A stretch of DNA of 64,000 nt from Rubripirellula amarantea (GTDB lineage Bacteria > Planctomycetota > Planctomycetia > Pirellulales > Pirellulaceae): the NCBI RefSeq assembly GCF_007859865.1, contig NZ_SJPI01000001.1, positions 1,736,001 through 1,800,000 of the forward strand. The letters are read 5' to 3'. Position numbers and translations under genes: made by a program. Every line of letters begins with the position of its first letter. Positions within the stretch are counted from its first letter, which is position 1. The notes under the pieces were generated by a model. It was not told where the DNA came from, made no database searches, and saw nothing but the letters and a program-made list of their open reading frames with translations. Positions 1 through 64,000 of this stretch are shown here, piece after piece.

Positions 1-1
1 A

Positions 2-1123
2 TGGAGCCCACCTCGTGCGGACATCGCTCAAGCGATCAACTGGGAAAGTGGCGACAGCGAAGGGAAAGATGTTTACGTTGATTTGGTCGACGGTAACGAC
101 GCAGATGCCTACGCTTGGATTGCTGCGGGACGATTTTCGGTCGGCGGACTAAACCCACTTCGGTTGACTGAGGATTGGGGCCGTGGCGCAGAAATCGTTG
201 CCGAGTTTCAGCTTTTCGAACTTCGTGAAGCTCTTGTATCGAAACTCCGTAACGGTTTAACAGCGGGTGCAGTTGCCAATGATTTGTCAAAGGCAGTGGT
301 CCGTATCGATGGTCCCAACGCGATCAAGTTCACCTTTGTCGAGTCGCTTTCCATTTTTTCGATACAGGGTGAACTGCGACAACGCATTGTCGATCACATC
401 ATCAACGAGACGACCGAAAACGACGCTGACACTCTGATGGCAGAAATCATGGGGCGAGCCAGTTTTCCCGATCAGCGTCGACTCGCAGATTCGCTGGTGT
501 CCGACGCGACGGGCGCTGACTTGTTGCTTCGGATCATCGAAGCTGGAAAGGGTTCGGTGCGATTGTTAAAAGAGCCTGCGATCGATGCCAAGCTTTCAAC
601 CGTTCTCGACGAAACAAGTCGCCAGCAAGTTAAGCAACTTGTCGCGTCGTTGCCCGAAAGTGACGACGCGATTCCTCTTTCCATCGAGCGAATTAAGAAC
701 TCGTTTGTTTCCAATCCTAGTGATGCAGTCGCTGGACGAAAGGTGTTCAAAGGCAACTGTAGTGTTTGCCATCAGGTTGCAGGTGAAGGAAAACAGGCCG
801 GTCCCAATTTGGACGGGATCGGCAAACGGGGACTCGACCGCCTCCTTGAGGACATACTTATGCCCAATCAGAATGTCGATGTGGCGTTTCGATCGTCGCT
901 TGTTCTGACGGACGATGGAGTCGTCCAGACTGGATTTGTCAAACAGACCGACGGCAATGGGGTGATCTTGATCGATAGCAAGGGTGTCGAAAGGCAGATC
1001 GATTCGTCCTCGATTGAAGAACTAAGAATGACAACGATGTCACCGATGCCGTCAAACTTGCATGAGGCATTGTCATCGCAACAAATGCTTGACTTGCTGT
1101 CGTATCTGTTGTCGTTGCCCTAG
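2..1123 (+). CDS. PVC-type c-type cytochrome, C-terminal part (5' end outside window)
   Basis: Secreted haem protein of the Planctomycete type; the family joins a sugar-dehydrogenase or HEAT-like region to a C-terminal cytochrome c domain and is thought to act in periplasmic oxidation. The frame is open from base 2 with no stop, so the true start lies to the left; an internal TTG at 83 is not credible as the start. The haem site CSVCH is encoded at 758-772, followed by a GPNLDGIG segment typical of the family, and the distal MSPMPS motif probably carries the axial Met ligand. The part upstream of the haem motif is helical and not recognisable alone. The partner substrate cannot be told from this fragment. 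Confidence 0.85.
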   Translation, partial: WSPPRADIAQAINWESGDSEGKDVYVDLVDGNDADAYAWIAAGRFSVGGLNPLRLTEDWGRGAEIVAEFQLFELREALVSKLRNGLTAGAVANDLSKAVVRIDGPNAIKFTFVESLSIFSIQGELRQRIVDHIINETTENDADTLMAEIMGRASFPDQRRLADSLVSDATGADLLLRIIEAGKGSVRLLKEPAIDAKLSTVLDETSRQQVKQLVASLPESDDAIPLSIERIKNSFVSNPSDAVAGRKVFKGNCSVCHQVAGEGKQAGPNLDGIGKRGLDRLLEDILMPNQNVDVAFRSSLVLTDDGVVQTGFVKQTDGNGVILIDSKGVERQIDSSSIEELRMTTMSPMPSNLHEALSSQQMLDLLSYLLSLP

Positions 1124-1163
1124 CATCCAACCGGTAGGGCAATTCGATTAATGGCTTTGCCAA

Positions 1164-1724
1164 CTACTTGTTCATCTCACGTTGCAGCCATGCTCGGGCG
1201 TAAGCCCAGTTGCGTTTGGTCGTTCTAGGAGAAACTCCCTGTACCTCGGCAGTTTCATCGATCGTTAAGCCGGTGAAGTATCGTAGTTCGACAAGTTTGG
1301 CGAGGTCAGCATCTTCGATGGCAAGTTTGGTTAATGCATCATCGAGTGCGAGGAGTTCGTCAACATCATCGGCTACGACGATCGCAGCATCTTCGTCCAA
1401 CTCACGACGAACATAGTCGCCCCCGCGTTTGTTTCGGCCACGTCGTCTCGCATTGTCAATCAAGATCCTTCGCATGGCCTCGGCGGCGGCGGCAAAGAAA
1501 TGGCCACGACTGTCCCACTTTTGCTGATCTTCGCCACCGACCAAACGTAGAAACGCTTCGTGGACCAACGCGGTTGGTTGAAGTGTATGACCAGACTTTT
1601 CGTGGTTCATTTTGCTAGATGCCAATCCACGAAGTTCTTCGTAAACCAGCGGCAACAACTCGCTCGCCGCGTGCCGGTCACCTTCATGGATCGCAGATAA
1701 AATTCGAGTGACGTCGCGGTTCAT
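1164..1724 (-). CDS. ECF-type RNA polymerase sigma factor (TIGR02999-like)
   Basis: A 186-residue alternative sigma factor. Region 2 shows LVHEAFLRLV and the HFFAAAAEAMRRILID stretch characteristic of the planctomycete/acidobacterial ECF group; region 4 ends in a helix-turn-helix with TIDETAEVQGVSPRT. The start is placed at the ATG at 1724 because family members begin with (M)xxDVTRIL; in-frame upstream starts at 1781 (ATG) and 1808 (TTG) would add residues unlike the family. No anti-sigma factor lies beside it. Members of this group are often encoded near Ser/Thr kinases, and one lies at 5031, but on the other strand with three genes between. Confidence 0.88.
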   Translation of the reverse strand: MNRDVTRILSAIHEGDRHAASELLPLVYEELRGLASSKMNHEKSGHTLQPTALVHEAFLRLVGGEDQQKWDSRGHFFAAAAEAMRRILIDNARRRGRNKRGGDYVRRELDEDAAIVVADDVDELLALDDALTKLAIEDADLAKLVELRYFTGLTIDETAEVQGVSPRTTKRNWAYARAWLQREMNK

Positions 1725-2114
1725 AGATGCAAATCCCAGCGTTGACCTTGCGCCATACCTAAGCGAAGGGTTCACCGTCATCTTCACCAACTCACCGGAT
1801 ATATTCAAGGTTGGCGATTTTGCGGTGACACCATTAATTGGCGAGACTGGTCTAACAGAAGCGCCGGGAACGCGCTTGCCAGCGAACGGGGAACACGCTC
1901 GCTAGGAAAATCATCTTGTGATGGTCGTGTTCAACTCGCCTGCGTTAAATGTCGTTAAGGATCACAGTTGTATCCAAATCCCCACCAGGGAGCGTAGAAC
2001 GATCCTCGTCCAAACTGACTCTCACCCCGGCAAATGTCTTTTGATCGAACAGGTGTTGCGGACTATCAGTTCGACGGCACAAGTGCATAAGAAATATTCG
2101 TTCTTTGTATCGTG
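1725..2114. other. Intergenic region without a recognisable gene
   Basis: 390 bases between the sigma factor start and the stop of the next minus-strand gene. It should hold the sigma factor's promoter. I see no RNA gene, no strong hairpin with a T-tract and no convincing -35/-10 pair; short open frames here have no family features. Confidence 0.5.
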
Positions 2115-2708
2115 CTAGGCAACGCGATCGAGAAAGTTACCGGATGAACTGAATTGTGATCCAAACGCTTTTTCAAAGGTGGCAACGTCAATGCCGTGTT
2201 CCTGGAGGACCTCAGTCATTGCCGAACGCATGGAATCGGGTGTCGTTCCAGTTGCCTCATTGGAACTTGTTTCGGTGATTGCTTGGATCATTTCAGAAAG
2301 TAAAAAATCGAGGCTGCTCTCGTCAACATTTGCAGCTAAAAGCGCAGACTCAACCGATGACGTGTCGTCGCTGTCCGGCTTCGGTCCTCGAGGGGGAGGC
2401 CCGGAAGGACGATTTGCCTTCATTGCCTCATCAAATTCGCTCGCATCGATTCCGTTCGCCTGAAGCACTTCTTCGACGGCGGACTGAATCGCAGTTTTAC
2501 CTTCGGCGCCCGACAAGCCATCCGTGCTTGTACCGGCCACGGCTTCTTCGATTTGACTGAGCACGCTTGACGCGGTCGACTCGTCAACACCAACGTCTTC
2601 CAACGCTTGAGCAAACGCTTGTTGTTTGCCGTTGGGTGGTGGTCCTTGGGGCCGCCCTGTGAAGGACGTTTGTCCGGTATACGATGCTGATGCTGACGAA
2701 ACATTCAT
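2115..2708 (-). CDS. Hypothetical protein with internally duplicated helical module
   Basis: A 197-residue soluble protein of unknown function. Start taken at the ATG at 2708 (MNVSSASASYTG); in-frame sequence upstream is unlike the rest. Two copies of a roughly 75-residue unit can be aligned by eye: each opens with an (A)L-x-x-x-(V/N)VDES-type helix and closes with EVLQ-x-x-GID-x-x-x-F-(D/E)-(E/K)-A. A GPPPRGPKP linker joins them, and an RPQGPPPNG stretch precedes copy one. There is no signal peptide. The helix-loop-helix layout recalls degenerate EF-hand pairs, but no complete calcium loop is present. It is divergent from the EF-hand gene at 2963, which is also Gly/Pro-rich. Confidence 0.65.
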   Translation of the reverse strand: MNVSSASASYTGQTSFTGRPQGPPPNGKQQAFAQALEDVGVDESTASSVLSQIEEAVAGTSTDGLSGAEGKTAIQSAVEEVLQANGIDASEFDEAMKANRPSGPPPRGPKPDSDDTSSVESALLAANVDESSLDFLLSEMIQAITETSSNEATGTTPDSMRSAMTEVLQEHGIDVATFEKAFGSQFSSSGNFLDRVA

Positions 2709-2962
2709 GGGACGCTCGTTGAAATTGGTAAAAGGTTGGTTGTCTCGCGATGCAAGATGTCGCGATCCGATAACCGTCCTTTCGTGCAATTAGCTCGAAC
2801 GTCTTGCGTCAAAAATGGCCGGATTAGCCATGTTTTGACAGGAAATCCAGGCCGAAAATATTTCCCGTAAAAGACCCGAATTACGTGACACCCTAGCGTG
2901 CCAGAAGTCGCATTGGTCGGTGGTGGTTACCCGAATGAATCTTTCGACTAGGAATTTCAACG

Positions 2963-3535
2963 ATGCGATATTACCTTCCGCTGTTTGTTGTTTGCGGTTT
3001 GCTTGCGACACCCGTTCTCGTATCGGCACAGCCTCCCGGACGCGGTGGGCCACCGGGAGCGGGCGGACGAGGCGGTTCGCCTTTGGAAATGATCAGCGAA
3101 CTCTTTGACCGCGCCGATACGGATCAAGATGGACAGCTCACCAAGACAGAACTCCAGGCGGCGATGCAATCCCAGCAAGGGGGCCGCCGTCAAAGACCGG
3201 GTGGCCCGCCGCCGAACGAAGCACAAGCGGATCAGTGGGGCAATCCTCAAGGACCACGCGGTGGCGAAGAGCATGGTCCGCCACCGCGTCCCGGCCAAGT
3301 GCTTCCCGATTTTGTCTCGGAGTCGCTCAACCTAACTACCAAGCAAACCCGTCAACTCGCAGCGCTGCAAACGGAAGTCGACAAACGACTCGCGGCTATT
3401 TTGACGGACGAGCAACAACAGCAGCTTCTAAACCAACGACCGCCCCATGAGCACGGAGACGGCGAGCACGGCGACGGCGAGCACCCTCATGGCGGTGGCG
3501 ATCGTGAGATTGGTCGTCCGCAGCGTCCGCAGTAG
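2963..3535 (+). CDS. Secreted EF-hand protein with C-terminal RPGQVLP module
   Basis: A 190-residue exported protein. Residues 1-22 form a signal peptide (hydrophobic core, VSAQ cleavage). One complete EF-hand loop runs from D52 to E63 (DTDQDGQLTKTE). Gly/Pro-rich linkers surround it. Residues 109-155 form a module beginning RPGQVLPDFV and ending in a Q-rich helix, which recurs in the next gene's protein at 350-396. A His/Gly/Glu-rich tail (HGDGEH repeats) could bind metal ions. It lies 59 bp upstream of the YHYH gene on the same strand and is probably co-transcribed. Calcium binding is family knowledge; the biological role is unknown. Confidence 0.8.
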   Translation: MRYYLPLFVVCGLLATPVLVSAQPPGRGGPPGAGGRGGSPLEMISELFDRADTDQDGQLTKTELQAAMQSQQGGRRQRPGGPPPNEAQADQWGNPQGPRGGEEHGPPPRPGQVLPDFVSESLNLTTKQTRQLAALQTEVDKRLAAILTDEQQQQLLNQRPPHEHGDGEHGDGEHPHGGGDREIGRPQRPQ

Positions 3536-3594
3536 TCATTATCGTTGGTGATGTTTCACTAGCCATGTTCGTTTCCCCAACCTGATTAAGTTCG

Positions 3595-4932
3595 ATGTCA
3601 AAACGTATCGTCATTGTTGCGATGTCTGCGATCGCAACCGGTGTGGTCGCCGTGGTCGTAGCGCAACCTCCGCCGCGATTGCATCGTGTTATCGCGAAGG
3701 GGCAGTTGCAGAAACGACCAGCGACATCGACGCCGGTCATTGCCAATGGAGTGAAGATCGAAATCATTGGCGATGATCGAGTTATCACGTCCAATGGAGT
3801 ACCCAATCATAAAACGGGTGAGTTTCCAAATAACGGAAATCCCAATCGGATTAGTGCTCAGTCGCACGTTTATCGAGTTCCAGCGAATCCCAGTATCGCC
3901 GACCACACCACGCCCATGCATGGGGAATTTGGTGTCGCGATCAACGGCGTTCCCTTTGATCCTGGGGCTGGTGAGTTCTACGATGGCGAACCGGGCTGGC
4001 AATACGAACCGCTTTCCGGCGCGATTGATTTAGGAATCGATGTTTCGCATGCCCATGTGCAACCCACGGGCAAGTACCACTATCACGGTCTGCCGACTGG
4101 GCTTATCGATTCGGTCAAAGTTGAGGCTGGAGCTCACTCGCCTTTGGTTGGATGGGCTGCGGATGGATTTCCAATTTACGCTGTCTATGGATACAGCGAT
4201 CCCAAAGACGCAGCGTCGCCAGTTCAAAAGCTAACATCGAGTTATCAACTCAAGCCGGGTCAACGACCAGGTGGGAATGCACCTGGTGGAGCGTATGATG
4301 GGACGTTTGTCGCCGACTATGAATACGTCGAAGGTTCAGGAGACCTCGATGAATGCAACGGACAGTGGACGGTCACACCCGAGTATCCCGATGGCACCTA
4401 TGCGTACTTCATGACCGAGCAGTGGCCGGTGGTTCCGCGGATCTATCGTGGTACGCCTTCAGAAGATTTTCGTCATGGTCCGGGCGGCGGTGGAATTCGG
4501 AATGGTTCCGGAGCCAGAAATCGTGGCCCGGGTGAGCCGATAACAGAAGCACGCGGCCAAAGTGTTCGAGAGCAAAATCGCTGGCATCCAAATGGACGTG
4601 GCGGACCGCGGCGAGGCGGACCACCACACCCTGAACCGCCACGACCTGGGCAGGTGCTTCCTGAGTTTGTCGTTGAATCATTGAGATTGTCCGACGACCA
4701 AAAACAGCAGCTCTCAGCACTGCAGCAAACCGTGGATGATGAGCTGGCCAAGATCCTGACACCCCAACAGCGTCAACAGCTCGAATCACCAAGTGGCTTC
4801 GGCCCGCCGGGAAGTTTTGGCCCGCCAAGTGGCTTCGGCCGGCCAGATCGATTGGACTCGCCTGGTGATTTTGGATCTCCTGGTGATCGCGGTTCAGGAC
4901 GCGGCGGACCACTTCGACGCCGTCCTCAATAG
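3595..4932 (+). CDS. Secreted YHYH-domain protein
   Basis: A 445-residue exported protein with a signal peptide (about 1-23, cleavage near VVAQ). The YHYH domain (Pfam PF14240 family, function unknown) spans about 50-285 with the defining YHYH tetrad at 161-164 and many conserved His, Asp and Tyr residues that may bind metal. A Gly/Arg/Pro-rich linker follows, then the RPGQVLP(D/E)FV module at 350-396 shared with the protein encoded at 2963, then a tail of GFGPP/SPGDFG-like repeats. Adjacent to the EF-hand gene upstream and a kinase gene 98 bp downstream. The shared module suggests both exported proteins go to the same partner or location. Confidence 0.85.
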   Translation: MSKRIVIVAMSAIATGVVAVVVAQPPPRLHRVIAKGQLQKRPATSTPVIANGVKIEIIGDDRVITSNGVPNHKTGEFPNNGNPNRISAQSHVYRVPANPSIADHTTPMHGEFGVAINGVPFDPGAGEFYDGEPGWQYEPLSGAIDLGIDVSHAHVQPTGKYHYHGLPTGLIDSVKVEAGAHSPLVGWAADGFPIYAVYGYSDPKDAASPVQKLTSSYQLKPGQRPGGNAPGGAYDGTFVADYEYVEGSGDLDECNGQWTVTPEYPDGTYAYFMTEQWPVVPRIYRGTPSEDFRHGPGGGGIRNGSGARNRGPGEPITEARGQSVREQNRWHPNGRGGPRRGGPPHPEPPRPGQVLPEFVVESLRLSDDQKQQLSALQQTVDDELAKILTPQQRQQLESPSGFGPPGSFGPPSGFGRPDRLDSPGDFGSPGDRGSGRGGPLRRRPQ

Positions 4933-5030
4933 AATGAGCTTTCACGTCGCTTCACTTGCCACTCGTTCCGATTCGAGCGAATCGAGAACCACCAAAGACC
5001 CTAGCGGTTTACGTTACGCTTACGGTTTCT

Positions 5031-7403
5031 ATGACCAAACTCACTGAACGAGCGATCTTTCTGCAAGCGATCGAAGAGGAAAACCTCGACGATCGCTCGG
5101 CCTATTTGGACGACGCCTGCGGAGATGACGTCGTGTTGCGAGCCAGCGTGGAATCGCTATTGAAAGCTCATGAAGGGCCAGCCAAGCTACTCGATCAACC
5201 CATAGGACGCGGGCAAGGGATTGTCGGGATGGCTGCGACCGAGGTAGTTGAACCGATTGAGCATATTGGCATGAAGCTAGGCCCCTATCGGTTGATGGAG
5301 CAGATCGGAGAAGGTGGTTTTGGATTGGTTTTTGTCGCGCAACAAGACAAGCCAGTTGAGCGAAAGGTGGCACTGAAGCTAGTGAAACCAGGCTCGGGGT
5401 CCAAGGAGGTGATTGCCCGATTCGAAGCCGAGCGGCAAGCCGTCGCAATGATGAATCACCCCAACATCGCGCAAGTTTTTGATGCCGGCGTGACCGCCGA
5501 CGCTCGTCCTTACTTTGTGATGGAACTAGTTCGAGGTCTACCGATCACCGAGTTTTGTGACAATCACGAACTTGACATTCAACAACGCTTAAGTTTGATG
5601 ATCGACGTCTGCTCGGCCGTCCATCACGCGCATCAAAAGGGTGTCATTCACCGCGACATAAAGCCGTCTAATGTCATGGTCACGCTTCATGATGAAAAGC
5701 CAGTCGTAAAGGTGATCGACTTTGGAGTGGCCAAAGCAATTGGGCAAACGCTCACCGACAAGACGATTTACACGCGATTCTTTTCGATGATCGGTACGCC
5801 GCTATACATGAGTCCCGAGCAGGCCGAAATGAGCGGCCTCGATGTCGACACTCGCAGCGATATCTATTCGCTCGGTGTGCTGCTTTATGAACTGCTGGTC
5901 GGAACCACGCCCTTTGATCGCGAGCGACTGGATTCGGCCGGTTATGACGAACTGCGTCGGATTATCCGAGACGAAGATCCACCGCGGCCGAGTACGCGTT
6001 TGTCAACGCTTGGGGATACCTTGTCGACCGTTGCCACGACTCGTCGGGTTCAACCAACGCGTTTGGCGATGTCTATTCGTGGCGACTTGGATTGGATCGT
6101 GATGAAAGCTCTCGAGAAGGATCGAGGTCGCCGATACGAATCCGCAGCGGCGTTCGCGGCTGATATCAAACGTTTCCTTCAATCCCAACCAATTGATGCT
6201 CGCCCTCCATCGCGACTCTATCAATTTCAAAAGTTTTCGCGTCGCCATCGGGCTGCGATCATTACCGTATCCTTAGTGGGGATAACGATGCTGATCGGTA
6301 CCGCCGCCAGTCTTTGGCAAATGAACGAAGCGATTGAACAACGAAACCAGAAAGAGCAAGCACTTCGTCAGGCCAACGAAGCGAAGCTAAAGATCGAACA
6401 GTTTTCCGAAAACATTACGCGAGCGAACTCGTTGATCGCTAGTGCTCAATCGCACGTCAACGCTGGCCGCATTGACGCTGCGAAACTGGATTATGACGAC
6501 GCTGTTTTGCAGCAGCCGAACTATTTTCAGCCGTGGGTGGCTAGAGCTCAATTTCACACGGGCCGACAAGCATGGTCGGAAGCAGCACAGGACTATTCAG
6601 AGGCACTTTCTCTCGGTGCTCCCACGGATACATCTTCATGGTGGGGAACACCCACTTTGTTCTTATTGACAGGGGATGCGGATCAGCATCGCGAGATGTG
6701 TCAGCGGATGGACCGACAACTTCGTGAACTGGATGACAAGCCGGAATGGGAGCTACTTAGAGATGTGTCAGCATCAGGGAGCTACGAGTATTCCATTTCG
6801 CGGAAAGAATTGTCACGGTTGGTTGAAAGCTGGCTTGAGTACAACGAGCAGGCGGAAATGTTTCAGCGACACCGTCCACCACGTCCCGAGCCATTCGGAC
6901 CCGAGCCATTCGGACCAGACTCGTTTAGTCCTGACTCGTTTAGTCCTGACTCGTTTGGTCCTGACCGAAGAGGCCCGGAACAGCGACGTCCGGATCAGCG
7001 ACGTCCGGATCAGCAACGTCCGGAACGGCGGGGTGGCGGGCAAGCGAGACCACCGCTTCCGCGTGAAGTTTGCCTGTACATCGCAGGAATGACACATCTG
7101 CGATCCGAGAACTACGAACTGGCGATTGAGCGATTGACGGAAGCCCACGCTGACACCCGCTGGCCAGCACGCGATTTGACGTCCGCCCCCAGTGCGATCG
7201 CCTACGCAAAGCTTGGCAGGATTGAGGAAGCCGAAGCCGAGTTCGCGAAATCCCAGTCGGCGGTTGTACGTCCGTCTCGTAATGAATTCAACGACAACTT
7301 TCGACCCCCGAATTCGCCGTGGTTTGACATTGTTGAGATGAAAGTCATGCAAGCCGAAGCGGGACGTCTATTCGATTCGGCCGGTTCCTTCCGGCCGAAC
7401 TAG
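5031..7403 (+). CDS. Transmembrane Ser/Thr protein kinase with TPR-like C-terminus
   Basis: A 790-residue Hanks-type kinase. The ATG at 5031 is preferred over an upstream TTG at 4956 because family members start MTxLTERxIFLxAI. The kinase domain covers about 84-383: glycine loop GEGGFG (93-98), K116, HRD with D209, DFG at 230-232, and SPEQA at the activation segment. One membrane helix lies at about 408-428, followed by TPR-like helices (about 455-600). Residues 619-668 are ten pentapeptide units ([15 protein letters not shown] types) encoded by 15-bp DNA repeats, before more TPR-like sequence. The N-terminal segment resembles the short helical region found before the kinase domain in planctomycete homologues. 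All catalytic residues are present, so it should be active. Confidence 0.9.
6885..7034 (+). repeat. 15-bp minisatellite inside kinase gene
   Basis: Ten consecutive in-frame 15-base units encode pentapeptides that grade from PEPFG through PDSFS and PDSFG to PDQRR and PERRG. Neighbouring units are nearly identical at DNA level (for example CCCGAGCCATTCGGA twice), which points to recent slippage or unequal exchange. Unit number may vary between strains. Confidence 0.85.
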
Positions 7404-7457
7404 TTCGTTACCAATCGTTCGAACAAACAACTAGCCTGACGCTTAGGAAAGAACGAA

Positions 7458-10013
7458 TCAGACGATCACTCGGAAGTCCATATCGCGATATTGCTCATCG
7501 CCGCTTGCCAGTTGAACATCTAGAGAATCGCTTCCCGCAACGATGAATGCGTCCGTCGCTGCAAGGCGAACGGTATACGATCCCGATTGATCGAAGTCCG
7601 CAAAGGTGTAGTTCCCTTTGTCGTCGGTGATCTCAGTAGCAACAACAACCCCATCACTATCAAGCAGCTCAACCGTGACCCCGGCAAGACGTTCCCCTTG
7701 GTTCACCGGTTGGTCGGGACGACCGTTGGATGAATCTCGCGGTATTCGATTTTCCGGTTGCGATTGGCCATTCAATAGAGGCCCTCGTTGTTCTGGTTGC
7801 CTCTGTTGCCCCCGTTGCTCTAGTTGCTCTGGGCCAGGCTCAGTGGATCGCGTCGCACTTGCACCATCGGGACGCGTGGAAGTCGTTCGTGTTTGATCTG
7901 CCGCCAAAAGTTCAACGTCCGCATCGCTCACGAAACTAGATTCGGAGGCAATCAGAGCGTCACTAGAGAACGTGGAATCTGCCTGTACGGTAAGAACCGT
8001 TCCCGAGACTTCCGGAGCGAAGAAGAATACGTTTTCCTGCAGCGAGTTGATATTCGTGTTTCGCTCAATCACATCCGCTAGCGAAGTGTTTTCGATCTCT
8101 CGAATTTCTCTATCGCTAAGCACGTTTTCGTACCAAAAGCGATCACCATCACGCAAACGCTCGAATTGATCCGAGATAATCGTGGTCGCCGTCTCACCAA
8201 GCGATCCGTTTTCGGTGTGGTCTTCAGCAAGCAATCCTACCCACAAATCGATGTTGTCCACATCTCCGTAGAGTGACTCTAAGTTGGCTTGCACATCAGG
8301 GTCGCTGGAAATTTGATCGAACGATTCAACCGCGTCGAGTCCGTAAGCTACCCGAGTTGAGTTGTAGTCGGCCAACCCGTGATCGCGACCGCGTTGAATG
8401 TTCAGCGACACCAAATCTAAGCCGCCGGCGCCGGGAGGTCCGAACAGGAAGTTTCGCAGTCCATCGACGACTTGCAGATCGATCTCTTGGGAAAGCGTCG
8501 ACGAAGCGTACTTCAGAAACGAGTCGATGCCGGTTTCCTCTAGTATTTGCGGTTGAAAGAATGCGTTTGCAAGTGCGATCGGTTCCGCGACGTCCTCGCC
8601 ATCGTTGCCCACCAATCGGAACTCATCATTAAGCGTGGAGTGTCCAAAGCGGAATGCAGCGGTCGAAAACTCATTGGCGATTGATGGATCAACCGACGAA
8701 TCGTAGCCGGTGTACTGCGACAAAGCGTCTTCACCCAGCAATGCGGGAAGGTACTCGTTGTAGGTGATGGACTGTATTTCAGCGATCACCGTTGCTCGAG
8801 CCGCCTGGAAGATATCTTCATCGGAAAGATCCGGATTCGCCGCTGAAATTTCATCAGCTAAACGGTTATGTTCGCGAACGAATAAAGCTTGCATCGACGT
8901 CAATACGACGTTCTCGGCGGCACGAATGTCACCCGCAAGAACGCCACCAATATCGTCAGTCGGCAACAATCCATCGTCGGTTAGCAACAATCGACCGCCG
9001 ACAAACTCGCGAAGCGCATCCGATGTTTCTTGGTCGCTACCGTAGACCTGAGATCCATCGACCCAAGCGGTGATAGAGTTTACTTGTTCGGCCGGGTTAT
9101 CCGTCGAGGTCCCGGTGCCTTCGGCGATAGCGGATCGCGTCAGACTGATCGTTTCCTCACCGGTCGAAAACGGATCGAACAAAGGATCGCCCAGCGGAAC
9201 CGTGATATCAAACGACACCTCGTTTTCCTCGTCTGCTGGCTCAAGCGAAAGATCGATGTCGTGATCCAAGAACTGGCCCCACGCAAAAACGAAAGAAGTT
9301 AGGTTTCGTTCATTGGTGGTTCCTTCTGGATCAGCAGCGGAAAGTGTATTGCTGATCTCTCGGGCACTAGGGCGGTCGTCACCCGCGGGTTCGAAAATGC
9401 CGTCGGCATAATCGTTCTCGGCAACACGCAGCAAAGGGGTGTCAGCGGATCCCAAATCTGGGTTTTCGAGATTGTTGCCCGTACCATCGATAGAACGAAC
9501 TTCGGTTGTTTCCGCAGAGGGTGTTTCATCGGTTGGCGACGGTGTTTCGTCCGTTGACGGGTCATCGGTTGGCAGGTCGGTCGGAAATTCGGTCGGGCGG
9601 TCGCCGGGGCGGTCGATGCGGTTCTGTTCACGACTAAGCCGATTGATAACCATCAATGCGTCAAGCGCCGAATCGCGTCCGTCATTGTTGACGTCCGTCA
9701 TGCGGCCAGGACCGCGTTGCGACGTGGCTTGATCGTTGCGTGTCGCATCGTTGATGCTGTTGCCATCCAGACTCTGACGATTCATTTGGTTGATAATCGT
9801 CAACGCATCTAGCGCCGATACGACGCCATCTTCGTTAACGTCTTCCGGCATAATTTCATTGTGAAATAGATTGGCGGCAAGCAATTGGCGAGACTCAAGC
9901 GTTTCCGGCGTGAGCCTTCGTCGCTGCGATTTTCGCTTTTGGGACTTTGTTTTTTTACTTTTCTGAGATGAGTCTTGAGGGCATCCTGTCCAGCGATTCC
10001 AGAGCTTAGTCAT
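7458..10013 (-). CDS. Secreted animal-type haem peroxidase with dockerin-like repeats
   Basis: An 851-residue extracellular peroxidase of the peroxinectin-like superfamily. The ATG at 10013 is chosen because AGGTGA lies four bases upstream. A basic N-terminus leads to the LEPR-XLL-type motif LESRQLLAA (39-47). Two dockerin-like calcium motifs (DVNEDG at about 58 and DVNNDG at about 107, each followed by ALDAL) precede an acidic Pro/Thr/Asp linker. The peroxidase domain runs from about 190 to 660: distal His H251 in QFLDHDIDLS, proximal His H458 in FRFGHSTL, and the IQRGRDHG signature. The C-terminus holds an SdrD B-like/CNA-B-like beta domain (about 770-845) after a Gln/Pro/Arg-rich linker. 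It probably oxidises halides or phenolics outside the cytoplasm. Confidence 0.9.
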   Translation of the reverse strand: MTKLWNRWTGCPQDSSQKSKKTKSQKRKSQRRRLTPETLESRQLLAANLFHNEIMPEDVNEDGVVSALDALTIINQMNRQSLDGNSINDATRNDQATSQRGPGRMTDVNNDGRDSALDALMVINRLSREQNRIDRPGDRPTEFPTDLPTDDPSTDETPSPTDETPSAETTEVRSIDGTGNNLENPDLGSADTPLLRVAENDYADGIFEPAGDDRPSAREISNTLSAADPEGTTNERNLTSFVFAWGQFLDHDIDLSLEPADEENEVSFDITVPLGDPLFDPFSTGEETISLTRSAIAEGTGTSTDNPAEQVNSITAWVDGSQVYGSDQETSDALREFVGGRLLLTDDGLLPTDDIGGVLAGDIRAAENVVLTSMQALFVREHNRLADEISAANPDLSDEDIFQAARATVIAEIQSITYNEYLPALLGEDALSQYTGYDSSVDPSIANEFSTAAFRFGHSTLNDEFRLVGNDGEDVAEPIALANAFFQPQILEETGIDSFLKYASSTLSQEIDLQVVDGLRNFLFGPPGAGGLDLVSLNIQRGRDHGLADYNSTRVAYGLDAVESFDQISSDPDVQANLESLYGDVDNIDLWVGLLAEDHTENGSLGETATTIISDQFERLRDGDRFWYENVLSDREIREIENTSLADVIERNTNINSLQENVFFFAPEVSGTVLTVQADSTFSSDALIASESSFVSDADVELLAADQTRTTSTRPDGASATRSTEPGPEQLEQRGQQRQPEQRGPLLNGQSQPENRIPRDSSNGRPDQPVNQGERLAGVTVELLDSDGVVVATEITDDKGNYTFADFDQSGSYTVRLAATDAFIVAGSDSLDVQLASGDEQYRDMDFRVIV

Positions 10014-10448
10014 GGTGTCACCTGTGAATTTGAAGAGTCGAGAGAAGAGAAGCCACCGGTACCACATGGGAAACGCACGGCACGGAGGCTCAGTTCATAG
10101 GTACGGAATCTTCCCGAAAACGTCACATTTGGGGCCGAGAATCGTCCTAAGAGAGTGAGGAGGTGAGTGTTGGTCGCTTTTTTTCTCCTGTTTCACGTTT
10201 CTAATGGCCCGGTAAACGTACCGATGACGCATAGGGTTAGTGAGAGAGGAAGTTCATTCCTGGGAGTGCAAAAGATCGCATTTTCCAGGGTTTTAGTAGT
10301 CACGGGCACAAACACTCGCACGCCCTATTCGCTAATCCTTGCGTGATTCCCCATGCGCGAGATCCCCAGCACTCAAAAGCCCCCAGCACTCAAATCTTCC
10401 AGCACTCAAGATCTCCAGCCCGCGTGCGTTTTAATTAAGGGACATTCC
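10014..10448. other. Divergent intergenic region between peroxidase and sigma-kinase operon
   Basis: 435 bases that must hold promoters for both directions. It contains a T7 run at about 10180-10186 without a clear hairpin, and the CCAGCACTCAA repeats at 10366-10409 near the sigma gene. No RNA gene or open frame with family features is visible. Confidence 0.55.
10366..10409. repeat. Three direct repeats of CCAGCACTCAA
   Basis: Perfect 11-base copies start at 10366, 10383 and 10399 (spacing 17 and 16), and a truncated CCAGC follows at about 10415. They lie 40-83 bases upstream of the sigma factor start, in the likely leader or promoter region, so an operator role is possible; slippage debris is the plain alternative. 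Confidence 0.75.
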
Positions 10449-11099
10449 ATGTCAGTCGATGCCACTGAAAAAAGTAGCTCAGTCGAGGAGATGATCGCAC
10501 GCGTTCGCAGCGGAAGTGTGGAATCACTGGGGGATCTGTTGCAGGTGTACCAAAGTTACTTAGGTGTCCTTGCAACCACTCAAATTGACGGTCGACTTCG
10601 GCGACGAATGAGCGCTTCTGATTTGGTGCAAGAAACCATGCTCGCCGCTCACCGAGACTTCCACCAGTTTCGCGGAGGTAGCGAGGGTGAACTGGTGGCT
10701 TGGCTAAGGCAAGTGTTGAGCAATTGTCTTAGCCACGCCGTAGAAAGAAATATCTATGCCAAGAAGCGTGACATCCGTAGAGAGGTCGCGTTGGACACGA
10801 TGGCGAAGAAGCTGGACGACAGCATGGCGAGGCTTTCCCATCTCGTCGCTGATAACGGTGCGTCCCCGAGCGAAGTGGTCCAGCATCGCGAATTGGCGAC
10901 CGAGTTGTCCGATCAACTTGCTAAGCTAAAGGACAGCTATCGCGATGTGATCGTCTATCGGAACTTGCAGGGACTCTCGTTCGATGAAATCGCTCAACGG
11001 ATGGAAATCAAGTCTGGGGCGGCGCGAATGTTGTGGTTGCGAGCGATTGCAAAGTTCAAGGATGTCTGCCAACTCAACGAGCAAGGGGATCTGTCATGA
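10449..11099 (+). CDS. Sigma-70 family RNA polymerase sigma factor, first gene of a coupled triad
   Basis: A 216-residue ECF-like sigma factor. The ATG at 10449 has AAGGG seven bases upstream, which fixes the start. Region 2 contains ASDLVQETMLAAHRDFHQF; region 4 contains the helix-turn-helix GLSFDEIAQRMEIKSGAARM. The stop TGA overlaps the start of the kinase gene in an ATGA, so the two are translationally coupled. The kinase gene and the third gene are joined the same way. In planctomycetes such sigma-kinase pairs are thought to link phosphorylation to transcription; which phosphorylation event matters here is unknown. Confidence 0.9.
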   Translation: MSVDATEKSSSVEEMIARVRSGSVESLGDLLQVYQSYLGVLATTQIDGRLRRRMSASDLVQETMLAAHRDFHQFRGGSEGELVAWLRQVLSNCLSHAVERNIYAKKRDIRREVALDTMAKKLDDSMARLSHLVADNGASPSEVVQHRELATELSDQLAKLKDSYRDVIVYRNLQGLSFDEIAQRMEIKSGAARMLWLRAIAKFKDVCQLNEQGDLS

Positions 11100-13609
11100 T
11101 TTCATTGAGCAACGTTTCTGTGAGTAATCCAAATCGACCGCTGTTGTCAGGCGACGGATTCGCCAGTGAAGATGAACCAGCATGCATGCACGGTTTGACA
11201 GATGACCAAAAAGAGCAGCTGAGTGTTTTGCTTGAACAGTACATGCTCGCCATGGAAACCGGCTTGCCACCAACGGTCGAGAATCTTACGGCGTCGTGTC
11301 CGGAATTGTGCGAACCGCTTCGAGTCTGCGTCGGTGGCCTAGAAAGTCTGCACCGCATGGCCGGTGGGCAATCGACTCCATTTTCAATTCAAGATGAAAT
11401 GGCCAACGAAGACCCAGAAAATCAACTGGGTGACTTTGTGCTTCATGAACCCATCGGTCGAGGCGGAATGGGAGTTGTCTATCGAGCCACCCAAAGGTCA
11501 CTTCGCCGAACGGTAGCCATCAAGATACTGCCGCTCGCAGCCGTTTTGGATCCTCGTCAACTCACGCGGTTTCGTCACGAAGCCGAAGCAGCGGCCGGAT
11601 TGCAGCACCCCAATATCGTGCCCGTGCATGCCATCGGTTGCGAGCGGGGCGTTCACTTTTATGCGATGCGCTATATCGATGGCGAATCGCTGGGGCAATG
11701 GATTGAGCGACAGGAATCGCAGTACAGCGATTGGCAGGAATTGGTTCGGTACGCGATCCAGGTTGCCGAGGGAATTCAGGCTGCTCATGAATTCGGCATC
11801 GTCCACCGCGATATCAAACCGTCGAACTTACTGCTCGACGGCCAAGGAAAAGTTTGGATCGCGGATTTCGGTCTGGCTCGAATTCAATCAGACGTGTCGC
11901 TCACCGGATCGCGAGATGTGGTGGGAACGATCCGCTACATGAGTCCCGAGCAAGCGTGCGGTGATTCGGCAATCGTTGATGGCCGCACCGATATCTACTC
12001 GCTTGCCGCAACACTGTACGAGTTGTTGACACTGCGTGCCGCACACGACAGCGACGATGCGGCAACGATCCTACGGCAAATGGATGAAGATTCGCATACT
12101 TCGATGCGGCACTTGCGTCCTGATTTGCCACGCGATCTAGAAACAGTTGTTGCCAAAGCAATGGCGCGGAAGCGTGATGACCGCTACGAAACAGCCAGTC
12201 ACTTCGCCGATGACCTGCGACGGGTATTAACCGGCGAACCAACCATCGCTCGACCGCCCACGGCGATGGACAAGTTGGTTCGTTTAGCCGCAAATCACCG
12301 CTCGGCCGTCATGACGACGCTGCTCATTGGAGTCTTGGCACTCGCCGGATTCGCTATCGGAACGACGAAGCTGGCCGCCGAAAAACAAGTCTCCGATGCA
12401 TTTGCGGCACAGTCCCAGCGAGACAAGGCGATCACGCGCGAGGCCGTGGATCGTTTAGGCGTTCAGATTTCTGAACTACTCGCTGACATCCCCGCCGCAA
12501 ACTCGGTTCGGCATCGGTTGCTTTTGGAGACTTTGGAATACTACCAACAAATCGCAAAGAACTCAGAGAGCAACATCCCCAGCGAAGATCAGCAATTCGA
12601 TCTCGCAATCACCTATGGCAAAATGGGAGTCTTTCAAGGTGAGCTTGGCCAAGCGACGCAAGCGATCAAGTCGCTGCAAGAATCAGAACGCATTTACGCT
12701 GCTCTGAGCCAACAGTCACCACGCGATGACAAGATCAATTTGCAGTGGTCAATCAGCCAAAATAATCTCGCCCAAAGATTGGCCCAATCCGGTGATCTGC
12801 AATCGGCTGGCCATTGGTTCGCCAAAGCGATAGAAACGCAAAATCGACTCGGCGCCAAAGTGGAACTGGCGCGAACGCTTAACAATCTTGGCGGCATGTT
12901 GGCCGATGCTGGTAGGATTGAAGAGTCCCAGGACGCATTCCAAAAATCTCTCGGCTTACTTTCTGATTCGGACCAGCACGCTTCGCTTCAAGCGACGATC
13001 GGTTCTAATTTGGCTGGGTTGCTTGCCAAGCATGATCCTATGCGAGCAACTCAGTTGGCCAAGAATTCGCTTGAGCAACAACTCGATTTATTGGAACGTG
13101 ATCCAAGCGATCCCAAGCAAGCGACTCAAGTTATGTTAACGCTCAACACATTAGCTACTTCGTTAACTCAAGTTGCCGACCACCGTGGTGCCGTCGAATC
13201 ACTCCAACAAGCGGTCCAGATTGGCCAACAACTTCGCACGCGTTGGCCCGACCAACCAACCTACCAACGCGACCTTGTGCTTAGCCTTAACCAACTGGGG
13301 CTTGCCCTTTCGGCAACCGGCGATCTGACTCAGGCCTGCCGAGTGCTTGACCAAGCCGTCCAGCATGGTCAATCGCTCAATCAAGCCTACGCCGCAGATG
13401 CGGAAGTTCAGAGCATGCTTGGCGGATTACTCAATAACTTGGCGTTTCTAAAACAGAGGCTTGGTGATCATCGGTCGGCGAAACGACTCTATGAAGATGC
13501 GATCAAACATCAGCAGGTCGCCATCGGGTTGGCTCCCCAGAGTCCGCTGTACCAAGCGTCGCTCAAAACACAGCAACACAACTTGAAGAAATTGCGAGGT
13601 GAATCATGA
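11096..13609 (+). CDS. Transmembrane Ser/Thr protein kinase with TPR repeats, second gene of triad
   Basis: An 837-residue Hanks-type kinase. The start ATG overlaps the sigma gene stop by four bases. The N-terminal ~110 residues include a short helical segment (TDDQKEQLSVLLEQYM) common before the kinase domain in planctomycetes. The kinase domain covers about 113-380: GRGGMG (121-126), K143, HRD with D239, DFG at 257-259, SPEQA at 283-287. A membrane helix lies at about 403-423 and the rest (about 430-837) is TPR-rich, probably extracytoplasmic if the kinase domain is inside. It is flanked by its sigma factor and an LEPR-XLL membrane protein, both candidate substrates or partners. Confidence 0.92.
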   Translation: MISLSNVSVSNPNRPLLSGDGFASEDEPACMHGLTDDQKEQLSVLLEQYMLAMETGLPPTVENLTASCPELCEPLRVCVGGLESLHRMAGGQSTPFSIQDEMANEDPENQLGDFVLHEPIGRGGMGVVYRATQRSLRRTVAIKILPLAAVLDPRQLTRFRHEAEAAAGLQHPNIVPVHAIGCERGVHFYAMRYIDGESLGQWIERQESQYSDWQELVRYAIQVAEGIQAAHEFGIVHRDIKPSNLLLDGQGKVWIADFGLARIQSDVSLTGSRDVVGTIRYMSPEQACGDSAIVDGRTDIYSLAATLYELLTLRAAHDSDDAATILRQMDEDSHTSMRHLRPDLPRDLETVVAKAMARKRDDRYETASHFADDLRRVLTGEPTIARPPTAMDKLVRLAANHRSAVMTTLLIGVLALAGFAIGTTKLAAEKQVSDAFAAQSQRDKAITREAVDRLGVQISELLADIPAANSVRHRLLLETLEYYQQIAKNSESNIPSEDQQFDLAITYGKMGVFQGELGQATQAIKSLQESERIYAALSQQSPRDDKINLQWSISQNNLAQRLAQSGDLQSAGHWFAKAIETQNRLGAKVELARTLNNLGGMLADAGRIEESQDAFQKSLGLLSDSDQHASLQATIGSNLAGLLAKHDPMRATQLAKNSLEQQLDLLERDPSDPKQATQVMLTLNTLATSLTQVADHRGAVESLQQAVQIGQQLRTRWPDQPTYQRDLVLSLNQLGLALSATGDLTQACRVLDQAVQHGQSLNQAYAADAEVQSMLGGLLNNLAFLKQRLGDHRSAKRLYEDAIKHQQVAIGLAPQSPLYQASLKTQQHNLKKLRGES

Positions 13610-14790
13610 ACGACAATCATGAACACCGAGTCCTTCGTATTGAATCGCTTGAGAGTCGATCGTTGTTGGCGGGGAATTTATTTGCCGGTGCAGAGTTCAC
13701 CCGAGAATTGTTTGGCGACGATTATGAACCCGCGAGGGATGGTCGCGACCGAGATTCACATCGTTCCCAAGAGGTGAGAGTCGATCGATCTTCCCCGGAA
13801 CGTTCGGCTTTCGATCGATCGAAGCAAAGTCGATCCAACGATGATCGCGCCGTCACTTCGAGAGTCGAATCGCGTTTAGAATTGGTCCAGGAAGTACAGA
13901 CCCCGACGCAAGTCATCGTCTTCGTTCCTACGGTGCGCGATACGGTTGCGGTGAATCAATCCGCGAATGTCGGGTCGAGCGGTTTGGTCGCTTCGGTTGC
14001 CCCGGCGGATAATTCTGCCGTGGATGTCGCCCTGGTGTCGTTGTGGGATTCAAGCGCCGTTGATGCCATCGATGCCGACGAAGAGTCGTCAAATGCGATT
14101 GAACAAGCTGATCCAAGGATGTTGGGGGAAGTGTCGACGGACTCGCCGGTTGCGTCCTTTGCCGACCCTGCCGATCCCGACGTTTCGCTGGAAAGACCAT
14201 GGTTTGCCGAAATTGGAATGGGTGGCATTGAACGAGCGATTGATGACGGACTGATTGAATTGTCGCCCTTTGAGTTGGACCTGGCGCTTCAGGATCTTAG
14301 TGGTCAAGGCAGAGAATCTTGGCAGGTCGATGCGATCACCGTTCCCCGAATAAGGTCGATGATTGAGCGCGCTGCGTTTCTGGAAATCGAATCAGCCGAC
14401 TTGATGATGCAATCGTGGGATGCCCGTCCCGGCGGACTTATTGCGATCGACCGTGTCCTCTTGCCTCAGGCTACCTACTCACCCATCAACGGATTGCTTG
14501 ACGTGCGACTTGAATCAACGCTAATGTTGCACCGATCGTTAGAACTGATGGCTAGTGGCGATGGTCAGCCTGTTTCGGACGTGGTCCTTGATGCGATCAT
14601 GGCGTCGCTCAACGAAGTTGCCGAATCCGAAACGCAGCCTGTCACCAGTGTGAAGTCAACGCGTATTACCGCGATCGCATTCCCCGCCATCGCGGTTCTG
14701 ACTGGCGTTGCGATGGCGGTGCGACGAAAGCACAAAGACAAACATCCGGCGACCTTCACCGAGGTCAAGCGTCATCGGTCTGTTACTTGA
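13606..14790 (+). CDS. LEPR-XLL membrane protein with C-terminal anchor, third gene of triad
   Basis: A 394-residue protein with no recognised catalytic domain. It begins at an ATG overlapping the kinase stop (ATGA). The N-terminus carries LESRSLLAG at 15-23, the LEPR-XLL-type export motif usually seen on much larger planctomycete surface proteins. An Arg/Asp/Ser-rich segment (about 40-95) and an acidic middle follow. One hydrophobic helix at about 354-372 is followed by a strongly basic tail (RRKHKDKH), predicting an extracytoplasmic body with a cytoplasmic C-terminus. Coupling to a sigma factor and kinase suggests a sensor, anti-sigma-like or envelope scaffold role; none is proven and no zinc-finger or anti-sigma motif is visible. 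Confidence 0.82.
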   Translation: MNDNHEHRVLRIESLESRSLLAGNLFAGAEFTRELFGDDYEPARDGRDRDSHRSQEVRVDRSSPERSAFDRSKQSRSNDDRAVTSRVESRLELVQEVQTPTQVIVFVPTVRDTVAVNQSANVGSSGLVASVAPADNSAVDVALVSLWDSSAVDAIDADEESSNAIEQADPRMLGEVSTDSPVASFADPADPDVSLERPWFAEIGMGGIERAIDDGLIELSPFELDLALQDLSGQGRESWQVDAITVPRIRSMIERAAFLEIESADLMMQSWDARPGGLIAIDRVLLPQATYSPINGLLDVRLESTLMLHRSLELMASGDGQPVSDVVLDAIMASLNEVAESETQPVTSVKSTRITAIAFPAIAVLTGVAMAVRRKHKDKHPATFTEVKRHRSVT

Positions 14791-14981
14791 ATGCCGATCA
14801 CGAAATGATTCCATGATCCGCTGAGTATCTAGGTTGCGATGAACTTGCGTTTGTGCGGCTTAGAATTCGAAGCCAATCGTACCGGTACCGGTTGAGTTTC
14901 GGTTGAATTGAAATAGCGATCGTCGCCGGTTGTTTTACCAATGTATCCCTGCTTCCGCTTGCGAACCCGTTGCTTGTTGCT

Positions 14982-15009
14982 CACTGCCCACTGCCCACTA
15001 TCCGTTGCC
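14982..15009. repeat. Heptamer tandem repeat (CACTGCC type)
   Basis: Period-7 run: CACTGCC, CACTGCC, CACTATC, CGTTGCC, with decayed units continuing to about 15023, directly before the propeller gene's start at 15026. It occupies the ribosome-binding region, and no clear Shine-Dalgarno sequence is present there. Confidence 0.65.
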
Positions 15010-15025
15010 CACCGCTTGTTGCCTA

Positions 15026-16276
15026 ATGACTCGATACATCCTTTTTACGCTCTCTGTTTTTCTGTTTTCCACCGTTCTATTAGCCGACGATTGGCCTGAA
15101 TTTCTTGGCCCGCAAGGAACGGCCCGCAGCAATGAAATCGTGCCGGTATCTTGGAATGACAACACGGGTATCGCTTGGAAAGTTGATTTGCCTGGGTCGG
15201 GATCATCGAGCCCCATCATCGTTGGCGGTCGCGTAATCGTCACTTGCTACATCAAGGGCGACAATCCAAGCCGGCAAGTGCTTTGCTTTGACAAGACGAC
15301 CGGCAATCAAGTTTGGGTCGTCGATTTTCCCATCGACTATCGCGAGGATGGATACCAGGGATATATCACCGAACACGGCTATGCAAGTAACACTCCGGTC
15401 AGCGATGGGGTGAACGTCTACGCCTTTCTCGGCAAAGGTGGTGTTCACTGCATTAGCCTCGATGGCGAAAAGAAGTGGAGTGTCGATGTGGGCAAAGACT
15501 CAAGCAATCGACGATGGGGTTCGGCGGCAAGTTTGGTTTTGTTCAATAACAGCGTGATCGTGAACGCGGCGGAAGAAGCGAAAGCGATTCTTGCTTTGGA
15601 CAAGGCATCCGGCAAAGAACTTTGGCGTCAAGAAGCGGCGATGTTGGAACTGACCTACGGAACGCCACGGATTGTCGAGCTTGACAACGGCGAAAGCGAA
15701 TTGGTGATTAGCGTTCCTGGAGAAATTTGGTCGATGAATCCCGTCACGGGAAAGCTGAAATGGTACGCCGAGTCTCCAATGACGGGTAACGTATCGCCAT
15801 CAGTGATCGTGGATGGTGAAACGATTTATAGTTTCGGTGGATACCGCGCTTCAGGCAGCATCGCTGTCAAAGCGGGCGGCGATCAGGATGTCACGGACTC
15901 GAATGTCTCATGGACAAACCGATCAAGTTCCTACGTGGCCACACCACTGTTGCATGATGGCCGGTTCTATTGGATCGACGACCGGGGTATCGCTTATTGC
16001 ACGTCAGCCAAAGATGGCGAAGTCATCTATCGCGAACGGGTTGATAATCTCGAAAATGGACGGCCCGTTTACGCTTCACCTGTTTTGATTGGCGACTACG
16101 TATACGTGGTCACGCGACATAGTGGCACTCTTGTTTATGCACCTGGCGACACGTTTGAACCAGTCTCGCAGAACGTGATTGCCGGCGACGACACTGATTT
16201 CAATGCCTCGCCGGCGGTCTCCGATGGCAAGTTGTATCTCCGCAGCGATCAGTCGCTTTACTGCATCGCGGACTAG
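15026..16276 (+). CDS. Exported PQQ-type beta-propeller repeat protein
   Basis: A 416-residue protein with a signal peptide (about 1-19, ending LLADDW) and a run of blades of the PQQ-binding-like/BamB type, recognisable from repeated patterns such as ALDKASGKELW and MNPVTGKLKW. The DWPEFLGP opening is very common in planctomycete propeller proteins of this kind. No PQQ-ligand or catalytic set can be assigned, so it is likely a binding or scaffold protein rather than a dehydrogenase. The ATG at 15026 is chosen because the signal peptide begins there; upstream in-frame sequence is repeat-derived. It stands alone between the kinase triad and the matrixin gene. Confidence 0.85.
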   Translation: MTRYILFTLSVFLFSTVLLADDWPEFLGPQGTARSNEIVPVSWNDNTGIAWKVDLPGSGSSSPIIVGGRVIVTCYIKGDNPSRQVLCFDKTTGNQVWVVDFPIDYREDGYQGYITEHGYASNTPVSDGVNVYAFLGKGGVHCISLDGEKKWSVDVGKDSSNRRWGSAASLVLFNNSVIVNAAEEAKAILALDKASGKELWRQEAAMLELTYGTPRIVELDNGESELVISVPGEIWSMNPVTGKLKWYAESPMTGNVSPSVIVDGETIYSFGGYRASGSIAVKAGGDQDVTDSNVSWTNRSSSYVATPLLHDGRFYWIDDRGIAYCTSAKDGEVIYRERVDNLENGRPVYASPVLIGDYVYVVTRHSGTLVYAPGDTFEPVSQNVIAGDDTDFNASPAVSDGKLYLRSDQSLYCIAD

Positions 16277-16455
16277 GCAGCGTATTGCCTATTAGCCGTA
16301 TTGCGTGGCTTGTTGACTAAGGACCGAAGATTACCCGGCCAACTCGGCCACCCGACCGCAACGACGAAGTTATGTTTTCGTCGAAGCGGTGCGAGTCCGT
16401 CCGGTGTATTCGCACCAGAGTGCTAACACTTGTGCTTTAAGCATTGCAAGAAAAC

Positions 16456-18522
16456 TTATCGCCTAGCGCGAGAGAATCGTCCTTGGCTGATCGCGCGGCC
16501 TAGCGATGCAAACACTGTGTCGACTTGTTGGTGTCGATGGTGACTTCGTTTTCCGAACGAATGGCTCTCGGTTTCATTTTCCGTAAGGAATGAGTCAAAC
16601 TCATCGAATGAAATGCCGCCATCGGAATTTACGTCTGCGGCAGAGACCTTTGTCCAAAACCGTTCGCTCACTTCCGATTCGACTAGCAGACCATCGGCGT
16701 CGGTGTCTTTCGTATCGAAGGATTCTTGTCGAGCGCTCGTGATGGATGTTTCAAGTTCCGCGAGTGTGACAAGACCATCGCTATCCACGTCGACTTCAAG
16801 ATCGGTAAGCTTATTCCAAAGTCGTTCAGTTACCTCGTCTTCGGAAATGGATCCGCTGCTATCGGTATCAAAGCGTGTCAGGAATGCCTCGGCGTTGCCA
16901 CCGAACAAACCTGCATGAAGTACGTTCGAGCCATGATGCCGACCACCGTCTTGGCAGTGCTCGTCTTCCGTAGTGTCGGTTTCGTCAGTGTCGGTTTCCT
17001 CATCCTCGGTTAGACCACCGTCATCGATTGGGTCAGTGGTCTCATCGTTTTCTTCGCCGGTGTCGTCGTCAGCATCCTCGTCGACACTATCATCCACTTC
17101 GTCGATTTCTTCGTCGATTTCACCATCGTTCTCGACATCGGTTTCCACGACAGGCGTTTCGGTGTCGTCTGCCTCATCCACCATGTCTACCGAATCCTCG
17201 GCATCACTGCCTTCGTCACCGTCTGCCAGCACGACATCGTCTTCGTCAATCGCGTCCGTCACTTCGGTGGTTTGGTCGGTCATTTCATCCGTTGTGTCGG
17301 GAGTCTCGACCGGGTCCACCGAGTCGTCGATTAACATGTCGGCGTCTTCGGTTGCGTCAAGTTCATCAACGGGATCATCGACGTCGGAAACCACTTCCGT
17401 GTCGACTTCAACGATCTCCATTTCATCAACTGAATCCGTGGCATCGGTTTCTGAGTCATCCGGAACCGTGATGGATGCCAATGTTTCGCTGCTGCTGTTG
17501 CTCATCGCGTTGATAACGGTCAAGGCATCCAGCGCGGTGATGGATCCGTCTCCGTTAACGTCACACAACCCAGTAGATTCGGATTCGCTAGCGTTATCTG
17601 TAGACGACGATCGCCCCAACTCGTTCACGATCATCAACGCATCGATGGCTGATGTGTTGTCGTCTCCATTGACATCGGTAGGGTTGGTGTAGTTGTAATC
17701 CAGCAGTTCGGCGTCTAAGCGGCCACCATAGCGATGCCAGCGTCCACCACGTCGCCAGCGGTTGCGAGGGAACGGATTGTCGTCCGTATCGCCGGGATCG
17801 GTGTCATCGTCGACTTCATCTGCATGGTCGGAATCATCGTCGGTATCGGTCGGTGTTTCGCCGACCGGTTCGTCCTCGCCGATTGGTTCATCCTCGACAG
17901 CGGGGTCGTCTTCAACGACGGGGTCTTCGACTTCCGATGCAGGTTCGATGTCGGCAGCGGCGTAGACGGATTGAATAGCCTCGACATCGACATCGCTGAG
18001 GCTGCTGAATGATTGGCCGGGCGAAACGAACGGAGCTAGTACGCTACCGATCGTGTCCGTGTGATCGAGGCCGAGTGAGTGACCGATTTCGTGAACGGCA
18101 ACCCAAACGAGGTCAAAGGCACGGTTGCCCAAGGCATTTCCGACTTCCCATGACTCGGAAATATCGAATTGGATGTCCCCAGCGATGCGTGCCGGATTCA
18201 CGTCGTCCGGGAAGTAGGCTTGCGCAAGCGTTCTCGCCGTACCGTCGATATTGACGAATGAAATGTCAATGGAATCACTCAGACCAGTTTGATTGGTCGG
18301 CGTGAAGGTGATATCAGCGGCGCTAGACCAAGCCGAAAATGCCGTTTCGATCGCAGCGTTCGTTTCGGCTTGCGTCAGTGAATCGGGCGAACCGGTGATT
18401 GAGTAGGTCAATTCGGCACTGCCCAGACCGGGCCCATCCCAACCAAAGCTGGCGGCAAGCACACGTCGAGTTTCGAGGGACTGGAGAAAAAGGCGACGTT
18501 TCTTGATTTGTCGTTGCTTCAT
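16456..18522 (-). CDS. Secreted matrixin-like metalloprotease with acidic linker and EF-hands
   Basis: A 688-residue exported protein. Basic N-terminus and LEPR-XLL-type motif LETRRVLAA (16-24). A metzincin domain spans about 25-190 with the zinc site HEIGHSLGLDH at 144-154 (three His plus catalytic Glu). The usual Met-turn is replaced by SVLAP at 160-164, so Leu stands where Met is expected. Dockerin-like motifs lie at 283-303 and 320-340 (DVNGDD, DVNGDG plus AIDAL/ALDAL). Residues 350-525 are extremely rich in Asp, Glu and Thr. Four EF-hand-like loops (about 551, 578, 606, 629) precede a His/Arg-rich tail. Probably a calcium-dependent extracellular protease, if active. Confidence 0.88.
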   Translation of the reverse strand: MKQRQIKKRRLFLQSLETRRVLAASFGWDGPGLGSAELTYSITGSPDSLTQAETNAAIETAFSAWSSAADITFTPTNQTGLSDSIDISFVNIDGTARTLAQAYFPDDVNPARIAGDIQFDISESWEVGNALGNRAFDLVWVAVHEIGHSLGLDHTDTIGSVLAPFVSPGQSFSSLSDVDVEAIQSVYAAADIEPASEVEDPVVEDDPAVEDEPIGEDEPVGETPTDTDDDSDHADEVDDDTDPGDTDDNPFPRNRWRRGGRWHRYGGRLDAELLDYNYTNPTDVNGDDNTSAIDALMIVNELGRSSSTDNASESESTGLCDVNGDGSITALDALTVINAMSNSSSETLASITVPDDSETDATDSVDEMEIVEVDTEVVSDVDDPVDELDATEDADMLIDDSVDPVETPDTTDEMTDQTTEVTDAIDEDDVVLADGDEGSDAEDSVDMVDEADDTETPVVETDVENDGEIDEEIDEVDDSVDEDADDDTGEENDETTDPIDDGGLTEDEETDTDETDTTEDEHCQDGGRHHGSNVLHAGLFGGNAEAFLTRFDTDSSGSISEDEVTERLWNKLTDLEVDVDSDGLVTLAELETSITSARQESFDTKDTDADGLLVESEVSERFWTKVSAADVNSDGGISFDEFDSFLTENETESHSFGKRSHHRHQQVDTVFASLGRAISQGRFSRARR

Positions 18523-18628
18523 TACGTTCTCGCGGGGGCGTTCGTGGCAGCGAATCCTCTCGTGCCACTGGGATTAGATTGGTATGGTCTTTGACGTTGA
18601 GTGCACCCAACGTCACGATCAAAACGAG

Positions 18629-19135
18629 TCAGTCGAGCGATTCAGTAGTGAGTTTGCTCGTAGAGTTAAGAGAGACCAATGTCGATTGCGACCCGGTGGA
18701 CGCGATCATTGATTGACCTTCATTTTCGTAACGCTTGGAATCGCGTTTGGCGCGCAAGGCTGCGATCCGCGATTCTCGCTTGGCTCGCTTTTCCTCAGCA
18801 TTGGCCAAACGTAGCGCCTGCAAGTCTTGTTGTTGCTGGTACTGTTCTTCGGCGGACTGTTGCAATTGTCGCTGACGTGCAGCGTAAAGCTGTTGCTGTT
18901 GTGCCCTGTACTGGCTTTGCATGACCAACGCCTGTTGTTGCTGATAGGCAAGTTGCCGTTGGTAGGCTAGTGAAGCCAGAGTGCTGCTGGGGGATGCTAG
19001 CGTTGTCCCCGTTTGACCAGGACTGCCGCCTCCCCGGCCTCCCCCTGAACATTGGGCAAAAGCGTCGCCCGATAGCAAGACAAATGCGGACATCGTTGTC
19101 GCGAGAACTAAACCATTCCTGAAGTGAGTCAACAT
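18629..19135 (-). CDS. Exported Gln-rich coiled-coil protein
   Basis: A 168-residue protein not recognised as a known family. Signal peptide at 1-27 (cleavage near AFAQ), a Gly-rich stretch (about 31-40), then a long Gln/Arg/Ala-rich helix (about 55-130) that should form a coiled coil, and a Ser/Thr-rich tail. GGAGA-like sequence upstream of the ATG at 19135 supports the start. One Cys follows the cleavage site by one residue (AQCSGGG); it is not a clear lipobox. It lies between the matrixin and amylosucrase genes on the same strand, with about 100 and 200 bases on either side, so it is probably its own unit. Confidence 0.7.
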   Translation of the reverse strand: MLTHFRNGLVLATTMSAFVLLSGDAFAQCSGGGRGGGSPGQTGTTLASPSSTLASLAYQRQLAYQQQQALVMQSQYRAQQQQLYAARQRQLQQSAEEQYQQQQDLQALRLANAEEKRAKRESRIAALRAKRDSKRYENEGQSMIASTGSQSTLVSLNSTSKLTTESLD

Positions 19136-19337
19136 GGACCATCTCCCAGTAAGAGCAGAAAAGACAGGACGTTGCGATGGTTCGCTTCGCCCCAGACTTT
19201 AAAGGGAGATTTTCAGAGGAGATTGTCACTGGCAATCAGACGATTGTGGAAAATCGTTACCAGCGGGGTTTAACGCTTCCAACGCCAAATGGCATAGAGC
19301 CAAATGACACTGAGTCGTCAAATGACGTCGAGCGAGT

Positions 19338-21365
19338 TTAGACTCGTGAAAGCCAGAGAGACTCGTAAGCCTCAAGTTGCACAGGTTGTTCAGTCGAGTA
19401 CTGTTTGTCGCTCAGCGTATTTTCGAAGAACCTGGCTAGTCCCGCCGTTCGCAGCAGGTTGCCGTCGATTTGCTGCGGATGCTCAGAGAAATTGGCAACG
19501 ACCAAAATGCGACTGCCCGCATGGATCCGAGCGAAGCAAAGCAGATGAGGGTTTCCCGTAGCGTAAAGCTGAATGTCCTGACCCGCGAACGCAGCAAGGT
19601 GCTTGCGTTTCTCGATCATCCGCTGGAGAGCTCGGAAGATTTGACGCCGAATCGAACGGTCCGCCAAAGCGTCATCCGCATCGAGCGTTTCTTTAAGGTC
19701 GTCGAGAAATTCCCAACGCATTTTAGGGCGATGCACCCATCGTGTGTCGCCCGCTTTGGCCGGGTCTTGAACGAATTCATAGTCGTTAAGCATGCCCCAT
19801 TCTTCGCCCAGGTAAAGCAACGGGATCCCACCGATCGACAGGGTGACGCTTTGCAATAGCAGCATGCGCCGAACGGAAAGTTCGATCTCTCGGTTGTCTT
19901 GCAGTTCGATTGCTCGTTCCAGGCCTGCCAAAGAAGCAAGCGTTCCGGCAATCCGCATGTCGCCGGTTTCGTGGTTCTCTTGAAACGGAATGCCTCTCGC
20001 AAATGATCCTTCGAATTGGCCGGTATAGAACCGATTAAGGAACTGTCGATGCTCGTAGGCATTGATACCGATGTGGGCTGCGTCTGCGTCATCGAAGGTC
20101 CATCCGATATCGTCATGGCAACGCAAGTAGTTGACCCACGCCGTTTGCGGCGGAAGTTTGTGATAGCGAGACAACGACTGATAGAGCAGCGAAGTCTTGC
20201 GAGTTGCCAACGATTCCCACAACAACGCCATCAGCGTAGGGTTGTACGAAATCTGGCACTCCTCGGGCGACACGTATTTCAACACGTCCTCGGGATGGAC
20301 GATGGCCTCGGACTTGAAGATTAAACCGGGAGTCGCGATTCGGGCTAGTCGATTGAAGGCCTGGATCAGTTGATGGGCTTCCGGCAAGTTCTCGCAGCTC
20401 GTCCCCATTTGTTTCCAGATGAACGCGACCGCGTCGAGTCGCAAGATGTCGACTCCCGTGTTTGCGATGAAGAACATCTCCTCCGCCATCGCTCGGAAGA
20501 CGGCGGGGTTGCTGTAGTTCAGGTCCCATTGAAAACTGTTGAACGTTGTCCAAACCCACGCTTCGGACGCGTCGTGCCAAGTGAAACTGCCGCGACGGAC
20601 CGTTGGGAAGATTTCACGTAGCGTCGCTTGATACTTGTCGGGAATCGTGCGGTCGGGATAGATGTAATAAAAGTCTTGGTATTCGATGTTGCCAGCTTGG
20701 GCGAGTTGGGCCCAGCGATGATCATCCGAGGTGTGATTGAACACAAAATCCAGCACCAGCAGAATGCCTTCCTCGTGCAATCGAGCGGCCAGTTCGGTCA
20801 AGTCTTCGATCGTGCCAAGTCGTGGATCGACGCTTCGATAATCACTAATCGCATACCCACCATCGCTGTCGCCGGGGCGAACTGCGAACAGCGGCATGAG
20901 GTGCAAGTAAGTTAGTCCAAGCTCTTTGAAGTAGCTGATCGAATCGGTCAGCTTATTCAGATTGCCGCTGAACAGATCCACGTACAACGCCCCGCCGACA
21001 ATCTTCTCGCTATGGAACCATTCCGGATCATGTGACCTTCGGCGATCGGATTCGATCAGGTGTGAAGGTCGCTCAGCACTTGCCTTCGCGGCGGTGAGCA
21101 AGATTTGTTCGAGGTGGAAATAGAAGTCGTAACGACCGCCATAGAGTCCGCGCAACAACGCGAACAGCTCTGGCCAAAACTCATTGAGTCGTTTTGTAAA
21201 GGCCGTTTGCGCACTTTCATCGACCTCGAGTGCATCAAGGCACTCGGTCACATGAGGCATCAACCTGCGGAGAGTGAGGTCCGCTTCGTAGGCATCGCGA
21301 GATACAAAAGTGCGTCCACCGTCGGCAAGATCGAAAGGCGTTTCATTAGGCGTCAATCGAGTCAT
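19338..21365 (-). CDS. Amylosucrase (GH13 subfamily 4)
   Basis: A 675-residue GH13 enzyme; amylosucrases make an alpha-1,4-glucan from sucrose and release fructose. The diagnostic stretch [20 protein letters not shown] is present, with nucleophile D311, acid/base E353 (FKSEAI) and the H417-D418 pair in CHDDIGWTF. The N-terminal ~110 residues are the helical domain typical of amylosucrases, and the length fits the family (about 630-680). There is no signal peptide, so it is cytoplasmic. It overlaps the end of the sucrose-phosphate synthase gene by 20 bases, which argues that sucrose made by the cell is its substrate or product. Sucrose hydrolase is the closest alternative call. Confidence 0.92.
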
Positions 21366-23541
21366 TGGGGATGCGAATATTCTCTAGAAAGTTGTAGTAT
21401 TCGATGCCTTCGAGGACACCGCGAGCATGGGAGGTTTCGGCAAAATAAATGCGAGGTTTCCCTCTGAGTCGCTCGAGTTCGTTGTCGTGATTGGCCACTA
21501 CGACACCCAATGTCCGCCCCATGATCATGCCAGCATCATTGCCGGAATCACCCGCAACCAGCATTTTTTCAGGGGAAAATCCCCATTTGTAAAGCAAATG
21601 CCGCATCGAGAAGTCGCTACCGCCTCGAACGGGAACGATATCAAGGTAAGCGTCTAGTGATATGATCACCCTAGCTCGCAATCCGGCCTCGCGCAGCTTT
21701 TTCTTGAGTTGCCCCACCGAAGGGGAAATCTCGGTATTGAGCAGATAGCTAATCTTGTATTCGGATTGGTGAATGTCGGATTGCAGTTCCAGCCCTGGTA
21801 TTTGCTCACACATGGCACGTATTTGCTCGGGTTGCCAAGCGAAACCAATCTGTTTTCGCCAGCTCAAGTCCGGCGTCAGCGTAGGGCCGTAGTGAAGCTG
21901 AGTGCCCGCATCGGTGTCAATCACATCGGGACGCGGCAGGTTGAGTTCTTCGATCAACGCCATCGCTGAATCCAACCGCCGACCGGTCGCGATTCCAAAG
22001 CCGATGTGATCGTTGTTGGCGATCAAATCCGTGAAGTCTCGAAGCGCATCTTCATCACCCGTCAATGTGTTATCCAAATCAGTGACGATGATGCGATCAA
22101 ACTGTGGCAAGCGTCGTTGTCTTGCGGTCAGAATCAAGGCCGGCACGGGAGATCGGCGAAGGATGTCGTCGAGATCGCGAATGTAACGACGGGCGTGGTT
22201 GTGCCAAGCGTAATGTTTTCGAGTTCCCGCGATGCCCGCTTGCGACCATGCCTTCCAGTTCTCTGGCTCGGTCAACACTCGCAACAATGCGTTCTCGATT
22301 TCGTGACCATCAAGCGGGTCTACCAGCAAACCGTTTTCGCAATTAGCGATAATGTCTCGTGGTCCTCCATCGTTAGTTGCAACGATGGGAAGGCCGGTGG
22401 CACCCGCTTCCAATAGCGTTAGACCAAACGGTTCAGTTAGAGCTGCGTTCACGAATACTCCGCCTAGCGATGTGGCATGGCGATACAGTTCGGGTACGTC
22501 GCTGGGTTGGTGCGTCTTGGGGTAGGCAACCTTGCCGTACAAATCGAAACGGTCAATCTGTTTCCATACATCATTGATGATCTTGGCCTGAGCTTTCGGC
22601 AAGTCATCTATGTCGTCGTGAGTGCCCATGATCAGCACTAGGTTAGCTAGCGATTGCAGTTCAGCGCTCTCGCCGTACACTTCGACCAGCTTGCACAGAT
22701 TCTTCCGCTCGTCGGGCCTCGCCATTGCCAAGATCATCGGCTTGGCGGAATCGACTAAGAAACGGTTGATGGACTTGACGATTGCGGGCAGTTCAGCATC
22801 GCTCTGCGGTCCAGATGCGGCAGCGTCGGAATTGGGTGGCCAGAACTGTTCAAGGTCAACGCCGGGCGGGATGACTTCCATGCGATCAGGTGCATAGTGA
22901 TCGTAAAGTTCGTACTGAAGCTCCACTTCTTGATTCGTACTGGTCACCACCATGGATGCTGTTTCTAACGCAAGTTCTTCAGCTTCGATGCGAGTTTGAA
23001 ACTTATACTTCTTATCCATCGACGCGGCTTTTCCCTCGCCTTGGTCCGCGATCAACCGTTGACGTTTGACGCGTCCAAGTGAATGTCCCGTGAACACGAA
23101 CGGAACGTGCAGTAGTCTCGCCAGTTGCGATCCCGCTTGACCGGCATCGGCATAGTGCGCATGAATCAGATCAGGGATGCCACTGCGCCGAAAATGGACG
23201 AGTGCTTGGTCGACAAACATTTCGAGGTACGGCCATAACGCTTCTTTGCGGATATAGCGTTTGGGACCAAATGGGATGCGTACGATCTTTGCATTCTCGG
23301 CGATCGGTTCTTCGACCTTCGCATAGTCTTCGTGGTAGCGAGGATCGATGATCTGCCGTGTCAGTAGTTCTACGCTTCCGATTTCGGGTTGCGCGGCAAG
23401 CTCGCGTGCCAATTCGATCACGTATTTGATCTGCCCACCCGTATCGACATCCTTGCCCAGCTCCAAATCGTGACCGCGGACGAGTCCGTGTAGTGAGATC
23501 AGGGAGACTTTCAGTGGGGTTTCGGCGTCAAATAGGCTCAT
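21346..23541 (-). CDS. Sucrose-phosphate synthase with fused phosphatase-like HAD domain
   Basis: A 731-residue two-domain enzyme of cyanobacterial/plant type. Residues 1-465 are a GT-B glycosyltransferase (GT4) with the family opening [21 protein letters not shown] and the C-lobe motif [16 protein letters not shown] (370-385); it transfers glucose from UDP- or ADP-glucose to fructose 6-phosphate. Residues 480-725 are a HAD domain of the sucrose-phosphate phosphatase type with an intact DxD motif (D488, D490) and GDSGNDAGM, so it may also dephosphorylate the product. Second of three minus-strand sucrose genes: a separate phosphatase lies 153 bases upstream and amylosucrase overlaps downstream. 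Sucrose in marine bacteria usually serves as compatible solute or carbon store. Confidence 0.93.
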
Positions 23542-23694
23542 TGGACTGGTGGGATTAGTTGGCTGCGTTAGGAACTTTGACCATGGACATCACTCATAAT
23601 GAACGCCCGAGAATCAAAAACGTGAATCACCCAACCTAGCAGTTTGCGTACCGGCAGGGTGGGTCGATAATCTTGGTCCCCCGTAAATTGCTGG

Positions 23695-24492
23695 CTAACG
23701 GGCGATGAAGTGCCTTAGGCCGTCCAGCACACCACAAGTCGCCCGTCTTTCGGTGATCACTAGGTCTTCCGATTGCCCATGAAAGTCCGTAGCAGCCTTG
23801 ATCAGTGAGTCAGCAGCATTGGCGACGACAATCGATCGGACACCCGAGGTCATTGCCGCGGTGTCGTTCCCCGAGTCACCGGCGAAAACGATCTGTCGCA
23901 GATCAAGACCACTTCGAAGTTGCCACCAATGAAGCGCGAAGGCCTTGTTAACGCCAACGGGTAACAAGTCCAGCAATCCGCGTGAATCAATAGGATCCAC
24001 ACTGATCACCATTTGAACGGGAACATCGTGATCCAAAATCCACCGTCGTGTTCTATCTTCGACCTCTTGGATCCGTTGGCCGTCAAAGTAAAAACTACAC
24101 TTCGCATGGGTCTGACGTGATGAGTCTTGTAACTCCAGCGGCAAACCCGCAGTTTCGACACTTTCGCAAATCTTGGTGTGAGACCAATCGCGAAGCTTCT
24201 CGGTCATGGCTGCTTCGTAGACCGAACTGATACGAAAGTCCCGATCGCTCGTGCGTTCCATCAAGCAGGACCCGACGTCGCATAAAATCGCGTCCGGCGA
24301 AGGCAATTGGAATGCTTCGATCGCATTCTGGGTCAATGAGAACGAACGACCGGTTACGAACAACAGCTTCAATCCAGATTCTTGAATCAAGCTTGAGAGT
24401 TCTTGAAGAGCCTCGACTTCAGAAGGTTCGTCCAGGTTGGGAATCAACGTGCCGTCCAGGTCAGTCGCGAGCGCGGCGATGGGAAGGTTCAT
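23695..24492 (-). CDS. Sucrose-6-phosphate phosphatase (HAD family)
   Basis: A 265-residue HAD phosphatase (S6PP family, PF05116) that would release sucrose from sucrose 6-phosphate. Motif I is DLDGT with nucleophile D11 and D13; motif IV is GDSGNDTAAM; the cap region contains KCSFYFDG. Length and order match stand-alone bacterial and plant enzymes. It is the first gene of the sucrose block, 153 bases upstream of the synthase, which itself has a phosphatase domain, so the function is doubled. Mannosyl-3-phosphoglycerate or trehalose-phosphate phosphatase are less likely given the context. Confidence 0.87.
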   Translation of the reverse strand: MNLPIAALATDLDGTLIPNLDEPSEVEALQELSSLIQESGLKLLFVTGRSFSLTQNAIEAFQLPSPDAILCDVGSCLMERTSDRDFRISSVYEAAMTEKLRDWSHTKICESVETAGLPLELQDSSRQTHAKCSFYFDGQRIQEVEDRTRRWILDHDVPVQMVISVDPIDSRGLLDLLPVGVNKAFALHWWQLRSGLDLRQIVFAGDSGNDTAAMTSGVRSIVVANAADSLIKAATDFHGQSEDLVITERRATCGVLDGLRHFIAR

Positions 24493-24644
24493 GAGTTTCT
24501 TACTAAGGAAGCGTAGGAACGAGATGAGTTGCTGCTAGCCCCACTTGAGAACAAACAGGCTGGGAATCCGTGACGAAGAAGCGTGAGACGATGTTCCGCT
24601 GAGAAGTTAAACATCTTCCAGCACGCATTGCTAGGATAGCTTCG

Positions 24645-24672
24645 CCTGCAACCTGCAACCTGCAACCTGCAT
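24645..24672. repeat. Heptamer tandem repeat (CCTGCAA x4)
   Basis: Three perfect CCTGCAA units plus a fourth ending CCTGCAT, period exactly 7. It resembles the short tandemly repeated heptamers known from filamentous cyanobacteria in form, not in sequence. It lies about 170 bases upstream of the GH16 start. Confidence 0.85.
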
Positions 24673-24782
24673 GCGGACACGCAATCCTGTTTGGCAAGAA
24701 TCCGAAGCCCGCAACTCAAACCCGGCAACTCAAATCTGGTGGTTTTATCGTGTAAACTGAACCGACTTTGCTTCTCTGCTTT

Positions 24783-24830
24783 TCTTTTAGCCACCCTTTT
24801 TCTTTTAACCACACCTTCTCTTTTAGCCAC
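24783..24830. repeat. Three 12-bp direct repeats TCTTTTAGCCAC at period 18
   Basis: Copies start at 24783, 24801 (one mismatch, TCTTTTAACCAC) and 24819; exact 18-base spacing. The last copy ends 14 bases before the GH16 ATG, so the array overlaps the expected leader. No standard promoter is evident within it. Confidence 0.8.
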
Positions 24831-24844
24831 ACTGGGGATCAACA

Positions 24845-25792
24845 ATGTTATCTCTCAACGCCTACGGGACGATCGTTCCACGCATACTCACCGAAGTGAA
24901 AATTACTGAGACTTGTGCTGGCCTTTGGGTTCGACTTGTCGTTCCCGCTATTGTCTTTTGCGTCAGCGCAAGTCTATCGACGATCGTTGTTGCGCAATCA
25001 CCACCTGAACCACCCGAAGGTTACCGTTGGGTGAAGAACGAGGCATTCAGCGATGAGTTCAATGGAACAGATTTGGATTCGAGCAAGTGGCATGATCACA
25101 ATCCTCGCTGGAAAGGTCGTGTGCCGGGCAAGTTCGTGCCGTCCTCCGTCAGCGTCAAGGATGGTTTCCTGCAAATCAAGAGCACGGTTCTGGATCCTCC
25201 TGATGGCGAATTCACGATCGCTTGCGGTGCCATTCAATCGAAGTCACAAGATGCACTGTATGGGTACTACGAATGTCGGATGAAAGCATCCAGCATTTCC
25301 ACATCGTCTACGTTTTGGTTGACGAACACTCCCGTTGCAATTCCGGGCGGAACTCTGGGATTGGAATTGGACATTCAAGAATGCATTGGTAATGCGCAGC
25401 GATGGCCGAGTTTCAAGAGCGAGATGAAATCCAACACTCACATTAATTTTCGACCTGACAACAAAGACGAAGAAAAGAAAGAAGCCAAGAAAGGTGGCAG
25501 TACGAAGTTGCGATCAAACGTGGGTGACGAATTTCACACCTACGGATGTTGGTGGGTCAACGCAAACGAAATGAAGTTCTACGCGGATGGCGTGTACGCG
25601 TTCACGATCACGCCGTCCACGGATATCGTGCCTCACCCGTTCGAACACCCCCTGTTCATGAACTTGGTATGTGAAACGTACGCTTGGGAAACGCCACCGA
25701 CTGCGGACGATCTTGCCGATGATTCTCGAAACACGACCTACTACGATTACGTTCGCTCGTACAAACTAGTCAAGGCGGAACCGACTAACTGA
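24845..25792 (+). CDS. Secreted glycoside hydrolase family 16 (algal polysaccharide type)
   Basis: A 315-residue GH16 enzyme. A long N-terminus leads to a signal-peptide-like hydrophobic core (about 30-50). The catalytic motif is ELDIQE with nucleophile E174, D176 and acid/base E179; the opening SDEFNGTDLDSSKWHDHNPRWKGR-like region (about 69-92, conserved WxGR) and CGAIQSK segment match agarase/porphyranase/kappa-carrageenase-like members rather than lichenases. The substrate cannot be fixed by eye. No carbohydrate-binding module is attached and no PUL-like susCD genes are nearby, as is usual for planctomycetes. The neighbouring NDH-2 gene follows 39 bases later without functional link. Confidence 0.88.
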   Translation: MLSLNAYGTIVPRILTEVKITETCAGLWVRLVVPAIVFCVSASLSTIVVAQSPPEPPEGYRWVKNEAFSDEFNGTDLDSSKWHDHNPRWKGRVPGKFVPSSVSVKDGFLQIKSTVLDPPDGEFTIACGAIQSKSQDALYGYYECRMKASSISTSSTFWLTNTPVAIPGGTLGLELDIQECIGNAQRWPSFKSEMKSNTHINFRPDNKDEEKKEAKKGGSTKLRSNVGDEFHTYGCWWVNANEMKFYADGVYAFTITPSTDIVPHPFEHPLFMNLVCETYAWETPPTADDLADDSRNTTYYDYVRSYKLVKAEPTN

Positions 25793-25831
25793 CACCAGCA
25801 TTCACTACCTATGTAAAGCTAACCATCCACG

Positions 25832-27148
25832 ATGCCCACTCAAGATAAATCGTTCCACGTCGTCATCGTTGGAGGTGGCTTTGCAGGGATCAATGCTGCA
25901 AAGGCGCTCGGCAACAATCCACACTGTCGAGTGACGATTATTGATCGCCGGAACCACCATCTCTTTCAGCCTTTGCTTTACCAAGTTGCGATGGCGGGAC
26001 TAGATCCGTCGGACATCGCGTCACCCATTCGTTCGATGCTCAATCGCTACGACAACATTTCAACGCTGCTTTCGACGGTGACCGATGTGGATGTTGTGGG
26101 GAGAAACGTCACGACCGACTTTGGCGAGATCGCTTTCGATTACCTCGTAGTCGCCTGTGGAGCGACACACGATTACTTTGGCAACGATCAATGGGAAGAC
26201 TTCGCACCAGGCCTGAAGAATATCCCTCAGGCTACTGAGATCCGTCGCCGTGTGTTGACTGCGTTCGAAGCCGCCGAGCGAACCAACGATCCCGATGAGC
26301 AAAAGCGATGGTTGACATTCGTGCTTGTCGGCGGCGGTCCAACCGGTGTAGAGCTTGCCGGGGCAATCGCAGAGATGGCACGTAATACGCTCAAGCGAGA
26401 CTTCCGCACCATCGACGCTACCCACGCAAAGGTCATTTTGATTCAGGGCGGCGATCGTATTTTGAAACAGTTTCCGGAATCGCTTTCAGGCTACGGAAAG
26501 AAGGCACTCGAGAATTTGGGAGTCGAAGTGCGTTTGGGTGGACGGGTTACTGATATCAACGAAAACGGTGTTAGTGTTGGCGATCAGTTTATCGAAGCTC
26601 GAACGGTGATCTGGGCGGCGGGCGTGAAGGCAAATCCGATCGGCAAGCAACTGGGTGCCGAAACGGATCACGCAGGTCGGGTCCTTGTCAATGAAGATTT
26701 AAGCATCCCAGGTCACGACAACATTTTTGTGATTGGCGACCTTGCTGCGGTCAAGAATCGCGAGGGCAACTTTTTGCCTGGATTAGCGCCGGTGGCCATG
26801 CAGCAAGGTCGATATGTGGGACGCCTTATTAGCGACGATACCAGTGAAGGTGTGTTTGACGAACGACGACCGTTTCACTATCGCGACAAAGGCCAAATGG
26901 CCACGATCGGACGAGGTCGAGCAGTGATGCAGAGTGGCAAGATCAAACTAACGGGTTCGTTAGCATGGTTGGGATGGTTGTTCATCCATATCGTTTACCT
27001 CAACGGATTTCGAAACCGATTCTTTGTTTTCATGTCCTGGGCGTGGTCCTATTTGACGTTCTCGAAAGGGGCTCGTTTGATTGTGGCGAAACAATGGAAG
27101 AATTCACAAGAAGAAGTAGCCACCGGCACCCTGAGCCAACATGACTGA
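25832..27148 (+). CDS. ndh: Type II NADH:quinone oxidoreductase
   Basis: A 438-residue FAD protein that passes electrons from NADH to quinone without pumping protons. The N-terminal Rossmann motif is VGGGFAGINAAKAL, the NAD-binding motif is VGGGPTGVELAG at about 166-177, and FVIGDLAAV binds the flavin. The C-terminal hydrophobic/amphipathic segment (about 370-420) fits membrane attachment, and the length is normal. The ATG at 25832 follows the GH16 gene by 39 bases. Its end overlaps the start of the small zinc-ribbon gene by eight bases, so those two are likely co-translated. Confidence 0.92.
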   Translation: MPTQDKSFHVVIVGGGFAGINAAKALGNNPHCRVTIIDRRNHHLFQPLLYQVAMAGLDPSDIASPIRSMLNRYDNISTLLSTVTDVDVVGRNVTTDFGEIAFDYLVVACGATHDYFGNDQWEDFAPGLKNIPQATEIRRRVLTAFEAAERTNDPDEQKRWLTFVLVGGGPTGVELAGAIAEMARNTLKRDFRTIDATHAKVILIQGGDRILKQFPESLSGYGKKALENLGVEVRLGGRVTDINENGVSVGDQFIEARTVIWAAGVKANPIGKQLGAETDHAGRVLVNEDLSIPGHDNIFVIGDLAAVKNREGNFLPGLAPVAMQQGRYVGRLISDDTSEGVFDERRPFHYRDKGQMATIGRGRAVMQSGKIKLTGSLAWLGWLFIHIVYLNGFRNRFFVFMSWAWSYLTFSKGARLIVAKQWKNSQEEVATGTLSQHD

Positions 27149-27440
27149 ATTCAACGACAATCGCGTGAACCAACCAAGTCGTGATCCCGGCCCGGTTGCA
27201 GCCAATACGGCCAACAATGATCGATGCGCCCAAGGTGAAAACCAAGGCACGCATCGGCCCAATCAAATCACTGCTCAATCACGCGCGAGCGATGACTCGA
27301 TTGACGAGAACAGTGGCGCGTTCGGTTGCGGTGTGTGCGTGGTTTGTGGGGGACGAACCCTTATCGAAATTCGCGGGAAGCTACAATGCTCTCGATGTCA
27401 CACCATTTGCGAAACGTGCTGCGAAGGCGGACGCGGCTAA
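27141..27440 (+). CDS. Small Cys-rich zinc-ribbon-like protein
   Basis: A 99-residue protein. The first 60 residues are polar and probably disordered; the last 37 hold nine Cys in the pattern C63-x2-C66-x2-C69, C83-x2-C86, C90-x2-CC (93-94), with VCGGRTLIEIRGKLQCSRC at the core. This is a likely zinc ribbon, and I believe similar short tails occur across planctomycetes. It overlaps the ndh gene by eight bases, and a membrane-protein gene starts 43 bases later. A redox- or metal-linked partner of the respiratory enzyme is one idea suggested only by position. Confidence 0.72.
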   Translation: MTEFNDNRVNQPSRDPGPVAANTANNDRCAQGENQGTHRPNQITAQSRASDDSIDENSGAFGCGVCVVCGGRTLIEIRGKLQCSRCHTICETCCEGGRG

Positions 27441-27483
27441 CCGCAACGCTGGCAGAACCATTCCACCTTATTGAAAGGCGAAC

Positions 27484-28677
27484 ATGGTGGACGATCGTTT
27501 GAACCCCTGGAAGTCGCCTGTCGAGATCGAGTCCGAGCATGCTCGCAGCGGACTTTCTAGCTTTGGAAATGATGGGGCCGAAATTGAAGCCGATGCACAC
27601 TCGGCAGCATCGTCTAGCACCGCAATCTCACGACCGGTCAAAGTGTTATTGGTCGTCAGTGGTATTTTGGTTCCGGGACTTTGTCACGGGGTCAGCTTTT
27701 TGGGGCCGCCCACCAGTCCCACATGGCAATCAGGGGAACTATCGGACAAGCTGGGATACATCATCGCCCCGCAGGCAGGATGGGTGCTTTATCCGTTGCT
27801 TTGCTACGCCATGGTAAGCCTGGCGTATTTCCTGATTCGAGAACAACGTGGTCTCATGCCGTCATGGGTTCGGTTTGGCATCGGCGGTGGCATTCCATTG
27901 GCACTTTTCTACACGGTAATTCTCGACACGATCTTGCTCAATGAGAACGCCGATCTGCTCAGTTTGATCGGATTGATCAGTGTCCAGTTTGGGATTCCTC
28001 TTTTCATCGGGTCCCTCGTTTGGCTTCACCGTCGTGCGGACCAACCTAAGTTTCGAGTGCTAAGAAATGCTTTGATGTCGCTGACGTTGGCGGCGGCGAT
28101 CATCGGGATGCTTTTCGTTAATTCGAGCGACTGGTTGAGCGTGATCATCGGGTTTCCAATTGTCCTGAGCCTGTTTGCCGGGCCCGGTTGGGCGTTGTTT
28201 GCTTACGCGCACGTGACGAGAGTCTTGCACCGACGACAACAGACATGGCAAGCCTTAAGCAAACCGCAGATGATCGGAGGCGCGGCCTATTTTGCAGCGA
28301 TTGCCGGAGCGTGCCCGACTTCTATCCTGCTTTCGCTTAATCGTTACTCAACGCTGCCAGTGACTCCGCCATCGTCATGCTACGTCGTCACGGCCGCATC
28401 CCGTGGGCATGTCTGGCTGGTAAACAAGAACCAATTAGTGGCACTAAAGATGTTCGAATTAGTCTTGCAGGCTCGATATCCTCGGACGCACCGAATGCTA
28501 AGACTTGCGTACGACCGAATCGGACCAGCGTTGGCGCGAAGGATATCCAACCCGTGGCTTGCCGACATCGCTTACCTGTTGCTAAAGCCGGTTGAGTGGT
28601 TAGCAAGACTGGCGTTGATTGTTTGGCAGACTGTCAGTTCAGTGAACCGAAGCTTTAACCACGAAGACTTGGGCTAG
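27484..28677 (+). CDS. Polytopic membrane protein with C-terminal CFI-box-like segment
   Basis: A 397-residue membrane protein of unknown function. A polar N-terminus (1-50) is followed by about six or seven hydrophobic segments between residues 53 and 290, with few charged residues inside them. The C-terminus contains CYVVTAASRGH, resembling the C(F/Y)I-ATAAYG box found near the C-termini of many bacterial membrane proteins, and then an amphipathic region with a final hydrophobic stretch. It may belong to the DUF6688 group, but I cannot confirm this. It sits downstream of ndh and the zinc-ribbon gene on the same strand and may be in their operon. Confidence 0.72.
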   Translation: MVDDRLNPWKSPVEIESEHARSGLSSFGNDGAEIEADAHSAASSSTAISRPVKVLLVVSGILVPGLCHGVSFLGPPTSPTWQSGELSDKLGYIIAPQAGWVLYPLLCYAMVSLAYFLIREQRGLMPSWVRFGIGGGIPLALFYTVILDTILLNENADLLSLIGLISVQFGIPLFIGSLVWLHRRADQPKFRVLRNALMSLTLAAAIIGMLFVNSSDWLSVIIGFPIVLSLFAGPGWALFAYAHVTRVLHRRQQTWQALSKPQMIGGAAYFAAIAGACPTSILLSLNRYSTLPVTPPSSCYVVTAASRGHVWLVNKNQLVALKMFELVLQARYPRTHRMLRLAYDRIGPALARRISNPWLADIAYLLLKPVEWLARLALIVWQTVSSVNRSFNHEDLG

Positions 28678-28745
28678 GCCACCTTCGATTCGCTGGGCTG
28701 CCTTAGATTGAATCGTGTTCGTTCGAAACAGTGCGAGAACAGAAA

Positions 28746-28819
28746 TACCCCCGAGAGGATTCGAACCTCCGACCTGCGCGTTAGGAATGCGCTGCTCTAT
28801 CCAGCTGAGCTACAGGGGC
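28746..28819 (-). tRNA. tRNA-Arg(CCU)
   Basis: A 74-base cloverleaf on the minus strand. The acceptor stem pairs GCCCCTG with CGGGGGT (one G-U at each end region), the D arm reads GCTCAGCTGGATAGAGC, the anticodon loop is TTCCTAA giving anticodon CCT (reads AGG), and the T arm is GGAGG-TTCGAAT-CCTCT. The last anticodon-stem pair is an A-C mismatch. CCA is not encoded. Its 5' end lies 15 bases downstream of the SGNH hydrolase stop on the same strand, so the two may share a transcript. Confidence 0.95.
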
Positions 28820-28834
28820 GAATGTGGGCGACGC

Positions 28835-29569
28835 TCAGGGTTTGGCGAGCGAATTGCGAATGATCGCGGCCACATGCTTGGCGAGTACTTTGGAGCCTTG
28901 ATTAGTGTAGTGAACATTCGCTGGGATTTGCAGGGCTGCATTTTGCGTAGCAAAGGTGTGCATGGGGTCGACTAGGATTCCTCCCACCGACTCAATCACT
29001 TTGCGAGCAACCTCGTTGTAGCGAACGGCATCACCGGCAATTCGTCCCGCGGACCCTTCAGGCACGGGAGTCGTTTCTCGCCAGATGACGACCGCGCCGG
29101 TTTGCTTTAACCGAGTTGCGATCTGGCGAAGATTCTCGGCGTACTCATCAAGGGGAACTTGTTGCCTGACACCGTCAGCATTCGGTTCGGCGAGATCACC
29201 CTTTGCGTTCATGTATTTCAGGTCGTGCAACCCGAAGTTGAAATGGATTACATCCCATTGAGTGTCACCAAGCCATTGGTCGAGATGCGAAAGACCTTGG
29301 GTAGTAGGTCCACAGTTGGTCGCCGGACGATAGACATTGGCCTCACCCTTCAGTTCCTCGCGGGTTGCCAGCATGTAGCCAATTGAGATCGAATCACCAA
29401 TCAGCAGGACATTGGGAAGACTTTCGTCCACAACGGGTGCCGCGAATGCCGGATTGACCTTTTCAGTTTTTTGAGCCAATGCCGGGTCGCCCCATCCACC
29501 AATCGCGATCAAGATAGCGAGCGGTACGGTGCGGACCAAGCGAGTTTGTCTGCCGATTTTCATCATCAA
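28835..29569 (-). CDS. Exported SGNH/GDSL-type hydrolase
   Basis: A 244-residue secreted esterase-like protein. Signal peptide at about 1-32 (ALAQ). Block I is LIGDSIS with nucleophile S60; the C-terminal block gives NVHYT with likely catalytic H220 and NQG after it. Block III reads NFGLHDL, with His where many family members have Asn. GGAAGG lies upstream of ATG-ATG, supporting a start at 29569 or three bases later. It is divergent from the thiamine gene with only 14 bases between starts. Acetyl or acyl groups on polysaccharides are usual substrates in this family. Confidence 0.82.
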   Translation of the reverse strand: MMMKIGRQTRLVRTVPLAILIAIGGWGDPALAQKTEKVNPAFAAPVVDESLPNVLLIGDSISIGYMLATREELKGEANVYRPATNCGPTTQGLSHLDQWLGDTQWDVIHFNFGLHDLKYMNAKGDLAEPNADGVRQQVPLDEYAENLRQIATRLKQTGAVVIWRETTPVPEGSAGRIAGDAVRYNEVARKVIESVGGILVDPMHTFATQNAALQIPANVHYTNQGSKVLAKHVAAIIRNSLAKP

Positions 29570-29583
29570 AGTTCCTTCCCGTT

Positions 29584-30663
29584 ATGACTAGAGATTCTCT
29601 CGAAGCGACCTATCGTATTCTCGATGCGTCGGCAAATCGAGCCGGTGAAGGATTAAGGACCCTCGAAGAGTGGACTCGCTTTGGGCTCGATGCGGCGGAG
29701 CTTACCGCAGAATTCAAACAGATCCGTCATGATGTCGCCGCGGTCCTGGCCCAGCTTCCTCGCCAGGAATTGTTGGCTGCCCGCGACACAATCGGTGACG
29801 TCGGAACACGATTGGAAACCTCAACAGAGTATCAGCGAGCCACGCCCCAGGATGTTGTGCAGGCTGGAATCGCCCGTACGGGGCAATCGCTTCGCGTCAT
29901 TGAAGAGTATTTGAAGACGATCGACGCCCGATTGGCGAGAATCGTCGAACAGGCTCGGTATCGCTTCTATGTGGTTGCTGCGAAGTTGGAGTTATTGATC
30001 GTCCGATCACCCCTACGTGATCGAATTCATAACGCTCGTCTGTACCTGTTGATCGATGCTGGAAGCGACATTGACACATTTGAGAGCAACGTCGCTTGTA
30101 TGGCTCAGGCCGGCGTTGATGTGTTTCAACTTCGCGATAAACGACAAACGGATCGCGTTCTAATCGATCGAGCTCGTCGAGCGACGTCGATCGCTCATGA
30201 TTTCAATGCGTTAGTCCTGATGAACGATCGAGCAGACTTGGCGATGGCTGCCCAGTGCGATGGTGTTCACGTGGGACAAGATGAACTTCCCGTTGAACTC
30301 GCGCGTAAAATTGTGGGCGACCATCGGTTGGTTGGATTGTCGACTCACCAAATCGACCAAGCCGAAGATGCATTGAAAGTGGGCGCCGACTACATCGGTT
30401 GTGGACCCGTGTTTCCAAGTTCAACCAAAACGTTCCAGCAGTACGCTGGATTGGAATACTTGCGCGACGTTGCCAAGCGGATTAAGATTCCCGCGTTTGC
30501 CATCGGCGGTATCGAACTGACCAACCTCGACGAAGTTTTGTCCACTCAGGTTCATCGCATTGCCGTGACGGGTGTCGTGCGGGATGCGGACGACCCTGTT
30601 CAAATGGTCAAGTGGCTGCGAGAGAAACTCGACGCGGCTACTGGTGAAGAAGAGAGTCGATGA
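29584..30663 (+). CDS. thiE: Thiamine-phosphate synthase, long form
   Basis: A 359-residue protein that couples HET-phosphate and HMP-diphosphate to thiamine phosphate. The N-terminal ~130 residues (YRILDASANRAGEGLRTLEE) are the extra helical domain seen in cyanobacterial-type long ThiE proteins. The TIM-barrel domain covers about 150-350 with QLRDK, the HVGQDELP segment, VGLSTH, GADYIGCGPVFPSSTK and AIGGI, all binding-site signatures. No TPP riboswitch is visible: the ATG lies only 14 bases from the divergent SGNH start and no clear Shine-Dalgarno precedes it. Its 3' end overlaps the convergent TlpA gene by 26 bases. Confidence 0.93.
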   Translation: MTRDSLEATYRILDASANRAGEGLRTLEEWTRFGLDAAELTAEFKQIRHDVAAVLAQLPRQELLAARDTIGDVGTRLETSTEYQRATPQDVVQAGIARTGQSLRVIEEYLKTIDARLARIVEQARYRFYVVAAKLELLIVRSPLRDRIHNARLYLLIDAGSDIDTFESNVACMAQAGVDVFQLRDKRQTDRVLIDRARRATSIAHDFNALVLMNDRADLAMAAQCDGVHVGQDELPVELARKIVGDHRLVGLSTHQIDQAEDALKVGADYIGCGPVFPSSTKTFQQYAGLEYLRDVAKRIKIPAFAIGGIELTNLDEVLSTQVHRIAVTGVVRDADDPVQMVKWLREKLDAATGEEESR

Positions 30664-31270
30664 GGGATGCGATTTCGTCGATCGCCTCCGGTGAATAGCC
30701 TTCCCATACTCCCGCGATACGACCGCTTTGGTCGATCAGGATCGATGTTGGGAAATACAGGTTCGCTTGGTCGAGTCGTTCCGCCAAGCTTCGCCGCGTG
30801 AGTCCCCTTGGGTCGGCATAGGCAACGCTAATGATGTTTTCACTTTGGAAGTATTCCGAGGTCTTTTTCCACAGCCCTTCGAATGTTTCGCCCTGACCAC
30901 CTTCGCAGGAAACCGGTACAAATTGAAAAGCATCGTTGTCTGAAAACGCGGCGACCGTTTCCGTGAGCTCAGGGTATTCCATCCGGCACGGACCGCACCA
31001 AGTTCCCCACAGGTGCAGCAGAGTGACTTTGTTTTCAAGTTTGATACTCGCTGGAACGACGTTGCTGATGGTGGCCAGTTCGATCAGGTCGATTCGAGGT
31101 GCCGGCTTACCCACAGCAACACTCTGCCCTGCTATAGATGGCTTATTTGACTTCCGCATGACGACGATTGAACCGACCGCTAAGCTGACTAGCACGGCGA
31201 CTAAGATAAGTCGCAATCGTGTTGTGCCCCTCGACTGATGATGGGTCGACGGAGTGAGGCTAGAGTTCAT
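30638..31270 (-). CDS. Membrane-anchored TlpA/ResA-like thioredoxin
   Basis: A 210-residue thiol-disulfide oxidoreductase. One N-terminal membrane anchor (about 18-38) is followed by a thioredoxin fold facing the periplasm. The active site is WCGPC (C92, C95) after LLHLWGT, and a cis-Pro-type FPTSILID segment follows. Proteins of this kind reduce apocytochrome or other exported substrates. It overlaps thiE tail to tail and has no cytochrome biogenesis genes nearby, so its client is unknown. Confidence 0.88.
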   Translation of the reverse strand: MNSSLTPSTHHQSRGTTRLRLILVAVLVSLAVGSIVVMRKSNKPSIAGQSVAVGKPAPRIDLIELATISNVVPASIKLENKVTLLHLWGTWCGPCRMEYPELTETVAAFSDNDAFQFVPVSCEGGQGETFEGLWKKTSEYFQSENIISVAYADPRGLTRRSLAERLDQANLYFPTSILIDQSGRIAGVWEGYSPEAIDEIASLIDSLLHQ

Positions 31271-31329
31271 CGGTGATCAGATGCGGCTTCAAAAATGGTG
31301 TTTGACGGACGAATAAGGGAGGGACGCAA

Positions 31330-32328
31330 GTGCTTCATCGCGAGATTCTAATATCGACGAGATACACCTACTGTAATTTTGAAACTTTCGTTTTGGTGTT
31401 TGTCGCTAACTTTATTCTTTTCTCTGCTGGGATAATGGCGTTTTGTGGGCAGGTGTCCGCCGCCCCGCCGGACGAAACAGGAATTCAATCCCAGGGTGGC
31501 GCTGTCGATCGCGAATTCAAACTCAACAATGCCGAACTCACCGAAAGCAGCGGCTTGGCGTTTTCCAATCTCGCCCCCGGTTACCTTTGGAGCCACAATG
31601 ACTCGGGAAGTCGGGCTCACCTGTTTGCTTTCGGAGAAACGGGAAATGCCGTTGGCAGCATCCGATTTTCGGATCAAGTCGCTGCCAACGACTGGGAGGA
31701 CATGGCTTCGTTTGTGGATGGTGGTGTGCCGCGACTGCTGGTGGCTGATTGCGGCGACAACCAGGCGAATCGAAATTCGGTTTCGCTCTACATTTTCGAC
31801 GAACCGGATCCAACGATGGTAAGTCGTGTCACCGACTTTCAAGTGGTCAAGATTCGATATCCTTCGGGGCCGCGAGATTGCGAAGCGGTTGCGGTCGACG
31901 TGACGCATCGAGAGATCATCCTGTTCACGAAAAGCTTTCTACCTTTAAGTGACGTTTTCGTGGTTGCTTTGCCTCCGCGAGATCAAAAACAAATTGCCGT
32001 GATCGACGCTCGCCGAGTTACCAGCGTTGCCATTCCTCTGGTTACCGGAGCAGACTTTGATCCGGTAACCGGCAACTTGTGGCTATGCAATTACTTCCAG
32101 TGCTATCGCTATGAGCCTTCCTTGCAAGAGAGTGAAATTCGTTTGCTCGACACCGTGCGAAATGTTCCGTATCCGGTATCGTTACCGGCTTGGAAACAGA
32201 TCGAAGCGATCGCTGTTGATCGCAAAGGCCGGGCCTGGGTGACCAGCGAAGGAAATCGGACACCTCTTGGGAGATTGTCGTGTTTGAAGTTGAGCAAAAG
32301 TTCCACGTTGAAGATCGCACCGCCTTAG
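31330..32328 (+). CDS. Exported propeller-like protein of unknown function
   Basis: A 332-residue protein. The GTG start at 31330 is supported by GGAGG seven bases upstream; an ATG at 31435 would remove the signal sequence core (about 18-45). The mature part has repeating beta-strand patterns (SSGLAFS, YLWSHNDSGS, IEAIAVDRKGRAWV) like SdiA-regulated, phytase-like or esterase-like beta-propellers, but no catalytic set is recognisable. Its 3' end overlaps the CYTH gene by 49 bases, in a different frame, suggesting coupling. Confidence 0.72.
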   Translation: MLHREILISTRYTYCNFETFVLVFVANFILFSAGIMAFCGQVSAAPPDETGIQSQGGAVDREFKLNNAELTESSGLAFSNLAPGYLWSHNDSGSRAHLFAFGETGNAVGSIRFSDQVAANDWEDMASFVDGGVPRLLVADCGDNQANRNSVSLYIFDEPDPTMVSRVTDFQVVKIRYPSGPRDCEAVAVDVTHREIILFTKSFLPLSDVFVVALPPRDQKQIAVIDARRVTSVAIPLVTGADFDPVTGNLWLCNYFQCYRYEPSLQESEIRLLDTVRNVPYPVSLPAWKQIEAIAVDRKGRAWVTSEGNRTPLGRLSCLKLSKSSTLKIAPP

Positions 32329-32825
32329 AAGCAGCACTGAAATCGCTCGGCGCCGCAGCACGATCGACCGAGGTTCATGCTGACTCGTACTTTAACCATC
32401 CCGCAAGGGATTTCGCTCAGACGAGCGAGGCGCTTCGTGTTCGACGCGTGAATGGGGTGCCAATGATCACCTACAAGGGCAAGAAGCTGCCCGGCGCGGT
32501 CAAGGCTCGCCAAGAAATGGAGTGGCGACTTGATCCAGGTGATCAAGATGGCAGCCAGACAGAGTCGCTATTAAAGATTCTAAGTTTCATTCCCGTCGCG
32601 ACCGTTCGGAAATCGCGAACGCCCTATGATTTGCCCGATCCCTGGTCGGATACGGTGGTGGTGATTGACGAAGTGGAAGAATTAGGAACCTTTGCCGAAA
32701 TCGAGATGATCATTTCGGATCAATCTGGTGTGGAGGACGCCCGCCAACGAATCACTGCGTTGGGGGAATCGTTGGGCCTGAAACGACCCGAAAGCCGTAG
32801 TTATCTGCGAATGCAGATCGAGTAA
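32280..32825 (+). CDS. CYTH-domain triphosphate-tunnel enzyme (class IV cyclase/ThTPase-like)
   Basis: A 181-residue CyaB/ThTPase-like protein. The start is a GTG at 32280 inside the previous gene. The ExExK signature appears at the very N-terminus (EVEQK), followed by basic and acidic strands typical of the tunnel (LRVRRVNG, ITYKGKK, RQEMEWRL, EIEMI). Family members hydrolyse inorganic or thiamine triphosphate or make cyclic AMP. It lies 1.6 kb from thiE, which weakly favours a thiamine-triphosphate link; other substrates remain possible. Confidence 0.85.
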   Translation: MFEVEQKFHVEDRTALEAALKSLGAAARSTEVHADSYFNHPARDFAQTSEALRVRRVNGVPMITYKGKKLPGAVKARQEMEWRLDPGDQDGSQTESLLKILSFIPVATVRKSRTPYDLPDPWSDTVVVIDEVEELGTFAEIEMIISDQSGVEDARQRITALGESLGLKRPESRSYLRMQIE

Positions 32826-32832
32826 CGCCCAC

Positions 32833-32896
32833 CGAACGGTACACCCATCGAACGGTACAAAGGACTAGTGGTCTACGAATGGTCCGCTAGTGGTCC
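32833..32896. repeat. Two pairs of direct repeats upstream of the YHS gene
   Basis: CGAACGGTACA occurs at 32833 and 32849 (period 16); CTAGTGGTC occurs at 32865 and 32887 (period 22). They fill the gap between the CYTH stop and the promoter at 32920. Confidence 0.7.
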
Positions 32897-32919
32897 AGGC
32901 GAACTCGAAAGTAATTTTA

Positions 32920-32949
32920 TTGACACAGACTAGTCAGTCTGCCTATCTT
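32920..32949 (+). promoter_or_regulatory. Candidate promoter with inverted-repeat operator
   Basis: A perfect -35 hexamer TTGACA (32920-32925) and a -10-like TATCTT (32944-32949) are 18 bases apart. The spacer holds the inverted repeat CAGACT-AGTC-AGTCTG (32926-32941), a good position for repressor or MerR-type control. The YHS metal-protein ATG is 41 bases downstream, with AAGGA seven bases before it. Confidence 0.6.
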
Positions 32950-32990
32950 CCAGGGGTGTAGAAGCACCCCATTCACCCAAGGATTTTCCG

Positions 32991-33437
32991 ATGAAACGAT
33001 TCGCCCTAAGTGGTCTCGCTGTGATTTTGGTAGCCGCTGCGACTGTGATCGCCGGAGAAGTGGAGCTTGAAGGCGTCAAGTGCGTGGTCGCACCGAAGCC
33101 AGCGACCGAAGGTAAGTCTGCGGACTACAAAGAAGGCAAGGTTTATTTTTGCTGCGGTGGATGCGCCGGAAAATTTGCCTCAAATCCAGACAAATTCGCG
33201 GTCAACGCAAACCAGCAACTCGTAGCGACCAAACAGTATGAGCAAAAAGCTTGCCCGATGAGCGGTGGCGACGTGAACCCCGAAATCACTTCCACCGTGG
33301 CTGGGACCAAGGTGGCTTTCTGCTGCAACGGTTGCAAGTCCAAGGTTGACTCGGCTGAGGATGAAGCGTCGGCACTGAAGATTGTCTTCAACGACAAGGC
33401 GTTCAAGAAGGCTTTCGCGAAGGCCGAAGCCAAATAA
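32991..33437 (+). CDS. Exported protein with two YHS/TRASH-like metal-binding repeats
   Basis: A 148-residue protein with a signal peptide (about 1-21). It contains two matching units: C31-x22-CC-x2-C (54, 55, 58) and C88-x22-CC-x2-C (111, 112, 115), each with the FCC(G/N)GC core. YHS and TRASH domains bind copper or other soft metals, so periplasmic metal binding or sensing is likely. The preceding promoter with an inverted repeat suggests regulated expression. A lysine/alanine-rich helix ends the protein. No metal exporter gene is adjacent. Confidence 0.85.
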   Translation: MKRFALSGLAVILVAAATVIAGEVELEGVKCVVAPKPATEGKSADYKEGKVYFCCGGCAGKFASNPDKFAVNANQQLVATKQYEQKACPMSGGDVNPEITSTVAGTKVAFCCNGCKSKVDSAEDEASALKIVFNDKAFKKAFAKAEAK

Positions 33438-33557
33438 TTCGCAGCGGGTTTGCGTTTTGCAGGGTACGCTGGAGCTTGTTGCACCTCTGCCGGTAAAATC
33501 CGTGCAGGGATGCAACATTACTTTGCGTACGCTGAATAACTCTCTCCCCAAAATTCC

Positions 33558-34838
33558 ATGTACCTTTCGCTTGCCAAACGTTTTCTGCTCGAGACCGATA
33601 AGCGGTTATTGTTCAAAGCAGGATGGACGCTTGGCGTGCGTGGGTTATGGAGTGTCCACAAGCACAAACGCCGACTCAAACGCGGTGAGTTCTTCCCGCC
33701 GTTCCTTTACTTGTCGGTGATCAATAGCTGTAACCTTCGTTGCCAAGGTTGTTGGGTTGATGTTGCCGCCAAGCAGCACCGCATCGAACTCGATGCCGCC
33801 AACGAAACCATTCGCCAAGCCAAAGCGATGGGGAACAGCTTTTTCGGCATCCTCGGTGGCGAACCGTTCATGCACAAGGATCTGATGAAGATCTTTGAAG
33901 CCAATCGCGATGTGTATTTTCAGGTGTTCACCAACGGGCACTTCATTACCGATGAAGTAGCCGCCGAGCTGCGTCGACTCGGCAACGTTACACCGCTGAT
34001 TAGCGTCGAAGGTACCGAAATGATTTCGGATACCCGTCGAGGTCGTGACGGTGTGCTAAGCCAAACCATGAAAGGGCTTGAGGCGGCACTTCGACACAAA
34101 CTGCTCGTTGGCGTTTGCACGAGTGTTTGCAAGACCAACATCGATGATCTTGTCCGCGATGAGTGGGTTGATCGATTGATAGAAATGGGAGTGATGTATT
34201 GTTGGTTCCATATTTACCGGCCGGTTGGTCCGGAACCCAACCTGCAGCTTTCGTTATCAAGTGAAGAACAACGACGGGTTCGCCAGTTTGTCGTTGATAC
34301 GCGAGCGACCAAGCCAATCATTGTTGTTGATGCTTATCATGATGACGCTGGCAACGCGTTGTGTCCCGCCGCAACCGGGTTCACTCATCATGTCGGTCCT
34401 TGGGGTGACATTGAACCGTGTCCGGTGATCCAGTTGGCAACCGAATCGATTCACGATGACCGCCCGCTAGCGGAAACGATGAATAAGTCGGCGTTCTTAA
34501 AGGACTTCCGAGAACTCACCGCTCAGCACACTCGTGGCTGCGTGATCATGGAACGACCTGATTTGTTGATTGAGCTTGCTGAAAAGCACGGCGCTCGCGA
34601 TACCACGGCTCGAGGACGCGTGATTGACGAATTAGAGAAAATTCAGCCTCGACGTAGTCAGTACCAGCCGGGCCAGGAGATTCCCGAGCGTAGTTTTGTC
34701 TATCGTTGGGCAAAGAAGTATGCGTTCAATGATTTTGGCACCTATGCCCGCCATTTTGATGTGGCAAAGTACCAAGATCCGGATGAGCAAGTGGACTCGC
34801 AATCGCAAGCGAAGAGTGACTTGCCCATACTCTCGTAG
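33558..34838 (+). CDS. Radical SAM protein of unknown substrate
   Basis: A 426-residue radical SAM enzyme. The 4Fe-4S motif is CNLRCQGC (C58, C62, C65), after a basic N-terminus, and GGEPF lies at about 98. The C-terminal part has further Cys (GDIEPCPV, RGC), suggesting a partial SPASM-like cluster site. The N-terminal GRxLFKxGW-like region and overall layout recall the HpnH/MoaA-like peptide or lipid-modifying group, but no hopanoid or peptide precursor genes are adjacent. It lies 120 bases after the YHS gene and may share its transcript. Confidence 0.85.
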   Translation: MYLSLAKRFLLETDKRLLFKAGWTLGVRGLWSVHKHKRRLKRGEFFPPFLYLSVINSCNLRCQGCWVDVAAKQHRIELDAANETIRQAKAMGNSFFGILGGEPFMHKDLMKIFEANRDVYFQVFTNGHFITDEVAAELRRLGNVTPLISVEGTEMISDTRRGRDGVLSQTMKGLEAALRHKLLVGVCTSVCKTNIDDLVRDEWVDRLIEMGVMYCWFHIYRPVGPEPNLQLSLSSEEQRRVRQFVVDTRATKPIIVVDAYHDDAGNALCPAATGFTHHVGPWGDIEPCPVIQLATESIHDDRPLAETMNKSAFLKDFRELTAQHTRGCVIMERPDLLIELAEKHGARDTTARGRVIDELEKIQPRRSQYQPGQEIPERSFVYRWAKKYAFNDFGTYARHFDVAKYQDPDEQVDSQSQAKSDLPILS

Positions 34839-34973
34839 TTGCGCTTCTTTCCTGGAAGCAACTCCGCCGTCAACGCAAGTGTATTCGCGGCTGCGAACAC
34901 TCTTTACGAGCAGGCATGGAATTGCGTATAGGCGGTCTCTCAGAGACACCTCCCCCACTCAAAAGGAATCAAA

Positions 34974-35957
34974 GTGGACGAGACGACAATTAGCCAAGAT
35001 GCCGCACCGACCGGTTTGGGTGACGCCACCGACAACATGTTCAGCCAAGCAATGAATGGCGACTACGCTGCGGTGATCGACTACAGCACAGTCCACCTTG
35101 CCCCGGCTGTGATCAGTGCCACGATCGGATTGGCTGTTATCTTCATGGGGTATCTGGTCGCGAAGTACGCATCGCGAATCATTAGCGGCCCGATTTGCCG
35201 CAAGATTGATGAAACGCTGGGACGCTTCATCGGCAAAATGACGTTCTATGTCATTGTCGTTGGGGTCACCGTGGCGGTGCTGTCGAAGCTCGGTGCACCG
35301 CTGGGTGGATTGGCCGCTGTCCTTGCCGCTGCTGGCTTTGCAGTTGGCTTGGCATTTCAGGGCACGCTCAGCAATTTTGCCGCTGGCGTCCTGATGATGG
35401 TTTTCCGGCCGTTTAAGGTGGGCGACGTTATCAATGCGGGTGGAGTAACCGGCAAAGTGAATGAGATTGATTTGTTCACCACCACTTTGGACACTCCCGA
35501 TAACCGACGCATCATTGTTCCCAACAGCTCGATTTCGGGCGGCACCATTGAAAATATTTCGTTTCATCCGCATCGGCGCGTCGAAGTCCTCGTGGGCGTC
35601 GATTACAGTGCTGACTTGGATGAAACCCGCGCAGCATTGGAAAGCGCCGTTGGCAAGTTCGACATGATCATCGTCAAAGGTGATGGTCGCGGTTCGGCAG
35701 TGGTCTTGGCCAATCTAGGCGACAGCTCGGTGGATTGGAAAGTCCGCGTTTGGGTTGCTAGCGAAAACTATTGGAGTGTGATGGAAAACTTGACCGCTGA
35801 AGTCAAGCGTCAACTTGATTCCGCTTCGATTAGCATTCCATTCCCTCAACTCGACGTCCACATTTCTCGCGAAGGCGAATCCGAATTGGCAGCACGCCCG
35901 CGGACTCGACCTGCACGCCGCGATGGATACGAAACGCCGCTATCACGCGCTTCCTAG
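34974..35957 (+). CDS. mscS: Small-conductance mechanosensitive channel (MscS family)
   Basis: A 327-residue channel that releases solutes on hypo-osmotic shock. The GTG start at 34974 has AAGGA seven bases upstream. Three membrane helices (about 45-66, 87-108, 112-140), the last being the Gly/Ala-rich pore helix AAVLAAAGFAVGLAFQGTLSN followed by FRPFKVGD, the beta domain and the C-terminal alpha/beta domain are all present. The basic tail (RTRPARR) is unremarkable. A strong intrinsic terminator lies 99 bases downstream. Confidence 0.93.
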   Translation: MDETTISQDAAPTGLGDATDNMFSQAMNGDYAAVIDYSTVHLAPAVISATIGLAVIFMGYLVAKYASRIISGPICRKIDETLGRFIGKMTFYVIVVGVTVAVLSKLGAPLGGLAAVLAAAGFAVGLAFQGTLSNFAAGVLMMVFRPFKVGDVINAGGVTGKVNEIDLFTTTLDTPDNRRIIVPNSSISGGTIENISFHPHRRVEVLVGVDYSADLDETRAALESAVGKFDMIIVKGDGRGSAVVLANLGDSSVDWKVRVWVASENYWSVMENLTAEVKRQLDSASISIPFPQLDVHISREGESELAARPRTRPARRDGYETPLSRAS

Positions 35958-36055
35958 TCGGCATTTTTTACGAGATTTATTTTCACGGGTGGAGTTCTTC
36001 GCCTAACGAAAAATTTGTTGCGACGTAGCCACATCGCGCATCTCCGATAGCTATG

Positions 36056-36088
36056 ATGTCGACGACTGAAAGGTCGTCGACATTTTTT
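36056..36088 (+). terminator. Intrinsic terminator (or attenuator) hairpin
   Basis: A perfect 11-bp stem ATGTCGACGAC / GTCGTCGACAT with six-base loop TGAAAG, followed at once by a T-run (36083-36088). It is well placed to end mscS transcription. Its T-run overlaps the first possible start codon (TTG at 36087) of the next gene. Confidence 0.88.
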
Positions 36089-36869
36089 GTTGGAACGCTA
36101 CCTAGCGTTGGCCAACGATGCTTGCGACCTTTCCGTAGCGTACTACATCATCGCTCGGGGTAACTGTGCCATGTGGCATTCAAGTCGAGGCAATCGAACA
36201 CTACAAGACGCCGAAGCACTATTGGTGGCTTCGGCGATCGACATGATGATCGATGCGTTGGCTGTTCACGTCGATGACGATGACGAACTGAATGATTCGT
36301 TGTCCGATAGTGACTTGGCGATACCCGATTGCGAATCCGGCATCTTGATTTTTGATCGATTGGGCGCGTGTCAACGAATCGCGGTCCTTCATCAGATTGC
36401 GACGTACTTGCTAACGGACACTTCCCAACCGCTTAAGTTGACTGCCATTCTTGAAGCTGGCGTGGCGGCGGTTTATGTAGAGATTCGTGATCAGTTAGCC
36501 ATTGAAATTGACCTTTGCGATGAATTGAACGTCGGTGATGCCTACACGTGGCGAGCGATGGTTCGAGAGTCCTTACTTGAACTAGCAAACCGGGATGACG
36601 AAGACGTCGATCTCCCGCCTTTGCGTAGTGAAGACCTGCCGCGTTGGGAAGATGTCGTCGACATTCTTGCAACGGCAGTGCTTTGGGATCGGGACTTTGA
36701 GATGACCGACGGTTTCTTGGACGAAGATCCCTACATTTCCAGCCATCGTCGGAAGTTGTTGGGGATTGATCACGATTACTTCACCGACGTTCCTCAGGAT
36801 CCCAAGCCCGAAGTCGCACATCGGTTGATCCGTGAAACTCGCGGTTTGTTGCGTCTGCGAGCCCGCTGA
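36087..36869 (+). CDS. Acidic hypothetical protein
   Basis: Up to 260 residues, unknown function; I think similar acidic proteins occur in other planctomycetes. Long helices dominate (CQRIAVLHQIATYLLTD, LTAILEAGVAAVYVEIRDQLAIEID) with an acidic stretch (HVDDDDELND). There is no signal peptide. The start is uncertain: a TTG at 36087 lies in the terminator T-run, the next TTG is at 36090, and the first ATG is at 36171 (232 residues), which would drop the plausible helix ANDACDLSVAYYIIARG. No good Shine-Dalgarno fits the TTG codons. Confidence 0.68.
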   Translation: MLERYLALANDACDLSVAYYIIARGNCAMWHSSRGNRTLQDAEALLVASAIDMMIDALAVHVDDDDELNDSLSDSDLAIPDCESGILIFDRLGACQRIAVLHQIATYLLTDTSQPLKLTAILEAGVAAVYVEIRDQLAIEIDLCDELNVGDAYTWRAMVRESLLELANRDDEDVDLPPLRSEDLPRWEDVVDILATAVLWDRDFEMTDGFLDEDPYISSHRRKLLGIDHDYFTDVPQDPKPEVAHRLIRETRGLLRLRAR

Positions 36870-37028
36870 TTCCTCTTGCTGTGGATCGCGATAGGTTGAG
36901 ACACTGCGGGAGCAGTTTTTATCAACAAATGTGGTCTATCCAAGAGGCCAAACTCCGAGTTTCGGTAACGGATACCTCGTTGCCAATGGGTTGGATGGAG
37001 TTATCGGTTTGCGGCGTGAGGGTCAATT

Positions 37029-38546
37029 TTGAATCCACTAATCACCATTCTTCGTCATACGCAGTGCCGAAGTACGCACCATCATTTCGCGCTGGATGCG
37101 TTGCCGTTGGTAGGAACCGACGCGGGCAAACGCCTTACTAAGATTCTGCTTCGCTACCACGACGATTATCTGCGCGGTGCAAAGGATCCTGATACGCGGT
37201 TTCGTGACTTTCAGAATCACGTCGTTCATGTAAAGGACGGCTATTGGGGTGGCGCACCGCGAGTTGCCCACCAGTGGTACGATCGCATGCAGCGATATTT
37301 GCGGAAAGGCAAATTGCATTACGCTGCTCATTCGGCCGGTGTGGTTAGCCACTACTTTTCCGATCCGATGATGCCATTGCACACCCAGCAATGCGATCGA
37401 GAGAAAATCTTACATCGCCCGATTGAATGGAGCGTGACAAAGTCGTACTCGTCGATTTACAAGATATGGCGAGATGACGAAATGCGAGTCGTCTTTGATC
37501 TTTCTGATAAACCGGGATGGCTCGGCGAAGCGATTCTTCATGGCGCTCGTTACGCAAGTGATTACTACCACCCATTGATGGACACGTATGACTTGGCTCG
37601 TGGAAAAAAGAATCCTACCCTCGGTTTGAGTTTGATCTCTAAGCAAGCGTTGGCAGAGTTGTTTGGTCTAGTGGTAACCGGTTGGGCAAGAGTTCTTGAA
37701 CGAGCTGCCGCTGATGCCGAGGCGACGATGATGCATTCGTTACCGACTGTATCAACGACCAAGGCCGCAGCACTTGCGATCGGTCGCGCACCCACAAAGT
37801 ACTTGGTCAGTCGGCTATCGAATTATCAAGAACGGTTAGCCGTTGAAGCTTTGATCGAAGAGTATGAACGCACTGGCGAATTAGTTCGGCACCTGCCCGT
37901 CGAAGTAGATATCGTTCATCGAGTCAACAAAGTATGGGCGGACGAGAATGCTTGGAAAGCTCGACGAGAGCAACTGCGTTCATCGCAAACGAAGGTCGAC
38001 GTGGAAACTAGCGAAAGCATGACTGATGAAACGGATCCAGAGCCTCGAACGATTCCGTTTCCGCAAACGACATCGCAGCCTCGCACACGCAACAGGCCTC
38101 TACCGACGATTCGATTGTTCGTAACGGATCCGCTTGTAGATGCTCCGTCGATTGGCCCTCGTACCGCAGAGCGTTTCTTGTCGATTGGAGTGCATTCGGT
38201 AGGACAGTTCTTATCAGCATCGGCGGATGACTTGTCCGACCAACTCGCCACTCGATGGATCAACTCATCGATCATTGAGCTGTGGCAACGCCAAGCACGT
38301 GTGATGTGCGACGTACCTGGGCTGAATGCTTTGGCGGCTCAGATGCTTGCCGGGGCCGGGATCACCGACCGCAGTACGCTATCGAATTGCGATTCGACTG
38401 AACTGCACGCCAAGGTATCCGACTATGCGACCACGTCGGCGGGGCGTCGCTATTTGCGAGGCAGCATGCCACCAAAACTGTCGGAAGTTCAGAAATGGAT
38501 CGATGATGCTCACGAGGAGCGTCCTGCGTTTCGCAAGTCAGCTTAG
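37029..38546 (+). CDS. Zn-dependent phospholipase C-like protein fused to DUF4332
   Basis: A 505-residue protein. The TTG start at 37029 is supported by GAGGG six bases upstream, and the next Met would delete the His-rich segment (HTQCRSTHHHFALDAL) near the N-terminus. The first ~300 residues resemble the S1/P1 nuclease and zinc-dependent phospholipase C fold, with HYAAHSAGVVSHYFSDPMMPLH as the key region (His and Asp zinc ligands). Residues about 375-500 look like DUF4332, helix-hairpin-helix-like repeats (PSIGPRTAERFLSIGVHSVG, VPGLNALAAQMLAGAGI). No signal peptide, so it seems intracellular, which is odd for a phospholipase C. A nuclease role is therefore worth considering. Confidence 0.78.
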   Translation: MNPLITILRHTQCRSTHHHFALDALPLVGTDAGKRLTKILLRYHDDYLRGAKDPDTRFRDFQNHVVHVKDGYWGGAPRVAHQWYDRMQRYLRKGKLHYAAHSAGVVSHYFSDPMMPLHTQQCDREKILHRPIEWSVTKSYSSIYKIWRDDEMRVVFDLSDKPGWLGEAILHGARYASDYYHPLMDTYDLARGKKNPTLGLSLISKQALAELFGLVVTGWARVLERAAADAEATMMHSLPTVSTTKAAALAIGRAPTKYLVSRLSNYQERLAVEALIEEYERTGELVRHLPVEVDIVHRVNKVWADENAWKARREQLRSSQTKVDVETSESMTDETDPEPRTIPFPQTTSQPRTRNRPLPTIRLFVTDPLVDAPSIGPRTAERFLSIGVHSVGQFLSASADDLSDQLATRWINSSIIELWQRQARVMCDVPGLNALAAQMLAGAGITDRSTLSNCDSTELHAKVSDYATTSAGRRYLRGSMPPKLSEVQKWIDDAHEERPAFRKSA

Positions 38547-38701
38547 CCGGTTCCGCTAGGTATCATTTGCCTATGGGGGACGTTTGCCGGCGTGACTTTC
38601 TCACGTGGTGTTTGGTATCCTGCTTAAACTGTACTTTTCCCAAGGCTTCTGGTTTCTGAGGGCTGCTGGGTATTTGTCACCAAGACGGGGAGTCCAACGT
38701 C

Positions 38702-39946
38702 ATGAAGGCTTTTGAGGCAACGCAGTACTACTTTGACACAGCCGCCGAACATCTCAATATCAACGCAGAGCTGCGTCAAATGTTATTGACGCCTCGCCGC
38801 GAGGTGCAAGTTCGCGTCACCATTGAACGAGACAACGGACACCTCGCCAATTTTGTTGGCTTCCGAGTCCAGCACGATAATCATCGTGGGCCGATGAAAG
38901 GTGGTCTTCGCTTCCACCCCGATGTTGACCTGGATGAGACGCGTGCATTGGCGAGTCTGATGACCTGGAAAACAGCCGTCGTCGATTTGCCGTATGGCGG
39001 TGCCAAGGGCGGAATCGGAGTGGATCCGTCGGAGTTGTCACTGCGGGAAATTGAAAAGCTAACTCGGGCCTTCGTCGATCAGATCCACGAACTTGTCGGT
39101 CCCGACACGGATATACCCGCCCCCGACATGGGCACCGATCACCGAGTGATGTCATGGTTTCGTAATCAATGGGAAAAGTATCACGGTTTCAATCCCGCCG
39201 TCATCACGGGAAAGCCGGTGGAAGAATACGGAGCGAAGGGACGTGAGGAAGCGACCGGCCGTGGTGTGGGGACGCTTACCGTCAAGCTAACCAAGCGACT
39301 TGGTTATCGAGCTGAACAAACACGCGTGGCCATACAGGGATTCGGAAACGTTGGTTCGCATGCGGCAAAGTTTTTAACCGAGGCGCAGTTTCCGGTGGTT
39401 GCGGTCAGCGATATCTCTGGAACCTATTACGATCCCAATGGGCTTAAGATTGGTGAGTTGCTTCGCCACAAACTTGAACATCCACGCGGTCTGCTGGAAG
39501 GTTACACCGGATGCCAAATTCTGCCGTTGGGCGATTTGATTACGCTTAATGACGTCGACGTGCTGATCCCAGCGGCACTGGGCGGAGTGATCACTGAAAA
39601 GAACGTCGATGACATCCACGCCAAGGTCATCATCGAAGCGGCGAACGGTCCAATCTATCCAAGTGCCGACGAAGAACTGCACAACAAGGGCGTCACGATC
39701 TTGCCCGATATCCTTGCCAATGCGGGTGGTGTAACGGTCAGCTACTTTGAATGGGTACAGAATCGTCAACACTATCGTTGGCCACTGGACCGTGTCCGCG
39801 GCGAACTCGATCGCACCATGAACGACGCGTTCGAGAATGTGTGGCAGACCTCGCAACAACGGAAGGTATCTTTGCGCACTGCCGCCTATATTATCGGCAT
39901 CACTAGGGTTCGTCGCGCTGCTGAATTAGCTGGGTTGACTTCGTAG
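38702..39946 (+). CDS. gdhA: Glutamate dehydrogenase (Glu/Leu/Phe/Val family)
   Basis: A 414-residue hexameric-type dehydrogenase converting glutamate and 2-oxoglutarate. Substrate and catalytic lysines are present: PMKGGLRFHPD (K66), MTWKTAVVDLPYGGAKGG (K90 and catalytic K102); the nucleotide-binding motif is GFGNVGSHAA. Length fits the small bacterial NAD(H) or dual-specific enzymes. GGGGAG lies eight bases upstream of the ATG at 38702. No partner gene is nearby. Confidence 0.94.
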   Translation: MKAFEATQYYFDTAAEHLNINAELRQMLLTPRREVQVRVTIERDNGHLANFVGFRVQHDNHRGPMKGGLRFHPDVDLDETRALASLMTWKTAVVDLPYGGAKGGIGVDPSELSLREIEKLTRAFVDQIHELVGPDTDIPAPDMGTDHRVMSWFRNQWEKYHGFNPAVITGKPVEEYGAKGREEATGRGVGTLTVKLTKRLGYRAEQTRVAIQGFGNVGSHAAKFLTEAQFPVVAVSDISGTYYDPNGLKIGELLRHKLEHPRGLLEGYTGCQILPLGDLITLNDVDVLIPAALGGVITEKNVDDIHAKVIIEAANGPIYPSADEELHNKGVTILPDILANAGGVTVSYFEWVQNRQHYRWPLDRVRGELDRTMNDAFENVWQTSQQRKVSLRTAAYIIGITRVRRAAELAGLTS

Positions 39947-40003
39947 CACGACGCACGTTGGCAAGTACCCCCGCCGTGTAACATCGTCGCCGATACGGGG
40001 CGA

Positions 40004-40029
40004 GGATACTGAGAGCGGATACTGAGAGC
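40004..40029. repeat. 13-bp tandem duplication (GGATACTGAGAGC x2)
   Basis: Two perfect adjacent copies in the 104-base gap between convergent gdhA and the small acidic gene. Most simply explained by slippage. Confidence 0.85.
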
Positions 40030-40050
40030 GAATCGTTTCAAGATCGTCGG

Positions 40051-40431
40051 CTAAGTGTTCTTGGGCTTAACCAAGCAGTGAAAGCCGACGCAGGGTTCTT
40101 CGTCCACACGTTCTTCTTCGGCTTGCGTCAGGATTTCCTGGACCTGCTTCATCCGTTGAGGACTCAAAGCAGCCGAGATCACACGTTGTTGCCCGTCAGG
40201 ACCAATCGCGACGGTGGTAATGACCGCAACCGTATCGTCATGCTGCAACGCAGCGATGATATGTTGACCGACCTGTTCTTCCGCGTTGCGGATTGTCGTC
40301 ACAAATTGAGCAATTTTGCCTTTATCGACGTCATTGGTGACCTCGCCAGGTTTGCTTGATGTCACCACCGGTTCGGCCGGTGCTTTGTTTTGGTCTTCAG
40401 AGTCACTGGGGTGTTCTTCGGATTCGTTCAT
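40051..40431 (-). CDS. Hypothetical protein
   Basis: 126 residues, unrecognised. The first 40 are charged and disordered (Glu, Asp, Pro, Lys); the remainder looks like a small alpha/beta fold (IAQFVTTIRNAEEQVGQHII, TVAVITTVAIGPDGQQRVI) ending in an acidic helix and GFHCLVKPK. It lies 19 bases downstream of the HugZ-like gene on the same strand, and probably shares its transcript. Confidence 0.62.
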   Translation of the reverse strand: MNESEEHPSDSEDQNKAPAEPVVTSSKPGEVTNDVDKGKIAQFVTTIRNAEEQVGQHIIAALQHDDTVAVITTVAIGPDGQQRVISAALSPQRMKQVQEILTQAEEERVDEEPCVGFHCLVKPKNT

Positions 40432-40450
40432 GTTAGATCTTAGCGGTGGT

Positions 40451-40903
40451 TCAAGTTACTTCGTTCAGTTGGTCGCCTGATACCGTAACAATTTTCCCAA
40501 AACCCGCGACTAGGTGAGCTTTGTGGACCATCATTTCGTAAAAGGCGAAGTCTCCGAAATCCGCGTACATCGCAGCCTCGGGATGACGCTGAAGGAAGGC
40601 GGTTCGAGCTACGTGATCAGCACCTCGAGCCAACTTTTGGACCGATCCTATCAACGTTGCTCTTGCTCCGGCGAGCGGATCACCATTCTCGCCACCGGGT
40701 GAAACCAATAGCAACGACACTCGATGGTCGTTTGCCAAATTTTTCGTGTGAACGGCCAGTCCCGATAGCAGCATGGCCATCTGGTCGGGCTTTATTCGAG
40801 CCACGGTTACGAGGGAAACGAACGGCGCACCACCATCGGCAATCGTGCCAAGGCTAGCCGCCAGAGCGGAATCCATCAGTGAGGAAATTTCAGTTGCTGA
40901 CAT
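40451..40903 (-). CDS. Pyridoxamine-phosphate-oxidase-fold (HugZ-like) flavoprotein
   Basis: A 150-residue split-barrel protein. The opening (ALAASLGTIADGGAPFVSLVTVA), the KNLANDHRVSLLL strand and RATLIGSVQKL match the HugZ/PNPOx-like family, whose members bind FMN or haem; HugZ itself degrades haem. The C-terminal HugZ domain is short or missing here and its diagnostic His cannot be confirmed. Its promoter faces the pse operon start across 135 bases. Confidence 0.78.
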   Translation of the reverse strand: MSATEISSLMDSALAASLGTIADGGAPFVSLVTVARIKPDQMAMLLSGLAVHTKNLANDHRVSLLLVSPGGENGDPLAGARATLIGSVQKLARGADHVARTAFLQRHPEAAMYADFGDFAFYEMMVHKAHLVAGFGKIVTVSGDQLNEVT

Positions 40904-41038
40904 GACATCATTCTACCGCACCCGAGGCCAGATTGCCCATGTTTTCGAAGCTTCCGTTTTTGCCGAGATTCGTATTGTTGGCTGAAGAACAGTTTTGCTA
41001 CTCTGCCAGCCCAGCAATCAACGCAGAAAGGACTCGCG

Positions 41039-42091
41039 ATGTCGATTTTGGATGGCAGCAATATTCTTATCACCGGTGGTACCGGCTCGTTTGGCAAGAA
41101 GTGCGCAAAGACGCTCTTAGATCAATGCAAGCCAAATCGCCTTGTGATTCTCAGTCGAGATGAGCAAAAGCACGTTGATATGGCTCGCAATGTCTTGCCA
41201 CCGTCCGAGTATCCCCAAGTGCGATACTTCGTCGGTGATGTGCGAGATCGTGGCCGACTCTCGCACGCATTGCGTGGGATCGACTACGTCATTCACGCCG
41301 CCGCGATGAAGCATGTCGATATCGCCGAATACAATCCTACCGAATGCATCAGCACCAACATTGGCGGTGCCGAGAACCTGATCAACGCTTGCATTGAAAG
41401 CAACGTCAAAAAGCTGGTGGCATTGTCCACCGATAAAGCTGCGGCTCCGGTGAACCTGTACGGTGCGACAAAACTTTGCAGCGACAAGCTCTTCGCCGCT
41501 GGCAATTCGCTCTCGGGTGCGTCGGGCACACGTTTCTGTGCGGTGCGCTATGGCAACGTGATTGGGTCTAACGGTTCCGTAATTCCGTTCTTCCAGAACA
41601 AGCGGCACGAAGGCGTATTGCCAATTACTAGTTACGACATGACGCGTTTCGTGATCACGCTCGAACAAGGCGTGGACTTTGTGCTCAAGGCTTTCGAGCG
41701 AATGATTGGTGGCGAAATTTTTGTCCCCAAGATTCCTAGCGTATCCATCGGCGACATTGCTGCTGCGGTTGCTCCGGAATGCGAGACCAAGGAAATCGGA
41801 ATTCGGCCTGGCGAGAAGATGCACGAATGCATGGTGCCCGAAGACGAGGCACGGCAAACGCTCGAATTCGATGATCACTACATCGTGCAACCATCGGCGC
41901 GAAGTTGGTGCAAGGAAGATCCCGCCTATGTCGCTCAAGGACGTCAGTGCGAACCGGGGTTCAGCTACAGCAGCGACAACAACAAGCATTGGTTGAGCGT
42001 GTTTGAACTGCGGGATCTGATCGCCAAGCACTGTCCCGATCCAAATTCTGTGGAAGTGGATTCGACTCAACAAAAACGCAAGGCAGCCTAG
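41039..42091 (+). CDS. pseB: UDP-N-acetylglucosamine 4,6-dehydratase (inverting)
   Basis: A 350-residue SDR enzyme for the first step of pseudaminic acid synthesis: it converts UDP-GlcNAc to UDP-2-acetamido-2,6-dideoxy-beta-L-arabino-hexos-4-ulose. NAD-binding motif GGTGSFG (13-19); catalytic T131-D132-K133 and Y141-x3-K145; AAAMKHVD at 87-94 is the family signature. Length is typical. AAAGGA precedes the ATG at 41039. First gene of the operon, with PseC 62 bases downstream. Confidence 0.95.
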   Translation: MSILDGSNILITGGTGSFGKKCAKTLLDQCKPNRLVILSRDEQKHVDMARNVLPPSEYPQVRYFVGDVRDRGRLSHALRGIDYVIHAAAMKHVDIAEYNPTECISTNIGGAENLINACIESNVKKLVALSTDKAAAPVNLYGATKLCSDKLFAAGNSLSGASGTRFCAVRYGNVIGSNGSVIPFFQNKRHEGVLPITSYDMTRFVITLEQGVDFVLKAFERMIGGEIFVPKIPSVSIGDIAAAVAPECETKEIGIRPGEKMHECMVPEDEARQTLEFDDHYIVQPSARSWCKEDPAYVAQGRQCEPGFSYSSDNNKHWLSVFELRDLIAKHCPDPNSVEVDSTQQKRKAA

Positions 42092-42153
42092 TCACGGCCG
42101 AACACCATCAGCATGTTCGATCGTGTTGCGTTCGGGATTGAGGAGACAACTTG

Positions 42154-43338
42154 GTGATTCCATACGGTAGACAATCGCTTAACGAAGATGACATCGCCGC
42201 CGTTACTCAGGTGCTGCGCGGCGACTTCCTGACACAAGGTCCCGCGATTGTTGAGTTTGAAACCAAGCTCGCCGATCGCTGTAATGCTGATCATTCGGTG
42301 GCCTGCAACTCTGGCACAGCCGCTCTTCATATGGCTTACCAATCGCTCGGGATAGGTCCGGGGGATGTGGTCGTTGTTCCAGCCAATACGTTTCTTGCGA
42401 CAGCGAACGCAGCGGTTTATCTAGGCGCGGACGTTCGCTTCTGTGATGTCGATCCCCAGTCTGGATTGATGACAGCCCAAACGCTTGAGCCGGTGCTAGA
42501 TTGTGACGTCTCGTTAGTCGTGCCCGTTCACTTTGCGGGAATGGCGTGCGACATGAAGGCCATTGCGGAATTGGTTCGCTGGACATCGCCCCGAGCGAAG
42601 ATTGTCGAGGATGCAAGTCACGCCATCGGTGCCCTGCACCGCGACGGTTCACCCGTAGGTTCGCTGGAATGGTCCGCGATGGCAACGTTCAGCTTTCATC
42701 CGGTCAAGCACATTGCCGCCGGCGAAGGTGGGGCCGTCACTGTCAACGATCCGGAACTGCTGGAAAAACTCCGTGGTTTTCGTTGTCACGGGATGACGAA
42801 AGATCCCACAAAATTGACAAAGCCCGAGGAAGGTCCGTGGTACTACGAAATGCACGACCTTGGGTTCAATTATCGAATCCCCGAAGCGTCCTGTGCATTG
42901 GCTTCGAGTCAGATGAATCGCCTAAACGATTTTCTAAATCGGCGACGCGCCATCGCCGAAGCGTATTTGTCGGCTTGGTCGACTTGCGACATTATCAAAT
43001 TGCCGAATTCCGAAGACTTGCATTATTCCGCTTGGCACTTGTTCTGCTTACATGTGGGGCTCAAAAACGATTCGCTCGATCGAGCGGATTGGATGTCGAT
43101 GTTGCAACAACGTGGGGTGGGTTCGCAAGTTCACTATTACCCCGTTTGCGACCAGCCGTATTACCGAAACCGCTACGGTTGTGACAAAACCCATTTTACG
43201 GGCGCTTTTGAGCACTACCGAACGGCACTCAGCGTGCCCATGTATCCGGCGATGTCAGATGCCCAGGTGCAGACCGTGATCGAATCCGTGTTGGATGTAG
43301 CTAGTCAGTCTAAACCAGTTGTCAGTCATGCTGCTTAA
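42154..43338 (+). CDS. pseC: UDP-4-amino-sugar transaminase of the pseudaminic pathway
   Basis: A 394-residue DegT/DnrJ/EryC1-type aminotransferase, second step of the pathway. The PLP lysine is K185 in FHPVKHIAAGEGG, the family signature. The GTG at 42154 gives the typical MIPYGRQ opening; a TTG at 42151 is one codon earlier. GAGGAG lies about eight bases before the GTG. The stop overlaps the Shine-Dalgarno of the next gene. Confidence 0.93.
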   Translation: MIPYGRQSLNEDDIAAVTQVLRGDFLTQGPAIVEFETKLADRCNADHSVACNSGTAALHMAYQSLGIGPGDVVVVPANTFLATANAAVYLGADVRFCDVDPQSGLMTAQTLEPVLDCDVSLVVPVHFAGMACDMKAIAELVRWTSPRAKIVEDASHAIGALHRDGSPVGSLEWSAMATFSFHPVKHIAAGEGGAVTVNDPELLEKLRGFRCHGMTKDPTKLTKPEEGPWYYEMHDLGFNYRIPEASCALASSQMNRLNDFLNRRRAIAEAYLSAWSTCDIIKLPNSEDLHYSAWHLFCLHVGLKNDSLDRADWMSMLQQRGVGSQVHYYPVCDQPYYRNRYGCDKTHFTGAFEHYRTALSVPMYPAMSDAQVQTVIESVLDVASQSKPVVSHAA

Positions 43339-43344
43339 AGGAGG
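43337..43344 (+). promoter_or_regulatory. Strong Shine-Dalgarno deciding the start of the CMP-transferase gene
   Basis: AAAGGAGG, seven bases before the GTG at 43352 and overlapping the pseC stop. It selects GTG 43352 over an in-frame TTG at 43319. Confidence 0.85.
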
Positions 43345-43351
43345 CGATCAA

Positions 43352-44116
43352 GTGAACAAGATCGTTGCGATTGTGCAAGCAAGAGTCGGTTCAAGCCGAT
43401 TGCCTGGCAAGACCTTGATGCAGCTAGGCGATCGAAGTGTTCTCGCACGCGTTCTACTTCGGTTAAGCCAGTGCAAGAAGGTCGATCAGATTGTGGTCGC
43501 CACAACCACCAATGGTGAAGACGATCGCATCATGAATGAAGCCGTCGCGTGTGGCTTTCAATGTTTTCGCGGCAGCGAGTCCGACGTGCTGTCGCGATAC
43601 TACGGTGCTGCGAAAATGGCTGAGGCGACTCATGTTATTCGCGTTACATCGGACTGCCCTTTCATCGACCCTGTCTTGATCGATCGGATGGTGGACCACT
43701 ATTTGGAACAAGCTCGCAATGTGGACTATCTGAGCAACGCGTTTGAACGAACGTTTCCGCACGGATTGGATACTGAAATATTTTCGGCATCTGCTCTCGC
43801 GATTGCTCATGCCCATGGCGCAAGCGCTGCGGAACGAGAACACGTGACGCCGTACATTTACTTGAATCCCGATCAATTCGAAGTCAGTAACTTCAGCAAC
43901 AGCGAGAACTTGTCGCATCATCGCTGGACATTGGACGAGGCTGATGATTGGGCATTCTTTGAAGCTGTTGTTGGTCACCTTCCAGATCCGCTCGTAACCA
44001 CCGATCAAGTGTTGGCGCTGCTAGAACGCGAGCCGCAGATTAGCGAAATCAACGCTAGGGTGCAGCAAAAGACGTTGGCCGACAGCAAGCCGATCAATCA
44101 GAAATTGGCAGGTTGA
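43352..44116 (+). CDS. SpsF-like cytidylyltransferase, probable CMP-pseudaminic acid synthetase
   Basis: A 254-residue nucleotidyltransferase. The N-terminus IVAIVQARVGSSRLPGKTL is the CTP-transferase (CTP_transf_3/SpsF) signature, and RVTSDCPFIDP marks the metal and sugar site. It sits where pseF sits in standard clusters and would activate the sugar with CMP. Its sequence is nearer to SpsF than to classical PseF/NeuA, so the symbol is left blank. The last residues precede pseG directly (TGA then ATG with no gap). Confidence 0.82.
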   Translation: MNKIVAIVQARVGSSRLPGKTLMQLGDRSVLARVLLRLSQCKKVDQIVVATTTNGEDDRIMNEAVACGFQCFRGSESDVLSRYYGAAKMAEATHVIRVTSDCPFIDPVLIDRMVDHYLEQARNVDYLSNAFERTFPHGLDTEIFSASALAIAHAHGASAAEREHVTPYIYLNPDQFEVSNFSNSENLSHHRWTLDEADDWAFFEAVVGHLPDPLVTTDQVLALLEREPQISEINARVQQKTLADSKPINQKLAG

Positions 44117-45358
44117 ATGCGAGTGCTTTTTCGAGCCGATGCGAGTTTGCGAATTGGCAGCGGGCATATTGCCCGCTGTTTGACGTTGGCGGATGCAATC
44201 ACTGCGCAGGGTGGTCAAGCAGATTTCGTATGCCGAGACCATCCCGGTCATCTCGCCACGTGGATCGAATCTCGCGGGTACGAGGTGTCGCTGTTAGAGA
44301 CCGAAACCTCGGCACATGAAAACGCTGCTCAGGATTCGCCTTACGCTTCATGGCTAGCCGCGTCGTCGATCGATGATGCTCGGCAAACGATCAACGCTTG
44401 CAAATCACGATCGTATGATTGGACCGTGGTGGATCACTATGCCATCGATTCGAGTTGGCACCACGAAATAAGGAAACACATTCCTAAGACGTTGGTCATC
44501 GACGACTTAGCAAATCGGTCCCACGAAGCAGACTTGCTGTTGGATCAAAATTATCACAAGCAACAACAGGGTCGCTACGAGTCGTGGGTGAACCAGGAAT
44601 GCGAGCTTTTGCTAGGGCCAAAGTTTTCGTTGCTTCGACCTGACTTCGCGAAGCACCGAGATGTGGCTAGTTCACATGTTGGAGCATCGAAATCCAAGGA
44701 AACGCAAACAACCAAAGGTCGGTTCAATCGAGGCTTCGCCGGCGAAGTTCGAGCAGATCAATCCCGATCGAACCAATTTTTGTCAAACGATGGATCGTCC
44801 GATCAATGCATGAACATCATGGTATTCATGGGCGGTATGGACGAACACAACGTAACCGCGAGGGTCATCAAGTCGTTGGAGTTTGCGGGGCTCGAGTCTA
44901 GCTCTCACCTTCATGTTGTGATTGGAAGTGCGAATCCGCATCGTGAACTTCTCAAGGCACAATGCGATCGCGTTCGCCAGAGAAACCACTTCGAAGTTAG
45001 CCTGCACATCCAGGTGTCTGAAATGGCGAAGCTGATGTCAAAGATGACTTGCATGATTGGCGCGGGTGGATCCAACACTTGGGAGCGTTGCTGTCTTGGG
45101 ATTCCTACTGCGGTTATCGCAGTGGCCGAGAACCAGGTCGATGTTGCAGTACAGCTAGATGAGACGGGCATTTCGCAATTCCTTGGGTTTCATCGAACGA
45201 TCCAAGACCGAGAGCTGCGAGAATCATTGCAAGCCTTTGTCGTTGATCGGAATTCTCACCACCGCATGCATCAACGAAGTCGATCGCTGGTGGATGGCTT
45301 AGGAGCCAACCGAATCGTCGGAATGATGAATCAACGCACAGCCAAAATTGCCGCCTAA
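44117..45358 (+). CDS. pseG: UDP-2,4-diacetamido-trideoxy-altropyranose hydrolase with large insertion
   Basis: A 413-residue GT-B-like hydrolase that removes UDP in the fourth step. The catalytic His is H17 in RIGSGHIARC; LVIDDLANR and the GAGGSNTWERCCLGIP loop are family motifs. Normal PseG proteins are about 280-350 residues. Here residues ~182-231, linking the two lobes, are a polar, low-complexity stretch (SKETQTTK, RSNQFLSNDGSSD) several dozen residues longer than usual. Some C-terminal extension also contributes. The ATG at 44117 abuts the upstream stop. Confidence 0.9.
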   Translation: MRVLFRADASLRIGSGHIARCLTLADAITAQGGQADFVCRDHPGHLATWIESRGYEVSLLETETSAHENAAQDSPYASWLAASSIDDARQTINACKSRSYDWTVVDHYAIDSSWHHEIRKHIPKTLVIDDLANRSHEADLLLDQNYHKQQQGRYESWVNQECELLLGPKFSLLRPDFAKHRDVASSHVGASKSKETQTTKGRFNRGFAGEVRADQSRSNQFLSNDGSSDQCMNIMVFMGGMDEHNVTARVIKSLEFAGLESSSHLHVVIGSANPHRELLKAQCDRVRQRNHFEVSLHIQVSEMAKLMSKMTCMIGAGGSNTWERCCLGIPTAVIAVAENQVDVAVQLDETGISQFLGFHRTIQDRELRESLQAFVVDRNSHHRMHQRSRSLVDGLGANRIVGMMNQRTAKIAA

Positions 45359-45368
45359 GGGGGAGAGC

Positions 45369-46451
45369 ATGACCAACAATGATGTCACCATCGCAGGCCG
45401 GTTGATCGGCACTGCTTTCGAACCCTTTGTGATTGCTGAGATGTCAGGCAACCACAATCAATCGCTCGATCGAGCACTTGCCATTGTCGATGCAGCAGCC
45501 GATGCGGGCGCGCACGCGATTAAGTTGCAAACTTATACGGCTGACACAATGACGTTGGACGTCGAGGGAAAAGGCTTCACGATCGATGCAGATGATAGTC
45601 TTTGGAAAGGACGCAAGCTGCACGATCTTTATGCCGAAGCACACACGCCATGGGATTGGCATCAAGCGATCTTCGACCGGGCAACTCAGCAGGGATTGAT
45701 TGCGTTCAGCTCTCCCTTTGACGATACCGCCGTTGACCTTCTTGAATCGCTCAACACGCCGGCGTATAAGATTGCTTCGTTTGAAATGACTCACCTTCCA
45801 TTGGTTCGGAAGGTTGCATCGACTGGCAAGCCGTTGATCATTTCAACCGGAATGGCCACGCTCGGCGAGATCGAACAAACTGTGCTGACCGCACGTCAGG
45901 CCGGCGCCAAGGAAATCGTCTTGCTTAAGTGTACGAGCACTTATCCGGCTTCGCCCGAGAACACTAACTTACGTACCATCCCGCATCTGCGTGAAGCCAT
46001 GGATGTTCAAGTAGGACTCTCTGATCACACAATGGGTGTCGGCGCATCGGTGGCTGCGGTCGCGTTCGGTGCCACGGTGATCGAGAAGCACTTCACACTG
46101 AGTCGTGCCGATGGTGGCGTTGATTCAACTTTCTCGCTTGAACCGAACGAACTACGCCAATTGGTCGTTGAAACCAAACGGGCGTGGCAAGCCATTGGTG
46201 GCGTTTCCTATGGACCCACGGGAGCCCAGGTCGATGCCATTCAGTATCGCCGTTCGATCTACCTTGCCGAGAATGTGGATAAAGGTTGTCGCATCGATGA
46301 TCGGCACATTCGCGTTATCCGTCCGGGTCACGGTTTGGCACCCAAGCACTTTGAAGAATTGATCGGTACCACTGCGACACGCGATTTGACCAAGGGCGAG
46401 CCCGCTCAATGGGGAATGTTCGCTCAACTACATCCTGCTTCATCACACTAG
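45369..46451 (+). CDS. pseI: Pseudaminic acid synthase
   Basis: A 360-residue NeuB-family enzyme condensing the hexose with phosphoenolpyruvate. The barrel (about 15-255) shows VIAEMSGNHNQ, HAIKLQTYT, YKIASFE and GLSDHT; a SAF/antifreeze-like domain (about 290-350) carries RRSIYLAENVDKG and RPGHGLAPK. The ATG at 45369 has GGGGGAG just upstream; it replaces an in-frame start seven codons earlier. Members with EMSGNHNQ group with PseI rather than sialic or legionaminic acid synthases. Confidence 0.93.
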   Translation: MTNNDVTIAGRLIGTAFEPFVIAEMSGNHNQSLDRALAIVDAAADAGAHAIKLQTYTADTMTLDVEGKGFTIDADDSLWKGRKLHDLYAEAHTPWDWHQAIFDRATQQGLIAFSSPFDDTAVDLLESLNTPAYKIASFEMTHLPLVRKVASTGKPLIISTGMATLGEIEQTVLTARQAGAKEIVLLKCTSTYPASPENTNLRTIPHLREAMDVQVGLSDHTMGVGASVAAVAFGATVIEKHFTLSRADGGVDSTFSLEPNELRQLVVETKRAWQAIGGVSYGPTGAQVDAIQYRRSIYLAENVDKGCRIDDRHIRVIRPGHGLAPKHFEELIGTTATRDLTKGEPAQWGMFAQLHPASSH

Positions 46452-46470
46452 TATTTCGATTGGACACAAT

Positions 46471-46728
46471 ATGACTACCAGAGACACGATCTTAGAAGTC
46501 ATTCACGAAGTCGCTGCAGAAAGCGAAAAGACGCTAGGCGATGATTTTGGTGATAACACCGTGCTGCTCGATAGCGGCTTGGATTCGCTCGACTTTGCAA
46601 TCATCGTTGCTCGACTCGAAGAGCGATTGGGTGAGGACCCATTTGCGGCAATGGACGAACCCGTCTATCCGAAAACACTTGGCGATTTCGTTGGGATATA
46701 CGACTCGTTTTTCGCGAACCAAGACTAA
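46471..46728 (+). CDS. Acyl carrier protein dedicated to the pse operon
   Basis: An 85-residue carrier protein. The phosphopantetheine site is S39 in GLDSLDF, followed by the recognition helix FAIIVARLEERLG. It is acidic, as expected. Its stop overlaps the start of the AMP-ligase gene (TAATG), which indicates that the two work together: the ligase probably loads an acyl group onto this protein. A carrier protein is not part of the core pseudaminic acid route. Confidence 0.92.
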   Translation: MTTRDTILEVIHEVAAESEKTLGDDFGDNTVLLDSGLDSLDFAIIVARLEERLGEDPFAAMDEPVYPKTLGDFVGIYDSFFANQD

Positions 46729-48080
46729 TGAAAGTTTCGAACACTGAAACCCTAACGCCTATGCGTCATCTGCTGGAACTCCTTAGTCGCGTTGCACCAC
46801 AGCGACCACTTTGGGTCAACGCATTTGATGCAGCGGTCACCGCTGAACAGATCGCGGAATCCATTTCGGTCGACGCGTCGATGGTTGGATCACGCATAGC
46901 ATTGATGATGCCAAACGGCGAAGACCTCGCACGAAGTTTGGTGGCACTCGATGGCGTTTGCGAGGCTATTCTGTTGCTCCCCAGCGGACTTGATGAGTCG
47001 CAGCGAGATTCGCTGATGCAGCGAGCAAGTATTGATCGCGTTGTCAGCCACTTGGCCGACATTCGCTGCAACGAAGAACTGGCAGCGAAGCCAAGCGATC
47101 GCGGCAGATTGACGCGATGGATATTGGCAACTTCGGGAACTACTGGAACTCCAAAGCTAGTTGAGCACACACTCGCGACGCTAACGCGCAGCGCGAGTTT
47201 CGACCTCACCATCGGTGCCCAACACACATGGTCCTCGCTTTACAACCTTACGGGATTCGCTGGATTGCAAGTGTTCTTGCAGGCGTGGTGTGGTGGATCG
47301 AAGTTTGTTTTGCACAATGACGATGCGACACTTGCCGAACGTGTTGAGCGGATGGCGCGATTGGGCGTGACAGCGATTTCGGCAACACCGACAATGTGGC
47401 GCAAGATCCTAATGGCGAGCGATGCTGCAAAATTACCGCTGCGGCGAATCACGTTGGGCGGCGAGATTGCGGATCAAAAGATTCTTGACGCTTTAGGTGC
47501 AGTGTTTCCAAACGCGAAGATCCGCCAGATCTATGCTTCAACCGAAGCCGGAGTTGGTTTCAGTGTCCGTGATGGAAAGGCTGGATTTCCGGCAAGCTAC
47601 TTGGACACGCCGCCGGCGGGAGTGGAGGTGCGAGTCGAAGATGGTCGGTTGTTCCTTCGCAATCCCGACACAAGCCAACGTTTCATCGGTAACGATGCAC
47701 GATTGCATCGCGAGGATGGATTCATTGACACGGGTGATCGTGTTGAGCGAGTTGACGATCGGTTTGAATTTCTTGGTCGAGCCAACGGGACGATCAATGT
47801 GGGTGGCAACAAAGTCCAACCCGAAGAAATCGAGCGATTCTTGCTATCTTGCGATGGAGTGGTCCAGGCTCGCGTGTATGCCAAGAAAAGCCCTTTCACG
47901 GGATCACTGGTTGCCGCTGATGTGGTAAGTAGTGGTCAACTCGAAAAAACAGAATTGCGCAAGCATTTGACCTCGCGGTGTCGCGCGTCGCTTGACACTC
48001 ATAAGGTCCCCGCGGTGATTCGATTGGTTGACGGCATTGAGACCAACGCAGCGGGCAAGGTACTCAGGAACGCCGGATGA
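46728..48080 (+). CDS. AMP-dependent acyl-ACP/CoA ligase
   Basis: A 450-residue ANL-superfamily ligase, shorter than typical acyl-CoA synthetases (about 500-550). The P-loop-like motif is TSGTTGTPK (135-143), the A8 hinge region gives GGNKVQPEEIE, and the A10 lysine is K444 in NAAGKVLR. It should adenylate a carboxylic acid and pass it to the carrier protein encoded just upstream. The acid cannot be predicted by eye. It overlaps the next gene in an ATGA. Confidence 0.88.
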   Translation: MKVSNTETLTPMRHLLELLSRVAPQRPLWVNAFDAAVTAEQIAESISVDASMVGSRIALMMPNGEDLARSLVALDGVCEAILLLPSGLDESQRDSLMQRASIDRVVSHLADIRCNEELAAKPSDRGRLTRWILATSGTTGTPKLVEHTLATLTRSASFDLTIGAQHTWSSLYNLTGFAGLQVFLQAWCGGSKFVLHNDDATLAERVERMARLGVTAISATPTMWRKILMASDAAKLPLRRITLGGEIADQKILDALGAVFPNAKIRQIYASTEAGVGFSVRDGKAGFPASYLDTPPAGVEVRVEDGRLFLRNPDTSQRFIGNDARLHREDGFIDTGDRVERVDDRFEFLGRANGTINVGGNKVQPEEIERFLLSCDGVVQARVYAKKSPFTGSLVAADVVSSGQLEKTELRKHLTSRCRASLDTHKVPAVIRLVDGIETNAAGKVLRNAG

Positions 48081-48823
48081 TTGAAACTGATAAAGCTAAG
48101 AATGTTCTGGTAACCGGTGGCACACGTGGGCTAGGGTTAGCCACGTGTGAACATCTAGCGCGCGCTGGTTACCGAGTGATCGCCAGCGGTCGTGGGATTA
48201 CTGATAGTTTGCAGACATTGATTGACGATCCGTCGCTTTCAGGTTTGGTGACGTTCCGTTCTCTCGATCTCGCTCAAACCGGCGAAATTCGCTTGTTCGT
48301 TCGGGACGTCGCAAAGGAATACGGGCCTTTGTATGGATTGGTCAACAATGCCGCGATTGGTCACGATGGCGTGCTAGCGACGATGCATGATTCCCAGATC
48401 GAAGAACTCATTCGCGTCAACGTGCTGGCTTCCATACTAATGGCCAAGTACGCATCACGATCCATGCTTGGACGGCGTGCCGGTCGCATTGTGAATGTGG
48501 CTTCCATTATCGCATCAACCGGATTCAGCGGACTTTCTGTTTACGCCGCGACAAAGTCGTCCATGATCGGGATGACGAAGAGTCTATCTCGTGAACTTGG
48601 CAAAGCTGGGATCACGGTCAACGCCGTCTCGCCGGGGTACATGGCCACCGATATGACATCAGGAATTGATGCGGCGAAACTAGAAACCATCACAAGGCGA
48701 AGTCCGTTAGGTCGACTGGCAAATGTTGATGAAGTGGCTGCTGCGATCGTGTACTTGATGAGCGAATCCGCAGCATCGATCACGGGAACCAATATCACCA
48801 TTGATGCGGGCAGCACGGCATGA
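48077..48823 (+). CDS. FabG-like short-chain dehydrogenase/reductase
   Basis: A 248-residue classical SDR. Cofactor motif GGTRGLG (14-20), NNAA at 90-93, catalytic S143, Y156 and K160; the C-terminal GTNITIDAGSTA matches 3-oxoacyl-ACP reductases. Together with the carrier protein and ligase it probably reduces a carrier-bound 3-oxoacyl group; a sugar reductase is the alternative. ATGA overlaps join it to both neighbours. Confidence 0.88.
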   Translation: MIETDKAKNVLVTGGTRGLGLATCEHLARAGYRVIASGRGITDSLQTLIDDPSLSGLVTFRSLDLAQTGEIRLFVRDVAKEYGPLYGLVNNAAIGHDGVLATMHDSQIEELIRVNVLASILMAKYASRSMLGRRAGRIVNVASIIASTGFSGLSVYAATKSSMIGMTKSLSRELGKAGITVNAVSPGYMATDMTSGIDAAKLETITRRSPLGRLANVDEVAAAIVYLMSESAASITGTNITIDAGSTA

Positions 48824-49656
48824 GTGCCGTCGAATTAACGCTGGAAGTGCTTCGAGATTTACCCTGCAGCGGACCCGTTCTGGTTCACGCTGACTTGATG
48901 CGGGCTCGTTCATTCGTAGGTCCAGTTACATCGCGACAAGCCATGCTAGCGGCGCAGGTGGAAGTCTTGCGGGAAGCCTGCGGATCACGTCCGTTTTGGT
49001 CGCCATGTTTCAACTACGACTTCTGCAAGACAGGCGAGGTAGATTTGCGTAGTGCCAAGACCCAAGTCGGGCCACTCGGTGAGTACCTCCGCACGCATTC
49101 GGACTTTTGGCGTAGCACTGATCCAGTGTTCTCCATTTGCGGTGACGGACGAGTAATCGAGGACAACACTTCAAGCACTATCGAAGCCTTCGGGCCGCTT
49201 AGTGGTCTTGCTCAACTTTACTCACGAGGCGGCGCGGTTTTGTTCTACGGTGCGGCATTGTCTTCAGCCACGATTCTGCATTTTGCTGAAACGCTGAGCG
49301 GCGGTCCCGTCTATCGGTACGACAAAGTCTTCTCGGGAACGATGGTCACTTTGGATGGTGTGAATCGAGCCATCGACTACATCTATCATGTTCGGCCAAT
49401 GGGCTGGTCCCTCGATTATGACTGGACTCGAATCCGAAACGACCTGATTGATCAGAACCTGATTCGCCAACAAACGTTTCGTGGCGAAGAGGTTGCGATG
49501 GCGTGTGTGGTCGCCGACTTAGTGGACTACTGGGTGGAACGACTCAGCGACGACCCACTCTATTTTCTTGACAGTGACACGCGAGCGAAGGTCGAGTCTT
49601 TGAAATTGTCTCGGGGTCAACGTGTCAGTAGGAACGAATTTGAGCAGGCAACATGA
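48820..49656 (+). CDS. AAC(3)-fold N-acyltransferase (sugar-modifying)
   Basis: A 278-residue member of the antibiotic N-acetyltransferase (AAC(3)) family. Family landmarks: VLVHADL near the N-terminus, GPLGEYLR, the RSTDPVFS segment and FYGAALSSATILHFAE with the conserved H154. Chromosomal members inside sugar operons acylate amino sugars, not drugs. Here it follows an acyl carrier protein, ligase and reductase, and is the natural candidate to transfer the acyl group to the amine of the nonulosonic acid or its precursor. Confidence 0.85.
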   Translation: MSAVELTLEVLRDLPCSGPVLVHADLMRARSFVGPVTSRQAMLAAQVEVLREACGSRPFWSPCFNYDFCKTGEVDLRSAKTQVGPLGEYLRTHSDFWRSTDPVFSICGDGRVIEDNTSSTIEAFGPLSGLAQLYSRGGAVLFYGAALSSATILHFAETLSGGPVYRYDKVFSGTMVTLDGVNRAIDYIYHVRPMGWSLDYDWTRIRNDLIDQNLIRQQTFRGEEVAMACVVADLVDYWVERLSDDPLYFLDSDTRAKVESLKLSRGQRVSRNEFEQAT

Positions 49657-50957
49657 ACGACACATTCCCCTGCGTTGGCGACGATATGTATTCGCTTGCG
49701 GAACGGCTATTTCCTATCAACCGCAGTTTGACTGGCGACGGAGTTCGGCAGTCATTGGGGATCTTGAGTGAATTAGTGACTGGGCTGCAAGTCCACGAAG
49801 TGCCAACGGGCACGTCGTGCTTTGATTGGTCGGTACCAAAAGAGTGGAAGATTCGTGAGGGTTGGATCGAGGACCCCAATGGTGATCGCATTGCCGATTT
49901 CGCGAACTGCAATCTGCATGTGGTAGGGTATTCGACGCCGGTCGACACGGTCATGGGATTGGATGAACTGCAGCAGCATCTCTATTCATTGCCCGAACAA
50001 CCCGACGCGATTCCCTATGTCACGTCTTACTACAAAGAGCGTTGGGGATTCTGCCTCACCGAGAATCAACGACGTTCGTTGCAGCCGGGCAACTACCGAG
50101 TTCGCATTGATAGCGAGCTGTTTGACGGTTCGTTGACATACGGTGAGTTAAAGTTGGCGGGTGATTCCGAGAAAGAGATTTTCTTGTCGACCTATGTTTG
50201 TCATCCATCGATGGCAAACAATGAATTGTCGGGGCCATGTGTGACCATTCATTTGGCCAAATGGTTGCAGGCCATGACGCAACGACGCTATAGCTACCGA
50301 ATTGTTTTCATTCCTGAGACGATTGGGTCCATCGTTTATCTCAGTCGCCATCACGAGGCGATGCGAAAAAACGTTGTTGCTGGATTCAACGTGTCATGCG
50401 TTGGAGATGATCGAGTCTATTCGTATCTTCCGTCGCGAGATGGTAATACGCTTTCTGATCGCGTGGCCAAGCATGTGTTGCACCACACCGACCCTGATTA
50501 TTGTCGCTATACCTTTCTGGATCGCGGTAGCGACGAACGGCAATACTGTAGCCCCGGGATAGATTTGCCTGTTGCGACAGTGATGCGAAGCAAATACGGC
50601 ATGTACCCTGAATACCACACTTCGCACGACAACCTGGATGTCATTTCGCCATCAGGTTTACAAGGTGCCTTCAACGCAATTGCCGAGTGCATTCGTTGCA
50701 TCGAGCAGGACTGCTATCCCAAGTCGGTAATGCCATGTGAACCGCAGTTAGGAAGGCGTGGCTTGTATCCCGATCTTAGCGTGAAAGGCGGTGCGGATTC
50801 GGTGCGAGAGATGATGAATATGATCGCCTACTGCGACGGCAAAAAGAGTCTTTTGGAGATTGCTGAAATCATCGACGCCCCGATGAGCCGGTTGACGACG
50901 TACGTCAAGAAATTGGTCAATGCCAGCGTGATCGAAACGCAATCGGAGAAGTTTTAG
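49653..50957 (+). CDS. DUF4910 aminopeptidase-like protein with C-terminal winged helix
   Basis: A 434-residue protein of the DUF4910/DUF2172 type that is common in nonulosonic acid and polysaccharide clusters. The opening AERLFPINRSLTGDGVRQSL and the M28-like core are recognisable, with likely zinc ligands in CHPSMANNELSGP and SRHHEA and in the C-terminal YHTSHDNLD. The last ~70 residues look like a small DNA- or substrate-binding helical domain. A role in trimming or transferring an acyl or sugar group is possible; the reaction is not known. ATGA overlap with the upstream gene. Confidence 0.85.
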   Translation: MNDTFPCVGDDMYSLAERLFPINRSLTGDGVRQSLGILSELVTGLQVHEVPTGTSCFDWSVPKEWKIREGWIEDPNGDRIADFANCNLHVVGYSTPVDTVMGLDELQQHLYSLPEQPDAIPYVTSYYKERWGFCLTENQRRSLQPGNYRVRIDSELFDGSLTYGELKLAGDSEKEIFLSTYVCHPSMANNELSGPCVTIHLAKWLQAMTQRRYSYRIVFIPETIGSIVYLSRHHEAMRKNVVAGFNVSCVGDDRVYSYLPSRDGNTLSDRVAKHVLHHTDPDYCRYTFLDRGSDERQYCSPGIDLPVATVMRSKYGMYPEYHTSHDNLDVISPSGLQGAFNAIAECIRCIEQDCYPKSVMPCEPQLGRRGLYPDLSVKGGADSVREMMNMIAYCDGKKSLLEIAEIIDAPMSRLTTYVKKLVNASVIETQSEKF

Positions 50958-50958
50958 A

Positions 50959-51876
50959 ATGACAAGTCTGCGAGAACTCAAACAGCTCTATGAACAAGGC
51001 CAAAACATTTGCGAGTACCTGCGTCGTGAGTTGAATGTTTCAACCAATACGCCCGAGATCATTGAGATAGCTTACGACTTGCAAACCGGCAGCTACACAC
51101 GTGCCATGTCCGACCCGGTAATCATCAAGCATAAAACGGCGTACACCGCCACGATTGCCGGTCAAATACTCAAGCACTGCCCGACGCTCAGTTCCGTGAT
51201 GGAAGCCGGGGTAGGTGAAGCAACAACGCTAAGTGGAGTGATTAGTCTGTTGCGAATGGAAGCGGGCCACGAAAGCCTGCAAGGATACGGGTTCGATCTA
51301 AGTTGGTCTCGCTTGAGCTATGCACGGCGTTGGCTTACTGAAAACAACATCGATCAGGTCGATCTATGCTGTGGTGATTTGTTGAACATTCCATTTTGCG
51401 ACAATTCAATTGATGTGGTCTATACGTCCCATTCGGTTGAGCCCAACGGAGGCAACGAAGAACCAATCCTGCGAGAGCTTTATCGGGTCGCTCGCAAGTA
51501 TGTCATTCTTTGTGAACCGGGTTATGAACTAGGGGACGATGTCGCGAAAGCTCGCATGGATCACCATGGTTATTGCAAGAACTTACCAGGGATCAGCCGC
51601 GAACTCGGCTACGACGTTGTGGATCATCATCTAATTGATTGTAGTGCGATTCCTCAGAATCCATCTGCAATCACGGTGATCCGCAAACCTCAAGCGGACT
51701 CTGGGGTTTCCGATAGCGTTTTCGCTTGTCCTAAGACACGTACTCCGCTGGTTGCGGGCGAAGGCGTACTCTACAGCCCGGAATCCTTAACGGCGTATCC
51801 CATTGTTGGCGGCATCCCGTGTTTGCGATCCGAAAACGGCATCTTAGCTAGTCGCTATGAAGAGGTCGCGAAGTGA
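50959..51876 (+). CDS. SAM methyltransferase with C-terminal Trm112-like segment
   Basis: A 305-residue methyltransferase. The SAM loop is VMEAGVGEATTLSG (about 80-93), with GFDLSWSR and CCGDLLNIPF after it. The last ~60 residues (CPKTRTPLV, YPIVGGIPCL) resemble a Trm112/YcaR-like zinc-less small domain. It starts one base after the upstream stop and its own stop overlaps the next start (GTGA). It probably methylates the sugar or the acyl group. Confidence 0.82.
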   Translation: MTSLRELKQLYEQGQNICEYLRRELNVSTNTPEIIEIAYDLQTGSYTRAMSDPVIIKHKTAYTATIAGQILKHCPTLSSVMEAGVGEATTLSGVISLLRMEAGHESLQGYGFDLSWSRLSYARRWLTENNIDQVDLCCGDLLNIPFCDNSIDVVYTSHSVEPNGGNEEPILRELYRVARKYVILCEPGYELGDDVAKARMDHHGYCKNLPGISRELGYDVVDHHLIDCSAIPQNPSAITVIRKPQADSGVSDSVFACPKTRTPLVAGEGVLYSPESLTAYPIVGGIPCLRSENGILASRYEEVAK

Positions 51877-52436
51877 GTGGGCAACCTCGAGTAACAATCG
51901 TTCCGATCAACGAAGAAGAACACGCAAAGGTGTTGTTCGAGTGGCGCAAGTCCCCCGAGATTTCACGCTTCATGTACACTCGCGATCCGATCGTTTGGGA
52001 TTCACACATCGCTTGGATACGGTCGTTGCCGCAAAACCAATCTCGCAAAGATTGCGTGATTCTGCTTGATGGGGTTCCCGCTGGAACGGTCAATCTAACC
52101 GAAATCGACAACACGCATCGACGTTGCAGCTTTGGAATGTATGTTGCTTTGCCGCTCGCACGGGTGCAAGGAGTCGGTGCCGCCGCGGAAGTGTTGGTGC
52201 TTGAGCTTGCGTTTGATGACTTAAAGATGCACAAAGTTTCCTGCGAAGTTTTTGCCAGCAACCCGGCCCCGGTCGCTATGCACCAACGCATGGGATTCAA
52301 GATTGAAGGTACCTTTCGCGACCACGTATTCGATGATGGTGACTGGATTGATGTTGTGCGAATGTCCGTACTTGAAAACGAATGGGCATCGAAAGCTGCC
52401 ATGATGCGGGGCCTGCTTTCGCGATTGATTGGTTAG
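51873..52436 (+). CDS. pseH: UDP-4-amino-sugar N-acetyltransferase
   Basis: A 187-residue GNAT enzyme that acetylates the C4 amine made by PseC. The WRKSPEISRFMYT opening and the FDDLKMHKVSCEVFASNPAPVAMHQRMGFKIEGTFRDH region match PseH-type proteins. The start is a GTG at 51873 overlapping the upstream stop. Finding it far from pseB-G-I, after the acyl genes, suggests the operon was extended in the middle. Confidence 0.88.
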   Translation: MSGQPRVTIVPINEEEHAKVLFEWRKSPEISRFMYTRDPIVWDSHIAWIRSLPQNQSRKDCVILLDGVPAGTVNLTEIDNTHRRCSFGMYVALPLARVQGVGAAAEVLVLELAFDDLKMHKVSCEVFASNPAPVAMHQRMGFKIEGTFRDHVFDDGDWIDVVRMSVLENEWASKAAMMRGLLSRLIG

Positions 52437-52540
52437 GTTCAGTGTCCTGTGGGAGGCGGTCTTTGTTCATGAGGTTGTCTCGTCAAAAGCTGCCGCGTTA
52501 CACTTTCTTTATATTCTCTACTTCCCTTTGAGCGAACTCG

Positions 52541-53167
52541 ATGAGCGAACACAAGACGGAACAAGAAGCCTTTTGGGCGGGCGATTTTGGCAATCAATAC
52601 ATCAGTCGGAACGAATCCGCCCAGTTTATCGCCAACAATACAGCCGTTTTTCGCGACATCATCTCACGCACTCATGGGGTGAAGTCGGTGATTGAGTTGG
52701 GGCCTAACGTGGGAATGAATTTGCATGCCTTAAGGCATTTGATTCCGGATGTCGATCTATCGGCGGTTGAGATCAATTCAAAGGCAGCCGAGCAATTGCG
52801 ACAAACCGAGTCTTTGGATGTCACTGTCCATGAGACTTCGATTCTAGAATTTGAACCCACTCGTACTTACGATTTGACGTTCACCAAAGGTGTGTTGATT
52901 CACATCAACCCCGACGAAGTCAATCGGGTTTACGACCTGCTCTACCAAGCATCCCATCGGTATGTGCTTGTCGCAGAGTACTACAACCCAACACCGGTAG
53001 CGATTCCCTATCGAGGGCATGACGATCGATTGTTTAAGCGTGACTTCGCTGGCGACATGCTTGATCGTTTCAGCGATTTACAATTGATCGACTATAAGTT
53101 TGTGTACCGTCGCGATCCCAACTTTCCCCACGATGACGTTACGTGGTTCTTGATGGAAAAGCGTTAG
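52541..53167 (+). CDS. Pseudaminic acid biosynthesis-associated methylase
   Basis: A 208-residue SAM methyltransferase of the TIGR03587-like family that recurs in pseudaminic clusters. Diagnostic features: EAFWAGDFGNQYISRN at the start, VIELGPNVGMNLHALRHL as SAM loop, and KGVLIHINPDEV. Last gene of the operon; its stop lies two bases from the stop of the convergent giant gene. A 104-base gap before it may hold a separate promoter. Confidence 0.9.
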   Translation: MSEHKTEQEAFWAGDFGNQYISRNESAQFIANNTAVFRDIISRTHGVKSVIELGPNVGMNLHALRHLIPDVDLSAVEINSKAAEQLRQTESLDVTVHETSILEFEPTRTYDLTFTKGVLIHINPDEVNRVYDLLYQASHRYVLVAEYYNPTPVAIPYRGHDDRLFKRDFAGDMLDRFSDLQLIDYKFVYRRDPNFPHDDVTWFLMEKR

Positions 53168-53169
53168 GA

Positions 53170-56100
53170 TTAGACAAACTGCCATTTGCCGACGGCGCCG
53201 GTGACAAGGTTGGCGTAGTAGACCGATCCATCGGGGCCTTGTTGGATATCAACGATCCACTGGGCACCGGTGGTGAACAATTGCTGGTCAGTCAGATTTC
53301 CTTGGTCATCAATGCGGAACAAGCGAACGGTCCCTTCGTACGCGTTGTTGTAAAAGAATGAGTCGTCGAAGTAATCACCCAGGTCACTGTCGTTGATGTA
53401 TCCGCCCAATACGATTGCGTCACCGGCAGCACCGTGAGTGATCGCGACTACCGGAGGCGTGGCGTCAGCGGTGGCGTAGAAAGCTGCAGCTCCCGAGAGA
53501 CCGCTGTACTGTGGCGTCGGAGTGTTCACGCCCTGACGACCTTCAAAATAGGGCCAGCCAAAGTTGGCTGCCGCACCGCCGGTGTTGATCTCTTCATAGC
53601 TGGTCCAGCCTGTGTCGCCGATCAATAGTTGACCAGAAGTCGGGTCAACGGTGATACGCCAAGGGTTTCTTGCACCAAGCTGATAGACTTTCGAAGCGTT
53701 GGCATTGGGGTCACCCGTGTAGAACGGATTGTCCCATAGGCCCTGCCCGGTGATGGGGTCAATCCGTAGGATCTTACCTGACAAACTGTTGACGTCTTGA
53801 ACGCGAAGAGCGCGGCCGTCGACGCGAGTGTATCCCGCACCATCACCGATAGAAACGAATAGGTTTCCATCAAGTCCGAAGGCCAACGAGCCTACGGTGT
53901 GACTTTGTGAATCACTGTTGATGAAGTCTCGGATGTAGTTGCCGCTGGAATCTACGCCGCCCTGAGGCACGCTGTAGTTGACCGAGCTGTCAACAAAACC
54001 GTTGAAGTTGTTCCAGGTGCTGTTGGTGCCCAGCAGAATGGTTTCGCTACCTTGGACAATCGACGTGTAACCTGTCGACGCATCCAGAGTGACTCGCATC
54101 AAACGCCCAGCTCGATTGCCCGCACCGTCAGGCCCGGCGAGTCCGCTATAGTTGTAGACTTCGGGCGGATCGTAGGTGTAAAGCAAGTACAGGTATGGAT
54201 TGTTTTCAAGGTCAGGGTGAATCTTGAAGTCGATCAATCCGCGGTCGTTGTAGTCGTTGACTTGTCCGGAGATGTCAATGACGGTCTGGACGGAACCGCC
54301 GTCGCGTTGAACCTTTACGACGCCAACCTTTTCAGCAATGTAGAAGTTTCGTCCATCGGGTGACCAATCCAACGCCAGCGGTTGATTAAGTCCGGTGATC
54401 ACGTCTTGTTTGACAAGGGAACCATCTGGAAACTGAGGTCGAACAGGCGGATCGAAAGCAGGCGGATCGAGGCTGAATTGGAAGTTGCGAATGATGTGTT
54501 GGTTGGTGTCTCGGAAATTCGCGCCGGTAAATCCAACGTATGCCTGAGACCCAACAAAGTTGTCGAGTTCGATTGTTGTCACCAAGCTCGCATAGGTTGG
54601 CTTCGCTGGGCTATCGGAGATGAACACCGCAAGTTTGTCACTGTCGCCGTTGTAGTCCACCCATGCATAGTATTCACGAGAGTCATTGAGCGTGTACGGA
54701 GACGTGACGGTTGCGACGGGGTTCTGAACGGATCCGTTGGTCAACACCGAAATCTCGCGTGCAGCGGTGTCCCACGAATTGCGTTTGGTATCGAACTCAA
54801 TCGCAATGCTGTTCTCGATCAACTCATATCCCAACCAATACGCATCGGGACCGATCGCATCCGAGCCTGCCGCTGAGTTCTGCAGTGTGAACGTTAGACC
54901 GGATGAACCGTTCACCCCAGCACCACCGCCGATGAAGAACTGAAACGAGGCTTGGAAGGACGTGTTATCGCCAATTGAAATGGGTGTCTCGTAGAAGACT
55001 GAACTCACTTGGCGTTGTCCAACACCAGTAAGGTTGAGGTTGCCGTTGGATGCCCATGCGACGCCGTTGAGGTTCAATCCGTCCGTGTTGGAAAAGTTCG
55101 CATAGTTTGGCAGTGGCGTATCGTCATCGATGATGGTGACGGTAGAAGTACGCGGAGCCAACAACGTCGTGCCAATAGGATTGTCAAGAATCACACTAAA
55201 GGTTTCGGTGCCTTCGCCAAAGGAATCATTGATCAGATTGATGGTGATCGTTCGGCTTTGTTGTCCATCGGCAAAGTTGAGGGTGCCGCTTTGTGCTACG
55301 TAATCTTGACCAGCGATGGCGGATTCATCGGATGTGTAGTACTGAACTGAAACGGCACCGTCACTGCCACCGATTCGATCGACTTGAATCGTGATCGAGT
55401 TAACGCTTTCGCTTGGATTCGATGGGCTCGGTTGAATGGAGAAGCGACCTGGGTTGTTGCCGGTGTTCCCGCCGTCATCAGCAAGGAATTGGAAGTAACC
55501 GTTGCTATGCAAGGTTTCGCTTTGACGGAAACCCGGCTGGACGCCATCGGAAGCTAGCCAAGTACCCGTCGAATAGGTCGTCGATGCTTCCGTTTGGTAG
55601 GTCTGGCCGTCAACGCGAATGTAGTCGACGTTCAGATTTCGGTCGAAACCACCGGGCGTGTAACTGTCGTTAATAAAGGCAACCCGCACGCGGTCGGCAG
55701 TGACATCACCACTAAACTGATAGGAGAATACCTGGCCACTTGTCGAAATGTTATTGAAAGTCTGAACCACGTTTTCATCGATCAACAACTGAGCCGATTC
55801 GCTGCCTGTTGTGCCAGAGAGGGCGATGTCAATCGTCGATCCATTGTTTCCGCCACCGGACGCGCCGGCTGAGGAGAATTGAAAGTAACCATTCGCGTTA
55901 AGGTATTCCGTTTGTAAGTTACCAGAGGTGATTCCTTGGCCTTCAATCCAAGATCCCTCTGAGAACACGGCTGGATTCTCGGCTTCGTAGGTCACTCCGT
56001 CGATCTCAATACGGTCGACTCGCAAGTTGCGGTCGATGCCGCTTGCGGGATCATACAGATCATTGACGAAGTTGATGCGAACGTCATCGGCTGATACGCC

Positions 56101-56907
56101 ATCGATGTTTACGATGTAAGGATAGAACCGATCATTCTCGGCGTCGGTGCCTTGAACGAACCAAGTGTCAACGATTTGACCATTGACTTCTAATTCCATC
56201 AGTTCATCGGCGGTCGAACCTGCGGCGTAGATGGCGATGGGAAGATGACCTTGAAACCGATCAAGGGCGACCGAAGACAAGGTTCCTAGCGATTCAATTT
56301 GGCCGATGCGGTATTCCAGGTCCCAGTCGTTGCGATGGGTTTGATCTTCAGAAGCGGCAACATCAACGCCGGCGATCGCTGCAATCCGATTGACGAAGGA
56401 TTGCCCCTTGGAAGTCGCTGCGACATCGCAACCGTAAATCAGCAAGTCGCCTCCCTCGGCGATGGCTCGTCCCCACAAAGCGAGTTGGCTTCGACGTGTT
56501 TCGATGTTGGCATCATCGAGTTGACTGTTGCCAAGCTGGATCGCGCCATCGCTTCCATGACTGATCAAATGAACTGATGCGAGGTTGCTTCGGGTGGATA
56601 GAACTGCGGTAATCTGCTCGACACCATCCTGCTTAGCGTCCAGAACGATCATCTCAGCATTGGCGGGGATGGCATCCGCAAAGGTCGCGAGATCGTCGAC
56701 ACCGCTATCGATGATGACCAGGGCCGACTTCGGCGCCGAAGCTTCATGATGATTCGACACGTCGCATGCGATGGAATTGTCTAACGCCGGTCCGGATGCG
56801 ATAGCAACGCCAGCATCGGCAGCGAGCATTAACCGAGGTTCAAGTTCGGCGAGAAGCCATTGACGGCGGGAGCGGGAGGACAAGGAGCGACGGGGACGTG
56901 AGAACAT
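53170..56907 (-). CDS. Multidomain secreted protein: DUF4347, CBM60-like x2, Calx-beta, lectin, sugar dehydrogenase
   Basis: A 1245-residue surface protein. Basic N-terminus and LEPR-XLL motif LEPRLMLAA (22-30). DUF4347 at about 60-222, with LISHGSDG (H117) and LLIYGC (C160), a His-Cys arrangement like clan CD peptidases. Two CBM60-like modules (about 228-345 and 360-475), each ending NGYFQF. A Calx-beta domain (about 488-597), an L-type lectin-like domain (about 600-830) and a C-terminal glucose/sorbosone dehydrogenase propeller (about 845-1240). The ATG at 56907 is used; a TTG precedes it. The combination suggests sugar binding and oxidation at the cell surface. Convergent with the pse operon, two bases apart. 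Confidence 0.88.
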   Translation of the reverse strand: MFSRPRRSLSSRSRRQWLLAELEPRLMLAADAGVAIASGPALDNSIACDVSNHHEASAPKSALVIIDSGVDDLATFADAIPANAEMIVLDAKQDGVEQITAVLSTRSNLASVHLISHGSDGAIQLGNSQLDDANIETRRSQLALWGRAIAEGGDLLIYGCDVAATSKGQSFVNRIAAIAGVDVAASEDQTHRNDWDLEYRIGQIESLGTLSSVALDRFQGHLPIAIYAAGSTADELMELEVNGQIVDTWFVQGTDAENDRFYPYIVNIDGVSADDVRINFVNDLYDPASGIDRNLRVDRIEIDGVTYEAENPAVFSEGSWIEGQGITSGNLQTEYLNANGYFQFSSAGASGGGNNGSTIDIALSGTTGSESAQLLIDENVVQTFNNISTSGQVFSYQFSGDVTADRVRVAFINDSYTPGGFDRNLNVDYIRVDGQTYQTEASTTYSTGTWLASDGVQPGFRQSETLHSNGYFQFLADDGGNTGNNPGRFSIQPSPSNPSESVNSITIQVDRIGGSDGAVSVQYYTSDESAIAGQDYVAQSGTLNFADGQQSRTITINLINDSFGEGTETFSVILDNPIGTTLLAPRTSTVTIIDDDTPLPNYANFSNTDGLNLNGVAWASNGNLNLTGVGQRQVSSVFYETPISIGDNTSFQASFQFFIGGGAGVNGSSGLTFTLQNSAAGSDAIGPDAYWLGYELIENSIAIEFDTKRNSWDTAAREISVLTNGSVQNPVATVTSPYTLNDSREYYAWVDYNGDSDKLAVFISDSPAKPTYASLVTTIELDNFVGSQAYVGFTGANFRDTNQHIIRNFQFSLDPPAFDPPVRPQFPDGSLVKQDVITGLNQPLALDWSPDGRNFYIAEKVGVVKVQRDGGSVQTVIDISGQVNDYNDRGLIDFKIHPDLENNPYLYLLYTYDPPEVYNYSGLAGPDGAGNRAGRLMRVTLDASTGYTSIVQGSETILLGTNSTWNNFNGFVDSSVNYSVPQGGVDSSGNYIRDFINSDSQSHTVGSLAFGLDGNLFVSIGDGAGYTRVDGRALRVQDVNSLSGKILRIDPITGQGLWDNPFYTGDPNANASKVYQLGARNPWRITVDPTSGQLLIGDTGWTSYEEINTGGAAANFGWPYFEGRQGVNTPTPQYSGLSGAAAFYATADATPPVVAITHGAAGDAIVLGGYINDSDLGDYFDDSFFYNNAYEGTVRLFRIDDQGNLTDQQLFTTGAQWIVDIQQGPDGSVYYANLVTGAVGKWQFV

Positions 56908-57120
56908 CAATGCACCATGCGGAAAATCGGTGGAAAACGAACTCCGCAGTGTAATTCGTACACGTCAATGTGCAAATTTAACGTATCCGTTTCAACCGTT
57001 TTCGTCGGCTAGAAAAACCGGTTGTACGGCCTGTGCCAGTTGTGCTTGCGTTGCCCCGGAAACTTTCGTGAGCCGAAAGTGCTGGCCTGCCGAGGCGAAT
57101 CGAATTCTCGCGATTACCGC

Positions 57121-58152
57121 TTAAGCGGCTCGGCGTGGAAGATTCTTGCGAATCACTTCAACGGATCGTGCCCGGAATCGATCCCAACGACCCCAGACCA
57201 GCAAGTTGGCTAGGTCTCTTGGATCTCGCTTGCACGCTAAGCCAATCACTTCGTTGGCCCAGTCTTGGCACGGTTGAGCATTCTGAGGCGTATGGTCGAG
57301 TTGAGGGTAGTGCTCGAGCAGCGACCGTTGGCGATAACGCTCGATGGCCATATCCACTAGATCGGGATGCTGCTGATAAAACGGTTCACCGGCTAAATCG
57401 CTTCGCTTCGCTAGGTGCTCGGGACCCGACAAACTTAAGCGGCATCCGCAGAAACCCGCGTACAGAAAGTGCGATCCAGGTGCGTTGGATGTCATGACTT
57501 CGAACTGAGACAGTAAACGACGCATCCGAGTTAACGCGTTTCGGTCATCGACGCCCGCACCAACGATGGTTTCGAACCCACGGCTGGCGAATGACTTTAC
57601 CCAGAAGCCTCGGTCGGCACACTGTTGTGAGACGCAGATCAAAACATGGTCAAAGTGCTTCGCTTGTTGGGTGACGAAGTCTACATAATCCGCTTCGTTG
57701 ACCGAATGTTCAGAGTGCTTGGTCACGTGCGCGGGCATTACCAACAAGCTTCCGGGAATCTTCGCGGTGATTTCCGGATCACTGTAGATCAAAGGTAACC
57801 CGACCGGGATCGCGTTGATCCCATGCCCATTGAGGTAGTACGCAATCACTTCGTTAGCGACCAAGATGGTTTGGTCGTGGGGGTGATTGCCAATGACCTG
57901 ACGAATGTCCGTTACCGGGTCAATTACCCAGCCATGCTGCCACGCGGCGCGACTGCGGGGTGGTGTTCGAAGGCCAATTTTTTCGGCGATCAAATGGCTG
58001 AGCCCGTAGAAGTCCGCTTCGCTGCGAATGCGTATCGGTTCTCTTCGAGGTAGCGACGATTCGACCCGTTGCAACAGGCTCGCACTTTCCTCAACAACGT
58101 TTTTCGATTGCACTTCGGATTCCTTATTGATCAAGCTGCTTGGGAATCGCAC
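57121..58152 (-). CDS. Hypothetical protein, possibly glycosyltransferase-like
   Basis: A 343-residue cytoplasmic protein not assigned to a family. Segments such as TILVANEVIAYYLNGHGINAIPVGLPLIY and GSLLVMPAHVTKHSE recall alpha/beta enzymes acting on nucleotide sugars, and its neighbours are a sulfotransferase and sugar enzymes. The GTG start at 58152 overlaps the sulfotransferase stop by 22 bases, so the two are probably coupled; a TTG a few codons later is an alternative start. Five or six Cys and a C-terminal basic helix are present. No signal peptide. Confidence 0.62.
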   Translation of the reverse strand: MRFPSSLINKESEVQSKNVVEESASLLQRVESSLPRREPIRIRSEADFYGLSHLIAEKIGLRTPPRSRAAWQHGWVIDPVTDIRQVIGNHPHDQTILVANEVIAYYLNGHGINAIPVGLPLIYSDPEITAKIPGSLLVMPAHVTKHSEHSVNEADYVDFVTQQAKHFDHVLICVSQQCADRGFWVKSFASRGFETIVGAGVDDRNALTRMRRLLSQFEVMTSNAPGSHFLYAGFCGCRLSLSGPEHLAKRSDLAGEPFYQQHPDLVDMAIERYRQRSLLEHYPQLDHTPQNAQPCQDWANEVIGLACKRDPRDLANLLVWGRWDRFRARSVEVIRKNLPRRAA

Positions 58153-59081
58153 GAGGTCTGCGTTGGCAGTTGGATCGACTTTTGAGATTGCGCCAAAGCT
58201 CGGTCAAAAAGTTCGTCAGTTCTTTTCTGGATCAAGCGAAGAGTGCTCGCGTTGAGTTCTTCCTCCCCGGCGCCACTGCTTCCACGTCGAAAGAACAGTT
58301 TCGATGTTGCGTCTTCCGATCCGCGTTCTTTGGCTTGCAGTTGTGAGAAAGAACGATGGTCGACGGCGGCATCTATGATTGACCTTGATACGGGATGGCC
58401 AAGCCATTGGAAGCACTCGCTGACGATTGGTGCTGCTTGTTCGAGCATTTGTTCGTAGTTCACCAAACGAACTTGTTCAGGATCGGTTCCGGCGACATCA
58501 ACGTAGTCGGCAAGGAAATCAATCCAGCGATCTAAGTGGTCTAGGCAGAACGCATCGACGCCTCGGCGTGTTTTCTTTGCGTTGCTGGGATAGCGACAGT
58601 TGAAGTGATAGTACGAAACCAATGAATCTTGGGGACGTCGGAACAAGCAGAGATGCCGTGTCTTGTTGGTCGTTGGGTTGCTGTGGAACCAGCGACGGAC
58701 TGCACGCAATGGTTCATGCGTTTTGATCAACACTCCGCATTGCTGGACGACGGGGCTGGTGTCCGAAACGAAACCGGCTCGTTCAACCACTTCGTGGCAA
58801 TAGATGTCTGGGATAATCTGATCCGCGTTCACCTCGGACAAATCCAATTGGGATAGGTCAAGTGGCGACTCACTACGGTTAGTGAACGATTGAGCGGCCA
58901 ACACGTCAGCCATGACTAATCGCATCCAGGTATTTCCCGAGCGAGGGAAAGAACTGACGAAGGTGATAGGGGTGCCGCCGGATTGAAGTCGATTCAATTC
59001 GCTCAGGTTCGAGGGGCGTATTTTGGTGCTTCGCCAGTTGTTCCGCCAGCGGTGAATTTCGCGTGTGATCTGGTCAAGCAT
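58131..59081 (-). CDS. PAPS-dependent sulfotransferase
   Basis: A 316-residue sulfotransferase-domain protein. The 5' phosphosulfate-binding loop is FPRSGNTW (45-52) and the 3' phosphate-binding region is FRRPQDSLVSYY; the catalytic base is probably in the LIKTHEP segment. The ATG at 59081 is preferred (GAGG upstream) over a longer form starting at 59201, whose extra residues are unlike the family. The substrate is likely a surface glycan, given the methyltransferases and glycosyltransferases around it; marine planctomycetes commonly carry sulfated polymers. Confidence 0.85.
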   Translation of the reverse strand: MLDQITREIHRWRNNWRSTKIRPSNLSELNRLQSGGTPITFVSSFPRSGNTWMRLVMADVLAAQSFTNRSESPLDLSQLDLSEVNADQIIPDIYCHEVVERAGFVSDTSPVVQQCGVLIKTHEPLRAVRRWFHSNPTTNKTRHLCLFRRPQDSLVSYYHFNCRYPSNAKKTRRGVDAFCLDHLDRWIDFLADYVDVAGTDPEQVRLVNYEQMLEQAAPIVSECFQWLGHPVSRSIIDAAVDHRSFSQLQAKERGSEDATSKLFFRRGSSGAGEEELNASTLRLIQKRTDELFDRALAQSQKSIQLPTQTSCDSQAA

Positions 59082-59257
59082 GCGGTGGTCTACCTCAAGG
59101 ATTCGCCCGCGATCATGTCCGTTTGTCGCGGCGAATCGACGATAGTTCAATTGACCTCGACAGATCAAGACGAAAGCAAAGTGTTGACACCGGTGAAGCA
59201 CTTTCGATACATCTCCAGTCGTTGATACAACGTCATTGAAAATCGGAGTGAAACGCC

Positions 59258-60076
59258 GTGCTGCCTAGTTTGAAGAAATGGAAACGACAAAGACGCGCAG
59301 AACGTGCTAAGCGGAAAGCGGCCGATCCAAATTCTTATCCGCCCGACATGAACCGCGACTCGGTCGAAACGATCGTGTCGGTTCATCAATACACAATGAC
59401 TTCCACCGAGCGACTAAACGGTCTTTGCGAAGCCGTGCGATACATCGGCGATTGTGGAGTTGAAGGCGACATCGTTGAGTGTGGTGTTTGGCGTGGTGGC
59501 AGCATGATGGCAATTGCTCAGATGTTGCAGAAGACTGGCGACACGAGTCGTAATTTGCACCTCTTTGACACGTTTGAAGGAATGAGCGAGCCCACTGATG
59601 CGGACGTGTCGATCGACGGTGAAACCGCTGTGAAACAGTTGGCTAACGAAGACAAGGACGATGGTACGTCGGTTTGGTGTGTGGCGTCTCTGGGGGATGT
59701 GCAGTCACACATGCAACAAGTGGCTTACCCACAAAACCAAATTCATTACCACGTTGGAAAAGTCGAAGAAACAATTCCGGAAGCAGCGCCAGCGAAGATA
59801 GCTTTGCTTCGTTTAGACACCGATTGGTATGAGTCGACCGCACACGAGATGGAACATTTGTTTCCGCGGTTGGTCGACGGAGGAGTATTGATTGTCGATG
59901 ACTACGGCCATTGGCAGGGAGCTCGGCGAGCGATTGATGAGTACTTCATCAAGCACAATATTGGCATGATGTTGCACCGCTTAGATTACACCGGACGAAT
60001 TGGCATTCATCACATGGGGGTCGCCCGTCATCGAATGACTCAAGCCCAAGGAGCGGCTCATCGTGACGCAGCCTAG
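59258..60076 (+). CDS. TylF/MycF-type O-methyltransferase
   Basis: A 272-residue SAM-dependent sugar O-methyltransferase. The GDIVECGVWRGGSMM loop binds SAM; LFDTFEGMSEPT and LLRLDTDWYEST with the metal-site Asp, then DDYGHW, are TylF-family signatures. GTG start at 59258 with GGAGTG upstream. Divergent from the sulfotransferase, and its 3' end overlaps the next methyltransferase gene by 14 bases. A basic N-terminal helix (KKWKRQRRAERAKRK) is unusual and may aid membrane association. Confidence 0.87.
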   Translation: MLPSLKKWKRQRRAERAKRKAADPNSYPPDMNRDSVETIVSVHQYTMTSTERLNGLCEAVRYIGDCGVEGDIVECGVWRGGSMMAIAQMLQKTGDTSRNLHLFDTFEGMSEPTDADVSIDGETAVKQLANEDKDDGTSVWCVASLGDVQSHMQQVAYPQNQIHYHVGKVEETIPEAAPAKIALLRLDTDWYESTAHEMEHLFPRLVDGGVLIVDDYGHWQGARRAIDEYFIKHNIGMMLHRLDYTGRIGIHHMGVARHRMTQAQGAAHRDAA

Positions 60077-60944
60077 CAGCGTAAACTTGCTGAACGTCGG
60101 TTGCGGCCGATGCTATCATCCCGCATGGACTAATATCGATCTGGTCGCAGCTACCCCCGAGGTTCGCGCTTACGATCTGCGACGTGGGTTGCCTTATGAC
60201 GACAATTCGTTCGACGGTGTCTATCACTCGCACGTGCTTGAGCATCTGACGCCTGAATCGGCTGCTGGAATGCTGCGAGAATGTGGACGTGTGCTTCGGC
60301 CTGGTGGCGTGCTGCGAATCGTTGTGCCGGATTTAGAGGGCATTGCTCGAGAATACTTGCGAACGCTCGAAGACGCAGCCTTGGATTCCAATCCCATCAA
60401 TCTAGCTAAGCATCGTTGGATGACATTGGAATTGATCGATCAAATGACTCGCCAACGCAGCGGTGGTTTGATGGGGCAAACGATCACTTCGCCTGAATCA
60501 ACACCTCCGGACTTCATTCGTTCTCGTTTGGGGCACCAGGTAGACGGCAATACCAAGGTCAAGAATCGCAAAACACTTCGCATGCGAATTTCGCGGTTGT
60601 TGGGTGATGCTCGAAAGCAACTTGCTATGGCAGCGGTGACCTTGATCGAAGGATCCTTGGGCCGTGCCGCCTACCGAGAAGGCCGATTTCGCCAATCGGG
60701 CGAACTGCATCGTTGGATGTACGACCGTGTTTCGCTTTCTCACTTGCTCGAAGAACTAGGCTTTGAATCGCCGGTCGTTTGTCGGGCCGACGAAAGTCGA
60801 ATGGCTGATTTTGACGCCTATCAGCTTGATCGAGATGGCGATTGCATTCGAAAGCCTGATTCTATGTTTGTCGAAGCCGTAAAGCCCGTTGCTCAAGCGG
60901 CCGCTCGGCCCAGTGGCTTCGCCGCACCCAGCAAGGTTGCATAG
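60063..60944 (+). CDS. SAM-dependent methyltransferase (polysaccharide locus)
   Basis: A 293-residue class I methyltransferase. LLNVGCGRCYHPAWTNIDL is the SAM loop, DGVYHSHVLEHL marks the acceptor side and LRPGGVLRIVVPDLE follows. An inserted helical part (about 135-220) carries basic residues. GTG start inside the previous gene. The 3' end runs 52 bases into the convergent glycosyltransferase gene, so both proteins end in Ala-rich tails coded on opposite strands. Confidence 0.82.
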   Translation: MTQPSSVNLLNVGCGRCYHPAWTNIDLVAATPEVRAYDLRRGLPYDDNSFDGVYHSHVLEHLTPESAAGMLRECGRVLRPGGVLRIVVPDLEGIAREYLRTLEDAALDSNPINLAKHRWMTLELIDQMTRQRSGGLMGQTITSPESTPPDFIRSRLGHQVDGNTKVKNRKTLRMRISRLLGDARKQLAMAAVTLIEGSLGRAAYREGRFRQSGELHRWMYDRVSLSHLLEELGFESPVVCRADESRMADFDAYQLDRDGDCIRKPDSMFVEAVKPVAQAAARPSGFAAPSKVA

Positions 60945-62218
60945 AGGTCAGCGTAGGCTTCGGCCTCACGAAGGTGCGAGTACTCAACTTGGATCATTTT
61001 GCGAGCCCTGTGGCCAAGACGTTCGCAGGCGGACGGATCCGACAATGAACGTCGCAACACCTCTCCAAGCTCGACAGCATCGCCCGTTTTCGCCAGCCAT
61101 CCTGAGACGTTGGGTCGAACGTAGTCGGGAATCCCGCCAGCATCAAAACCGACAATCGGAGTTCCGCAAGCCATTGATTCGAGACCCGTCAGTGGCAAAT
61201 TGTCTTCAAGTGACGGCAGCACAAAGATATCAGCAGCACTGAAGACCGTCCGTTGTTCCAAAGCCCCCGCGACGGGACCAACTGAATGAATCGGAGGCAG
61301 TGGCAGATCGGATTCGGGTAGCGTTCCCGAACCAAAGACCATTCCCACGACGTTGGGGATGTCAGCGATCATCGACAATGCCTGCAGCATTTCTTTGCCG
61401 CCTTTGCGGATGCTCTTGATGTCCATTGCGCCAAAGCAGACAACGGTTGCGTCCGACGCGATTCCCAAGCGTGCGCGGGCTTCGGATCGGTCCATGGGAT
61501 AAAAAACTTTAGAATCAATTCCGTATGGAATATGCCGGAACGATCGAGCGTTCGCAAACATCGGGCTCGAACGAGCGGTTTCGATAAGCCACCGACTCGG
61601 CGCAACGATATTTAGATTGACGTTCGCAAGAGCGGCTAACTTCTCAGCGAATAGAACGCGGGACATGTCGTGACTGTTACGTTGGCTGAGTTGGTGGCAG
61701 TGACCACAACCCGATAGAAAGTGATCGCAGCCGGCCGAGAAATGGCAACCGCCGGTGAACGCATTCATATCGTGAAGCGTCCAGATCACTGGTTGATCAG
61801 CGTCAAGGGATCCGAAAAAACTGCGATAATCAATGAACTTCGCAATCCAGTGCAAATGCACGACGTCCTCGAAAACGCCTTGCTTTGCCGACGCAGGGTG
61901 ATTGCTAGGTGGCCACGGAGTGAACGGCTTTCCTTTGGGCGATGTGAAGATCTCGTGCCCTGCCGAACGATCACGAACGGCTCGTTTGAACTTTTGGCGG
62001 TGGCGACGGAACCTAAATCTTGCGTTCAAGGTTTGGAGCAGTCCGCCTTTGCGCCAGCTTGTGGGGTGGTAGCTTGCTCCGTACTGCTCGGGATCCACTT
62101 GTTCGGGCGAGCAGAAGAAATGGCTGTTCACCCCGCTCTGAATCAAAGATTCGTGAAGTCGACGTGCTGCGGTTGCTGCGCCGCCACTTAAGTAGCTGTT
62201 GAGGTGGGTAACACGCAT
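60893..62218 (-). CDS. GT4-family glycosyltransferase (Cys-rich WcaC-like subgroup)
   Basis: A 441-residue GT-B glycosyltransferase. The ATG at 62218 (MRVTHLNSYLSGGAATAARRL) is the natural start, with AAGG upstream; longer readings run into the next gene. The motif LHDMNAFTGGCHFSAGC, with further Cys in SGCGHC, defines a subgroup used for colanic-acid-like polymers, and GLESMACGTPIVGFDAGGIP is the donor-site loop. Its product is probably the surface polysaccharide built by this locus. Confidence 0.88.
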   Translation of the reverse strand: MRVTHLNSYLSGGAATAARRLHESLIQSGVNSHFFCSPEQVDPEQYGASYHPTSWRKGGLLQTLNARFRFRRHRQKFKRAVRDRSAGHEIFTSPKGKPFTPWPPSNHPASAKQGVFEDVVHLHWIAKFIDYRSFFGSLDADQPVIWTLHDMNAFTGGCHFSAGCDHFLSGCGHCHQLSQRNSHDMSRVLFAEKLAALANVNLNIVAPSRWLIETARSSPMFANARSFRHIPYGIDSKVFYPMDRSEARARLGIASDATVVCFGAMDIKSIRKGGKEMLQALSMIADIPNVVGMVFGSGTLPESDLPLPPIHSVGPVAGALEQRTVFSAADIFVLPSLEDNLPLTGLESMACGTPIVGFDAGGIPDYVRPNVSGWLAKTGDAVELGEVLRRSLSDPSACERLGHRARKMIQVEYSHLREAEAYADLYATLLGAAKPLGRAAA

Positions 62219-62258
62219 AGGATTGGACCTTAAGAACGGCTTGGATCGTTCGCCCGAT

Positions 62259-63305
62259 TCAGGCGGCTTCAAGGGTTTGTTCATGAGTAAGACGAGGCCG
62301 ATGAAGCAACTGATCGAACGACTCCTGCGCGGTGTGCATTCGGTGAAGCGGAACATCACCATAAAACGAAGCCCAGCCCGTGAACGAACTCGGTGGCCCA
62401 ATCAATTGGTCACACTTGGCGAACGCATACATGTCTTCGACCATGTGGCCGGTGCCGAAGTGGACGTCTAAACCGCTAAAGTCATTGCGATGCAAATCAG
62501 AGTTTCCACACACCAAGAATGACACCGCTTGACCGCGAAGTTCGTTTTGAACCCGTCGCATAGCGGCTACATAATCCGCGACGCTGTAGTAGTACATGCC
62601 ATCGCGAAACGTGGCGTAGTCACCTTGTCGAATGTGGATCCCGATGACGGTTTGGCTGTTACGTCGAATACCGGCCATCAAACTTTCGACATTAGATTCA
62701 TGGGGCGGCGTGATGCGGAAGTGTTTGCGAATGATGTCAGCGTGCTTGGTCAACCATGGTCCAGCTAGAAAACGCCATCCGGCCACCAGGGTTGGGCGTT
62801 TGGATTGTGCCATTGCCGCGAAGCTGTCGCTGGTGAGGTCACATTCATCTTCGTCGACCAGCCGCACCACATGAAATGGAAACCGAGTCATGCGAAGGTG
62901 TGAGAGCGAACGCCCCGTCAAATACACCGCGCGGTACAACAACTCGCGAGACAGTGCGCTAGGCTCTGTGGTCGACGCATTGCCTTCTTTTCTAAACGTT
63001 GCTTCGTCGGACGCTCTTGAGGCCCGATAGTCGGCGATAGGGTACGTCATGCGAAAGCTGAGTACTTCGTAGTCATTCGCCGTGGGCAATGGAGGAATCG
63101 GTAAGCCTGACACCAATGATTGCGGATTCGGTTTAGGATCAAACCGGCACCAAAGATCATGTTCCGTCGAACAGAAGTACTTCGCGTACTTAGTGAACGA
63201 CGGATTCACCAACGAAATGTTGTATTCCTGCGCAGCGGCGATCAGGTTGGCTGCCAGGACGAGCCGGTTGCCCAACTGACCGTAGTTGCGTGCGATAACA
63301 ATCAT
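62259..63305 (-). CDS. GT11-like fucosyltransferase (alpha-1,2 type)
   Basis: A 348-residue protein. The HxRxGD motif IGIHIRQGDY (H224, R226, G228, D229) binds GDP-fucose in GT11, GT23 and GT37 enzymes; the N-terminal GQLGNRLVLAANLIAAA also fits GT11. GPPSSFTGWASFYG near the C-terminus completes the family pattern. Its start overlaps the FkbM gene stop in an ATGA-type junction (63302-63305), so the two are coupled. No GDP-fucose biosynthesis genes are in the window. Confidence 0.8.
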   Translation of the reverse strand: MIVIARNYGQLGNRLVLAANLIAAAQEYNISLVNPSFTKYAKYFCSTEHDLWCRFDPKPNPQSLVSGLPIPPLPTANDYEVLSFRMTYPIADYRASRASDEATFRKEGNASTTEPSALSRELLYRAVYLTGRSLSHLRMTRFPFHVVRLVDEDECDLTSDSFAAMAQSKRPTLVAGWRFLAGPWLTKHADIIRKHFRITPPHESNVESLMAGIRRNSQTVIGIHIRQGDYATFRDGMYYYSVADYVAAMRRVQNELRGQAVSFLVCGNSDLHRNDFSGLDVHFGTGHMVEDMYAFAKCDQLIGPPSSFTGWASFYGDVPLHRMHTAQESFDQLLHRPRLTHEQTLEAA

Positions 63306-64000
63306 GAAGCTTTTGCCAGGGCTAGGTCATTGGCAACCGATTGTCGAACGAATGTGCAATCCGCTTGCAGCATGACACCGGTAACGCGGTCCGAAAAGCC
63401 TGACTGAATTGAGGTGGGAACAAAGTCAAGTGACTCGGCCAACTGCAAGGACTCATCCCACAGCGGTGCGTTTTCATAAAGTGGTTGAGTTGAAAGTTCC
63501 ATCTGCATGCCGATGATTTGATCCATGCAACGTTGAGCACCCGCAATGACTTGGTGTTCGAGTCCTTGAACATCAAGCTTCAAGAACAACCGTTCGTCTT
63601 CTTCGCAATAGCTGCTAACGATCTCATCAAGGCGTTTGACGTTGATCGTGATTGTGTCGACATAGCAAACATCCCCGGTTGAGCTTTCGAGTCGATCCGT
63701 CATCGGAAGCAGTGAACTACTCTGAGTATCGGTCGCGACGTTGAATTTCGCTGTCGTGGTTTCGGCTCCTAACGCGTACGAGGCAACTTGCCATCGGTCA
63801 AACCCAGAACTGTTGAGCCGGAGTTTTTCTAGGGCTGCTGGTAGCGGTTCGAAAGAGATGATGCGTCCTCTGAATCCACCGCGAAGCAACCTGCGAGCGT
63901 ATTGTCCGTTGTTAGCGCCAACATCCAGAACCGTGTCTACTCCGTAGCGATGCAGCATGCTGACATGACTGCTGGGCTTACCGAAGCGGTTTGCCAACTG
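63302..64000 (-). CDS. FkbM-family methyltransferase, 5' end beyond window
   Basis: At least 232 codons of a class I methyltransferase. The SAM loop is VLDVGANNGQYARRL, then IISFEPLPAALEKL, and the FkbM core LFLKLDVQGLEHQVIAGA is intact; the C-terminal LSTQPLYENAPLW segment is typical. The frame is still open at the right edge and only a TTG codon is near it, so the start probably lies outside. It is coupled to the fucosyltransferase gene by a four-base overlap and probably O-methylates a sugar of the same polymer. Confidence 0.85.
   Translation of the reverse strand, partial: QLANRFGKPSSHVSMLHRYGVDTVLDVGANNGQYARRLLRGGFRGRIISFEPLPAALEKLRLNSSGFDRWQVASYALGAETTTAKFNVATDTQSSSLLPMTDRLESSTGDVCYVDTITINVKRLDEIVSSYCEEDERLFLKLDVQGLEHQVIAGAQRCMDQIIGMQMELSTQPLYENAPLWDESLQLAESLDFVPTSIQSGFSDRVTGVMLQADCTFVRQSVANDLALAKAS

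Follow-up and report, generated by a model that had tools for sequence, protein, structure and literature searches.

What do a carrier protein, an AMP-forming ligase, a FabG-like SDR and an AAC(3)-fold acyltransferase contribute to a pseudaminic acid operon of Rubripirellula amarantea, and which position of the sugar might they modify? These genes lie in a stretch of 64,000 nt (GCF_007859865.1, NZ_SJPI01000001.1, positions 1,736,001-1,800,000 of the forward strand), here called the window, in which all features described below are on the plus strand. The surrounding operon is a genuine pse operon: PseB (UDP-GlcNAc 4,6-dehydratase, inverting; 41039..42091; TIGR03589, 482 bits against a cut-off of 408), the aminotransferase PseC (42151..43338; TIGR03588, 450 against 424), the UDP-sugar hydrolase PseG (44117..45358; TIGR03590, 280 against 154, with the match split in two stretches) and the pseudaminic acid synthase PseI (45369..46451, start set at ATG; TIGR03586, 487 against 340) all score above the curated NCBIfam cut-offs. 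A PseF-like CMP transferase (43349..44116) is recognized by Pfam CTP_transf_3 (3.2e-30), all NCBIfam models being below cut-off, and a GNAT acetyltransferase (51873..52436; Acetyltransf_3, 4.9e-16, Pfam only) is the PseH candidate.

Downstream of pseI, the original prediction placed a four-gene module at 46471-49656 with intact active sites and frame overlaps of 1-4 bases. Open reading frames are present at exactly these positions, Pfam agrees with their assignments, and a script confirmed the residues and overlaps. The carrier protein (46471..46728; PP-binding, 1.3e-6) has S39 within GLDSLD, and the ligase, which is predicted to load it (46728..48080; AMP-binding, 9.7e-22; AMP-binding_C, 4.3e-10), has K444 and TSGTTG at 135. 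The SDR (48077..48823; adh_short_C2, 4.2e-51) has S143/Y156/K160, and the putative AAC(3)-fold N-acyltransferase (48820..49656; Antibiotic_NAT, 2.1e-17) has H154. Consecutive frames overlap by 1, 4 and 4 bases. The tight run continues past AAC(3), which overlaps by 4 bases with a DUF2172/DUF4910/HTH_47 protein (49653..50957; DUF4910, 1.9e-105), followed after a 1-base gap by a class I methyltransferase with a weak Trm112-like tail (50959..51876; Methyltransf_11, 3.3e-8), which in turn overlaps the GNAT gene by 4 bases. A second methyltransferase (52541..53167; Methyltransf_25, 2.8e-4, under the Pfam cut-off) has phmmer matches in the planctomycete pse loci L076, L080, L084, L089, L094 and L098. 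Elsewhere in the host, flagellin gave three matches, and a search via PF01973 returned no MAF transferase.

The original prediction treated the four genes as a single pse-specific unit, a view that our comparisons with related genomes do not bear out; the best reading is that the block has two parts, an acyl-supply trio (carrier, ligase and SDR) and an AAC(3)-DUF4910 pair, the second member of which lies beyond the proposed boundary. Inheritance as one four-gene unit was rejected, as among 392 phylum genomes (E<=1e-30) the window ligase matched essentially its own block alone, the two other matches falling in frames of 9551 and 3848 residues in G071 that we take for large synthases. This search alone is misleading, however, since at E<=1e-15 a sample of 117 closer relatives yielded 28 further genomes with a match. 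In the best 19 of these 28, from the family and order of the window host, the ligases are 29-47% identical to that of the window, and a quick tree groups 18 of the 19 with it (support 99*). An SDR is present in 16 of these loci and a carrier of the same kind in 12, all 12 of which have the full trio; unlike the window, none of the 19 carries PseI or DUF4910. Eleven of the carriers were found by phmmer with the window carrier (21-86 bits), which is the independent support, as the carriers of the window and of ten loci later recovered served as seeds for the carrier model; the twelfth was found by Pfam. Carrier counts are lower bounds, and the seven ligases beside which no carrier was detected could use a CoA thioester. 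Bacillosamine-type genes (Bac_transf-, PglD- or DegT-like) occur in 11/19 loci, so that the window appears to join the acyl supply of such PglC/PglD/PglE-adjacent trios to a pseudaminic acid operon. Moreover, PglD-like acyltransferase genes lie near the ligase in nine loci, and in two genomes of one genus the PglD-like N-acyltransferase is fused to a carrier-like domain with GLDSLD, identified by this motif and by phmmer matches to the window carrier (29 bits in each case), with no Pfam PP-binding match at 1e-3. These fusions, together with the recurrent linkage of AAC(3) described below, are in line with the proposed roles of the trio as an acyl supply and of AAC(3) as a sugar N-acyltransferase. 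The best relatives of the ligase in the PDB are MenE-type ligases, which proved uninformative as to its substrate.

The AAC(3)-DUF4910 pair recurs across bacteria. From at least 568 DUF4910 loci we examined the 80 ranking highest in similarity to the window's clade, with profile HMMs iterated from the window and L068-L070, so that carrier and GNAT counts are again lower bounds. Among these 80, an AAC(3) gene (at least 25 bits) lies no more than 6 kb from DUF4910 in 38, and the two are same-strand neighbours in 33, representing 8 phyla. PseI is equally common with AAC(3) (19/38) and without it (19/42), and in 30 of the 80 loci, where many contigs are short, AAC(3), FkbH and ligase are all absent within 11 kb. 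At the threshold of at least 18 bits used for the phylum sample and the motif survey, AAC(3) was found near DUF4910 in 4 of the 19 DUF4910 genomes of the phylum (the window's own, L068, L069 and L070). A genome of the same family (G205) has the pair on a 20-kb stretch that lacks both the trio and pse genes, and it gave no ligase match at E<=1e-30 and is absent among the E<=1e-15 matches listed, which indicates that the pair can do without the trio. As controls we used 29 planctomycete PseI loci without nearby DUF4910 (L075-L103, several on short contigs; G205, G159, G361 and G382 among them have DUF4910 elsewhere), and G040, whose DUF4910 gene lies about 11.6 kb from pseI, was fetched separately and does not count among the 29. 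Within about 11 kb, contigs permitting, AAC(3), ligase, carrier and FkbH are absent from all 29, and an SDR is present in one; because parts of the window architecture recur elsewhere and, this SDR apart, are missing from these controls, it goes beyond chance. Recurrence mostly away from pse genes, which the original prediction held would count against it, is indeed what we see for the trio, but not for the set of ligase, SDR, AAC(3) and DUF4910, since this set was detected in 10 other loci, of which 8 also have PseI or PseB plus PseC.

The acyl supply attached to this pair varies. From 57 Campylobacteria genomes with matches we picked 20 higher-scoring loci, some of them near contig ends and some others being passed over; AAC(3) and DUF4910 share one 20-kb stretch in all 20, PseB and PseC are present in 15, and most of L265-L282 have the order PseB-PseC-DUF4910-AAC(3). 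FkbH, whose type of supply is glyceryl, occurs in 8 of these stretches and a ligase in 14, including 3 with both, and one stretch has neither. When the FkbH or ligase label was mapped onto the AAC(3) tree, leaving out of the count the 22 of 59 pairs that lack a supply label, it changed 7 times (4 changes being forced by starred branches) against a mean of 11.0 after shuffling, and a value as low was reached in 3 of 500 shuffles. On the DUF4910 tree there were 10 changes, a number matched in 168-178 of 500 shuffles. Such a contrast would be expected were AAC(3), rather than DUF4910, to recognize the new acyl group. In Brevibacillus, Roseateles, Vibrio, Campylobacteria and a Cloacimonadota MAG, AAC(3)-DUF4910 is found together with AMP-ligases, most of which belong to clades other than that of the window ligase. 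Across bacteria, these comparisons suggest that acyl kits of this type have a common transfer core to which different suppliers can be attached.

A partly characterized counterpart exists in Campylobacter jejuni, where a Cj1295 mutant is reported to lose a di-O-methylglyceroyl group that sits on N5 of pseudaminic acid, and Cj1295 was proposed by the authors to cleave the acetamido group at C5 (PMC3068675). Strain 12664, in which cj1302 (fkbH domain) is a pseudogene, is likewise described as being without this group, although further genes distinguish it from 11168 and the group is missing from 12661 as well (PMC7099621). The Cj1293-Cj1302 locus, known to us via these papers, combines pse genes (Cj1293/Cj1294) with an aminopeptidase-like Cj1295 and an N-acetyltransferase, Cj1296/7 (PMC3068675, PMC7099621); from these descriptions, position and the gene order in most of L265-L282, we infer that Cj1295 is a DUF4910 relative and Cj1296/7 is of the AAC(3) type. 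The window likewise has DUF4910 and AAC(3) beside pse genes, whereas in place of the FkbH-type supply (Cj1302) it has the ligase and SDR, and a profile search gave no FkbH match at window positions 40000-54000. The original prediction looked instead to N-3-hydroxybutyryl as its precedent; published work attributes Pse5Ac7-3-hydroxybutyryl to psaGH or Psb4/Psb5, that is, to altered PseG/PseH-type genes, and the passages describing this route mention no carrier, ligase or SDR. By analogy, Cj1295 and di-O-methylglyceroyl on N5 are the nearer precedent for the window.

In the core pathway the two acyl groups of pseudaminic acid have defined carbons, with the inherited N-acetyl at C5 (C2 of the UDP-sugar) and the PseH acetyl at C7. 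We see an even chance that the window encodes a sugar N-acylation kit within a complete pse operon, composed of the supply trio and an AAC(3)-DUF4910 exchange core, and such a kit would probably replace one acyl decoration of pseudaminic acid by a custom one. We infer the catalytic steps, as well as the position and identity of the acyl group, from gene content, active-site residues, the recurrence and swapping of parts, and the PglD-carrier fusions. The ligase would activate an acid and load it onto the dedicated carrier, where the SDR would adjust the oxidation state of the bound acyl group. DUF4910 would help to expose the amine to which the N-acetyl group from UDP-GlcNAc is attached, and AAC(3) would then move the carrier-bound group onto this C5 amine, with GNAT performing the ordinary PseH acetylation at C7. 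The first methyltransferase (50959..51876) is a candidate for O-methylating the new acyl group and may act at this stage.

How DUF4910 might act is the point at which a close variant of this scheme has to be weighed. The window protein consists of DUF4910, a DUF2172 insert and HTH_47, the same three domains as CA_C2195 (PDB 3k9t; E 2e-108), the functions of both being putative. The authors of 3k9t report that the M28 catalytic residues are replaced, name Asp195 as a Zn ligand and predict a trimer and a wHTH interface. The Zn ligands His189, Asp195 and His324 of 3k9t correspond to His184, Asn190 and His322 in the window protein, which thus lacks the full ligand set. In our motif survey Asn occupies the Asp position in 81 of 97 readable members (Asp in 16; 4 more were unreadable), including 43/43 readable members near AAC(3). 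With M28 catalytic residues replaced in 3k9t and Asn at the Zn-ligand position, a reading of DUF4910 as a deacylase is weak. These features, and the predicted trimer and wHTH interface, would suit a non-hydrolytic partner of AAC(3), serving as a scaffold or in carrier docking, with another enzyme freeing the C5 amine and the remaining steps as above; the window protein nevertheless keeps His184, Glu191, Glu222, Asp294 and His322, and Cj1295 is reported to be required for the modification (PMC3068675). We regard this variant as possible, if tentative.

The remaining alternatives concern the acyl group and its destination. In the version given by the original prediction, acetoacetate would be loaded and reduced by the SDR, and AAC(3), replacing PseH, would acylate the UDP-sugar with 3-hydroxybutyryl at its C4 amine (C7), with DUF4910 being incidental. 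The complete catalytic set of the FabG-like SDR and the existence of Pse5Ac7-3-hydroxybutyryl speak for this version, and 3-hydroxybutyryl is a possible acyl group; but the published gene assignment and the recurrent neighbourhood of AAC(3) and DUF4910 speak against it. Moreover, GNAT is retained beside AAC(3) in the window and in 13 of the 19 loci with both PseI and AAC(3), which argues that AAC(3) does more than stand in for PseH. Pointing the other way, no GNAT turned up in the remaining 6 of these 19, and one is present in 8 of 17 PseI loci that lack AAC(3). We therefore consider this version unlikely. Less probable still is a chance insertion of a trio whose product, a fatty or some other acyl group, is destined for another molecule, such as a lipid or another polysaccharide. 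It would explain why PseI is missing from the relatives' ligase loci, and similar genes in Aeromonas and enterobacterial islands have been interpreted as fatty acid synthesis with luxC/luxE (PMC7874193 among the sources), yet the trio's frames overlap onward into AAC(3), AMP-ligases accompany AAC(3)-DUF4910 in other bacteria, and no acyl-reductase family figures among the Pfam matches listed for the 13 operon proteins. From its Antibiotic_NAT fold, AAC(3) could be read as an aminoglycoside resistance gene acquired by the operon, but its 44.3 bits against the NCBIfam AAC_3 cut-off of 270 bits, together with the gene context and a partnership with DUF4910 across phyla, rule out this identity for practical purposes.

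Beyond the window, we put forward, with the odds somewhat against it, that a programmable machinery for exchanging N-acyl groups on pseudaminic acid and similar amino sugars is common to many bacteria. In this machinery AAC(3), partnered by an Asn-type DUF4910, would replace the inherited N-acetyl and be served by interchangeable carrier-based suppliers (FkbH-glyceryl, AMP-ligase/SDR and possibly glutamate mutase/ligase), and DUF4910 would open C5 by chemistry unlike that of M28 peptidases, because a Zn ligand is lost. A shared core with swappable supplies is not stated in the titles, abstract openings and passages of the literature searched, which included few subscription papers. With a carrier-fed, swappable kit of this kind, acyl variants of a surface sugar may become predictable from gene neighbourhoods, and the recurrent AAC(3)-DUF4910 core makes the question directly testable biochemically. 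Loci with partly similar content include those of Brevibacillus (L123, L125) and Roseateles (L151), which have AAC(3), DUF4910, carrier, SDR and ligase in another gene order; in L123 and L125 the pse genes lie upstream in the same orientation, whereas in L151 they are on the opposite strand, past the ligase at a distance of about 2.3 kb. The ligases of Brevibacillus, Roseateles and Aeromonas are not close kin of the window ligase, being 22-26% identical to it and forming a separate clade. A pse island described in 98 strains (PMC7874193) also has a carrier, SDR and ligase, but with a ligase of another clade, luxC/luxE in the island and a different gene order; L146 and L158, of the same island type, additionally have FkbH-ACP-AAC(3)-DUF4910. 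As a lead only, a 376-Da sugar reported from Aeromonas (strain AH-3) exceeds mono-acetyl Pse by about 102.02 (376.14 - 274.12), which fits O-methylglyceroyl.

A single plus-strand gene run spans window positions 41039-53167 and encodes, in order, PseB, PseC, PseF, PseG, PseI, a carrier protein, an AMP-ligase, a FabG-like SDR, an AAC(3)-fold protein, a DUF2172/DUF4910/HTH_47 protein (here DUF4910), a methyltransferase, a GNAT protein and a second methyltransferase. PseB, PseC, PseG and PseI exceed curated cut-offs; PseG (44117-45358) matches its model in two separate stretches, the best ending at residue 187, which is perhaps a lineage insert. We confirm what the original prediction had observed for the carrier, ligase, SDR and AAC(3) genes (46471-49656), since every active-site residue it named is found in the window proteins and the four genes overlap by 1, 4 and 4 bases; the AAC(3) and DUF4910 frames also overlap by 4 bases. 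Its interpretation is supported in part, in that the roles it gave to ligase, SDR and AAC(3) are kept in the scheme we favor, whereas the four genes do not behave as a single module.

The block is composed of two modules, a trio of carrier, ligase and SDR, and a pair of AAC(3) and DUF4910. Among 117 relatives, the host counted, the ligase is matched in 29 genomes, whereas a window-like AAC(3) occurs only in the host and two others (G205 and G456; E<=1e-15 in both cases), in which AAC(3) and DUF4910 are paired. At the 19 best ligase loci of relatives (own locus excluded), an SDR adjoins the ligase in 16 and a carrier lies near it in 12, two of these being fusions, and neither PseI nor DUF4910 is present at any of the 19. 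Genes that are Bac_transf-like (7), PglD-like (9) or DegT (8) occur, in either orientation, in 11 of these loci (Pfam checked on examples), and in locus L210 an Antibiotic_NAT gene adjoins the trio. Moreover, in L217 and L219 (same genus) the reading frame of a PglD_N/hexapeptide acyltransferase continues into a carrier-like domain that bears GLDSLD; the window carrier matches each fused domain with 29 bits (phmmer), and Pfam PP-binding does not reach 1e-3 against them. Based on these neighboring genes and the carrier-PglD fusion, we infer that the trio serves amino-sugar N-acylation beyond pse. In a quick ligase tree, the window ligase groups with 18 of the 19 relatives' ligases (99*), the nearest being L209 (46%), and the nineteenth, L227, pairs with a Cloacimonadota ligase (L114) that lies with AAC(3)-DUF4910; together, L227 and L114 are sister to the window-ligase clade.

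Scanning a DUF4910 alignment against contigs of 84,980 species genomes yielded at least 568 relatives. Among the best 80 of these, AAC(3) lies within 6 kb of DUF4910 in 38 and is its same-strand neighbor in 33, from 8 phyla; 38 of the 80 have PseI no more than 11 kb away. PseI presence is independent of AAC(3) at these loci (both 19, AAC(3) only 19, PseI only 19, neither 23). In the phylum sample, DUF4910 was found in 19 of 392 genomes, with AAC(3) close by in only 4 of the 19. Ligase, SDR, AAC(3) and DUF4910 come together at 10 loci outside the window, namely in Brevibacillus (2), Aeromonas (2), Roseateles, Prochlorococcus, a Pelagibacteraceae MAG, a Cloacimonadota MAG and Campylobacteria (2), and 8 of the 10 also hold PseI or PseB plus PseC. 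As a control, AAC(3), FkbH, ligase and carrier were absent from 29 other planctomycete PseI loci without DUF4910 nearby, and an SDR was present in one.

Further gene arrangements were seen around DUF4910. In genome G040 (L069:13490-19859), it lies beside AAC(3), AMP-ligase, alpha/beta hydrolase and MutL/methylaspartate mutase E-like genes, an arrangement that may provide a glutamate-mutase-derived acyl supply; pseI is about 11.6 kb away, and the interval contains an MptE-like (MAF-type) gene. In genome G159 (L070:6151-10710), the order is FkbH, carrier, a MaoC-AAC(3) fusion joining a dehydratase domain to the transferase, and DUF4910, downstream of an ORF that by eye resembles FliD. Eight of the 80 loci (L106, L129, L141, L147, L162, L166, L167 and L169) lack AAC(3) and show another architecture, with FkbH first, then a 490-620-residue SDR-matching frame and last an Asn-type DUF4910, the gene order differing in L166 and L167.

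The supply that accompanies the pair varies. Within Campylobacteria, to which the Helicobacteraceae MAG of L179 belongs, 57 of 249 genomes encode DUF4910, and all 20 fetched loci contain AAC(3), same-strand adjacent in 13, with PseB plus PseC in 15. Of these 20 loci, 8 have FkbH and 14 have ligase; 3 contain the two together and 1 lacks both. Three FkbH examples all score above the TIGR01686 cut-off. Of 59 AAC(3)-DUF4910 pairs, 37 had a clear FkbH or ligase label. The AAC(3) tree requires 7 switches of this label, starred branches forcing at least 4 of them, and 3 of 500 shuffles gave a count that low; the DUF4910 tree requires 10, a count that low being reached by 168-178 of 500 shuffles. Both are quick trees in which several branches are long and relatedness was left in, so they support, rather than prove, a reading in which the acyl group is tracked by AAC(3) and not by DUF4910.

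According to PMC4000134, the Zn ligands of 3k9t, the structure of CA_C2195, are His189, Asp195 and His324; the window DUF4910 has His184, Asn190 and His322 at these places. Every one of the 43 readable DUF4910 motifs with AAC(3) close by has this Asn, as do 38 without AAC(3) nearby, and the 16 Asp-type motifs all lack a nearby AAC(3) (4 motifs were unreadable). Campylobacteria have Asn in 20 of 20 loci, and the letter changes three times on a 59-member tree that included the motif columns. Since Asn replaces a Zn-ligand Asp, the sequence makes plain M28-type hydrolysis by DUF4910 doubtful. Most likely, the ligase would put an acid onto the carrier, the SDR would adjust it, DUF4910 would help expose the C5 amine and AAC(3) would move the acyl group, which a methyltransferase may cap. 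The GNAT protein would acetylate C7, as GNAT is kept beside AAC(3) in 13 of 19 PseI loci with AAC(3), compared with 8 of 17 without. A 3-hydroxybutyryl group is possible; the Pse 3-hydroxybutyryl route described in the available literature is psaGH or Psb4/Psb5. The operon is of moderate interest because it offers a direct test of DUF4910 chemistry.

In the accessible portions of the published reports, Cj1295, an aminopeptidase-like protein of 435 residues whose gene adjoins Pse genes, is required for 5-N-(2,3-di-O-methylglyceroyl) Pse, and the authors propose the C5 acetamido group as its cleavage target (PMC3068675); by inference Cj1295 is a DUF4910 member. The di-O-methylglyceroyl group is absent from C. 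jejuni 12664, in which the fkbH-domain gene cj1302 is a pseudogene, and likewise from 12661 (PMC7099621). In 98 Aeromonas strains, pse islands contain genes for a carrier, a reductase and an AMP-synthetase (PMC7874193), and those of 71-72 enterobacterial strains contain Acp, FabG and CaiC (PMC4875605); these genes were interpreted as fatty acid synthesis. DUF4910 has been reported with sugar-gene neighborhoods in ten clades, planctomycetes among them, and an acyl carrier protein gene lies close to CA_C2195 (PMC4000134). Given these reports, the separate pieces of the system are thus already known. The same portions contain no statement of a shared core with swappable supplies, carrier-PglD fusions, a DUF4910 Asn subtype or a bacillosamine-type trio joined to a pse operon.

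The second methyltransferase (52541-53167) looks like a general pse accessory, because relatives occur in 6 of the 29 other planctomycete pse loci (L076, L080, L084, L089, L094 and L098), all without the acyl kit. The host is probably a planctomycete, as a Planc_extracel match just above its cut-off suggests. Its genome (6.9 Mb, 9 contigs) has three flagellin matches, and a whole-genome search found no MptE-like MAF transferase. The minus-strand gene adjoining the operon (53173-56910) encodes a protein of 1246 residues whose domains are DUF4347, CBM60 (two stretches), Calx-beta, legume-lectin and glucose/sorbosone dehydrogenase. Finally, a minus-strand gene at 7461-10067 combines an animal haem peroxidase domain with a dockerin and a planctomycete extracellular motif.
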